Virus record (IMG/VR): IMGVR_UViG_3300004457_000126
Location: 1-34,115 of that record
DNA: 34,115 nt
Reading direction: 5' to 3' (one strand)
Source: a virus
Positions within the stretch are counted from its first letter, which is position 1. Each line of letters begins with the position of its first letter. This document shows, piece after piece, positions 1 to 34,115 of this stretch. Below the pieces are notes generated by a model. The model ran no database searches and was not told where the DNA came from. It was given only the letters and a program-made list of their open reading frames with translations. The position numbers were made by a program, and so were the translations under genes.

Positions 1-771
1 GGCGGTGGTGGAGGCGGAGGCGGATCTAGTGGTGGAGGAGGCGGGGTAGGGCCAGCAGGACCCCCCGGAGCTGACGGAGACTCTGCCTATCAAGTAGCTG
101 TGGACTCCGGTTTTGTAGGAAACGAGGCAGCGTGGCTGGCGTCTCTCGTAGGACCGACAGGGCCAGCGGGAGCGGACGGAGCCACAGGACCGACAGGACC
201 AGCGGGAGCGGACGGAGCCACAGGACCGACAGGGCCAGCGGGAGCGGACGGAGCCACAGGACCGACAGGACCAGCGGGAGCGGACGGAGCCACAGGACCG
301 ACAGGACCCCAAGGCATCCCCGGAACATCTGGCACCGGGACGATAGACGTTACGTGCGACTCCTCGGTATTTGTCGGAGCTGCGGTAGTTCTAAAGAAAA
401 CTAATTTAACTGAAATTTTTATGTCTAGCTGGCCTACTCTAGTGGCGGTAGTGGCGGTGTCGTCCCAGGCGTTTGATGTAGTGGCCTACAACGGACTGGC
501 TACAACCTTGCCCGATTCTGATATTGTAGGACTGGTTAATTCTAAGGCATCCCCTACCGCTTGCACAATAGTAGTTAACGGGGAGACAGGGGATAACTAC
601 CTTGGTCTAGACTGCGAGAAAGAATATTTCCTAAGTTCAATTACTCCGGGTCTGATAGTTCCTAGAGAAAATCGAACAACCGTTCCGGGGGAATATAATG
701 TTAGAGTTGGACAGCCAACGGGACCGATGAAAATGTTAGTAGGCAGGGGAGATATAGACCTAGTTTCCTAG
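1..771 (+). CDS. Collagen-like virion structural protein (5' partial)
   Basis: The frame is open from the first base, so the true start lies left of the window. The visible protein begins with a Gly-rich run (Gly8-Ser-Ser-Gly5), then a segment reading [20 protein letters not shown], typical of the stretch preceding collagen repeats in phage fibres. A Gly-X-Y block follows, made of tandem [12 protein letters not shown] units. The C-terminal ~150 residues form a non-repetitive domain with a [12 protein letters not shown]-like segment of the kind that caps phage collagen-like proteins. Collagen repeats in phage proteins usually form trimeric shafts, so this is probably a trimeric fibre or decoration protein on the virion surface. 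It ends 11 bp before the next gene, which has its own GGGGAG ribosome site. The structural role is well supported; head fibre versus tail fibre cannot be decided. Confidence 0.8.
151..308 (+). repeat. 36-bp tandem repeat (4 copies plus partial) encoding collagen-like units
   Basis: Four 36-bp units start at 151, 187, 223 and 259, with a partial fifth from 295. Each encodes the 12 residues [12 protein letters not shown]. Copies 1 and 3 carry GGG and copies 2 and 4 carry GGA for one Gly codon, so the array is better read as two copies of a 72-bp unit. It lies in frame within the collagen-like gene, and copy-number change would alter shaft length without a frameshift. Confidence 0.95.
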
Positions 772-782
772 GGGAGAAAAAC

Positions 783-1136
783 ATGGCAGCGGGTAAACTA
801 AATTTGATTATAGAGCAGGGCACGACCTACACTAAGACTCTCACCTTTAAAGACGGTGCCGGAGTTCCTCTAGATATTACTGGGTGGACATTCGACGGAC
901 AGATTCGCAGGACCTACAACTCGTCTGACATCCTTGCATCCTTCACATTTGTAATTTTAAACCAGGTAACTAACACTGGAGAAGTTGAACTGTCCCTTAC
1001 GGACACGGAGACAATGGCTATCCCCGCTGACTATAAGGTATCAAACTATGTATATGATATAGAGACCACTGTTGGATCAGTAGTAACTAGGGTCGTAGAA
1101 GGTAATGTCAGTTTTAGCGCGGAGGTGACTAAGTGA
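783..1136 (+). CDS. Virion protein with BppU-N-like beta-sandwich domain
   Basis: This 117-residue protein starts at an ATG preceded by GGGGAG. It follows a pattern widely seen in phage structural proteins next to fibre genes: LNLIIEQGTTYTKTLTFKD, then a DITGWTFDGQIRRTY segment, then an alternating strand pattern ending in a conserved GNVSFS. This resembles the N-terminal baseplate/upper-protein (BppU-N-like) immunoglobulin-type fold that anchors receptor-binding structures. It overlaps the following fibre gene by 4 nt (GTGA), so the two are probably translationally coupled and may assemble together. The fold assignment is by pattern recognition; the precise role (adaptor between virion and fibre) is inference. 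Confidence 0.6.
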   Translation: MAAGKLNLIIEQGTTYTKTLTFKDGAGVPLDITGWTFDGQIRRTYNSSDILASFTFVILNQVTNTGEVELSLTDTETMAIPADYKVSNYVYDIETTVGSVVTRVVEGNVSFSAEVTK

Positions 1137-3994
1137 GTATTATAATTGAGACTACGGGGGAAGTTACCTCGGTACTTCAAGTAGGAACACAGGGTCCTCC
1201 TGGTCCCGCAGGGGCACCCGGATCTCCCGGATCTCCAGGGGCACCAGGAGCTACGGGAGCGCCAGGAGTCGGAGTACCTGTAGGAGGAACTGCTGGTCAG
1301 GTACTAGAAAAGATAGATGGCACCAACTATAATACTCAGTGGGCTACCCCATCTGGAGGAGGGGGAACTTGGGGAAGCATCACCGGAACCCTATCAAACC
1401 AGACAGATTTACAGAGCGAATTGAACGCTAAGTTAACGGCGGCAAATAATTTATCTGATATTACAAACGCGGCAACGGCTAGAACTAACTTAAACTTAGG
1501 CGACGTTGCGACTGAGAATGTGCTGCCAATAGCTAAGGGCGGCACTGGTCAGAGTAACGCGACTGCGGCTATTAATAATTTACTGCCAGTACAGACGGGT
1601 AACTCCGGTAAAGTATTTCAAACCGATGGATCTAACGGGAACTGGGTTACTCCGACCGTTGGCGCGAGTACAGATTTATCTAATCTAACCCCGACTGCTA
1701 TTAACGAGACGCTGCAGAGCGATGGCAGCGTTATTGATTTAGGAAACTCGTCGGGCGGCGACTTTAATAATTTATTTTTAGATGGCGGTGTTTATAACAG
1801 CGACGGTAGTTTAGTTTTAGACACTGCTAGCCGAGTGGGTTTTGCTGCTGATGGCTTAACTCAGATGATCCGTTGGGATGGTCCAAAGGTTTTGCTGGGC
1901 ACAGCTAGTTTGCAATGGCCTAACACTGACGGCACTACTGGCCAGTTATTAAAGACTGACGGATCTGGGGTGCTGTCGTGGGTAAGCGGTGGAGCGAGTG
2001 TCGCCTGGGGTGCTGTTACAGGATCGCTGGCGTCGCAGACTGATTTAGTTACCGATCAAAACAATAGAGATACGGCTAACCGCGCTCGTGCTAACCACAC
2101 TGGCACTCAGGACATATCGACGATTGTGGCAAGCGGTAACTTTAACTCAGCGATTAGGCTGTCAAACGCAGGTACGGCAGAGGCAGCGTTAGGGTATGCG
2201 TACAGCACGACGACTAAGGGATTGCAGACGTACATACAGAATCAGCCAAACGGAGTGACTGGTAATTTCCAAGTTGAGGCTAGCGGTTTTGATTTTGACC
2301 CCTTGCAAAACTCGCCAGACGAGCAATGGGCGGTTAAGAGTTTACAGGTAAATTTTGACAATGCATCTAGCGGGTTTACTTTTGGCACTAACGGCAGGTC
2401 GGTAACGATCCACGCTAACAATGCCGTACACTCTGGCACTGGCGACATTGGCGAGTTTTCTTTTTTCGATAATAACTTCTCAATCGGTAACGGTACAGAT
2501 CCAATAGCCGCGAGAGGATTTAGTTACCATTACGGGTTTGGCCAGATAAACGCTAACGTCGATGTGACAGGACCGATGCAAGGATACGGTTTTCAACCGG
2601 GTATTAACTCATCGGCGACGATTGACTCGGGGCTAGTCGGTAACGTGTACATCCAAGCGTTTTACGATGGTGCAAATTTTGCGACCGCTTGCCCTAATTA
2701 CACGTCGTTTAACTCATCGCCCACAATATTGTCGGTTAAAAATAATAACAACGTAAACGGGTTAAATCTAAACCCCAATATCACCACGTTTACAGGTAAC
2801 GCAGGTTACAACGGTGTCGCGATAAGTGGTCAGTTTGGCACGTTTAACGGCGGCGGTTGGCAGGGAGTAAACATTAGCCCGACCATTACCTCGGCTAGAT
2901 ATGCGGCGGGGTTAAACGTATCAATGGATAACGTGACTCCTTATGCTGGCGTCGCGTCGTCTTTGGTAATTCAGGATCTAACGTACACGTTTAACAACGC
3001 TGGCGATAATAACTCATACTCGATTGAGTACACGACGGGCGCGACTGCTGGCTCAGAAGTTATCACGTTACTAGGTCAGGCCATTACCGTACAAATTGAC
3101 TCTGGCGTATCGACTGCAACGCAAGTTAAGGCAGCGGTCGATGCGTCCCTCATGGCTGGCACAGTGACTGCGACCATTACGGGCACTGGCAGTAACGCTC
3201 AAGTTACCGCTGCGGCGGCAAACTTCGTTAACGGCGAAAACCCCGGCAACGTAAAAGCCGCGTACCTTGACGGCGACGTTGAGATAACCGGATCGTTAAC
3301 CTTTGGCGGCGCTTTATCGATTGGCAAGCTGAATGCGTTTGGAACGCAAGCGTTAGTTGATGGCGGCGGTCAACCGTCGTCAATCCACAGTCTTATTACT
3401 CAGCCAACAGTTGCCGCCAATGCGACGTTAACGAGCGGCGATACCATCTCTGTAAACACAGCGGCGTTAATTAATATTGGCGACAATGCGACGGTCGGCA
3501 CTTCGTTTATCGGAGTCGCGGCACTCGGTTTGCCAGCGGTGTTAACGATGGGGACCGGATCGACGCTTGATAAATGTTATGGCGCCCTATTCGCACTAAG
3601 CCTAGACGCTGGCGCTGGCGGCGGTACGGTTGACGAGGTTGGGTTATGCAAAGCCCTTGCGCTGCCTAACGGCTCGACGACGGTAAATAAACTGTACGGT
3701 TATTTGTTTGACCTGCCGTTTGGAGATCCAGGGACTAGCACTTGGGGTTTTTACGCCAGGACTGATAACCATAACTATTTAGCTGGTGACCTGTTGTTAG
3801 GCGGCACTGCTGGCAGCGACGACGTGGTGACAAACTCAAGCGTCGCGCTAGAGGTAAAGTCTACGACTAAGGCTATGGTATTATCGAGAATGGACACAAC
3901 AGCAAGGAACGCTCTGACGGCGATAGCTGGTATGGTTATATTTAACACGACGACATCGGCTATGGAATATTACGATGGAGCGGCTTGGGTTTAA
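1133..3994 (+). CDS. Large fibre protein with collagen-like N-terminus
   Basis: A 953-residue protein starting at GTG, overlapping the preceding stop. Residues ~19-47 form a short collagen stretch (GPPGPAGAPGSPGSPG...), followed by a region common in phage fibres with segments such as GGTAGQVLEKIDGTNYNTQW and LPIAKGGTGQSN. The middle is a long Gly/Asn/Thr-rich beta-structured region. Around nt 2960-3245 lies a ~95-residue module that also occurs in the tail tube protein. The end (LSRMDTTARNAL ... GMVIFNTTTSAMEYYDGAAWV) is a classic fibre C-terminal motif. Base use differs from neighbouring genes: TTA and GGC codons and TTAACG-rich text dominate from ~1660 to ~3950, while AGG/AGA and CTA are rarer, which may point to separate acquisition. 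Likely a receptor-binding or side fibre. Confidence 0.8.
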   Translation: MSIIIETTGEVTSVLQVGTQGPPGPAGAPGSPGSPGAPGATGAPGVGVPVGGTAGQVLEKIDGTNYNTQWATPSGGGGTWGSITGTLSNQTDLQSELNAKLTAANNLSDITNAATARTNLNLGDVATENVLPIAKGGTGQSNATAAINNLLPVQTGNSGKVFQTDGSNGNWVTPTVGASTDLSNLTPTAINETLQSDGSVIDLGNSSGGDFNNLFLDGGVYNSDGSLVLDTASRVGFAADGLTQMIRWDGPKVLLGTASLQWPNTDGTTGQLLKTDGSGVLSWVSGGASVAWGAVTGSLASQTDLVTDQNNRDTANRARANHTGTQDISTIVASGNFNSAIRLSNAGTAEAALGYAYSTTTKGLQTYIQNQPNGVTGNFQVEASGFDFDPLQNSPDEQWAVKSLQVNFDNASSGFTFGTNGRSVTIHANNAVHSGTGDIGEFSFFDNNFSIGNGTDPIAARGFSYHYGFGQINANVDVTGPMQGYGFQPGINSSATIDSGLVGNVYIQAFYDGANFATACPNYTSFNSSPTILSVKNNNNVNGLNLNPNITTFTGNAGYNGVAISGQFGTFNGGGWQGVNISPTITSARYAAGLNVSMDNVTPYAGVASSLVIQDLTYTFNNAGDNNSYSIEYTTGATAGSEVITLLGQAITVQIDSGVSTATQVKAAVDASLMAGTVTATITGTGSNAQVTAAAANFVNGENPGNVKAAYLDGDVEITGSLTFGGALSIGKLNAFGTQALVDGGGQPSSIHSLITQPTVAANATLTSGDTISVNTAALINIGDNATVGTSFIGVAALGLPAVLTMGTGSTLDKCYGALFALSLDAGAGGGTVDEVGLCKALALPNGSTTVNKLYGYLFDLPFGDPGTSTWGFYARTDNHNYLAGDLLLGGTAGSDDVVTNSSVALEVKSTTKAMVLSRMDTTARNALTAIAGMVIFNTTTSAMEYYDGAAWV

Positions 3995-4008
3995 TAAAGG
4001 GGGATTGC

Positions 4009-4131
4009 GTGACTATAGAACAGGCTAAATTTATTCTAGCTACCTACTCATTACCGATGACTTCTACGGAGTTGTCTCAGTATAAGATGGCGCTATCAAT
4101 AGTAAGTAACTACTGGGGTAAAATCAGATGA
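4009..4131 (+). CDS. Small hypothetical protein (40 aa)
   Basis: A 40-residue ORF starting at GTG with an AAGGGGG ribosome site 5-11 nt upstream. It overlaps the next small ORF (TGATG), suggesting coupling. The sequence begins MTIEQAKFILATYSLPMTS and has no recognisable motif. It lies between the large fibre gene and the head-tail adaptor. The strong ribosome site and tight packing are the only evidence that it is translated. Confidence 0.5.
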   Translation: MTIEQAKFILATYSLPMTSTELSQYKMALSIVSNYWGKIR

Positions 4132-4247
4132 TGTCAGAAGAAGAGGCTCTAAAAATACTCATGCACTTAATAGACTCCTTAAAACTAACTCGTGCGGAGT
4201 ACGAGTTGTTACTGAAGGCTATTAGCACTATACGAAACCCTAAGTAG
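4128..4247 (+). CDS. Small hypothetical protein (39 aa)
   Basis: A 39-residue ORF beginning MMSEEEALKILMHLIDSL, predicted to be mostly helical and acidic at the N-terminus. It starts inside the stop of the preceding ORF and ends 9 nt before the head-tail adaptor ATG. Its stop region contributes the TAGGAG ribosome site of the adaptor gene. No family recognised. Confidence 0.5.
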   Translation: MMSEEEALKILMHLIDSLKLTRAEYELLLKAISTIRNPK

Positions 4248-4256
4248 GAGAATGGA

Positions 4257-4883
4257 ATGCTAGTTACACTGGCCGAGACTAAAACATATTTGAACATCGT
4301 ATCCTTGAACACAGACCACGATGCTTTTTTGAACGACCAGATAACTATTCTCACCGACGTTATTCAGGCTTACTGCCGCAGGGAGTTTCTGTCGGCGTCC
4401 TATGTGCAGACGTATTACTCAACTGACTATGACAGAGGACAGATGATAAGTACTTTTCATTTCCCTCTGGTATCAGTGGCGTCAATATCTGAGGACGGGA
4501 TAGTCCTAGATCCTGCTGCGTATCGTATCCATTATCCAACTGGACAGATAGTAAGACCTTTCGGATGTTTCTACTGGGCGGAGGAAACTGTAGTTACCTA
4601 CACGGCAGGATTCGCCACTACTCCCAGCCCAGTTAAGTCCGTCATTCTTAACTTAATCCAGGAGCGATATAATAAACGCAACAGCGGAGTGGACTTAAAT
4701 TTCGGCAGCGATGTACAGCGTATATCCATCCCCGGATCTATTTCTATAGACTTCGATTTCTCGCTATCTAACAACGAAAGAAAATCTGCGTTCGGCACTA
4801 TCATAGGGTCTCAAGCTAACGTGCTGGACTACTACCGCAGCGAGAGAGCGATAACTGGGTCCGGTAAGCTGGCGTACCTCTAG
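4257..4883 (+). CDS. Head-tail connector (HK97 gp6-like adaptor)
   Basis: A 208-residue protein with a GGAG ribosome site. The N-terminus (LVTLAETKTYLNI, then DHDAFLNDQITILTDVIQAYCRREF) is the typical start of the gp6-like connector family. These proteins form a ring beneath the portal and provide the platform for head closure and tail attachment. The middle contains the family's common FPLVSVASISEDG and VTYTAGFATTP segments. The C-terminal helix (SVILNLIQERYNKR) matches the usual arrangement. It is followed by head-closure, neck and terminator genes, the standard order, which supports the assignment. Confidence 0.85.
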   Translation: MLVTLAETKTYLNIVSLNTDHDAFLNDQITILTDVIQAYCRREFLSASYVQTYYSTDYDRGQMISTFHFPLVSVASISEDGIVLDPAAYRIHYPTGQIVRPFGCFYWAEETVVTYTAGFATTPSPVKSVILNLIQERYNKRNSGVDLNFGSDVQRISIPGSISIDFDFSLSNNERKSAFGTIIGSQANVLDYYRSERAITGSGKLAYL

Positions 4884-4892
4884 GAGTAAAGT

Positions 4893-5225
4893 ATGGGGAT
4901 GTTAAAACAGGCGTTCAATGTTCTAGCCAAACTCCACGGGCGTAAGGCCACTCTTACGCGGTTCTCAAAGGACGGGGACCTGGTTACTGAGATACGCATA
5001 ACTCCGTCTAATTTTTTCCGTAACCAGGAAGGACCTAGTCAAATACTGGTTAGAGGCAGAGAGTTTATTATCCCAGTTGATTTTATCGTCTACCCGTTTT
5101 CCCCCATCATTAAGCGGGGGGATAAAATCGGAGACCCGACTTTCGGGAGTCTCGCCATAGATGAGATAAATGAAATGGTGGATCTGGGCGGAGACATTCT
5201 CGCCTATCGCGTGAGATGCGAATAG
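4893..5225 (+). CDS. Head closure / head-tail joining protein
   Basis: A 110-residue protein starting 10 nt after the adaptor gene, with a TAGGAG ribosome site. It is rich in beta strands, with a compact barrel-like pattern (HGRKATLTRF, then a YPFSPIIKRGDKIG segment, then LGGDILAYRVRCE). A 'position to be marked, then value range' layout with a GD..IG turn is typical of small head-closure proteins (lambda FII / SPP1 gp16 type). The assignment rests mainly on size and position between adaptor and tail-completion genes. Confidence 0.6.
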   Translation: MGMLKQAFNVLAKLHGRKATLTRFSKDGDLVTEIRITPSNFFRNQEGPSQILVRGREFIIPVDFIVYPFSPIIKRGDKIGDPTFGSLAIDEINEMVDLGGDILAYRVRCE

Positions 5226-6026
5226 ATGGCCAAGTTTGAGGTATCAGTTCTAGTCTATGAGAACGGTAAAAAATCTCCGCAATACGATCTCAATACAGAC
5301 CTTAGTGGGGAGATAACTCTCCGCTCTCTGTTTGATACCGTTAAGCTGGTTCTCATAGAGACGGCTAGAGAAGTTATCAAAGAAGAACAGGCCGCAGGTT
5401 TTGATAAAAAACCTGTCGTAGTTGTAGACGGTAAAGTAGGGAAACCTATCCAAGACGTTAATCCAATAGGCAGCATCGAGTTCCGTTCCCGCGTTAACAT
5501 GGATGATATTCTACTTGAGACCTACGAGGCTCTACTGCAAAGGTCCCCGATTCTAGAGGGCATCTATTCAGACTCCCACTATGTCCTACTAAATAGGGTA
5601 CAGGTAGCCAGCACACTCTCCGAACTAAAGGCGTGGCTGGCGTCTAAGCCAGACTTTAAAGAAAAGGACTTAATCCGCTTCATAAATATAACCCCCTATG
5701 CGCGTAAGCTAGAGCGGCTGGGAGTCACAGCGGGTAACTTGAGACACAGCTCCCGCTCTGTGCGGATAACAAAGGCCAGAGGACAGAAGGGCAGGGACGG
5801 AATTAAATACCAGGCTCCTAATGGGGTCTACTACCTAACGTCCAGGTCAATTATCCGTAAGTATAAAGGCAACGCCAATATCAAGTTTGATTTTATCTCC
5901 GGCTCCACCATAGGGCTTGACGAGAAGTTCAAGCGTAAAGATCCTAAAGCTAGAAAGTCTAGACCTGCCAGAACTTATCTGTATCCTATGATAGTAATTT
6001 CAGTTTCAGAAAGTGGTATCAAATGA
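5226..6026 (+). CDS. Putative neck / tail completion protein
   Basis: A 266-residue protein whose ATG follows the previous stop directly (TAGATGG), and which overlaps the next gene by 4 nt (ATGA). The C-terminal half is basic and rich in Arg/Lys (LRHSSRSVRITKARGQKGRDG, then KFKRKDPKARKSRPARTY). It occupies the position of HK97 gp10 or lambda Z, between head closure and tail terminator. It is longer than the usual gp10 family (about 130-190 residues), with an extra N-terminal region. Function is inferred from gene order, not from a recognised motif. Confidence 0.5.
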   Translation: MAKFEVSVLVYENGKKSPQYDLNTDLSGEITLRSLFDTVKLVLIETAREVIKEEQAAGFDKKPVVVVDGKVGKPIQDVNPIGSIEFRSRVNMDDILLETYEALLQRSPILEGIYSDSHYVLLNRVQVASTLSELKAWLASKPDFKEKDLIRFINITPYARKLERLGVTAGNLRHSSRSVRITKARGQKGRDGIKYQAPNGVYYLTSRSIIRKYKGNANIKFDFISGSTIGLDEKFKRKDPKARKSRPARTYLYPMIVISVSESGIK

Positions 6027-6475
6027 GTAGCGCAGCGGTCAGAACACTGATCCTTAATTTCCTGGACCTTAACGCGCCTAGTGAATCGGTCGTGGATCTT
6101 ACCTCCCAGTTTGGGGAGATCAAAGAGTTTATTGCAGATGTCGGCGTCCAACCGGACTCGCCTTGGCTAGGCGTTCAATTTGTTGGCTCAGATGAGATCC
6201 CCGTAGAGCTGGCCGCTACTAACGTCCAGGGAAAATATCGGGAATCGGGAGTCATTTATATTCACGTTGTCGATGTGGCTAGGCTAGGAGTTGGTGCCGC
6301 CCTATTGACGCGGGGAGAGACCTTGCGTAAATTATTCCGAGGCACAAGAATTGGAAGCATTATCATCGAGAGCGTAACTCCGCTTAATTTTGACGGCGGG
6401 GCCACACTAGCGTTTGAGGGTGGATATATGAGCGGGTCATTCCTGATGTCGTATATCTCTGACTTGGATTTGTGA
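6023..6475 (+). CDS. Tail terminator protein
   Basis: A 150-residue protein overlapping the upstream gene by 4 nt. The pattern is SSAAVRTLILNFLDLNAP at the start, PDSPWLGVQFVGSDEIPVELA in the middle, and an ESGVIYIHVVDVARLG..ALLTRGETLRKLFRG strand-helix segment, which matches the alpha/beta fold of tail terminators (lambda gpU, DUF4128-like). These form a hexameric ring that caps the finished tail tube and binds the head connector. Its place immediately before the tail tube gene is standard. Confidence 0.75.
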   Translation: MSSAAVRTLILNFLDLNAPSESVVDLTSQFGEIKEFIADVGVQPDSPWLGVQFVGSDEIPVELAATNVQGKYRESGVIYIHVVDVARLGVGAALLTRGETLRKLFRGTRIGSIIIESVTPLNFDGGATLAFEGGYMSGSFLMSYISDLDL

Positions 6476-6498
6476 TTTAAAATTTAACAGGGGGAAAT

Positions 6499-7980
6499 AT
6501 GTCTAGTTCAAATTTAGTTCGTTTAGCGTACGTCAAGGAGACCACCTACGGAGTAACTCCTCCATCGGTAAAGGCGTCTGTCGTCATTGACGACATTACT
6601 TACACGGCAGTAAACGGCGGTTCACAGGGGAACGCAATTACTATCCAGTACGTGGATACAGTACTTGCAGGAGCCGAAACTGTAGTGGTTACTGGTAACG
6701 CAATCCTAGTCAACCTTGAGGACGGAGTTTCAACAGCCACTCAGGTTAGCGCAGCAATCGGAGCCAGCGCAGCGGCTCTGTTGTTAGTCAGCCGGGTTAT
6801 CACTGGAGTTGCTGGAGACCCACAGGTTATCACAGCGGCCACTAATTTGTCTGGCGGCAGCGGTCAGTTCTATACCGCACGTTTCGTATCTGAGTCTTAC
6901 TCGGGTACTCCTGAGACCACTGAGTCCCAGCAGATCCGAACTGACCGTATGAGTTCTGGCCAGGTTGTTACTGGCCTCACAGTCGGCGGCGGACATGAGT
7001 TTGAGTTAGCGAAAGAGACAGCACTTGAGGACTTCATGGAGTCCGCAATGTTTAATACCTGGAGTTCACTGGGTCTCATCACTCGCGCAGCTACCATCAA
7101 CGCGGGTGCCTTCACTATCACGTCGGTTACTGGCAGCTACATCACTGACGGCCTGGTAGTTGGAGACTTCATCCGTCTCGGAGGCTACACGGCCCCAGAG
7201 AATAACGTGACGGTAATGTTAACCGACGTGACGGCTCTCGTACTTACCTACGTAGGTCCCGAAGGAATGGTAAACGGAACTGGTGGAACCACTACGATCC
7301 AGCGCGGCGATAAGTTGAGCATCGGTATTAATAAGCAGTCGATGTCCATTGAGAAATCATTTTTGGATCTCACTACTCGCGCTATTAACTATCGCGGTAT
7401 GCTATGCTCCGACATGGAGTTAAAAGTAGAGTACGGATCACTCCTAACTGGTTCATTCACTATGTCGGGTAATGACTACGAGGCGGTAGACACAGCGGCA
7501 GAGGCTATGACCTATCAGTCGTATGTCGCCGCCCCCGCTACCACTGGATCGTTAAACGGTTCTGTCGATATGCCTTTCCTGGCTACAGATGTGACTGGAG
7601 CCTTCGAGTCCGGCACGTTCTGTATTCAGTCGTTAGGAGTTAGTCTTTCAAACAACCTCACGACTCAGACCTGTATCGGTAAAGCGGCTCCCGAGGGATA
7701 CAACCCCGGAACCGCGCAGATCTCTGTTAGCATGAGTACATATCTAAAAGATTCTAACTGGGATCTGCTGGCACGTAAACTCACGCAGGAGTCCTTCGGT
7801 ATCGGATTCACAGTCGGTAATTCAAGCGGCTGGTACGGGGTCTATATGCCTGCGGTTCAAGTTTCCTTTGATGACCCGGCATCCGGTGGAGCTAACCAGG
7901 ACATCTCTATGGATATGACTGGCCAAGCTAAGGTAGGGGATAACGGCGAGAGCGCACTTACCCTATACCGCTCTATATAA
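6499..7980 (+). CDS. Major tail tube protein with inserted module
   Basis: A 493-residue protein with a GGGGG ribosome site. It opens with NLVRLAYVKETTYGVTPP, and after residue ~125 continues ARFVSESYSGTPETTESQQ, then IRTDRMSSG and GGGHEFELAKE, the usual start of the Phage_tail_3/TTP family. Between these parts (residues ~26-120) is a foreign-looking module related to one in the large fibre. The remainder is beta rich with a central Ig-like stretch and a final ANQDISMDMTGQAKVG segment. It should polymerise as the hexameric tail tube around the tape measure. It is followed by two perfect hairpins and the tail chaperones. At nearly 500 residues it is long for the family, partly because of the insertion. 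Confidence 0.85.
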   Translation: MSSSNLVRLAYVKETTYGVTPPSVKASVVIDDITYTAVNGGSQGNAITIQYVDTVLAGAETVVVTGNAILVNLEDGVSTATQVSAAIGASAAALLLVSRVITGVAGDPQVITAATNLSGGSGQFYTARFVSESYSGTPETTESQQIRTDRMSSGQVVTGLTVGGGHEFELAKETALEDFMESAMFNTWSSLGLITRAATINAGAFTITSVTGSYITDGLVVGDFIRLGGYTAPENNVTVMLTDVTALVLTYVGPEGMVNGTGGTTTIQRGDKLSIGINKQSMSIEKSFLDLTTRAINYRGMLCSDMELKVEYGSLLTGSFTMSGNDYEAVDTAAEAMTYQSYVAAPATTGSLNGSVDMPFLATDVTGAFESGTFCIQSLGVSLSNNLTTQTCIGKAAPEGYNPGTAQISVSMSTYLKDSNWDLLARKLTQESFGIGFTVGNSSGWYGVYMPAVQVSFDDPASGGANQDISMDMTGQAKVGDNGESALTLYRSI

Positions 7981-7991
7981 CAGTGTCAGTG

Positions 7992-8015
7992 GCCAGAGTC
8001 GTAATTGACTCTGGC
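7992..8015 (+). terminator. Perfect 9-bp hairpin after tail tube gene
   Basis: Arms GCCAGAGTC (7992-8000) and GACTCTGGC (8007-8015) pair perfectly around a 6-nt loop, 12 nt after the tail tube stop. No run of T follows, so it is not a classic intrinsic terminator. It could act as partial terminator, RNA stabiliser or RNase III site, letting the highly needed tail tube message outnumber the chaperone message. Confidence 0.6.
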
Positions 8016-8050
8016 AGTTTAGTTTGAGCTACTGGTTTTCAAACTAAACT
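8016..8050 (+). promoter_or_regulatory. Perfect 12-bp hairpin upstream of tail chaperone
   Basis: Arms AGTTTAGTTTGA (8016-8027) and TCAAACTAAACT (8039-8050) are exact reverse complements around an 11-nt loop. The hairpin abuts the preceding one with no spacer and ends 2 nt before the GGGGAG ribosome site of the chaperone gene. It is likely to influence transcript processing or translation of the downstream gene. Confidence 0.65.
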
Positions 8051-8061
8051 ACGGGGAGAGT

Positions 8062-8457
8062 ATGAAAACAAATTTAGATAAGTTTTTTAAAACTGATGAT
8101 GACCTAGAGAAAAACGGCGTGTGGTTTGACATCTCAAGCACTACCGGATTTCTCCTGCGTCCGTTCAAGGCGTCTAACCCTTCTGTTAAAGCTGCGATGG
8201 CTCAACTATATAAGCCCCATTCAAGACAGATTGAAATGGGCACTCTCGACGATGATAAGGCTCTGGAAATTAACGTAAAGATTTTCGTTAGAGCGTGTCT
8301 AGTTGATTGGAAGGGCGTCGAGATTGACGGAGTGGAAACAGAGTGTACCCCAGAGGTAGCGGTTAAGTTTTTTAAAGCCCTACCGGATTTGTTTATAACT
8401 CTGTGGAACCACACTCAGGACTTTAAAAACTATCGAGAAGAAGTGGGAAACTTTTAA
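8062..8457 (+). CDS. Tail assembly chaperone, short form (lambda G analogue)
   Basis: A 131-residue protein with a GGGGAG ribosome site. It precedes the tape measure gene and lies in the place of lambda G. Like other tail chaperones it has no clear catalytic motif; it starts KTNLDKFFKTDDDLEKNGVWFDI, with a RPFKAS segment typical of this group. It would bind the tape measure protein and help recruit tube subunits. Its last codons contain the slippery heptamer GGGAAAC read as G GGA AAC, just before the TAA, allowing a fraction of ribosomes to continue into the -1 frame. Confidence 0.8.
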   Translation: MKTNLDKFFKTDDDLEKNGVWFDISSTTGFLLRPFKASNPSVKAAMAQLYKPHSRQIEMGTLDDDKALEINVKIFVRACLVDWKGVEIDGVETECTPEVAVKFFKALPDLFITLWNHTQDFKNYREEVGNF

Positions 8458-8852
8458 CGCGCTACCTGGTATGGTCCTATAAGTGGCGCGAAAGTTTGAA
8501 GACCGGACAGTATTACGATCTGCTAGCTAGGGGATTTTTTGAAAACAAACCAGAGGCTATCGAGCCGTATGTTGAAGGTCTTAGTTTCTACCTGGAGGCT
8601 TTTAGAGAGTTGTCGTCGTGTCGGCCTGGGGGTATGGATGTCCAGGCTATTCCGTTTACTGCTATCCATACGTACTGTCAGGTCTATGCGATTGAGGACT
8701 TCGATGATTTTTTGTATATCATCCGTGAGTTGGATACTGCTTACCTTGGCCTGGTAGAAGAAGAAGGTAAGAAGAAATCGAAGAAGGGGAGTAGCGATGC
8801 CGCCGGAAAGTCAAAGACGAGTAATACAAATACGAGTGGACGCGGGAGCTAG
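8062..8852 (+). CDS. Tail assembly chaperone, -1 frameshift fusion (lambda GT analogue)
   Basis: The downstream frame (-1 relative to the short form) is open across the slippery site, and the fusion would read ...REEVGN-LLTRYLVWSYKWRESLKTGQYYDLL..., continuing to 8852, about 263 residues in total. The only initiation codon of the second part is a TTG at 8496 without a ribosome site, and the residues encoded just before it look like real protein (YLVWSYKWRESL). The C-terminal end is Lys/Ser rich (EEEGKKKSKKGSS). In lambda the T part of gpGT contacts the tube protein. The fusion ends 56 nt inside the tape measure gene, a normal overlap. The frameshift itself is inferred from sequence architecture. 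Confidence 0.85.
8445..8490 (+). promoter_or_regulatory. Programmed -1 ribosomal frameshift signal
   Basis: Slippery heptamer GGGAAAC at 8445-8451 is in the X_XXY_YYZ register. It is followed by a 6-nt spacer (TTTTAA, containing the zero-frame stop) and a stem with arms CGCGCTAC (8458-8465) and GTGGCGCG (8483-8490). The stem is eight pairs including one U-G, with a 17-nt loop. Lambda uses GGGAAAG for the same purpose. Confidence 0.9.
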
Positions 8853-11085
8853 CACTACCCAGCTAAAACAAATAGCGTCCAGCATGGGAGACGTATCTAA
8901 GAGTACTAAAAAAATGGCCAGCGACCTTGGATTTCTCACCAGTGCGTTCTCTCTCTTTACCGGGTATTTCGGAGTAAGCCAGATAATTTCTTTCTCGGAT
9001 GAAATGCAGAACCTTAGTAACCGACTGGTCCTACTGACAGGATCTCAGGAAGGCGCTGCCGCGACTCTACAGAGCCTACTAAAATTGTCCGATAGAACTA
9101 ACACCTCCATAGCGGATCTATCACAGACGTACACAAGGTTGTCTGTGTCTATGCAGGGAGTTAACGCTACCAGTGAGGAGATGATAGCGTTTGTAGAAGT
9201 ATTAACCAATACATTCAGGATTGCTGGGGCGACTACTGCGGAGACTCAGTCAACTATCATTCAGTTAAGCCAGGCGTTTTCTAGCGGTACATTGAGAGGC
9301 CAGGAACTAAGATCCGTAATGTTACAGAACGCCACGGTAGCCGGACTGCTGCGGGAAAAGTTCGGTAAAAACTTATTGAAGGATGCAGAGGCCGGGCTTA
9401 TCCGGGCGTCAAGCGTCCTGGAAGTTTTGTATAACAACCAGGAAAAAATAAATGAATCGGCCACTAAGCTAAAGCCAACTTTCGAGCAGACTTTCGTAAA
9501 GACTCTCGGCAGGGTTAAGTTTGAGATCGGGGAACTAAACCAAAGGTTTGACCTATCGGCTAAGTTCGCGGATTTAATGTCCAGTGCAATTAAAAATCTG
9601 GGATTCATAGCCGGGACTGTGGGAGCCTTAGCCATACCTCTAGTAACAGCTTCCCTTATCTCTATGGGGACTTCCCTACTGACGGTTAATCCATACGTAG
9701 TTATCTTTACCGGGGCTATAGCACTTGGAGTCTTGTCTTTAAATTACTTCGGGTCTGAGACTGATACCGTTACCCAGAAATTCTATAAGTTAAAGGCAGG
9801 TCTACTGGATAACCTGGCCTCTATTCTTGAGTGGAGAAACGGGGTAGATAAAGCAGTTCTATCCGCCACAAATTTTTTCGGAATAAACGATAAACTGATA
9901 AACCAGACTGATCTAAATTATGGGTTTACGGTAGGACTACGGCAGCAGGAAGCGGAGGCCAGAAAGCTAGCTAACTCTGTAGAACTAACCCCCGAACAGA
10001 AATTTAAGGATGAGTTAAAAAGTCTGGTAGATAAACTAAAAGCCATTGACGCCACTAACTCAGAACAGGCCAAGGCTAAAAATTTACTGGCCGACCTTAA
10101 CAAAGAATATCTTTTCGGGACTCTTACCGTTTCCGACTACAATGATAGACTGGCAGGAATAGAACTTACTAAAGTTAATCAGGAGTTTGTTGAGGGTAAG
10201 AAGGATCTAGACGCCTACACCGCTGCGCTTAATGTTATCGAGGGGAAACAACTCTCTAAACAATTCACTGAGGGGGCTATCTCCCTCCAAGAATTTAACG
10301 ACAGCATAAAGATAGAGAAAATAGATACCCTAAACGCCAAGCTAGCCGAGGGAAGCATAAGCCTTATCCAGTATAACGATGAGTTGACAAAGGTATCCGA
10401 TAAGCTAGGAGCGGGAGGAGTATTCGCGGTAGGCACCCAAAGATACTTAGACTCTCTAGGGACTACCGCTAACCAAACTGCCGACGCAATCAAGACAGCC
10501 TTCGGTGCGCTTGAGACTTCCTTCCTGGGATTTATCAAGACAGGTAAGTTTGAGTTTAGTAAATTCGCAGAGGCAGTGCTGGATGACTTACTGAAAATTG
10601 TTATCCGCGCCTCTATCCTCCAGCCACTAGCGCAGGGACTAACCGGATTGTTTACCGCTGCTCCCACAGGAGCGGCTGGTGGAGCCTATACTCAAGTCCC
10701 AAGTAATGCTGGCTTCGCTAAAGGCGGAGCATTCGGCGGGGGCAATGTTATCCCCTTCGCTAGAGGTGGACTGGTCAACAGCCCCACACTCTTTGGATAC
10801 GGGAGCGGTAAGAACGGGATCATGGGAGAGGCTGGCCCAGAGGCTATCCTCCCACTGTCTCGCGGTAAGGGCGGTAACTTGGGAGTACAGGCTTCCGTTA
10901 CTCCGGTGACGGTTAACATCATCAATAACACCCCGTCAGAAGTCCAGACCAGAGAGACCACTGGTCCAAGCGGCGACAGACAGATAGAAATTCTAATCGC
11001 CAGTAAAGTAAAAGAAGGCATAGGATCGGGAGTCTACGACAGGGCACTAAGCCAGTCTTACGGACTACAGAGAAGGGGGTCATAA
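8797..11085 (+). CDS. Tape measure protein
   Basis: A 762-residue protein starting inside the end of the chaperone fusion. Residues ~60-170 hold the tape-measure N-terminal domain (LVLLTGSQEGAAATLQSLLKL, then TSIADLSQTYTRLSVSM, then LRGQELRSVMLQN). Residues ~265-325 are hydrophobic with two or three potential membrane segments, as expected for a protein that enters the host envelope. Residues ~435-537 contain four 26-residue repeats. The C-terminus has the typical GYGSGKNGIMGEAGPEAILP motif. In this family the length sets tail length; at ~1.5 Angstrom per residue this predicts a tail of roughly 110 nm. A phage lysin domain is not evident. Confidence 0.92.
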   Translation: MPPESQRRVIQIRVDAGASTTQLKQIASSMGDVSKSTKKMASDLGFLTSAFSLFTGYFGVSQIISFSDEMQNLSNRLVLLTGSQEGAAATLQSLLKLSDRTNTSIADLSQTYTRLSVSMQGVNATSEEMIAFVEVLTNTFRIAGATTAETQSTIIQLSQAFSSGTLRGQELRSVMLQNATVAGLLREKFGKNLLKDAEAGLIRASSVLEVLYNNQEKINESATKLKPTFEQTFVKTLGRVKFEIGELNQRFDLSAKFADLMSSAIKNLGFIAGTVGALAIPLVTASLISMGTSLLTVNPYVVIFTGAIALGVLSLNYFGSETDTVTQKFYKLKAGLLDNLASILEWRNGVDKAVLSATNFFGINDKLINQTDLNYGFTVGLRQQEAEARKLANSVELTPEQKFKDELKSLVDKLKAIDATNSEQAKAKNLLADLNKEYLFGTLTVSDYNDRLAGIELTKVNQEFVEGKKDLDAYTAALNVIEGKQLSKQFTEGAISLQEFNDSIKIEKIDTLNAKLAEGSISLIQYNDELTKVSDKLGAGGVFAVGTQRYLDSLGTTANQTADAIKTAFGALETSFLGFIKTGKFEFSKFAEAVLDDLLKIVIRASILQPLAQGLTGLFTAAPTGAAGGAYTQVPSNAGFAKGGAFGGGNVIPFARGGLVNSPTLFGYGSGKNGIMGEAGPEAILPLSRGKGGNLGVQASVTPVTVNIINNTPSEVQTRETTGPSGDRQIEILIASKVKEGIGSGVYDRALSQSYGLQRRGS
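10099..10407 (+). repeat. Four degenerate 26-residue repeats in tape measure protein
   Basis: Units start at 10099, 10177, 10255 and 10333, each 78 nt (the last 75). They share the pattern (N/S)x(K/E)(F/Y/L)xxGxxxxxxYNDxLxxIExxKL. DNA identity is low, so the duplication is old and the pattern is kept at protein level. Each unit should add one helical hairpin-like segment of defined length. Confidence 0.75.
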
Positions 11086-11436
11086 GTGGAGACCTGGCCA
11101 ATATCCCTACAGCAGAAACTAAACGTAGACTCGTTTAGTATTTCTTTCGGGGACACTCTCGTTAAATCAGACATGGACGTAGGTCCCGCTAAAGTGCGGA
11201 GCAGGTTCACAGACGCCGTTGACGTGTGGACGGCATCTATCTATCTGGACTACGACGAGTACACAGATCTATTTGATTTCTACAAAACTACTTTAAACAA
11301 CGGAGCCAAGACCTTCTCTTTTACAGACCCTATGACGGGACTTCTAGGAGAGTTTAGATTCTCTAACCCTCCGGGGATAACCCCACTAGGCGGCAGATTT
11401 TTTAAAGTGGCTCTCAAGTGGGATAAACAACCATAA
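11086..11436 (+). CDS. Minor tail protein (lambda M-like, distal tail)
   Basis: A 116-residue protein starting at GTG just after the tape measure stop (TAAGTGG). The core pattern RSRFTDAVDVWTASIYLDYDEYTDLFDFYKT and FSFTDPMTGLLGEFRFSN matches the small tail protein family that follows the tape measure in HK97/lambda-like phages (lambda gpM, distal tail ring). It would form the ring joining the tube tip to the L/J complex. No catalytic residues are expected. Confidence 0.75.
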   Translation: METWPISLQQKLNVDSFSISFGDTLVKSDMDVGPAKVRSRFTDAVDVWTASIYLDYDEYTDLFDFYKTTLNNGAKTFSFTDPMTGLLGEFRFSNPPGITPLGGRFFKVALKWDKQP

Positions 11437-11910
11437 ATGTCAAACTCCCTATCCCCAGAATTACTGGCTCAGATATTCTCCCAGGAGTCGGGAGATCCGT
11501 TCCTTACGCTGGTCACGCTGTCGCACGACACCTTCGCTCAAGACATTCGCCTAGTTAATAACTCTAAGGACGTAGTGTCTCGCGGCAATACTTTTACTGC
11601 CTTCCCCATGAAGATCCGCCTACCTATGGACGACGGAGAGACAGCGAGAGACTTCACTATAGATTTCGACAACGCCTCTCTGGAGTTGATCGAGGAGATA
11701 CGCTCAGTCACCACGCAGATAAAAGTTAAGCTAGAAATGATTCTGGCGTCGATGCCTGACGTGGTTCAAATGGAACAGCCGGAGCTATCCATAATAACTC
11801 TCTCGTACAATGCCAGAGGCATACGGGCGGGTATAGTCCTGGATAATTTTCTGTCGGTGGAAATATCGTCGGAGAAGTACGGTCCAGGAAACTTTCCGGG
11901 GTTATTCTAA
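11437..11910 (+). CDS. Minor tail protein, DUF1833-like (lambda L position)
   Basis: A 157-residue protein whose ATG follows the previous stop immediately. It begins LSPELLAQIFSQESGDPFLT, with LVTLSHDTFAQDIRLVNN and a DDGETARDFTIDFDN segment, the signature layout of DUF1833 tail proteins. It ends YGPGNFPGLF. It sits where lambda L is found and overlaps the next gene by one base. Tail-tip hub component by family and context. Lambda gpL carries an iron-sulfur cluster domain; the few cysteines here give no sign of one. Confidence 0.8.
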   Translation: MSNSLSPELLAQIFSQESGDPFLTLVTLSHDTFAQDIRLVNNSKDVVSRGNTFTAFPMKIRLPMDDGETARDFTIDFDNASLELIEEIRSVTTQIKVKLEMILASMPDVVQMEQPELSIITLSYNARGIRAGIVLDNFLSVEISSEKYGPGNFPGLF

Positions 11911-12290
11911 TGGACGTTGACTTGAGGAAATACATTGGCCGCAGCTATGAGACATACAACTGTCTTGATCTGGTTAAAGAGTTCTACAAAGATTTCTTCG
12001 GACTCGAAGTAAAAAACTATTTCGAGGGTGCCGTCCCGGATCGTGACTCTGTTAACACCCTAATCAATACTAACCGTGGCGACTTCGTAGAGATAAAAGA
12101 TAAGAGAGAAATCAAATTCGGGGACATCGTGGTTATCCGCCTCTACGGCCTTGAGTGCCACCTTGGCGTCGTAGTCCAGGGAACAAAGTTCCTTCACTCG
12201 GCCAAAAACATCGGCAGTAATATGGATAGGCTAGAGCGGTATGACAGACTCATAGCTGGTTACTATCGACACCGGGAAGTGCCAGTATGA
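11910..12290 (+). CDS. NlpC/P60-family tail-tip peptidase (lambda K-like)
   Basis: A 126-residue single-domain protein. The presumed catalytic Cys18 is in the YNCLDLVKEFY context and His84 in ECHLGVVV, with a further His96 in FLHS. FGDIVVIRL before the His matches NlpC/P60 hydrolases. Lambda gpK has an N-terminal JAB domain that is missing here, so only the cysteine peptidase half is present. It probably trims peptidoglycan crosslinks during tail penetration, or processes tail-tip components during assembly. It overlaps the tail-tip J-like gene by 4 nt. Confidence 0.85.
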   Translation: MDVDLRKYIGRSYETYNCLDLVKEFYKDFFGLEVKNYFEGAVPDRDSVNTLINTNRGDFVEIKDKREIKFGDIVVIRLYGLECHLGVVVQGTKFLHSAKNIGSNMDRLERYDRLIAGYYRHREVPV

Positions 12291-15200
12291 TTAGACTTAA
12301 ACTATCCTTCGGAGACAATAAGCCGGATAAGACATTTGATATAGATAGCGGAGAGCTACTGCACATAGCCGTTAGTCGGGCCATAGCAGGAGTCCCCCTG
12401 GCAGACAAGACTGCCGGGGAAGTGTTTAACGTAATAGTAAATGGAAATTTTATTGAGCCGGGTCTTTGGGAATTCACTAAGCTATCTCCCAGCGACACGG
12501 TCCTAATAACTTTAAATATGGCCAGCGGAGAGAGTGGCCAGATATTCAAACAGTTCGCCCTAATCGCTATCACGGTAGTGGCGTCTGTGTATCTAGGGCC
12601 AGAAGCAGGGGCACAGGGAGCAGCACTAATCGGGGGAAGTCTACAGGTAGCGGCGGTAACTATAGGGGCCGCACTTCTCCTTAACGCGCTAATCCCCCCT
12701 CCAGTTCCTAACAGTGTCGGGTTCGGGAGCGGGGGCTATGAGGGATCTCAGGCGTTCTCCATAACAGGGCAGTCAAATAGTTCTAAGCCCTACTCAGTAG
12801 TGCCGAGAGTCTACGGCCAGCACAGGATGTTTCCAAACCTAGCGGCCAGTCCTTACACAGAACTGGCAGTAGACCCCAGGACCGGGGAACAGATACAATA
12901 TCTTTACGCCATATACGATTTCGGTTTAGGTCCTGTGGACGTTCAACAGATTAAAATCGGCGACACGGTACTAGATCCAGATAACTTCAATGACTACGCC
13001 TATCGCCTAGTAGACTTCAATAAGCCAGTGGTCAGTGAGGGTCTGTGGGACGACGCCCTGTCTAGCGCACTTACTCTATACAAAGGCGATGTGAATGCGG
13101 ACTACCTCTCAGCCGGACTCCCCGGAAACCAGGACGACGGAGACCCGGAGTCTGAGTGGAGAGTAGTTAGAACTACGGGCGTAAACCCAAGCGGCCTGGA
13201 CCAGGAAATAGTTTTACAATTCGCGTGTCAGGAAGGTCTATACGGTTACTCCTCGTCGGGACAGTTGGGTGAGAGACGTATAAACATGGACATAGAATAT
13301 TCTGTGTCCGGGGCTAACGACTGGAAAAAATATAACGATCCTACTGTATCTAAAGATTTCGACTCAGTGGGCGGACAGATAGGAATTTTTGAAATCTATG
13401 TAAACTTCGCTAAGGTAGACAACCTAGTTACCCCCGACGCCTACTACGACGTTTACTTCGTAGGGGGAAGCGGAGGAGACCTAAAAGCCCACTACGTTAA
13501 ATATTTGAAGCCGGGCAATAAACTCCTCCTAGTAAAAGACCCTACTACCCCCTTCGTAGTCGGACAGCCCCTATACTTCTTCGGGGCATTTCGAGGGAAT
13601 ATAGCTGCGATAAACTCGTACATAAATCCGGCGTTCGCTGAGATCATTATGGACAGACCAGTGCCCGGAAACTCGGTACAGTTTCCGATCTACACGTCCT
13701 ACACTCCCTTTGTTACTTTCAATCTGGTAGCGGAGCCGGTTAAGGTAATTACAAATAGTCTCGGGGTATTTAGGATTGAGGGGAGTAAGAAGTCCACCGT
13801 CTACGGAATGGTCCGATTCACTCCCATTGCGTCTGGGCAGTTTGACGTAAGAGTTACTCGTAAGAATACCTCTGGAACATACTCCTCAGTAGTGGCCGAC
13901 AATTTAACTTGGGGAAATCTAACTACTCGCATAGACCGCGCTCCCATCATCACGGATAAACGCCACGTATTCCTAGAGCTAAAAATAAAAGCCACAAGCC
14001 AGTTAAACGGGACCATCCAAAATCTATCCGGTCTAGTAAGATCCGTGTGCGATGTTTACGACGATGGGACGATGACTTGGAGTAAGCAGATAACCAGTAA
14101 CCCGGCGTGGGTATTTACTGATCTGCTAATCGGGGAAATAAATAAGAAGGCGATAACCAAAGACAGACTAGATGTAAACAGTCTGGTCGAGTGGGCTGAC
14201 TTCTGTGACGCTATCCCGACACCTCCCCCGTCTCAGACGTTTGTTGACCCCAGGTTTGAAACTAACTTCGTACTCGACTACTCAACTCCCCTGCAATCCG
14301 CACTAAACCAAGTGTCGGGGGCAGCTCAAGCTAGTTTAAACATCGTGGACGGCAAGTACGGAGTCTTAGTAGATAAGTTCAAGACCACTCCAGTACAGAT
14401 ATTCACCCCTAGAAACTCCTCCGGGTTCTCGTCCACTAGGTTCTACGGGCCACGACCGGACGCTTTGAAAATTAAATATGTAGATCCCGGATCTGACTGG
14501 AACGTCTCTGAGGTAGTTGTCTACGACAACGGGTTTGACGAGAACAGCGCAGAAGAGTTTGAGGAGATGACAGCCTTCGCGTGTACGAGTCACGAACAGG
14601 CATGGCGTTTTGGCCGTTACATGATAGCGCAGAACAAACTACGCCAGGAAACAATCACCCTCACAGTTGATTTTGAACACCTGGTCTGCACTCGCGGCGA
14701 CTACGTCCAGATAACCCAAGACGTTATGAGAGTGGGCGGGTATCCGGCGAGAGTTAAATCAGTATCCGGTAACATGATAGTTATTAACGACAGTCTCGAC
14801 ATCGACGGTATGCTTAGTTATGGATACACCTACCGGGCCGCCACTGGGGTTATTTATACCAGCACTCTCACTTCCACAGGTCCCAGTAACTTTACTCTGG
14901 CCGGGAGTATTCCAGCAGTCGGGGATCTAATTGTTATCGGAGTAGTTGGCAGCATCGTCTACGATTGTATCGTAAAGGCAATCGCTCCTAACGATGACCT
15001 CTCTGCCACTATTACTCTGACTGAAAAGGCTGACGGTATCTACGCATACGAATCAACAGACGTACTGCCAGACTACGACCCGCAGCTATCACCAACTACT
15101 AACCCAGACTTCCGTCCTCCCGGAGAAGTGGTTAACTTAGCCGTCACTGACTCGGGCTATGAATGCGCTGCCACTGGATCTGGATACACCTATTTTGTGG

Positions 15201-16522
15201 AGTTACTGTGGGCACCGCCTAATTCAGCAGTAGAGCTATATGAAATTTATGTAGACTACGGAGGCGGGTACAACCGCATAGACACTACTCGGGATAGTTT
15301 GTACCGCTACACGGTCAATACAGATTTCCTCGGCACTCTCCATAGATTTAAAGTTCTGGCAGTTTCCGCCAGCGGTAAGAAATTAGCTCTGGGCAATGTT
15401 GGGTTTGTAAGTCAGACACCCGTCTCAAAAACAACTCCCCCAAGCGATGTACCGAAACTCTATCTAGATATTACAAACGAAGTTCTACAACTGTCATGGG
15501 ATCGAGTAGCTGATTGTGATGTTAAAGAATATTTAATTAGATTCTCCCCCAGTCTAACCGCCACTTGGGAGACCACTATCCCCATATCCCGCATTGATGC
15601 AAAGACCGGGACGACTACTACCCAGGCGAGAACCGGGGCGTACCTAATTAAGGCCGTTGATTTCAACGGCACGGAGTCTGTAAACGCAGCAGCGGCTATT
15701 ACCACAATACCTAATTTGTTTAACCTAAATATTGTGGATAGTCTTTCCGACTCCCCGACATGGCCGGGGACTTTCGATAAAGTGGTCAATGCCTCTGGCG
15801 CTCTCCTACTTGATAAAGCTGTGCCAGGAGGACCGGGCGTAGGACAGTACTACTCAGAGGGTTACTACTACTACGCTAGTCTCCTAGACCTTGGGGAGAT
15901 CTACACAGTACGTCTCCAGTCCAGCATCCAATCGGAGGGATTCGCAGAGGATGACTTGATGTCAAACTGGACTACTCTCGCGTCGGTTCTTCTGCTATCT
16001 AGCACCGGAGTTTCTGCGTGGGGACTAGAGACCCAGTACCGATCCACGGACCAGCTAAACGTAATGTCGGACTGGACTTCCCTGGATATAATTCTGGCCC
16101 TTAACGAAGGTCTGTCCTCGATATTCACTCCCTGGAGAACATTTTTAATAGGCGATGCCACGGCCAGGATATTCCAGTTCCGTCTCCGACTAATCAGTAA
16201 CGTATCTAGCGTAACGCCGCGAGTATTTGACGGGACCATATCTGCTGATATGCCTGATAGAATTGAGTCCTTTGAGAATCTTATGTCTAGCGCGGGGTCC
16301 GGCTATGTGGTCAATTATATTACTGAGTATTACGGTCCTGGGACCAGCCCTAACGTCCAGATTTCTATAGACGGCGCGTCTACTGGAGACTACTGGGCAT
16401 TTGACTATAAGAATTTGACCGGATTCTCAATTAGGTTCTACGATAAGAACGCAGTTCAAGTCGCTAGGCAGTTTGACGTGTCGGTTAAAGGTTACGGTAG
16501 AAAAAATCTAAGCGTTATTTAA
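12287..16522 (+). CDS. Tail tip / host specificity protein (lambda J-like)
   Basis: A 1411-residue protein. Residues ~1-80 form a ubiquitin/MoaD-like domain (NVIVNGNFIEPGLWEFTKL, then DTVLITL). Residues ~86-104 and ~115-136 are hydrophobic helices, the arrangement usual for lambda I, so this looks like an I-J fusion. The J core follows (SSKPYSVVPRVYGQHRMFPN, then YLYAIYDFGLGPVDVQQIKIGD). Residues ~280-600 contain inserted beta domains. Residues ~940-1150 show two fibronectin III-like domains (YFVELLWAPPNSAVELYEIY, and LQLSWDRVADCDVKEYLIRF). The C-terminus likely binds the receptor or holds the central fibre. Separate lambda I gene is absent, consistent with the fusion. Confidence 0.92.
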   Translation: MIRLKLSFGDNKPDKTFDIDSGELLHIAVSRAIAGVPLADKTAGEVFNVIVNGNFIEPGLWEFTKLSPSDTVLITLNMASGESGQIFKQFALIAITVVASVYLGPEAGAQGAALIGGSLQVAAVTIGAALLLNALIPPPVPNSVGFGSGGYEGSQAFSITGQSNSSKPYSVVPRVYGQHRMFPNLAASPYTELAVDPRTGEQIQYLYAIYDFGLGPVDVQQIKIGDTVLDPDNFNDYAYRLVDFNKPVVSEGLWDDALSSALTLYKGDVNADYLSAGLPGNQDDGDPESEWRVVRTTGVNPSGLDQEIVLQFACQEGLYGYSSSGQLGERRINMDIEYSVSGANDWKKYNDPTVSKDFDSVGGQIGIFEIYVNFAKVDNLVTPDAYYDVYFVGGSGGDLKAHYVKYLKPGNKLLLVKDPTTPFVVGQPLYFFGAFRGNIAAINSYINPAFAEIIMDRPVPGNSVQFPIYTSYTPFVTFNLVAEPVKVITNSLGVFRIEGSKKSTVYGMVRFTPIASGQFDVRVTRKNTSGTYSSVVADNLTWGNLTTRIDRAPIITDKRHVFLELKIKATSQLNGTIQNLSGLVRSVCDVYDDGTMTWSKQITSNPAWVFTDLLIGEINKKAITKDRLDVNSLVEWADFCDAIPTPPPSQTFVDPRFETNFVLDYSTPLQSALNQVSGAAQASLNIVDGKYGVLVDKFKTTPVQIFTPRNSSGFSSTRFYGPRPDALKIKYVDPGSDWNVSEVVVYDNGFDENSAEEFEEMTAFACTSHEQAWRFGRYMIAQNKLRQETITLTVDFEHLVCTRGDYVQITQDVMRVGGYPARVKSVSGNMIVINDSLDIDGMLSYGYTYRAATGVIYTSTLTSTGPSNFTLAGSIPAVGDLIVIGVVGSIVYDCIVKAIAPNDDLSATITLTEKADGIYAYESTDVLPDYDPQLSPTTNPDFRPPGEVVNLAVTDSGYECAATGSGYTYFVELLWAPPNSAVELYEIYVDYGGGYNRIDTTRDSLYRYTVNTDFLGTLHRFKVLAVSASGKKLALGNVGFVSQTPVSKTTPPSDVPKLYLDITNEVLQLSWDRVADCDVKEYLIRFSPSLTATWETTIPISRIDAKTGTTTTQARTGAYLIKAVDFNGTESVNAAAAITTIPNLFNLNIVDSLSDSPTWPGTFDKVVNASGALLLDKAVPGGPGVGQYYSEGYYYYASLLDLGEIYTVRLQSSIQSEGFAEDDLMSNWTTLASVLLLSSTGVSAWGLETQYRSTDQLNVMSDWTSLDIILALNEGLSSIFTPWRTFLIGDATARIFQFRLRLISNVSSVTPRVFDGTISADMPDRIESFENLMSSAGSGYVVNYITEYYGPGTSPNVQISIDGASTGDYWAFDYKNLTGFSIRFYDKNAVQVARQFDVSVKGYGRKNLSVI

Positions 16523-16534
16523 GGAGACAGCAGA

Positions 16535-18682
16535 ATGAGTCAGACAATTTTCCCGGATATTAACCCTGCCGCGACATCGGGGACGCAGTTAGCGACACAC
16601 CTAAATGATTTTAAGGCCGCATTAATGAGCGGACAGTCGGGTACTTCCAGACCCTCTGCCACACTAGCTGGCGGGTACTGGGTGGATACCACTAACGACC
16701 CTACTTACTGGTCCTACAAAATGTACACGGGCGCGGCTGACGTAGAAATTTTCCGTTTGAATTTAACAACGGCGTCAGCTTCCATTACCGGAGCCGATAG
16801 CACATTTGATATTCTGCGAGTAGCTGCCGACGCAGTTGGACCTATCCTAAAATTAATCAAGCGACGTATCGCAAGTAACGGCCAGGTACTATCCGGCGAC
16901 ATCGTAGGCCAGCTTCAAGTCATTGGCCGCGCCAGCGACTCAAGCAATCCCGTAGTAGCTAATATGAAAGTGGTAGCAGTAGAAAACCAGACCGCTAGTG
17001 CGAGTGGTGTTTACATCGCGTGGGAATCCACTCCCGCGCTATCTGCTACTGCTGTAGAACACATGAGATTATCGAACGGATTTTTAGGGGTAGGAACCTC
17101 TGCACCTGACGCCCGTATCCATGCCAAAGGTCCCACAGGGATTAAGTCAGAGTACGTGGCTGACACTGCCACTCCCGCTAAATTGACTATGCAGAAAAGC
17201 CGACTTTCTGGAACCGGAGCCACGCAGAGTTCTGATGAAATAGCCGAAGTAGTTGTCATTACTACCGACGACACTACGGCTAAAGTCCAGTCGGCTAGCA
17301 TTAAGGCAGTAGCTACCGAAGCCCACACTACCGGGGCTAGAGGTACTAAACTATCTTTCCTTACCTCCCCGACTGGCGGGACTACACCCACTAACAAAAT
17401 GGACATTGGGGATAAGGTAAACCCAGTAGCTATTTTAAAAGTTCCTCTCTTAGAACTAGATTCTCAGACTGTTGCGACGACGGCCACTATCGTACAGCTA
17501 TCGGCCACTAAAGCAGTTGTTGAGTTTACCGGGTCTACGGCTACCGACATTCAGGGCATTAACTCCACCGCCTTAACGATGTCGAAAGTAATTGTTCTGC
17601 ACAATATCTCAACCGCAGTAATTACTTTAAAGCATGAGAACGGAAGCGCGGCAGCGGCAGACAGGATCAAACTTCCAGGAGCCGCGGACGTGCTAATACC
17701 AGCTCAGAAAACAGTAGAGCTATGGTACAGCCCCACAGACACTCGCTGGAAGTTAAAGACAGGAATAGATGCTAGCAGTCCAATGACTGCCACTGGGGAT
17801 ATTATTTATGGAGGCACTGGCGGGACGGCTACACGTTTAGCGGCTGGGGCTAACGGACTCTACTTGGGACTTTCTGGCGGTATCCCATCATGGTCCTCTC
17901 CGTCTGGGTCCGTAGGCATTTCAGCTAAGACTTCTAGCTATACCCTCCTGAGTACTGACGATATTATCACCTGTAGCGGTGCCAGCTTCACGCTTACTCT
18001 CCCTACAGCAGTTGGAGTAGCAGGTAAGCAGTATGTGATTAAGCATTTAGGGACTAGCTTAACCCAGGTTTACACATTGGCTACAACCTCCGGGCAAACA
18101 ATAGGCGGAGTAGCGGGGGGAAGTTACGCTCTCTATACGGAGCAGGAGAGCATAAAAGTAGTTAGCGACGGCGCTAACTGGCAGATCCTAGACCGTTTCG
18201 CGTCTACTGACTGGATCGACGGCGGTACGTTTACGTCAAAGCTTACGGCGACGACGACTAGTCCGACACTCGGTACGGCTACAGTAGTTATAAATAAAAT
18301 CTGGTGGAGACGGTACGGGAACACGATGGAGGGTAGATACGAGTTTAGGCATACGGCACCAGGTACAGCAAATGCTGGCTCTGGGGACTACTTAATAGGT
18401 ATGCCTTCTAGCATTACCATCGACACAGCTAAGGTTACTGTCTACACAACGATTGAAGGCGTCGGGGCATACGTACAAAATAACACTATAGGACAGGCGG
18501 CGTTCGGTAATGCTGAGAGTAAGGCTGGGTCTGCTGTGGCGTTTGACGCCAACAACTTTAGACTATTCGCGTTCGGTGTTAACAACGCTGGCGCACTTGG
18601 ATCTAGCTTCGACGCCCTTAGTAACTCGGCGGCGTATTATACCGCAATAGTTTCTGTTCCGGTATCTGGATGGAGACCCTAA
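16535..18682 (+). CDS. Tail fibre / spike protein downstream of J
   Basis: A 715-residue protein with an AAGGAGA ribosome site. The N-terminus (SQTIFPDINPAATSGTQLAT, then HLNDFKAALMSG) followed by GGYWVDTTNDPTYWSYKMYTG is a known anchor type in phage and prophage fibres, probably binding the tail tip. The middle contains DARIHAKGPTG and LGVGTSAPD segments common in trimeric fibre shafts. The C-terminal ~130 residues (RYGNTMEGRYEFRHTAPGTANAGSGDY...) form a possible receptor-binding head. As the last gene of the tail operon it is a likely determinant of host range, alongside the larger fibre at the left end. Confidence 0.82.
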   Translation: MSQTIFPDINPAATSGTQLATHLNDFKAALMSGQSGTSRPSATLAGGYWVDTTNDPTYWSYKMYTGAADVEIFRLNLTTASASITGADSTFDILRVAADAVGPILKLIKRRIASNGQVLSGDIVGQLQVIGRASDSSNPVVANMKVVAVENQTASASGVYIAWESTPALSATAVEHMRLSNGFLGVGTSAPDARIHAKGPTGIKSEYVADTATPAKLTMQKSRLSGTGATQSSDEIAEVVVITTDDTTAKVQSASIKAVATEAHTTGARGTKLSFLTSPTGGTTPTNKMDIGDKVNPVAILKVPLLELDSQTVATTATIVQLSATKAVVEFTGSTATDIQGINSTALTMSKVIVLHNISTAVITLKHENGSAAAADRIKLPGAADVLIPAQKTVELWYSPTDTRWKLKTGIDASSPMTATGDIIYGGTGGTATRLAAGANGLYLGLSGGIPSWSSPSGSVGISAKTSSYTLLSTDDIITCSGASFTLTLPTAVGVAGKQYVIKHLGTSLTQVYTLATTSGQTIGGVAGGSYALYTEQESIKVVSDGANWQILDRFASTDWIDGGTFTSKLTATTTSPTLGTATVVINKIWWRRYGNTMEGRYEFRHTAPGTANAGSGDYLIGMPSSITIDTAKVTVYTTIEGVGAYVQNNTIGQAAFGNAESKAGSAVAFDANNFRLFAFGVNNAGALGSSFDALSNSAAYYTAIVSVPVSGWRP

Positions 18683-19018
18683 GTGGATGACACTGACCAT
18701 AAGATACGTAAAACAGTTTCCCTAACTCATAGGCAGATAGGTGTAACTGGACTAATAGGACTAGCAGTAGCCCTAGCTCCGTATCTTAAAGAGACCTTCA
18801 TCACTCGCGAAGAAGGTGCACAGGTATCAGTCCAGATTGAGTACATGAGAAAAGATATTGCGGAGATAAAAGAGAACCAGGAAAGAAACACGGATAGAAT
18901 CCTAATGGGCATTAAAGATTCCGAGAGACGCACGGAAAAAAATGCTGACAGATTAGAATTGCGTGTGGATAGTTTAGAGGCATCAATTAGGCCAAGGAAG
19001 TTTAAGTCCGAAAATTAA
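18683..19018 (+). CDS. Small membrane protein with coiled coil (lysis-associated candidate)
   Basis: A 111-residue protein starting at GTG immediately after the fibre stop. Residues ~17-36 (HRQIGVTGLIGLAVALAPYL) form one membrane helix. Residues ~50-105 are charged with heptad character (VQIEYMRKDIAEIKENQERN, then DSERRTEKNADRLELRVDSL), predicting a coiled coil. A single N-terminal helix plus coiled coil is the layout of XhlA-type holin partners and of inner-membrane spanins. Position next to other small membrane proteins supports a lysis role, but no family is recognised with certainty. Confidence 0.6.
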   Translation: MDDTDHKIRKTVSLTHRQIGVTGLIGLAVALAPYLKETFITREEGAQVSVQIEYMRKDIAEIKENQERNTDRILMGIKDSERRTEKNADRLELRVDSLEASIRPRKFKSEN

Positions 19019-19035
19019 AAACCAAGGGAGGTTTT

Positions 19036-19281
19036 ATGAAGACGATTGTAGAACAAGTAGTAGGCGGAGACGGGGCTAAGGCTGGCCTGTACGTTGACGG
19101 GGATCAATTAACAGTTAAAATCGGCTATCCGATTGCTAAATTAATTAGCCCCATCACTGACGTACTGGACGCAGCTATCGACAAACTCGAAGCCGCTATC
19201 CCTGGCGACTGGGATAAGGCACTACTTGAGCCGATCCGCGCCGAGGCTAAGGCCGCACTGGTAAAAGTCCTAAGCGAGTAA
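19036..19281 (+). CDS. Hypothetical protein (81 aa)
   Basis: An 81-residue protein with a strong GGGAGG ribosome site. It contains GLYVDGDQLTVKIGYPIAKL followed by amphipathic helices (VLDAAIDKLEAAIPGDWDKA, then IRAEAKAALVKVLS). No catalytic or membrane signature is clear. Its position between two membrane protein genes suggests a role with them, which is inference only. Confidence 0.6.
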   Translation: MKTIVEQVVGGDGAKAGLYVDGDQLTVKIGYPIAKLISPITDVLDAAIDKLEAAIPGDWDKALLEPIRAEAKAALVKVLSE

Positions 19282-19282
19282 T

Positions 19283-19807
19283 ATGTTTATTTTCATATTC
19301 TTCTGCATGGTAATTCTGTACGCGGTGTCAGTTGTAAAGCTGACAGAGCGTATGCGTAAGTTGGAGAGGACTATCCTTTTCACTACACGTCACCAGAATT
19401 ATCTGATCTATAAAGTCCTGGATAAATTAACTCCCGTCGATGCTGTCAGAGTTGAATTCTTCACTCTCATTGACGGGGAAAAACGAAAGGTGTCAAAGAT
19501 GTTTTTAAAAGTAACCCAGAAATTACCGCTATTCGTAGCGTTCGTAGATGCTCTCGGAAATCCCGCCACTGTTGACGGCGCTCCCTCGTGGGCAGTTAGC
19601 GATGAGTCGCTAGCTACTCTTGATGTAGCTGCTGACGGCATGAGCGCGATGGTTAATCCCATCGGTCCCGTGGGATCGTTTAAGGTTCAAGTAAAGGCTG
19701 ATGCTGACCTTGGCGAAGGCGTTAAAGAAATCATCGGCGAAATGGACATCGACCTTATGGGCGGTGAGGCTGTTTCCGTAAATATCTCTGCTGGCGAACC
19801 TGTATAA
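19283..19807 (+). CDS. Membrane-anchored protein with Ig-like (BIG2-type) domain
   Basis: A 174-residue protein. Residues 1-17 (MFIFIFFCMVILYAVSV) form a membrane anchor. A basic helical stretch follows. Residues ~73-174 make an Ig-like domain (KLPLFVAFVDALGNPATVDG, then APSWAVSDESLATLDVAADG, ending AVSVNISAGEPV). That domain alone resembles small proteins found beside fibre genes in many phages and often starts with a MFLKVTQ-like sequence. A possible internal start at ATG 19499 would release the Ig part without the anchor. Ig-like domains in phage products often bind carbohydrate or cell surfaces. The anchor-plus-Ig combination is unusual. Confidence 0.6.
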   Translation: MFIFIFFCMVILYAVSVVKLTERMRKLERTILFTTRHQNYLIYKVLDKLTPVDAVRVEFFTLIDGEKRKVSKMFLKVTQKLPLFVAFVDALGNPATVDGAPSWAVSDESLATLDVAADGMSAMVNPIGPVGSFKVQVKADADLGEGVKEIIGEMDIDLMGGEAVSVNISAGEPV

Positions 19808-19809
19808 GT

Positions 19810-20169
19810 ATGGCTATCTCCGGGAGATATGATTTCCAGGGGATAAAGAAAGCTGGAGCCTCGGCATTAGCCTTGGCTCTGGCCGCTTCTCCCTACACCG
19901 CTTGGATATTAAAAGGCGGTAAGCTGACCACACTCTGTCTAGAATTTCTCGCGAACCTTCTCGCTAACAACGGCCTGATAATTTTGAATCTCGGAGCTAT
20001 CTACATCGAGGGACACTTCGATCAAAAACTATTCGACGCCGCCCTACAGGACGGTCTAGATAAGGTCCAGCTAGGTAGGGATAAGTTAACTCCCGAACAG
20101 GGAAAGGCTATCGACGATGCAGTACGCGATGCGGCTCGCCGCTTTATTAATATTAGCGCTCGTAAATAG
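19810..20169 (+). CDS. Putative membrane protein, holin-like candidate
   Basis: A 119-residue protein with two hydrophobic segments (residues ~15-33, GASALALALAASPYTAWIL, and ~45-65, LANLLANNGLIILNLGAIYI). The C-terminal half is charged and helical (ALQDGLDKVQLGRDKLTPEQ...). Two membrane segments and small size fit a holin-like protein, but the family is not recognised. Its end overlaps, out of frame, the start of the next candidate lipoprotein gene by 53 nt. Confidence 0.5.
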   Translation: MAISGRYDFQGIKKAGASALALALAASPYTAWILKGGKLTTLCLEFLANLLANNGLIILNLGAIYIEGHFDQKLFDAALQDGLDKVQLGRDKLTPEQGKAIDDAVRDAARRFINISARK

Positions 20170-20458
20170 TGGATGCCCGTCCATGCAGATACAGGACTTC
20201 AAGGCGGGAGTGACTCTGCCCTTCTCAGAGCGATGTTTTTTCGTTAATGCTATCAGCGGGAAAGAGACTGAGTACCCAGCAGACCAGTGTGACCGCATGA
20301 AGAAGGCCGGACTAATTATCTTATCTGAGGACTGGAAAATCATCCGAAAGAACTTCCAAACGAATTGCCAGATCCTCCAGTGTAAACAATTAGTCGGACA
20401 ATTCGATCAATTATTTATGACCATAGACAAAAGTCTAAAGCTAATCCCCTGGAACTAA
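20117..20458 (+). CDS. Secreted or lipoprotein-like small protein (possible outer spanin)
   Basis: A 113-residue protein that begins MQYAMRLAALLILALVNSGC, a signal peptide ending in a Cys. The residue three before the Cys is Asn, so the lipobox is not canonical; a second ATG at 20129 would give a tighter signal. The mature part has four further cysteines (C at SERCFF, DQCDRM, TNCQIL and LQCKQL), suggesting disulfides in the periplasm. Embedded overlap with an upstream membrane gene is reminiscent of Rz/Rz1 pairs, but the sequence does not look like known Rz1. Confidence 0.5.
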   Translation: MQYAMRLAALLILALVNSGCPSMQIQDFKAGVTLPFSERCFFVNAISGKETEYPADQCDRMKKAGLIILSEDWKIIRKNFQTNCQILQCKQLVGQFDQLFMTIDKSLKLIPWN

Positions 20459-20462
20459 CCGC

Positions 20463-20490
20463 TTGCCATTGAAGAACCGCTGAATACAAT
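20463..20490 (+). promoter_or_regulatory. Sigma70-type promoter for the replication operon
   Basis: TTGCCA (20463-20468) and TACAAT (20485-20490), each one mismatch from consensus, are separated by 16 bp in the only non-coding gap before the replication genes. Transcription would start near 20497 and read a ~120-nt leader. An 8-bp palindrome, TACTAGTA (20507-20514), lies just after the predicted start and could be an operator. Confidence 0.7.
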
Positions 20491-20528
20491 CGTAGGTGGA
20501 TCTACTTACTAGTAGTACCGGACATAAA

Positions 20529-20570
20529 AGCCGTCGCGGGGCACGGCTATAAAGAAACCCCGCACTTTTA
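20529..20570 (+). terminator. Attenuator-like leader with two mutually exclusive hairpins
   Basis: Hairpin 1: AGCCGT (20529-20534) with ACGGCT (20543-20548), 8-nt loop. Hairpin 2: GCGGGG (20536-20541) with CCCCGC (20558-20563), 16-nt loop, followed by ACTTTTAT. The left arm of hairpin 2 is the loop of hairpin 1 and its loop holds the right arm of hairpin 1, so both cannot form as simple hairpins. Hairpin 2 with the T-rich tail looks like a weak intrinsic terminator and hairpin 1 like its competitor. Confidence 0.65.
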
Positions 20571-20618
20571 TACATAACTAGACTCGTTTTCCCTGGACTA
20601 CTGGTTAACACTTTCCGT

Positions 20619-21386
20619 ATGAGTGGACCTAGAATAATACTTTATGATTTAGAGACACTACCGAACCTCCCGGAAGCGCTCAAGCAATGGACACAGCTCT
20701 CCAACTACCCGGGACAGACTCTCAAGGCCAGCATCAGCTCTATCATCTGCGCGGGATGGAAGGTCCTGGGGAGTAAACAGACCCAGTGTATAAACGCCTG
20801 GGATTTCCCGGAGTGGAAGAAGAATGTTAACGACGACAGGAAAGTATGCCTGGCTATCTATGAAGTCCTTAAGGATGCTGACTGTATAGTAACTCATAAT
20901 GGACGAAGGTTTGACTGGAAGTTCCTCCAGACCAGACTCATGTTCCACGGTCTCCAGCACTTACCTAAGATAGCCCACGTAGACACCTGTGCAGAGGCCA
21001 AGAAAAACATGATGGTATTTAACAACCGTTTAAATACCATAGCCAAGTTCCTAACCAAGTACGAAAAAATGGACCACGAGGGATGGGATCTGTGGGTAAA
21101 AGTACATGGCCGAGACCCTAAGGCAATGAAGACAATGGAGAAGTACTGTAAGCAGGATGTGGTAGTTCTCGAACAGGTCTTTAATAAACTCCGCCCGGTC
21201 ATTGGCTCCCTTCCTAACCAAAATTTATTTAATCCCCTAAAGGCTAAGGCGTGTCCTGGGTGCGGCAGCTCAAGACTGATAAGTCGGGGTAAGTACCACA
21301 CACTCACTAAAACCTATAAGCGTTATGTGTGTCAGGACTGTCGGCACTGGTGCCGAACAGATGCGTCGGATGAGGCTCCTAGATGA
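20619..21386 (+). CDS. DnaQ-like 3'-5' exonuclease with C-terminal zinc ribbon
   Basis: A 255-residue protein. The RNase H-fold exonuclease motifs are present: YDLETLP with Asp10 and Glu12, THNGRRFDWKFL (Asp in the NxxxFD motif), and YCKQDVVVLEQVF (YxxxD). The C-terminus adds a four-cysteine ribbon (CPGCGSS...CQDCRHW), which may bind DNA or a partner. The product probably degrades single strands or proofreads in replication; phages with family A polymerases often encode a separate nuclease of this type first in the operon. No good ribosome site precedes the ATG (CTTTCCGT), unlike most genes here, which may make translation dependent on the leader structure. It overlaps the next gene by 4 nt. 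Confidence 0.8.
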   Translation: MSGPRIILYDLETLPNLPEALKQWTQLSNYPGQTLKASISSIICAGWKVLGSKQTQCINAWDFPEWKKNVNDDRKVCLAIYEVLKDADCIVTHNGRRFDWKFLQTRLMFHGLQHLPKIAHVDTCAEAKKNMMVFNNRLNTIAKFLTKYEKMDHEGWDLWVKVHGRDPKAMKTMEKYCKQDVVVLEQVFNKLRPVIGSLPNQNLFNPLKAKACPGCGSSRLISRGKYHTLTKTYKRYVCQDCRHWCRTDASDEAPR

Positions 21387-21628
21387 AGTTTTCAATAGTA
21401 CACATCGTCTGGAGGGACAGTGAAGCGTCTAACGACTGGACGCCCACTGCTGACATCACTAATGAGCTAGACACCACGCACACGGTAGGCATCTTATTGC
21501 GAGAGACTGAGACCTTCCTGCTGGTAGCACTTAGCTACGACCCCTCCACAGAGTCCGTTAATGGGTTCAAGAAAATACCACTGTCCGCAATAGAGGGGGT
21601 GAAAACATTGACCAAACTATCTTTCTAA
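21383..21628 (+). CDS. Hypothetical protein (81 aa)
   Basis: An 81-residue protein overlapping the exonuclease gene (ATGA). It starts KFSIVHIVWRDSEASNDWTP and continues with a beta-rich pattern (THTVGILLRETETFLLVALS) ending KKIPLSAIEGVKTLTKL. That pattern resembles small proteins of unknown function seen in phage replication operons. No catalytic residues stand out. Confidence 0.65.
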   Translation: MKFSIVHIVWRDSEASNDWTPTADITNELDTTHTVGILLRETETFLLVALSYDPSTESVNGFKKIPLSAIEGVKTLTKLSF

Positions 21629-21653
21629 TTCTAGCATTTTCCTGGGGGTGGTT

Positions 21654-22010
21654 ATGGTGGTTCACTATACGTCTAATCATAAGATCCGGGATTTTAAAAA
21701 CTCGCGTCGAGGAGAGTACCGCCAGTGGTGTACCGAAACGTGGGAGAATAAGAAAGTCATTGGCCAAACGGACGACGGTAAACCGATCCACGACCGGGAC
21801 TACACCACGTCGCTAGCCAGAGTTACCTGTGTGCAATGTTTAAACAGACTCATCCCCAAACAAGAATTATTGATAAGTAAAATGAGAGAGGCTAGGAGCG
21901 CGGCTTCCGTTTCCACCGAGACCTGGCCGACGAGTAGGATTGCGTCTTTACCAGATGGCATACTCCGCATAAAAGTTGAAGGTTCGACTGACGACAATAC
22001 ACCCGCCTAA
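21654..22010 (+). CDS. Hypothetical protein (118 aa), converges with antisense HNH gene
   Basis: A 118-residue protein. The ATG at 21654 is preferred over the in-frame GTG at 21648 because GGGGGTGG lies 5 nt upstream of the ATG. It contains a CVQCLNRLIPKQ segment that could form half of a metal site, and a Lys/Arg-rich N-terminus. Its last ~119 nt overlap the 3' end of the HNH gene on the other strand, so the C-terminal sequence of one of the two may be constrained by the other. No family recognised. Confidence 0.5.
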   Translation: MVVHYTSNHKIRDFKNSRRGEYRQWCTETWENKKVIGQTDDGKPIHDRDYTTSLARVTCVQCLNRLIPKQELLISKMREARSAASVSTETWPTSRIASLPDGILRIKVEGSTDDNTPA

Positions 22011-22296
22011 CGTAGTCGTCAAAGTCCCCTTTAAACGGACCTATCTCCTCGATGTGGTCCACTTCCATTGACTTCTCGTCCCTAAACCACCGGAGGCACC
22101 TGGCACAATGCCAGTGGTATTTATAGATCCTCTGGCCCTTCTTACCGACTCTTACGAAAACTTTTTTTCGGGCACGGCGTAAGCACTCGGCGCGGCCCGG
22201 CCACTTTATTGTTCCCTGTCTCAATACATTGATGATGAATAGCTCGTCCTCTCGCGTCACTGTCCAGTGGCCCCCTTGACCAGGTAATAGTTTCAC
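21892..22296 (-). CDS. HNH endonuclease, antisense inside the replication operon
   Basis: A 134-residue protein on the minus strand. It carries a clear HNH/ββα-Me core: YHWHCARCLRWFRD, then EVDHIEEIG, RQSNLQLLCGVCHLVKT. That gives the CxxC pairs, the DH, the central Asn and final His expected for an active nuclease. It starts at a GTG with no obvious ribosome site. A later GTG in TVTRED, 10 nt after GGGGG, is another possible start. Free-standing HNH genes next to phage DNA polymerase genes are frequently homing endonucleases. The antisense orientation within a sense-strand operon suggests insertion. HNH identification is firm; homing role is inference. Confidence 0.8.
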   Translation of the reverse strand: MKLLPGQGGHWTVTREDELFIINVLRQGTIKWPGRAECLRRARKKVFVRVGKKGQRIYKYHWHCARCLRWFRDEKSMEVDHIEEIGPFKGDFDDYVRRVYCRQSNLQLLCGVCHLVKTQSYSSARSRWKRKPRS

Positions 22297-22304
22297 GTTT
22301 TAAA
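22276..22304 (+). promoter_or_regulatory. Candidate promoter upstream of DNA polymerase
   Basis: TTGACC (22276-22281) and TTTAAA (22299-22304) are 17 bp apart and 35 nt before the polymerase start. The -10-like hexamer is part of TTTAAACACT (22299-22308), the reverse complement of the recurring AGTGTTTAAA motif. It overlaps the antisense HNH start, so it could connect expression of both genes. Confidence 0.4.
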
Positions 22305-22339
22305 CACTCACTCAATAATGTTTTTCGGGGGAGCGATAA

Positions 22340-24361
22340 TTGGCGAGAACGGTAGCACTTGATTTTGAGTTCTCCGGCATGGTGGAGCCTAAAGTAACCC
22401 TGGTCTGCTGTACCACTATGGACATGGCTACGAAAACCAGCCGCGACTGGTGGTTACACCGCGACACCGCCGCTCAGAAAAAACTGGCCGACTACCTCCT
22501 GCAATTCGACACAGTGATAGGCTACTCCTGCGTAGCAGAGGCCAGATCCTTTATGGCCCTAGGACTAGACCCACTTGAGTTCGAGTGGGTGGATCTGTTT
22601 CTAGAGTACCGGATGCTGACTAATCACAATGACGAGTTACAGTGGGGGGAGCAGCTAGTAGACGGAAAAGTTAGGAGGGTCAAAAAACCTAAACCTAAGT
22701 GGGAGCGCACCGATGCGGATAAGGCGGAGGGGTTTAAGGCCACTCACTCGCTAGCAGAGGCGACGTTTAAACTCACCGGGAAAATACGCGACACCGAACA
22801 TAAGAAGAAAATGCGGGACCTAATTATCTCAGCTCCCGAAAAGTATTCTGCGGCGGATCGTAAAAGCATCATGGACTACTGCTCCTCTGACGTAGTCTTT
22901 CTCCCCAGGATATGGGAGCGGGTTTGGCAGGAGTTTAAAAAATTAGACGGGGGGACATCCCAAGCTAAGTTTATCGAGGAGGCTATGGTACGGGGCCGCT
23001 ACTCCGCGCACACTGCTATCATGGAGACACTCGGCTATCCCATCGACATTGAGAACACCAGGAATTTCTCTCGGCAGGTAGGTAACATCCTCATGGATGT
23101 GCAGCGTGAGATTAATAAATTATTTCCAGAGATAAAACCTTTTCGCTGGAACCATAAGGATAATAAATTTACGTGGAACCAAAAAATAACCCAAGACTGG
23201 ATAGCAAAGAACCATGACACCAAACTATGGATTAAAACGGAGGGCAAAAAACTCTCTCTGTCGCTTGAGGCATTTGAAAAGCAATACAGTTTCAGACACG
23301 ACTATCCTGCCGACATCTTTGGCGCTCAGATGGTCCGCTTCCTTAAACTCAAGCAGTCCCTATACGGATTCAGTGACAGCGGCGGTAAGCGTAAAAACTT
23401 CTGGGACTCTGTGGGCAGCGATGGTCGTGTAAGGCCATACATGAATCACTACGGCGCTCAGTCGTCTAGATCCCAGCCAGCCGCCAGTGGGTTTATGTTT
23501 CTAAAGCCAGCGTGGATGAGAGCGTTAGTTACCCCTGACCGGGATCATTTCATGGCTGGCATTGACTACGGATCGCAGGAGTTTTTTATCGCGGCTCTGG
23601 AGTCCGAGGACGACAATATGATAGCGGCGTATCTCTCTGGAGACCCATACCTACACACCGCGAAGCTAGCCGGAGCCGTTCCTATGGACGGCAGGAAAGA
23701 AGACCATAAGCCGATGCGGGATCTGTTTAAGGCAACGGTACTCGGCATCTCCTACCTAATGACTAAGCATGGACTGGCTATTAAACTGACTAACGACACG
23801 GGCCGCGTATGGACAGAGGACGAGGCCGAGAATCAAATTGATATGTTCTACGACGCCTACCCAGATTTTAAAAACTGGCAGGATGAGCTACAGAGGGACT
23901 ACCGTAACAACGGGGCGATAGCGCTTCCCTGTGGGTGGAGGATGTTTGGCGATAACGAAAACATCCGGTCAGTGTGTAACGTACCGATCCAGGGATTCGG
24001 CGCGTCGGTAATGAGGAAGGCCGTAGACCTGGCCGTGGGCCGAGGCTGTAAGGTATGCTTCACACTCCACGACGCGCTCTACATTGAAGGACGCATCGGA
24101 CAGGAACATCAAATAAAAATACTGGCCGACTCTATGCGTGACGCATTCGTGTACTACTTCTCCGATAAGAAACTCCGTAACTTCGCCAAGCAAATAAAGC
24201 TAGACCCCTTCGCGTGGAGCCCGGCCTACAAAAAGGACAGCGAGAAAAATATTTCTGGACTCATTGTGCCATGCTCAAATTTGTACATTGATGAGAGGGC
24301 ACAGTATGACTACGATAAATTCTCAAAATATTTTCTTAATGCTGATTCTGATTTACTTTAA
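22340..24361 (+). CDS. polA-like: Family A DNA polymerase with 3'-5' exonuclease domain (Leu762 type)
   Basis: A 673-residue protein starting at TTG with a GGGGGAG ribosome site. The N-terminal exonuclease domain has LDFEFSG (Asp-x-Glu) and YCSSDVVFLPRIW; the middle motif is altered (GYSCVAEARSFMALG instead of NxxxFD), as in some phage relatives. The polymerase domain has motif A GIDYGSQEF (Asp409), motif B with Arg460, Lys464, Leu468 and Tyr472 at the spacing of E. coli R754, K758, F762, Y766, and motif C TLHDALYIEG (His577, Asp578). The residue aligned to Pol I F762 is Leu. It replicates the phage genome with the SSB-like protein and SNF2 helicase downstream. No primase or replicative helicase of the usual kind is seen in the window. 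Confidence 0.93.
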   Translation: MARTVALDFEFSGMVEPKVTLVCCTTMDMATKTSRDWWLHRDTAAQKKLADYLLQFDTVIGYSCVAEARSFMALGLDPLEFEWVDLFLEYRMLTNHNDELQWGEQLVDGKVRRVKKPKPKWERTDADKAEGFKATHSLAEATFKLTGKIRDTEHKKKMRDLIISAPEKYSAADRKSIMDYCSSDVVFLPRIWERVWQEFKKLDGGTSQAKFIEEAMVRGRYSAHTAIMETLGYPIDIENTRNFSRQVGNILMDVQREINKLFPEIKPFRWNHKDNKFTWNQKITQDWIAKNHDTKLWIKTEGKKLSLSLEAFEKQYSFRHDYPADIFGAQMVRFLKLKQSLYGFSDSGGKRKNFWDSVGSDGRVRPYMNHYGAQSSRSQPAASGFMFLKPAWMRALVTPDRDHFMAGIDYGSQEFFIAALESEDDNMIAAYLSGDPYLHTAKLAGAVPMDGRKEDHKPMRDLFKATVLGISYLMTKHGLAIKLTNDTGRVWTEDEAENQIDMFYDAYPDFKNWQDELQRDYRNNGAIALPCGWRMFGDNENIRSVCNVPIQGFGASVMRKAVDLAVGRGCKVCFTLHDALYIEGRIGQEHQIKILADSMRDAFVYYFSDKKLRNFAKQIKLDPFAWSPAYKKDSEKNISGLIVPCSNLYIDERAQYDYDKFSKYFLNADSDLL

Positions 24362-24370
24362 TTTAAAATA

Positions 24371-24393
24371 GGTTTTGAGATTAACTCAAGACC
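24371..24393 (+). promoter_or_regulatory. Hairpin upstream of the SSB-like gene
   Basis: Arms GGTTTTGAG (24371-24379) and CTCAAGACC (24385-24393) form nine pairs including one G-U, with loop ATTAA. It sits 9 nt after the polymerase stop and ~20 nt before the next ATG, which has GAGGAGAGAG. It could be a processing site separating the polymerase and SSB messages, or a translational operator. Confidence 0.5.
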
Positions 24394-24414
24394 ACACACG
24401 AGGAGAGAGAAGCT

Positions 24415-24843
24415 ATGGCTAAAAGAGTGTTTAAAAGCACTAAGAAAATATCGGGGGGCAGTAGCCTATACCGATCATGGGATAAGTGGTCAGAGGATGA
24501 CACTATCATTGGGGAATACATCGGCACTGGACGCCAGGATAAGTACGGTCACGACACGTACAATGTGAAGGTAGAAGAAGTTTTCTTTAATAAACCTTCG
24601 GAGGCTAAAGGACTTCGCGGTAACATCATCACACTTAACCACACAGGCGGGTTCGGTAAGTATATGGCGAACGTAGAGACCGGAGCGATGCTACAGATCG
24701 TTTACAAAGGTCAGAACGAAATCCAGAAAGGCAAGTGGGCCGGAGAGATGGCACACGCTATCGAAGTGGACATCGTAGAAGAAGAAGGAAGCGGAGAGGA
24801 GTACGCAGAGGATGAAGAAGAAATCGAAGAAGACGATCTCTAG
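24415..24843 (+). CDS. Single-stranded DNA-binding protein (OB-fold, acidic tail)
   Basis: A 142-residue protein with a GAGGAGAGAG ribosome site. The body (GGSSLYRSWDKWSEDDTIIG, then EYIGTGRQDKYGHDTYNVKV, and TGAMLQIVYKGQNEIQKGKW) has the beta-strand spacing of an OB fold with conserved aromatics. The last ~24 residues are almost all Glu/Asp, the interaction tail typical of SSBs such as T7 gp2.5. It lies between the polymerase and a RecE-like nuclease, the usual place. The AGTGTTTAAA motif occupies codons 4-7. Family assignment is by fold pattern and context. Confidence 0.75.
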   Translation: MAKRVFKSTKKISGGSSLYRSWDKWSEDDTIIGEYIGTGRQDKYGHDTYNVKVEEVFFNKPSEAKGLRGNIITLNHTGGFGKYMANVETGAMLQIVYKGQNEIQKGKWAGEMAHAIEVDIVEEEGSGEEYAEDEEEIEEDDL

Positions 24844-25765
24844 TCCCTACGTACTAAACGAGTATAACTTCGATATGCCTTCTGAGGTGTACCACTCAAT
24901 AGTAGGTACTTACTCTAGCTCACAGTTCAAAGACCTACTCGACGATGAGGTTCACTTCATCAAGAAGTATGTCGATAAAACTGTGGAGCGAGAGGACGTG
25001 CCAGCGTTTAGCGTGGGTAACTACTTCCACACTGGCGTACTGGAGCCGGAAAAGCTGTCCAAGGACTGCGCTGTATATAGTGGCAAAGTCCGCAGGGGGG
25101 CTGACTGGGAGAAGTTTAAAGCCAAAAACGAGGGCCGGGTCATTGTGACTTCAAGCCAGCGTGAGGAGGCCGAGAGATTAATCAACTCCGTGAAGGCGTC
25201 TGACATAGCGATGAGCTACGTCGATGGGGGGAAGCCGGAGGTATCGCTATTCGTTAAGCTGGCAGTGTACGCAGGAGATATTTACGCCCCAGAATTTAAT
25301 AAGGTATTAGACCGAAATTCTGGATGGGTGGATTTCGACTGGACTCCGTGCGATGCGGTGGAGCTGATAGTGAAAGTCCGGGCCGATAGTCTCGGAGATG
25401 ATTTCGTACTGGATCTAAAGTCTACCAGCGGTAACGCTAGGTCTAATGGCTCGATGAGAAACAAAATCTCATACTATCATTATGACCTATCGGCAGCGTT
25501 GTATTTAGATATTTTCTCCCTGCCAAGGGGGGAGCAGCTAAATAGCTTTATCTGGACGTTCGCATCTAAGGACTATTTCAACTGCAAGTCTTACGTAGCT
25601 AGCTCCCACAATATACGAGTGGGCAGGGCTAAGTACATGAAGGCAATGCTCAGTCTCGCTAATCTAGTGGCTACTGACTATAGAGTTGACGATGTCCTGG
25701 GGGTACTAGAACCGCTACCGCATGAGTTAGAGTATTTAAAAGAAAACGACCTAGATTTAATTTAA
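24812..25765 (+). CDS. RecE-like / PD-(D/E)XK exonuclease
   Basis: A 317-residue protein that starts within the acidic tail of the SSB gene (32-nt overlap). GAGAGGAG lies 9 nt upstream of the ATG. It has the RecE/exodeoxyribonuclease VIII-like layout: YNFDMPSEVYHSIVGTYSSS, then QFKDLLDDEVHFIKKYVDKT, and FSVGNYFHTGVLEPEKLSKD. The catalytic region is IVKVRADSLGDDFVLDLKST (Asp, then D-x-K), followed by YYHYDLSAALYLDIF, the conserved Q/Y helix. It resects double-stranded ends for annealing-based recombination. No ssDNA-annealing (Bet/Erf/Sak) protein is recognised nearby; the next gene is the best candidate partner. Confidence 0.85.
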   Translation: MKKKSKKTISSPYVLNEYNFDMPSEVYHSIVGTYSSSQFKDLLDDEVHFIKKYVDKTVEREDVPAFSVGNYFHTGVLEPEKLSKDCAVYSGKVRRGADWEKFKAKNEGRVIVTSSQREEAERLINSVKASDIAMSYVDGGKPEVSLFVKLAVYAGDIYAPEFNKVLDRNSGWVDFDWTPCDAVELIVKVRADSLGDDFVLDLKSTSGNARSNGSMRNKISYYHYDLSAALYLDIFSLPRGEQLNSFIWTFASKDYFNCKSYVASSHNIRVGRAKYMKAMLSLANLVATDYRVDDVLGVLEPLPHELEYLKENDLDLI

Positions 25766-25782
25766 CCAAACAGGAGAATTTA

Positions 25783-26319
25783 ATGACACCACAGACAGTT
25801 ACCTACACACGCCGTATGCCAATGGAGCAGTACGGTTATTGCGAACTTACGGCTACGGCTACAATCGGCGACGATGAGAACGCGCACGATGCGTTTATGT
25901 CCCTGAAAGAAGAAGTAGAGAAGGCAATCTCTGGAGAGATGTCCGCAGCTTCGGAGACAGTAACCGAGGAGCCAAAGAAAAAAACTAAGGCCAAGGTTAA
26001 AGCGGCCAAGGTTGAAGAAGAAGAAGAAGAAATTAACACCGAAGACACTCCCGACGATGATGAGGGGGAGGAAGTAGTAGCTCCGAAGGCCGCGAGAAAA
26101 ACGAAGTCAAAAACTTCTACCTACTCGCGCTCAAACGAGACTCATAAAGCGTTGTTCGCGGCTACTCTTAATGAGGAGTTCCCCGCGTGGAAAAAAACAG
26201 ATGCCAGTAAAGCTAAGGCTAAGAAATTAAGCCAGTCGCTAGACGGCACTGAGTTCCTAGACGCTGACGGAGAAGTTACTATGTCCTTTATCGCTCTCAT
26301 GCGTAAGGGCATGAAGTAG
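25783..26319 (+). CDS. Charged hypothetical protein, candidate recombination partner
   Basis: A 178-residue protein with an AGGAG ribosome site. The N-terminal ~50 residues are compact (YTRRMPMEQYGYCELTATAT). A Lys/Ala and Glu-rich linker follows (KKKTKAKVKAAKVEEEEEEI). The C-terminal ~55 residues form a basic helical domain (HKALFAATLNEEFPAWKKTD). This N-terminal type occurs in phage replication operons next to a RecE-like nuclease. The very charged disordered linker suggests a flexible tether. It overlaps the helicase gene by one base. No annealase fold can be claimed. Confidence 0.6.
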   Translation: MTPQTVTYTRRMPMEQYGYCELTATATIGDDENAHDAFMSLKEEVEKAISGEMSAASETVTEEPKKKTKAKVKAAKVEEEEEEINTEDTPDDDEGEEVVAPKAARKTKSKTSTYSRSNETHKALFAATLNEEFPAWKKTDASKAKAKKLSQSLDGTEFLDADGEVTMSFIALMRKGMK

Positions 26320-28610
26320 TGAAACCTGCCGCGCCTCTGAGAGAATACCAGGAGCGCGGCATTCTTTACGCAATAAAAAATCCCTACTCAATACTCGCGA
26401 TGGACCCCGGACTGGGAAAGGCACAGAAAAATACTTCAAGAGTTTATACCCCGAAAGGTCCGGTTCCTATTGCGTCCCTGAGTGTAGGGGATATTGTGCT
26501 AGGTCAAAATGGAGAACATAGACGTGTCCTTGGAGTATATCCCCAAGGGGTTAAAGATATTTTTAAAATATCGTTTAATGACGGCAGCTCTACTCACTGT
26601 TGTAAAGAGCATCTATGGTCAGTTCAAAACGGAAATCAAAAGGCCAGGGGTCTTGGATTTAAAGTCCTAGACACGGCTAGCATACAATCTACTTTAAAAG
26701 AGCGAGGGGGAAAACTAAGATGGGTCATACCCCAGCTATCCTCTCCCGCATCTTTCTCCGACAGGGATTTAATCATACCCCCATATTTAATGGGGGTCCT
26801 GATCGGAGACGGGAGTCTGCGGAGGGGGGTAACACTAACCAACCGATCTCCCTTCATATATAAAAGAATAGTAAAGTGCGCTGACGGGTACACGGTTAAG
26901 AGAGTTTCTAGTGGCAATAGTTTCACTATCTCTATACTTGGCAGGGATAAAAATAATAGAAATCCTATGTTCTCGGAGATAAAAAGACTGGGTCTAGATG
27001 TTCTATCCAAGCACAAATTCGTTCCCGATCAGTACAAGTATGGGTCCTTCACCTCTCGACTGGATATTCTAACTGGTATTCTAGATACGGACGGATACGT
27101 CATGTCGGACGGGACTCTACAATTTACTTCGGCATCCGAGAGGCTAGTAGATGATGTCAGAGAGATAGTAGAGAGTTTTGGAGGAGTTGCTAGAAAGCGG
27201 TTTAAAAGGGCTAGATGTCAGACTGGGATATTCAATAGCTGGACTATCACCATATCCATGCCCTGTGGCATGGTGCCGCTATCTAAGCCTTTTAAAAGGA
27301 AAAGATTTAAAGAGAAAACCAAGTACCTTCCTAGGAGGAGAGTAGCCTCTATTGAAAGTGCTGGCAGACATGAGGCTACTTGCATATCAGTGGAGGGCGG
27401 ACACTATCTAACAGATCATTTTATAGTTACACATAACACTAGAATTGCCATTGAACTAAGAGAACGTCTAGGCGGTAACTGCCTAGTGATATGCCCGGCG
27501 TATCTTATCGCTAATTGGGAGGCTGAGATCCGCCTCTGGGCACCTCCCGATAGAGTTGTCACTGCCGTAAAGAAGGGTAAGGATCTTTACGACGTTTTCG
27601 ATTCGGACTACGTGCTGGTTAGCTACGACCTGTGCCAGAAATCAGAACACCTATTTGAGTGGGCGGACATGGTCATTATGGACGAGGCACACCTAGCTAA
27701 GTCAATGAAGGCCAAGCGCACACAATTCATACACAAAAATGTTTACGAGAATAGCATCAAGCGCATACATCTATTGACTGGCACTCCTATTAAAAACAGA
27801 ACGCAAGAATTCTACAGCCTTTTATCGTTGTGTAGCTATTGTCCAGACACACCGGACAGTCGATTTTTAGACGCCTACCCCGATGAAATAACATTCGCTG
27901 ATAAGTTTAGCTACCGGGAGGAGTACACGATAGAAGTAGGCGGGAGGCACGTCACAATACTAAAATGGTCCGGGCTTAAAAACGTAGAGGAGCTAAAAAC
28001 TTACCTGGATGGGAAGTATTTAAGAATTAAGTCTTCAGACGTTCTGGATCTCCCGCAGGTAGTTTTTAAGGACGTTATACTTAGCTCAGAGCCGGACCAC
28101 GCACTGCTAAAAGCCTTTAAAGAATACATAGAAACATACTCAGAGAGATTCGACCCTACGGTCAAGGCTGTATCGGCACTAAGTAAAACTCCGTCCACCA
28201 TAAAGTACGTACAGAATTTAATCGAGGAGACGGGGTGCGCTCTGGTCTACACCGACCACGTCCTAGCGTCGGAGACTCTGGCCAGGGGGCTAGGGACTGT
28301 GGCGATAAACGGGAATATGCCAGCGCACAAACGTATGGAAGCCGTAAACAATTTTCAAGCTGGCCAGGGAACTGTTTTAGTGGCTACAATCGGGTCGCTA
28401 TCCACCGGAGTAAATTTAACCAGGTCTAATCACATAGTCCTTAATGACTTACCTTGGGTGCCCGGAGATTTAAAACAAACTATCTACCGAATTCAAAGAC
28501 TAGGTCAGAAAAATAGTTGTTTTGTTCACAGAATATTCTCCAGCTCAACGGATGAGTACATCGCAGAAGTTCTGTTATCTAAACAGGAGACTATAGACAT
28601 GGCCACTTAA
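26319..28610 (+). CDS. SNF2-family DNA helicase interrupted by an intein
   Basis: The 763-residue precursor starts at GTG. The extein parts (residues 1-34 and 374-763, about 424 residues after splicing) form an SNF2-type helicase. It shows LREYQERGI, Walker A MDPGLGK/T split by the intein, motif II MDEAH (Asp455-His458), LLTGTPIKNR, FNLTR-like TGVNLTRSNHIVLNDLPWVP and QTIYRIQRLGQKN. Without removal of the intein the ATP site cannot form, so splicing should be essential for function. Such helicases in phage replication modules probably assist fork remodelling, branch migration or recombination. It is the last gene of the replication operon. Confidence 0.93.
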   Translation: MKPAAPLREYQERGILYAIKNPYSILAMDPGLGKAQKNTSRVYTPKGPVPIASLSVGDIVLGQNGEHRRVLGVYPQGVKDIFKISFNDGSSTHCCKEHLWSVQNGNQKARGLGFKVLDTASIQSTLKERGGKLRWVIPQLSSPASFSDRDLIIPPYLMGVLIGDGSLRRGVTLTNRSPFIYKRIVKCADGYTVKRVSSGNSFTISILGRDKNNRNPMFSEIKRLGLDVLSKHKFVPDQYKYGSFTSRLDILTGILDTDGYVMSDGTLQFTSASERLVDDVREIVESFGGVARKRFKRARCQTGIFNSWTITISMPCGMVPLSKPFKRKRFKEKTKYLPRRRVASIESAGRHEATCISVEGGHYLTDHFIVTHNTRIAIELRERLGGNCLVICPAYLIANWEAEIRLWAPPDRVVTAVKKGKDLYDVFDSDYVLVSYDLCQKSEHLFEWADMVIMDEAHLAKSMKAKRTQFIHKNVYENSIKRIHLLTGTPIKNRTQEFYSLLSLCSYCPDTPDSRFLDAYPDEITFADKFSYREEYTIEVGGRHVTILKWSGLKNVEELKTYLDGKYLRIKSSDVLDLPQVVFKDVILSSEPDHALLKAFKEYIETYSERFDPTVKAVSALSKTPSTIKYVQNLIEETGCALVYTDHVLASETLARGLGTVAINGNMPAHKRMEAVNNFQAGQGTVLVATIGSLSTGVNLTRSNHIVLNDLPWVPGDLKQTIYRIQRLGQKNSCFVHRIFSSSTDEYIAEVLLSKQETIDMAT
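26421..27437 (+). mobile_element. Class 3 intein with LAGLIDADG homing endonuclease
   Basis: The 339-residue intein spans precursor residues Ala35-Asn373 and lies between Lys and Thr of the Walker A motif (GLGK/T). Residue 1 is Ala, so the usual Cys/Ser nucleophile is missing. Block B has THCCKEHLW, with His98 and Trp100 at the B:10 and B:12 positions. Block F has TCISVEGGHYL, Cys355 at F:4. Block G is FIVTHN followed by T, with Thr371 at G:5 and a Thr at +1. This Trp-Cys-Thr set defines class 3 inteins. The endonuclease has two LAGLIDADG motifs: YLMGVLIGDGS (Asp164) and LDILTGILDTDGY (Asp258), both with the acidic residue, so the enzyme is probably active. Confidence 0.93.
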
Positions 28611-28656
28611 ATTGTATTAGTGTTTCAAAATTAACTTTCACTAAAAGGAGTTTTAA

Positions 28657-28836
28657 ATGCTACGTGTTCAACGTCTTGAGCGACCTACTAAGCGCAGCGG
28701 AGTAAAAATCGAGCCAGGTGGGGCCACGCTAATGCGCGGACTACGGGTAATAAATCAAAATAATTTCTCGGTATGGGTAGATAAATTTACCCCTCCGGCA
28801 CAATTACTAGCTAAGAAAAGAAAAGCTAAGAAATGA
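28657..28836 (+). CDS. Small basic hypothetical protein (59 aa)
   Basis: A 59-residue protein with an AAAAGGAG ribosome site. It reads MLRVQRLERPTKRSGVKIEP, later FSVWVDKFTPPAQLLAKKRK, and ends in a Lys/Arg tail. It overlaps the next ORF by 4 nt (ATGA). The preceding gap (28611-28656) contains TTAGTG and CACTAA arms flanking an AT-rich loop. No family recognised. Confidence 0.65.
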   Translation: MLRVQRLERPTKRSGVKIEPGGATLMRGLRVINQNNFSVWVDKFTPPAQLLAKKRKAKK

Positions 28837-28922
28837 GCTGGCATGAAATAGCAGCGGCGGCATTTAATATTTCCGCTCTGATATTTGTTTACGGAATGGT
28901 CTGGAAAACTTGGAACTACTAA
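28833..28922 (+). CDS. Tiny single-span membrane peptide (29 aa)
   Basis: A 29-residue ORF reading MSWHEIAAAAFNISALIFVY followed by GMVWKTWNY. Residues ~5-22 are hydrophobic enough for one membrane helix, flanked by Trp residues at the interface. It overlaps the upstream ORF and ends 13 nt before the endolysin start. Location directly before the endolysin suggests a holin-like or accessory lysis peptide. It is shorter than any classic holin family, so this is inference. Confidence 0.5.
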   Translation: MSWHEIAAAAFNISALIFVYGMVWKTWNY

Positions 28923-28935
28923 ATTAGGGGGAATC

Positions 28936-29664
28936 GTGACTGACCGAACAGAGGGTATTAAGCGGCTACAATCGGCTCTAAATGGAATGGGGAATAAGCT
29001 GACAGTAGACGGCGACTACGGGCCGATCACTGAGGCCACGACGCTTGGCGCTATCGGACATAAGGGTAATACTGCCCCAGACATTAAACCAGTACCCGAC
29101 GTTAAACCAGCCCCAGTGGTCGCAGGAGGGATGTTCGGCGCTCCGTGGGTGTTCGCTAACATCGACCTACTCGGACGCAGTGAGACCGATCCTGAGTTAA
29201 ATGCGCGGTATGTGCCGGAGTGGAAGCTAGATGGACTGCCGGGATATAAGACGCTGTCCGGCAATTCTTATGCGTGGTGTTCTGTGAGAGAAAACGCCGA
29301 TAAGCGAAAAGTCGGGGTCAGGGGAACTAATAGCGCGGGGGCTAGATCATGGTCTACGTGGGGGAAAAAATGCCCGTTCTGGTTTGGCGCGACACTTGAC
29401 ATCCAGCATCCTGGAGGGGGCCGCCATGTAGGGGACTTCCTTTACTGGATAGACGAGAAGAAGAACCTAGCCGCAATTCTCGGCGGGAACCAAGGCAATA
29501 GATTCTCAGTAGCTTCGGTAAGTTTGGCTCCGGGTCACGATAAACTAGTAGCAGGTCCCAGATGGTCAAATGACGTTAGTGACGGAATATTCGTTTCAAT
29601 GAGCGAAGTTTTAAAAGCGCACCCGTACCTAAAAGTCGGCGGCGCGATGACTAGAACAACTTAG
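28936..29664 (+). CDS. Endolysin (peptidoglycan-binding domain plus TIGR02594-type peptidase)
   Basis: A 242-residue protein. The GTG at 28936, preceded by AGGGGG, is preferred to an upstream in-frame ATG at 28885 that lies inside the preceding small ORF. Residues ~4-42 form a peptidoglycan-binding domain (GIKRLQSALNGMG, DGDYGPITEAT). A Pro/Lys linker follows. Residues ~68-242 match the TIGR02594 family of NlpC/P60-like phage lysins: PWVFANIDLLG, SYAWCSV with Cys115, NSAGARSWSTWGKKC, GGRHVGDFLYW with His164, and ILGGNQGN. It cleaves the host cell wall at the end of infection. No signal peptide, so a holin is needed for release. A strong terminator follows. Confidence 0.88.
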   Translation: MTDRTEGIKRLQSALNGMGNKLTVDGDYGPITEATTLGAIGHKGNTAPDIKPVPDVKPAPVVAGGMFGAPWVFANIDLLGRSETDPELNARYVPEWKLDGLPGYKTLSGNSYAWCSVRENADKRKVGVRGTNSAGARSWSTWGKKCPFWFGATLDIQHPGGGRHVGDFLYWIDEKKNLAAILGGNQGNRFSVASVSLAPGHDKLVAGPRWSNDVSDGIFVSMSEVLKAHPYLKVGGAMTRTT

Positions 29665-29679
29665 TCCGTAGTGGACGCC

Positions 29680-29728
29680 ACGGCTGGCGCTAGGGTCAAT
29701 GTCACCTAGGTACTGCCAGCCGTTTTTT
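29680..29728 (+). terminator. Intrinsic terminator after endolysin
   Basis: Arms ACGGCTGGC (29680-29688) and GCCAGCCGT (29715-29723) are perfectly complementary and followed by TTTTTT. An inner stem CTAGG/CCTAG (29690-29694, 29705-29709) extends the hairpin. This is the strongest terminator in the window. Confidence 0.9.
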
Positions 29729-29740
29729 ACTGGGGGATGA

Positions 29741-29968
29741 GTGGTACAGCCATATTTAGAGCTAATCGACGGCAGTGAAGTAACGGCGGAGATAGACACA
29801 GCGGCTATCGGAATTGACGGCAGATTTCGCCCTGTAATTATTGGAGACGACGAGGGAATAGAGATAAATATTACCATCGACGACGCCCGTAGAGTTTTAG
29901 ACTTCTTGATAGAGGCGATTAAGTATATGGAGTTTAAGTCTAACGCCTATCATGGGAGAAAACAGTGA
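29741..29968 (+). CDS. Hypothetical protein (75 aa)
   Basis: A 75-residue acidic protein starting at GTG with a GGGGGAT ribosome site, directly after the terminator. The pattern PYLELIDGSEVTAEIDTAAI is followed by IEINITIDDARRVLDFLIEA, suggesting beta strands and one helix. It overlaps the next gene by 4 nt. No promoter is clear between it and the terminator, so transcription may come from read-through or a phage-specific promoter. No family recognised. Confidence 0.65.
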   Translation: MVQPYLELIDGSEVTAEIDTAAIGIDGRFRPVIIGDDEGIEINITIDDARRVLDFLIEAIKYMEFKSNAYHGRKQ

Positions 29969-30198
29969 GATCCTTCTACGAGGAGCTGCTAAAAAAATGT
30001 GAGTACGGCCCTTCTGGGGATGGGTTTAGATCTATCTACATGGAAGGCGCTCTCGATGCTAAGGACATCTATTTCGCTAAAATATCGGAAATAGAATTAA
30101 GTCTAAAGAAGTCCTGTACGTGCGAGGTAGTTGACGATTGGATTCCCGTTGGGACCTGTCCGGTATGCGCGGCGATATTGTCGCTTAAGGAGTTTTAG
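29965..30198 (+). CDS. Small Cys-containing hypothetical protein (77 aa)
   Basis: A 77-residue protein starting at a GTG overlapping the upstream stop. After a helical N-terminus (FYEELLKKCEYGPSGDGF) the C-terminus has CTCEVVDDWIPVGTCPVCAA. The four cysteines could bind zinc, as in short regulatory phage proteins. It is followed directly by a TTG-initiated lipoprotein gene whose ribosome site (AAGGAG) lies in its last codons. Confidence 0.6.
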   Translation: MRSFYEELLKKCEYGPSGDGFRSIYMEGALDAKDIYFAKISEIELSLKKSCTCEVVDDWIPVGTCPVCAAILSLKEF

Positions 30199-30342
30199 TT
30201 GAGACTAATAATCGCCCTGCTATTTTTATCTAGCTGTACGCCGACGCTTAAGGACTGCACTAACCGCTGCGCTGCTAAAGGCAAAGCGGTTAAGGCTTAT
30301 CATTCTCGCGGTGTATGTGACTGTGTTGGAGATGTGCCGTGA
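30199..30342 (+). CDS. Short lipoprotein (47 aa)
   Basis: Missed by length-based gene calls. A 47-residue ORF starting at TTG with AAGGAG 7 nt upstream. It encodes MRLIIALLFLSSCTPTLKDC: a short basic-hydrophobic signal and a canonical lipobox LSSC, with +2 Thr favouring the outer membrane by the usual sorting rule. The mature part is 34 residues with five further cysteines (DCTNRC, VCDC). Such small lipoproteins in phages serve as outer-membrane spanins or as superinfection-exclusion factors that block receptors. It is 535 nt after the endolysin. Confidence 0.65.
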   Translation: MRLIIALLFLSSCTPTLKDCTNRCAAKGKAVKAYHSRGVCDCVGDVP

Positions 30343-30393
30343 CATCCACCCCAAGTGAATCGCTTGAGGCAGAACTCGAAGGGAGAGGGCAGG

Positions 30394-30735
30394 ATGAGCG
30401 GCTATATATGTCCAAGTTGCGGTCGCGCTGTTGATCAGCCATTCCTAAACGACTGCAAGCCAAAGCCCGCTGCACCCGCGTGTTGCGCTCCGTCTGCACT
30501 ATTCGAGCGCGCATTAAGGGGAGAGCCAAAGCCAGCCGAGAGCGCGAGTGTCCCGATACTTTGGCACGCTCAAAAGATGAGTGAAATGGTGGATAAACTC
30601 GCCGCCGCTGAGTTGAAGGCTGGGGAGTATGAGAGGGCGCTGGAGAAAGTCGTGATGTATGCCTGCGACGCAGACGAGCGCAGGGAAATTGCGCGCAAGG
30701 TGCTCGCCGCGCACAGAAGAGGGGGAGAGTCGTGA
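30394..30735 (+). CDS. Small zinc-ribbon hypothetical protein (113 aa)
   Basis: The ATG at 30394 is preferred over an in-frame upstream start because GGGAGAGGGCAGG precedes it. The protein begins MSGYICPSCGRAV, with further CKPK and CC residues within the first 40, then a charged helix (MSEMVDKLAAAELKAGEYER) and a basic end (DERREIARKVLAAHRRGG). The N-terminal CxxC with later cysteines suggests one metal site. It overlaps the next gene (GTGA). Base composition is higher in G+C than in the late genes. Confidence 0.55.
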   Translation: MSGYICPSCGRAVDQPFLNDCKPKPAAPACCAPSALFERALRGEPKPAESASVPILWHAQKMSEMVDKLAAAELKAGEYERALEKVVMYACDADERREIARKVLAAHRRGGES

Positions 30736-30944
30736 AAAAACATTGGGTTAACTTTATTGCAACTATCCATGGAGCAGTACTCGTTGAAGGAGACGACACG
30801 CCAGAGGATGCTGGTAAATATGTTAAGCGCCACCTCGACATTTCGGCAGACGCTGAGGGAGTAGACGCTGAAATTAACGATGCATCCATTACCATAGAAA
30901 ACTGTTATGAGGACCGCCCCACGAAAGAGGCCGAGCGTGAGTGA
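30732..30944 (+). CDS. Hypothetical protein (70 aa)
   Basis: A 70-residue acidic protein starting at a GTG that overlaps the previous stop, with GGGGGAGAG 3-11 nt upstream. The pattern KKHWVNFIATIHGAVLVEGDD, APEDAGKYVKRHLDISADAE and NDASITIENC is beta-alpha-beta and resembles many short phage early proteins, but no named family is recognised. Confidence 0.6.
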   Translation: MKKHWVNFIATIHGAVLVEGDDTPEDAGKYVKRHLDISADAEGVDAEINDASITIENCYEDRPTKEAERE

Positions 30945-30953
30945 GGGGGAGAC

Positions 30954-31151
30954 GTGACCGACTACGGACTGACTCCATTTCAGCATAAGGTTTTAAAAGA
31001 ACTGCTCAAAGGTAAGTCTAACCGTGAGATAGCAGAGGCTTTAAACATAACCATAAGAGCGGTTAAAGGTCGGATGATCTGCATTGCGATTAAGTACGGT
31101 GTCGCTAAAAGACACGAGATTGTAACAAAACACCACGGGATAAGATCGTGA
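30954..31151 (+). CDS. Stand-alone LuxR/GerE-type HTH regulator
   Basis: A 65-residue protein starting at GTG with a GGGGGAG ribosome site. The sequence LTPFQHKVLKELLKGKSNRE, IAEALNITIRAVKGRMICIA is a full GerE-type helix-turn-helix (L-T-x-x-E/Q-x-x-V-L-x-x-x-x-x-G-x-S-N-x-E-I-A). No receiver or autoinducer-binding domain is attached, so it binds DNA constitutively or with a partner. Its target may be phage or host promoters. It overlaps the next gene (GTGA). Confidence 0.8.
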   Translation: MTDYGLTPFQHKVLKELLKGKSNREIAEALNITIRAVKGRMICIAIKYGVAKRHEIVTKHHGIRS

Positions 31152-31345
31152 CAGAATTACCAGGCGCGCCAGAATGTCCTACCTGCTCTAAGCATAAGAA
31201 AGTGGCCAAGGACTATTCAGAACTAAACGCCGAGCTACTTGACCGCAACAGGCAGCTATCATTTCGCTTGCGTGAGATCAGGAGACTTCTGTCTCCGTTC
31301 ACTAAAGCATTGTCGGAGATGTCCGAGAGAGCGAACCCCAATTAG
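31148..31345 (+). CDS. Small hypothetical protein with CxxC and coiled coil (65 aa)
   Basis: A 65-residue protein starting at a GTG overlapping the HTH gene stop. The N-terminus has PECPTCSKHKK, one CxxC; residues ~20-60 form a charged coiled coil (DYSELNAELLDRNRQLSFRL). Two such chains could share a zinc site. The overlap suggests co-translation with the HTH regulator and a possible partner role, which is inference. Confidence 0.55.
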   Translation: MTELPGAPECPTCSKHKKVAKDYSELNAELLDRNRQLSFRLREIRRLLSPFTKALSEMSERANPN

Positions 31346-31346
31346 C

Positions 31347-31577
31347 ATGGAAACACGCGGACGCAGTGAGCATAAAAGACGGGGCGGTAAACGAAAGGAT
31401 AGGGTCTTTCGCATCTACGTGGAACTGCCACCAGGCGTAGACGAGAATGACTTTATGGACTACGCAGAGGAGGCAATAACTTCCTACTGGGCGTACTGCA
31501 ATCCCTCATCAACTCATGGCGAGTATCTAGAGGGCGCTTGCGTGAAACGACACTCCGTAAATCCATACAAAAAATGA
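31347..31577 (+). CDS. Hypothetical protein (76 aa)
   Basis: A 76-residue protein. The ATG at 31347 lies 1 nt after the previous stop and is preferred to an upstream TTG inside the preceding gene. It begins METRGRSEHKRRGGKRKDRV (very basic), followed by FRIYVELPPGVDENDFMDYA. A basic N-terminus with an alpha/beta body suggests nucleic-acid contact. It overlaps the HNH gene (ATGA). Confidence 0.6.
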   Translation: METRGRSEHKRRGGKRKDRVFRIYVELPPGVDENDFMDYAEEAITSYWAYCNPSSTHGEYLEGACVKRHSVNPYKK

Positions 31578-31960
31578 GACCGAAGAAATACACTCCCAGA
31601 CATAAGCGAGAGAGTAGCGGTCGAAGGTTCAACGGCAGGAAAGATATTGATGCCATGTACGGCCCCGAATGGGAGTCGTATAGGGGCAAGTTTCTAGCGA
31701 TAAATCCCCGTTGCTACGCTTGCGGGGAGAGGGCGACAGTCGTGGATCATATTACTCCGCATAAAGGGGATGCGAAGTTATTCGAGAAAACCGATAACCA
31801 CTTACCTTTATGTAAAAGAGATCACGACAGGGTTACAGCCCTATTCGATATGCGCTACCGATCTGGTAACACTATTGAGCCTAAATTAAAGTGGTTAAAA
31901 AACTCAAGGGTATCTCGGGACCTTACCTTTAGGGTTAAGGTCCTACCCTCGTACCCCTAA
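31574..31960 (+). CDS. HNH endonuclease (terminase-associated type)
   Basis: A 128-residue protein. The ATG at 31574, overlapping the previous stop, is chosen over an upstream TTG. The motifs WESYRGKFLAINPRCYACGE, ATVVDHITPHKGDAKLFEK and NHLPLCKRDHDRVTALF are the HNH core (VDHI, N..LC..DHD). The PHKGD..LF segment is typical of HNH proteins next to the terminase genes of cos-packaging phages, where they help the terminase cut. If so, the cos site and terminase may lie nearby in the circularised genome. It converges with the SprT-like gene, overlapping it by 4 nt. Confidence 0.88.
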   Translation: MRPKKYTPRHKRESSGRRFNGRKDIDAMYGPEWESYRGKFLAINPRCYACGERATVVDHITPHKGDAKLFEKTDNHLPLCKRDHDRVTALFDMRYRSGNTIEPKLKWLKNSRVSRDLTFRVKVLPSYP

Positions 31961-32520
31961 GCCGCTTCAAAATAAAGCGGCTCCGAATTACACGCGCATA
32001 ACGGTGGTCCAACTTCGAGGATCTTACTCATTGAGGCGCGACAGATAAAACCGCACTCCCTGCACTCCATCTTTATCATTCTGGTTGTCTGTTTCTTAGT
32101 CGGTCGCTTGAGCAGATTTAGCCTAGTGTGGGGGTACTTACCGATAGAACGAATGGTTTTCTTGATTACCTTTTCCAGGTCCTTTCCGGCAGTAGTTGAG
32201 CGCATCTTTCCCTCTAGTCCTACAGCAAGGGCACATTTTTTAAATACGGGTCCGTGGCCAGCTTCATTGCCAACCGCTGCGTGGACCATCTCATGGATGA
32301 GGACTCCCAGTACCTCTACCCCGTCGTCAATAACGGGGGAGATAAAAATGGACCCAACCTTATCGCTGGACGCCTCAGGGCGCCAGTGCTCCCCTATGCG
32401 TTTCTTTCCTCCGCCCGGAAACCCGACGGAGACCTTTACCTTTGGCACAGTATACCCGTGTCGTTTAAACATCTCTGAGAATTTCTTTATGGCCTTTTCT
32501 AAATATTGTTCTCTGGTCAT
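31957..32520 (-). CDS. SprT-like zinc metalloprotease
   Basis: A 187-residue protein on the minus strand, starting at the ATG that overlaps the upstream TAA (TAATG); a GTG at 32535 adds five residues. The catalytic motif HEMVH (76-80) and a downstream His89 in EAGHGPVFKKCA match SprT/Spartan-like proteases. The C-terminus has a zinc ribbon (CRECGFIC ... CACN). Spartan enzymes cleave proteins crosslinked to DNA; in phages the target is unknown but could be host or terminal DNA-bound proteins. The gene is last in the leftward operon. Confidence 0.88.
   Translation of the reverse strand: MTREQYLEKAIKKFSEMFKRHGYTVPKVKVSVGFPGGGKKRIGEHWRPEASSDKVGSIFISPVIDDGVEVLGVLIHEMVHAAVGNEAGHGPVFKKCALAVGLEGKMRSTTAGKDLEKVIKKTIRSIGKYPHTRLNLLKRPTKKQTTRMIKMECRECGFICRASMSKILEVGPPLCACNSEPLYFEAA
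31960..31982. terminator. Hairpin at convergent gene junction
   Basis: Arms AGCCGCTT (31960-31967) and AAGCGGCT (31975-31982) pair perfectly around a 7-nt loop, exactly where the HNH and SprT-like genes converge. It encodes the last SprT-like residues. Neither side has a T run, so at best it is a weak bidirectional terminator or a barrier to antisense RNA. Confidence 0.5.
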
Positions 32521-32903
32521 TAGAAAACCACACACTTTCTAATTTTATCCACGGTACTTGAAACGTCTCGGTTATTGCCAGAGTCCGTAACGGACCCAAT
32601 AATGTACGCCGGACCTACTATTTTAATGGGGGGAACGTCCTCGAATACGAGGAGAAAAGGGACTAGCTCACTATTAAACAGAGCCTCCTCGTTAGCGTAC
32701 ACCTCATCCCCGTTTGGCAGAGTGCAGATCCTTTCAATGAGTCCCCCGACAATGGCCTGGGCATCCTCTAGAGAGGACACCACACTGTTAACTATTGAAC
32801 GCGCTGCCGGATCTACCACTACTACTTTTCTACCCATCTTATTTTTCTTCACAGTCCCCATCCTTCTTCTAAGGGTTAGTTCCTCTAAATGTTTTCTGTG
32901 CAT
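32520..32903 (-). CDS. DUF3846-like protein
   Basis: A 127-residue protein. The body SIVNSVVSSLEDAQAIVGGL, ICTLPNGDEVYANEEALFNS and IKIVGPAYIIG follows the DUF3846 pattern (a V-x-G-x-I-E-x motif, NEE, N-x-x-A, G-x-x-x-I-G). DUF3846 proteins are common in phages and plasmids, function unknown. An AGGTAGG ribosome site precedes the ATG. It sits 3 nt after the putative regulator and is coupled to the protease gene by TAATG. Confidence 0.7.
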   Translation of the reverse strand: MHRKHLEELTLRRRMGTVKKNKMGRKVVVVDPAARSIVNSVVSSLEDAQAIVGGLIERICTLPNGDEVYANEEALFNSELVPFLLVFEDVPPIKIVGPAYIIGSVTDSGNNRDVSSTVDKIRKCVVF

Positions 32904-32906
32904 TGC

Positions 32907-33278
32907 CTACCTGCCCTGACGTAGACTTCTCAATAGGGCCACTTTCTTCTCTGCTGATAAGGATGCGTCCAGGATAAGGTCAGCCAGTACTTGCGTATCG
33001 TCTTTCTTGGCATTCACTGACTTAGCAGGAGCGGCGTCACTATAGGTAACTTCCCTTGAGGATCTCTTGCTGTTTTTACGTATCCCTGACATCTGTCCCT
33101 GGCTAGAAATGCACTGTCCTGTTATATCCCCTCCATTGGGGGTCTTAAATCCCTCTGCGCTCAAAATCGAAACCATACCCTCATACGTGTGTCCCAATTT
33201 GTGTAGCGCCTTAATTCGAGACCGTATTTTACGTCTGGTGGACTTATCATACTTATTATTAGGAAACGTAGCTGCCAT
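32907..33278 (-). CDS. Putative DNA-binding regulator
   Basis: A 123-residue basic protein with an AGGAGC ribosome site 7 nt before the ATG. Residues ~10-60 (RRKIRSRIKALHKLGHTYEG, MVSILSAEGFKTPNGGDITG) resemble the recombinase/transposase-type HTH that starts with a helix, then 'TYEGM..IL..EGF.T..G', with a recognition helix near QCISSQGQM. The C-terminus (SAEKKVALLRSLRQ) is a separate helix. It is first in its operon, and two copies of the AGTGTTTAAA motif lie upstream, one overlapping a candidate promoter, which suggests it could bind there and control itself. Repressor role is inference. Confidence 0.6.
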   Translation of the reverse strand: MAATFPNNKYDKSTRRKIRSRIKALHKLGHTYEGMVSILSAEGFKTPNGGDITGQCISSQGQMSGIRKNSKRSSREVTYSDAAPAKSVNAKKDDTQVLADLILDASLSAEKKVALLRSLRQGR

Positions 33279-33479
33279 GTAATAGCTCCTGGTTAGTGTT
33301 TAAACAACTATGCCATGCCCGATACGTTCTAACAATAGAAAACATTTTTTAAAGTTGTTTTTAGATTAATAACGTGAGATAGTGTTTAAACACTGCTAGT
33401 AGGGGGCTCGATAGCCAGGGGTATGCCATACCAGGGGGAGTCTCTTTTAAAGACAGTGCGGATTTTTAGGGTCGGAGCC
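33279..33479 (-). promoter_or_regulatory. Regulatory gap with palindromic operator candidates and promoter
   Basis: This gap has no gene. AGTGTTTAAAC at 33295-33305 and the perfect 14-bp palindrome AGTGTTTAAACACT at 33381-33394 are the recurring motif. On the minus strand TTGTTA (33335-33330) and CATAGT (33312-33307), 17 bp apart, form a moderate promoter. The first motif overlaps its start site. A further inverted repeat, GGTAT/ATACC with 3-nt centre, lies at 33420-33432. Together these look like an operator-promoter region. Confidence 0.5.
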
Positions 33480-33833
33480 TTACGGCGGAGTCTGATGTTC
33501 ATCCGGCAGCATGGCGTTCCCACAAACCTGACACGACCTAGCTATCCTATTCTCTCGGAGAAGTCTTCGTAGAAGTAATTCTGCCTCAATAAATGCAGCT
33601 ACTCTTACCTTCTTTTCCCTTAAACTTCTCCCAGGATTTTTCTGAATTTCTGCCAAAAAATCGGCAGTTTTTTTGATTTTACTATCCGTTATTTCTGGGT
33701 CTGTCGGGGAAGTAACTCCACGAATAATCTCCATAGCGTCTTGGAGTAAGGAGTCAGAAAGTCTCTGGGAGTTAGCCATATATCTCTTAAAATAATTTCT
33801 CGGAGTCCGACGTTTTCTAGATTTAATTTCCAT
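33480..33833 (-). CDS. Hypothetical protein with C-terminal CxxC (117 aa)
   Basis: A 117-residue protein. The ATG at 33833 is chosen; an upstream TTG at 33860 would add nine residues and lacks a better ribosome site. It starts MEIKSRKRRTPRNYFKRYMA (basic) and is helical through the middle. It ends ARSCQVCGNAMLPDEHQTPP, a single CxxC. This composition resembles small phage proteins of the terminase-proximal area, but no family is recognised. Confidence 0.55.
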   Translation of the reverse strand: MEIKSRKRRTPRNYFKRYMANSQRLSDSLLQDAMEIIRGVTSPTDPEITDSKIKKTADFLAEIQKNPGRSLREKKVRVAAFIEAELLLRRLLRENRIARSCQVCGNAMLPDEHQTPP

Positions 33834-34077
33834 GATAATTTTTCCCGCAGCTACCCCCAAAAGTCAAAAATTTTTGTTGCAGGGATCTAATAGGAAATAT
33901 GGAAAACAGCCCATATCCACTGGTTTTTTATCTCGATTTGCTACATGGCACGGTTATCCGTTCGAGATCAGATCGGATACGTTGGCTGGCATGATAAATA
34001 TTCTGAGAAAACGCTAACTACGCGAAACTCTGCAACCCCTTGATGATACGTCCAGATCCGCCACGTTCGACCATCTC

Positions 34078-34115
34078 CCTCTATATATTAGAGGCCGAGA
34101 GCCGAGAGCCGAGAG
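34078..34115. repeat. Terminal hairpin and 7-bp tandem repeat
   Basis: The arms CCTCTA (34078-34083) and TAGAGG (34089-34094) flank TATAT. Three copies of GCCGAGA follow (34094-34114) to the end of the window. The preceding 33834-34077 stretch holds no convincing gene. The simple repeat may mark an assembly break. Confidence 0.6.

Follow-up and report, generated by a model that had tools for sequence, protein, structure and literature searches.

The window analysed here is a 34,115-nt stretch of uncultured phage DNA (IMGVR_UViG_3300004457_000126), and the element under study lies at positions 20463-20618 on its plus strand, in the intergenic region between the late gene block and the DNA-replication block. 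The last gene of the rightward late block (20117-20458, plus strand) encodes a small, lipoprotein-like protein that is spanin-like by eye; a Pfam search with this gene returned no match, and a homologue precedes the element in one of the related phages described below (L013). The gene that follows the element (20619-21386, plus strand) encodes a DnaQ/RNase H-like DNA polymerase exonuclease subunit (PHROG 403, E 4e-60). Its ATG has no ribosome site, as stated in the initial annotation, which had set it apart from most other genes: among ten gene starts inspected by eye, those at 20619 and 19810 lack a Shine-Dalgarno sequence.

A cassette of three genes, comprising the exonuclease gene and continuing through 21383-21648, contains the sole genes between the element and an antisense HNH endonuclease gene (21892-22296, minus strand), which is itself situated between this cassette and the DNA polymerase gene. 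The adjacency of the latter two is kept in relatives, as the antisense HNH gene directly precedes the polymerase gene in 12 contigs of this phage group, the window included. Promoter-like sites are found directly upstream of the polymerase gene (22274-22320, plus strand), the best being TTGACC-17-TTTAAA and the second TTCACG-16-AATAAT. Taken singly, the best sites at this position are mostly ordinary, as 12 to 258 of 300 shuffles do equally well across ten genomes; the best site begins TTGACN in seven of the ten, including the window, and this recurrence implies that the replication block probably has its own promoter. Because the polymerase gene is probably served in this way, and because an antisense gene lies behind the cassette, the element in the window leads at most into the three exonuclease cassette genes.

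Several other genes of these phages have features of their own. The SNF2-type helicase of the window (26319-28610) is interrupted by ~337 residues (roughly 37-373) that give a LAGLIDADG match; in L008 and L013, two relatives described below, the flanking helicase parts are adjacent and the insertion is absent, and it appears by all signs to be an intein. The gene at 24415-24843, which adjoins exonuclease VIII, encodes a 142-aa protein with a strongly acidic tail and no Pfam or PHROG match, by eye a candidate single-strand DNA-binding protein. Two regions of L024 (1123-4385) match the N-terminal half of a 715-aa protein of the window (16535-18682), which suggests that a tail-fibre-like gene has been duplicated there.

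Where the initial annotation placed a near-consensus promoter before the stems, a promoter-like site is indeed present. This sigma-70-like sequence, TTGCCA-16-TACAAT (20463-20490, plus strand; 10/12 match; predicted start ~20497), scores best by PWM in the stretch from the last late stop codon to the stems (20459-20528), and 2 of 500 shuffles reach its score. It is one of three 10/12 sites in 18000-34115, a region in which the promoter scan overall gave no excess (19 sites vs 19.4 by chance). The predicted transcript would begin with a hairpin (20497-20520, plus strand) formed by CUACU-UACU-AGUAG at 20502-20515 and three outer pairs (-6.9 kcal/mol; 13 of 200 shuffles as good). Bases 20498-20521 may also form a long-range duplex with 3' arms at 20593-20605 and 20621-20629 (20593-20629, plus strand; -25.6 kcal/mol). 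This duplex, of 22 bp, covers the end of the exonuclease start codon and is equalled by 3 of 1000 shuffles, a result for the window only. It is therefore conceivable that translation of the exonuclease depends on structure, as the initial annotation had also suggested, through this duplex reaching the start codon.

Predicted fold and its conservation

Downstream of the promoter-like site, S1 (20529-20534 with 20543-20548; AGCCGU/ACGGCU) and S2 (20536-20541 with 20558-20563; GCGGGG/CCCCGC) are stems of 6 bp each. The initial annotation had described two hairpins that compete for the same bases; both stems exist, but they share no base, and their arms interleave so that they cross as an H-type pseudoknot (20529-20563, plus strand). 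L1 (20535) and L2 (20542) are single nucleotides, C in both cases, and L3 (20549-20557) comprises nine A-rich nucleotides, AUAAAGAAA; in the predicted geometry, the short L1 would cross the deep groove and the A-rich L3 the shallow groove. Two stems that each pair in the other's loop or flank, by way of sterically possible loops, define an H-type pseudoknot, and this is the arrangement predicted here. The knot is predicted to be possible on the plus strand only, because the arms on the minus strand would need a one-base loop to span a 6-bp stem. On that strand S1 can form a 6-bp hairpin followed by UUUUAUG (20529-20548, minus strand), a weak terminator-like site particular to the window, as the minus-strand U tail is absent from the L008 and L013 sequences.

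The summed stacking energy of the pseudoknot is -28.0 kcal/mol, with five U behind it, and none of 4000 dinucleotide shuffles of the intergenic region gave an equal energy with as many U. No pseudoknot of -26 or lower was found in 2.2 Mb of shuffled phage DNA. With S2 held fixed, an S1 as good as that observed arose in 1, 35 and 38 of 20000 shuffles for the window, L008 and L013 respectively, the last two counts not being independent as these phages share S1. In the fold prediction of 20497-20640 proposed in the initial annotation, nested folding misses the pseudoknot, and the pseudoknot-free fold is unremarkable (z -1.49).

Searches of the phage collection with blastn, against near and distant phages, found no DNA relative of the window. 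The nearest named relative of the polymerase by tblastn is in the Silvanigrella phage record CP017838 (31%), in which there is no pseudoknot match of -18 or lower with five U. In IMG/VR, polymerase relatives occur in six further contigs at 56-68% identity, and alignment gave 19 loci. The two phages with the polymerases most similar to that of the window, L008 (69%) and L013 (67%), both carry the fold at the same boundary. In L008 it reads GUCGU-AU-CCCCGG-ACGAC-UUAGUAAAUAAU-CCGGGG (4535-4570), and in L013 GUCGU-G-GCCUCGG-ACGAC-UUUUAAAUAAG-CUGGGGC (3970-4005). The three folds have in common an 8-nt S1 loop; in all of them L1 is 1-2 nt long, L2 0-1 nt and L3, which contains A, 9-12 nt. They lie 71, 114 and 82 nt past the last late-block stop codon in the window, L008 and L013 respectively.

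Covariation of the stems in relatives, which the initial annotation had named as a check, is present: in the three phages, standard pairs occupy 34 of 34 cells, and two-sided changes affect four pairs, three of them in S2. This count uses a hand register, as MAFFT places the S2' arm of the window two columns off, and it represents about two independent lineages, L008 and L013 being alike in sequence. The three sequences are most alike in L3 and the 3' arm of S1 and freest in S2, which looks to be the pattern expected of a selected fold. The 5' part of the predicted RNA is unconserved in sequence among the three. The 5' hairpin was rejected as a conserved part of the element, as its counterpart is strong in L008 (z -4.1) and missing from L013 (z +0.6), where the structure is unconserved too.

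It is very unlikely that the fold reflects chance pairing within a GC-rich intergenic island. Scanner matches of similar strength do occur elsewhere, such as one on the minus strand of L009 (-27.6, 4 U), but in none of the three regions, window, L008 or L013, did any of 4000 shuffles reach the observed value, and four pairs have changed on both sides. The element is very probably a pseudoknot maintained by selection.

U-rich tail and distribution of the element

Directly 3' of the pseudoknot in the window stands ACUUUUAUAC, and its U-rich tail, ACUUUUAUACAU (20564-20575, plus strand), is weak. The T-rich stretch that the initial annotation saw after one of the hairpins is there (20566-20571), but it is preceded by A-C and interrupted by A. 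In L008 and L013 the U-rich tails, UUAUUUUUUU and UUUUAUUUU, lie directly behind S2'. A stable stem followed directly by a U tract is therefore present in both relatives and weak in the window. This is also seen in a d'Aubenton-style terminator score for S2 and tail, which is +9.5 for L008 and +4.0 for L013; the window scores -36.1 with S2 alone and +6.7 when both stems are counted. The L008 fold ends at the stop codon of a convergent HNH gene, and the stop codon of a convergent gene is a usual place for a terminator. Elsewhere in the window, CTGCCAAAAAATCGGCAGTTTTTTTGAT (33650-33675, plus strand) is an ordinary-looking terminator, so this phage probably uses plain hairpins too.

The boundary upstream of the HNH and polymerase genes was readable in 12 contigs (the window, L008-L013, L021, L022, L023, L033 and L045), three of which have the pseudoknot there. 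L009 and L012 instead have an ordinary GC-rich hairpin, that of L012 being deduced by coordinates from near-identity to L009. No supported pseudoknot was found at this boundary in the remaining seven, in several of which the HNH gene directly adjoins the end of the late block. A scan of 20 sources for pseudoknots with U tails gave 16 matches of -18 or lower vs 13.3 expected, and three of -22 or lower vs 1.7. Pseudoknot terminators are hence no general habit of these phages, and since matches are not enriched genome-wide, the case for the element rests on its position and covariation in three phages.

At 12 exonuclease loci (the window and 11 others), the same type of scan gives a match upstream of the exonuclease gene for the window and L004, and a supported pseudoknot is found in the window only. 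L004 was rejected as a fourth pseudoknot, as 190 of 20000 shuffles equal its weak S1 and a single hairpin whose stem has 11 bp accounts for the match; this hairpin has its own U tract and lies in the exonuclease leader, with a divergent gene upstream. A separate observation concerns the exonuclease genes of L001, L004, L038 and L039, in each of which the start codon lies 6-10 nt behind the end of a -10-like hexamer. By eye none of these genes has a ribosome site, the best upstream case being L039 (CTGACA-17-TATTAT), and they may be read from leaderless mRNAs.

Scanning viral and bacterial collections with the S1 pattern of L008 and L013 gave 68 new sites (22 viral, 46 genomic), six of which could pair S2, and with that of the window ten sites, three of which could. 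None of these adds a further member with a U tail, the S2-capable sites carrying three U or fewer. Three of the six S2-capable sites from the former scan belong to an unrelated bacterial leader of ~280 nt, conserved between L091 (minus strand, about 3.50-3.66 kb of the reverse strand), L107 (minus strand) and L113 (3368-3500). It contains a GUCGU/ACGAC H-type pseudoknot and a block like AATAAGGCTCTGCACGAAAACGTC, and precedes genes for a Cys-rich exported protein in alphaproteobacterial or proteobacterial MAGs, two of the three sites being in one MAG. This leader has no Rfam match at gathering and is possibly an undescribed leader RNA. For the phage element, Rfam likewise gave no match at gathering over the whole window and none of relevance at E<=10 in 20400-20700.

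Proposed termination and alternative readings

The reading that best accounts for the fold, its conservation and its position, all of which are computed, is that the element acts as an intrinsic terminator built on an H-type pseudoknot at the boundary of the late and replication genes, to which we would assign a probability of roughly 0.55. Polymerase would arrive after starting at the local promoter-like site (20463-20490) or after transcribing the late genes. S1 would form first, exposing the 5' arm of S2 in its 8-nt loop, into which the emerging S2' would then pair, so that the two stems would stack coaxially, with an A-rich third strand locking them. The knot would sit directly behind the polymerase during synthesis of the U-rich stretch, and the transcript would be released with a knotted, exonuclease-resistant 3' end. 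Since the distance from the end of the best promoter-like site to the pseudoknot is 38, 45 and 42 nt in the window, L008 and L013 respectively, transcription from this site would naturally yield a free RNA of ~75-85 nt. Given the poor U tract of the window, it is plausible that some polymerases there read on into the exonuclease cassette, so that constitutive partial attenuation of this cassette is possible. More broadly, control of 3' ends at the level of RNA is likely, since the structure runs into a U-rich end and two relatives retain it. Promoter use, termination, RNA size and read-through are all deduced rather than computed. Against termination, the tail in the window starts with A-C and does not score as a terminator unless S1 is counted, and the L013 fold is traversed by an ORF of 207 codons (ATG at 3918) that has a good ribosome site. 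Over the fold in the window there is an 18-codon GTG frame without a clear ribosome site.

The initial annotation interpreted the region as a leader controlling the replication operon through antitermination. A regulated attenuator of this kind, with replication gene expression set by an antitermination signal and a pair of mutually exclusive hairpins, would fit the succession of promoter, structure, T-rich stretch and exonuclease gene, as well as the terminator-like hairpin in the leader of the exonuclease relative L004. The two stems are on disjoint bases, however, which removes the basis for a mutually exclusive terminator and antiterminator. The conserved element also does not fit as the leader of a replication operon, because the next gene in L008 is convergent (HNH, 4571-4945, minus strand), leaving no sense gene after the fold, and an ORF crosses the fold in L013; furthermore, the polymerase gene has promoter-like sites of its own in seven of ten genomes. 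As the pseudoknot is supported at just one of the 12 exonuclease loci, the L004 structure being better explained as a single hairpin, regulated attenuation seems quite improbable. A translational operator, at which a phage protein such as the acidic-tailed 142-aa protein encoded at 24415 would bind the pseudoknot and repress the exonuclease in the manner of gp32, is very improbable. The end of the pseudoknot is 55 nt before the start codon, comparable to the 67 nt given for T4 gene 32 (PMC3014915), the exonuclease gene lacks a ribosome site, and the long-range duplex reaches its start codon. Yet neither in L008 nor in L013 is the fold followed by an exonuclease gene, the U tails are stronger in places without a gene to regulate, and the assignment of the 142-aa protein as a single-strand binding protein was made by eye.

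The RNA may instead be the functional product, with termination a by-product. As a free-standing, stable, RydC-like small regulatory RNA of ~80 nt, it would act in trans, its targets being mRNAs of the host or phage, or an RNA-binding protein of the host. The similar placement of the best promoter-like site in all three phages argues for this, as do the lack of a gene in the same direction directly downstream in L008 and the strong 5' hairpin of that phage. In L013, ribosomes translating late mRNA would pass through the fold, such that only an untranslated transcript from a local promoter could end there. Nevertheless this reading is unlikely, given that the promoter-like sites of L008 and L013 score as ordinary (36 and 136 of 500 shuffles as good), that the 5' part is not conserved and that Rfam has no match. 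A combined history, in which this clade of phages has a RydC-like small RNA gene whose pseudoknotted 3' end both terminates transcription and protects the RNA, the window copy having drifted to a leaky attenuator after insertion of the exonuclease cassette, is rather unlikely.

If termination at the pseudoknot is the correct reading, the element would be a natural intrinsic terminator in phages built on a pseudoknot instead of a hairpin, with both stems covarying. It would offer a system in which to test whether pseudoknots drive RNA release or mainly protect 3' ends, and may mark a phage-encoded small RNA. More practically, where 'competing hairpins' have interleaved arms and short loops, a pseudoknot should be the first structure tested. 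In a literature search whose coverage mostly excluded subscription journals, the exact phrase 'pseudoknot terminator' had no match, hence no claim is made that such elements are unpublished.

Comparison with known systems

The RydC family is included in Rfam, and the absence of a relevant match argues that the element is not a member of that family proper by sequence homology. The likeness is one of anatomy: RydC is a short RNA with an H-type pseudoknot and a U-rich tail at which Rho-independent termination occurs (PMC4337610), and a promoter-like site, pseudoknot and U tail are found together in all three phages, two of the promoter-like sites being weak. The element differs in being phage-borne and located at a module boundary, and no sequence similarity to RydC was established.

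Among phage RNAs, T4 gp32 represses translation at its own leader. The gene 32 leaders of T4 and T2 resemble the window in having a phage pseudoknot tens of nucleotides upstream of a replication gene (67 nt in T4 vs 55 nt here); by contrast, no U-tract terminator is described in the accessible part of that account (PMC3014915), and the gene downstream of the present element varies between relatives. The type III antitoxin RNAs ToxI and CptI also fold as H-type pseudoknots, and CptI has a one-base L1 and an A-rich loop, as here; their terminator, however, is separate from the pseudoknot (PMC5086642), and the window has neither tandem repeats nor a ToxN-like gene. A type III toxin-antitoxin system was rejected, as there is a single unit by eye and the downstream gene encodes an RNase H-like exonuclease. 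The preQ1-I, SAM-II and SAM-V riboswitches are leader pseudoknots, some of them coupled to terminators. A riboswitch was rejected too, there being no Rfam match and, by inference, no room for a ligand pocket with an L1 and L2 of 1 nt. Equally, a frameshift pseudoknot, which should have a slippery heptamer in the coding frame 5-9 nt upstream, was rejected by eye, as the fold is intergenic in the window and L008 and follows no such heptamer in L013. The ordinary intrinsic terminator hairpins found at the same boundary in L009 and L012 are alike in place, GC-rich stem and U-rich tail; the element differs from them in that its 'loop' of 15-17 nt contains a second stem, which pairs upstream.

Follow-up and report, generated by a model that had tools for sequence, protein, structure and literature searches.

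The window considered here is the whole 34,115-nucleotide stretch of the IMG/VR virus record IMGVR_UViG_3300004457_000126. It contains a 201-bp gap (33279-33479) that is flanked by two leftward open frames, and a leftward predicted promoter in this gap serves a three-gene operon (33278-31957). The first gene of the operon (32907-33278, minus strand) encodes a 123-aa protein of no family, which is a candidate regulator by position only; the second (32520-32903, minus strand) encodes a DUF3846 protein (PF12957; E 3.1e-9, above the curated cut-off), and the third (31957-32535, minus strand) an SprT-like protein (phrog_6361). Two copies of a short inverted sequence are present in the gap. Copy 1, at 33381-33394, is the 14-bp palindrome AGTGTTTAAACACT, the sole perfect palindrome of at least 14 bp in the window, while copy 2, AGTGTTTAAACAAC at 33295-33308, is identical to it at 12 of 14 positions and lies 16 bp upstream of the 32907-33278 gene. 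Both contain the 13-bp direct repeat TAGTGTTTAAACA, with a start-to-start distance of 86 bp. They form the only palindromic repeat pair in the intergenic DNA of the window, and at least two palindrome copies thus occur beyond chance within this one intergenic region: a comparable pair was found in none of 30 intergenic shuffles, and of 200 Markov-3 genomes spanning the whole window, one had a perfect 14-bp palindrome accompanied by a near copy no more than 150 bp away.

Each copy touches or overlaps the best predicted -10 element on one strand of the gap. The best sigma70-like match on the minus strand (33307-33335) reads TTGTTA-17-CATAGT with an extended -10 (TGG) and has a score of 10, whereas its counterpart on the plus strand (33355-33383) reads TTGTTT-17-GATAGT with an extended -10 (TGA) and a score of 9. 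For the leftward promoter, about 3% of 300 shuffles equal or exceed its score of 10; for the rightward one, about 25% of shuffles attain 9. Neither prediction is therefore strong taken singly, the rightward one being weak alone; promoter consensus matches across 20400-34115 are generally at shuffle level. The two -35 elements stand back to back, 19 bp apart, and each promoter leads directly into one of the palindrome copies, the register being almost identical (CATAGT-TGTTTAAACACT versus GATAGT-GTTTAAACACT). Copy 1 overlaps the last bases of the rightward -10 together with the start point, and copy 2 touches the leftward -10 and covers its start point. An earlier note on this DNA, made from the sequence alone, had stated that two sites overlap candidate -10 or start regions; the 33.3-kb copies touch or overlap predicted -10 and +1 positions, one of the two promoters being weak. 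What the DNA shows directly is the sequences of the pair, its repeat and palindromic form, the spacing, a location between genes and the in-register placement on the predicted promoters. Rightward of the 33355-33383 promoter, only short open frames, none of them convincing, extend to the contig end. The window closes on a short 7-bp tandem repeat (GAGAGCC; 34085-34115), and the right end of the related contig G004 carries a 15-bp tandem repeat; as both end in this way, repeats rather than a genome end are probably where the two contigs break off.

Judged from these features, the 33.3-kb pair most likely represents repressor operators in an ordinary phage control region, a reading held with reasonable though limited confidence, and its role is probably that of a common on/off switch acting on a small set of leftward genes. 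In the proposed arrangement, 33279-33479 would be a regulatory region with two 14-bp palindromic operators, one over the -10/+1 region of each of two back-to-back extended -10 promoters. With a dimer on either copy, the last part of the -10 element and the start point of that promoter would be covered, and a dimeric regulator occupying the two sites would silence the leftward operon (33278-31957) together with a rightward transcript. At a spacing of 86 bp, which is about eight helical turns, two dimers could come to lie on the same face of the DNA. Promoter activity, repression, autoregulation by an operon product and bridging of the two sites would be the inferred steps of this scheme. Phage repressor operators of the lambda OR, 434 and P22 type lie over divergent early promoters, and the pair resembles them in consisting of short, perfect or near-perfect repeated palindromes over the -10/+1 regions of back-to-back promoters, upstream of a small gene. 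Unlike these systems, which have three adjacent sites, the window has one site per promoter; moreover, no cI/Cro-like helix-turn-helix protein has been identified in it, and a rightward gene is not seen before the contig ends.

The pair could also be viewed as a replication origin, in which initiator-binding repeats flank the AT-rich stretch at 33340-33372. The presence of such a stretch between two repeats fits this idea, as does the viral contig L078, in which a gene contains two copies of a palindrome near-identical to that of the window, separated by 33 bp, as can be the case for origin iterons. However, the window has two copies only, the skew turn at about 32 kb simply follows the turn in gene direction, relatives with the same replication genes are without the pair, and an operator accounts better for the promoter register, all of which makes an origin quite unlikely.

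The 10-mer AGTGTTTAAA, shared by the pair, had been proposed in the earlier note as a candidate phage operator recurring at gene starts. A motif search of both strands of the window reproduced its four exact places and their coordinates, namely 22299-22308 (minus strand), 24426-24435 (plus strand), 33295-33304 (plus strand) and 33381-33394, and returned no others; the last counts on both strands, with 33381 and 33385 as the two strands of one palindrome. The chance expectation of 0.07 matches given at the time is close to that of an order-1 model (0.086, about 0.09), whereas orders 2-5 give 0.15-0.33 because TTTAAA occurs at about twice the level of synonymous codon shuffles, and all such figures refer to a motif picked after inspection of the data. 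TTTAAA is found 46 times in the window against 23 in synonymous codon shuffles and 33 times in its coding part against 12.8 expected (about two-fold beyond codon usage), and the excess is present in some relatives too. This over-representation also inflates the count of one-mismatch AGTGTTTAAA matches, which is 15 in the window compared with 2.4 expected from dinucleotide shuffles and about 7.9 from synonymous shuffles that leave the non-coding sites unchanged; 10 of the 15 are intragenic, including those in late genes at 1816, 8422 and 12421. Separately, CTGAAC, GATTAC, AAGCTC and CTGAAG are nearly missing from the coding DNA of the window. A genome so rich in TTTAAA, combined with post hoc choice of the motif, might suggest that the 33.3-kb pair is pure coincidence, but the shuffle and Markov-3 statistics of the pair make this very improbable.

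Only two of the four exact places (33295 and 33381) form a convincing element. The 24426 place coincides with codons 5-8 of an SSB-like gene (peptide KRVFKS). RVFKS is kept with other codons in four of six close relatives (CGGGTATTTAAGTCG twice, AGAGTGTTCAAATCA and AGAGTTTTTAAATCA), the two most distant of the six carry RTYKA and RVFKT, and 2% of synonymous shuffles recreate the motif there; G001 and G006 come within one mismatch of it at this site because of the protein sequence. As relatives retain an RVFKS-type peptide with other codons, the 24426 copy is best read as a coding coincidence and not as an operator at the SSB gene start: it is intragenic, and no exact copy is found at SSB starts in the relatives.

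The 22299 place lies within the 43 bp that separate the HNH gene from the DNA polymerase gene. Since only 0.006-0.010 exact AGTGTTTAAA matches would be expected in all intergenic DNA outside the pair, this may be a weaker, partial third operator (22299-22308, minus strand), but its best 14-mer agrees at just 11 of 14 positions. The orthologous gaps of the six close relatives show nothing of the motif, although all six share the divergent arrangement of HNH and polymerase genes. The HNH gene itself (21892-22296, minus strand), described as antisense, keeps its place and orientation in all six with 43-59% identity, and on this account it is a fixed gene of the lineage and not a recent insertion. 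The weaker relatives of the motif that had been singled out at 20604 and 28619 show six and three mismatches to the 14-mer, respectively; sites with three to four mismatches are spread through late genes also, and these two belong to the background that over-represented TTTAAA creates genome-wide.

These observations bear on the genome-wide network envisaged in the earlier note, in which AGTGTTTAAA at 22299 and 24426, in the 33.3-kb pair and at the weaker sites would be the target of a single regulator that thereby coordinates replication genes. It gains from the exact match in the short divergent gap at 22299, rare as such matches should be in other intergenic DNA, and from the fact that all four exact places are confined to the right-hand part of the window, with replication or control genes close by. 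On the other side stand the coding origin of the 24426 copy, the partial 14-mer at 22299, the complete lack of the motif at the orthologous HNH/polymerase starts of six relatives and the occurrence of weak sites in late genes, and the network is accordingly considered unlikely. Loss of the motif at orthologous starts, which the earlier note had named as evidence against its proposal, is what the six HNH/polymerase starts and the SSB starts display, yet operators can turn over with their repressor. Cluster A mycobacteriophage stoperators are numerous, asymmetric and bound by a monomeric repressor (PMC9283540). The idea of several repressor sites over a phage genome is common to both cases, but the window has two good palindromic sites at one locus, and a dispersed set with many intergenic copies was not found in it, 22299 alone being both intergenic and exact outside the pair. 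A multi-gene operator network is mostly not supported. The operator idea stands for the two copies in 33279-33479, a repeated palindrome that lies outside genes and is aligned with two divergent predicted promoters.

With respect to the regulator, the 32907-33278 product gave no match above noise in Pfam, PHROG, NCBIfam or PDB. No DNA-binding domain could be detected in it, and it has no homologues among the viral contigs, the phage records or 18 relatives. A single-sequence model of it (mean pLDDT 64, low confidence) contains three N-terminal helices and has no fold match; a sharper model was precluded because there are no homologues to align. Alternative candidates are a 65-aa LuxR-type protein with a GerE domain (30954-31151) or a host protein. 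The latter would be consistent with the pair being the site of a host transcription factor exploited by the phage, since no phage regulator with a convincing DNA-binding fold lies beside it. Furthermore, the 14-bp palindrome occurs within ATAGTGTTTAAACACTAT, between TTGACA and TATAAT, in the unrelated viral contigs L077 (8183) and L079 (1586), where this promoter lies upstream of an Hsp20-like gene. The pair is nevertheless absent from all 18 relatives. A polymerase search of genome contigs returned no match and so pointed to no host; a host-factor site is given a low probability. A lone palindrome copy is weak evidence by itself, because ATAGTGTTTAAACACT or its complement, found in 15 other viral contigs, is mostly located inside genes encoding VFKHY or CLNTI peptides. 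The exact pair pattern had no match in any of the viral contigs, a DNA similarity search of a 281-bp region against phage records gave a chance AT-rich match only, and a literature search on the palindrome yielded nothing relevant.

The 18 usable relatives were obtained from polymerase searches, and several of these records are fragments in which absence is not proof. Across the 18 whole records, exact AGTGTTTAAA occurs a single time, within an open frame of 750 aa in G018, and neither the site pair nor any match to the 32907-33278 or DUF3846 proteins was found; the pair is thus missing from records in which no counterpart of the first two operon genes was seen either. The window also contains an SNF2-type helicase gene (26319-28610) whose Walker A motif (GLGK/T) is split by an insert that resembles an intein and matches LAGLIDADG and Hint (residues about 37-373; about 26427-27437). 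The first residue of this insert is, by eye, alanine and not cysteine or serine; in G001 and G006 this gene is uninterrupted.

One relative, G003 (IMGVR_UViG_3300026302_000007), with a 56% identical polymerase, has a repeated intergenic palindrome of its own, AGTTGTTGACAACT, at 137, 44596, 52843 and 52910, the last two copies being 67 bp apart. Like the pair in the window, these are 14-bp AGT-N8-ACT palindromes that are intergenic, paired at one locus and situated at predicted promoters; unlike it, they have a different core, in three copies out of four a -35-like TTGACA, and lie at -35 rather than at -10/+1. The G003 set is larger than that of the window and operator-like. In addition, G004 carries single-mismatch copies of AGTTGTTGACAACT at 68 and 36573, the second of them at the coding start of the HNH gene. 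Palindromic sites of this size thus recur at predicted promoters in the lineage, which speaks for the operator reading of the pair in the window, as does the palindrome in the TTGACA/TATAAT promoter of L077 and L079. Since G003 carries its own palindrome, operators of similar general size may differ between phages and are perhaps phage-specific. A bolder extension, for which the probability is small, is that every phage in the lineage has a 14-bp AGT-N8-ACT palindrome peculiar to it and quick to evolve (AGTGTTTAAACACT in the window, AGTTGTTGACAACT for G003), and that a novel kind of small repressor recognises it, for instance the 123-aa protein without a family (32907-33278), which would give phage-specific immunity types.

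The fate of the four-place motif illustrates that codon-level coincidence can make a short motif resemble a genome-wide operator. If the paired operators are real, they would mark the control region and a likely regulator gene of an uncultured phage lineage in which this analysis brought no repressor to light, and they would supply two testable operator sequences.
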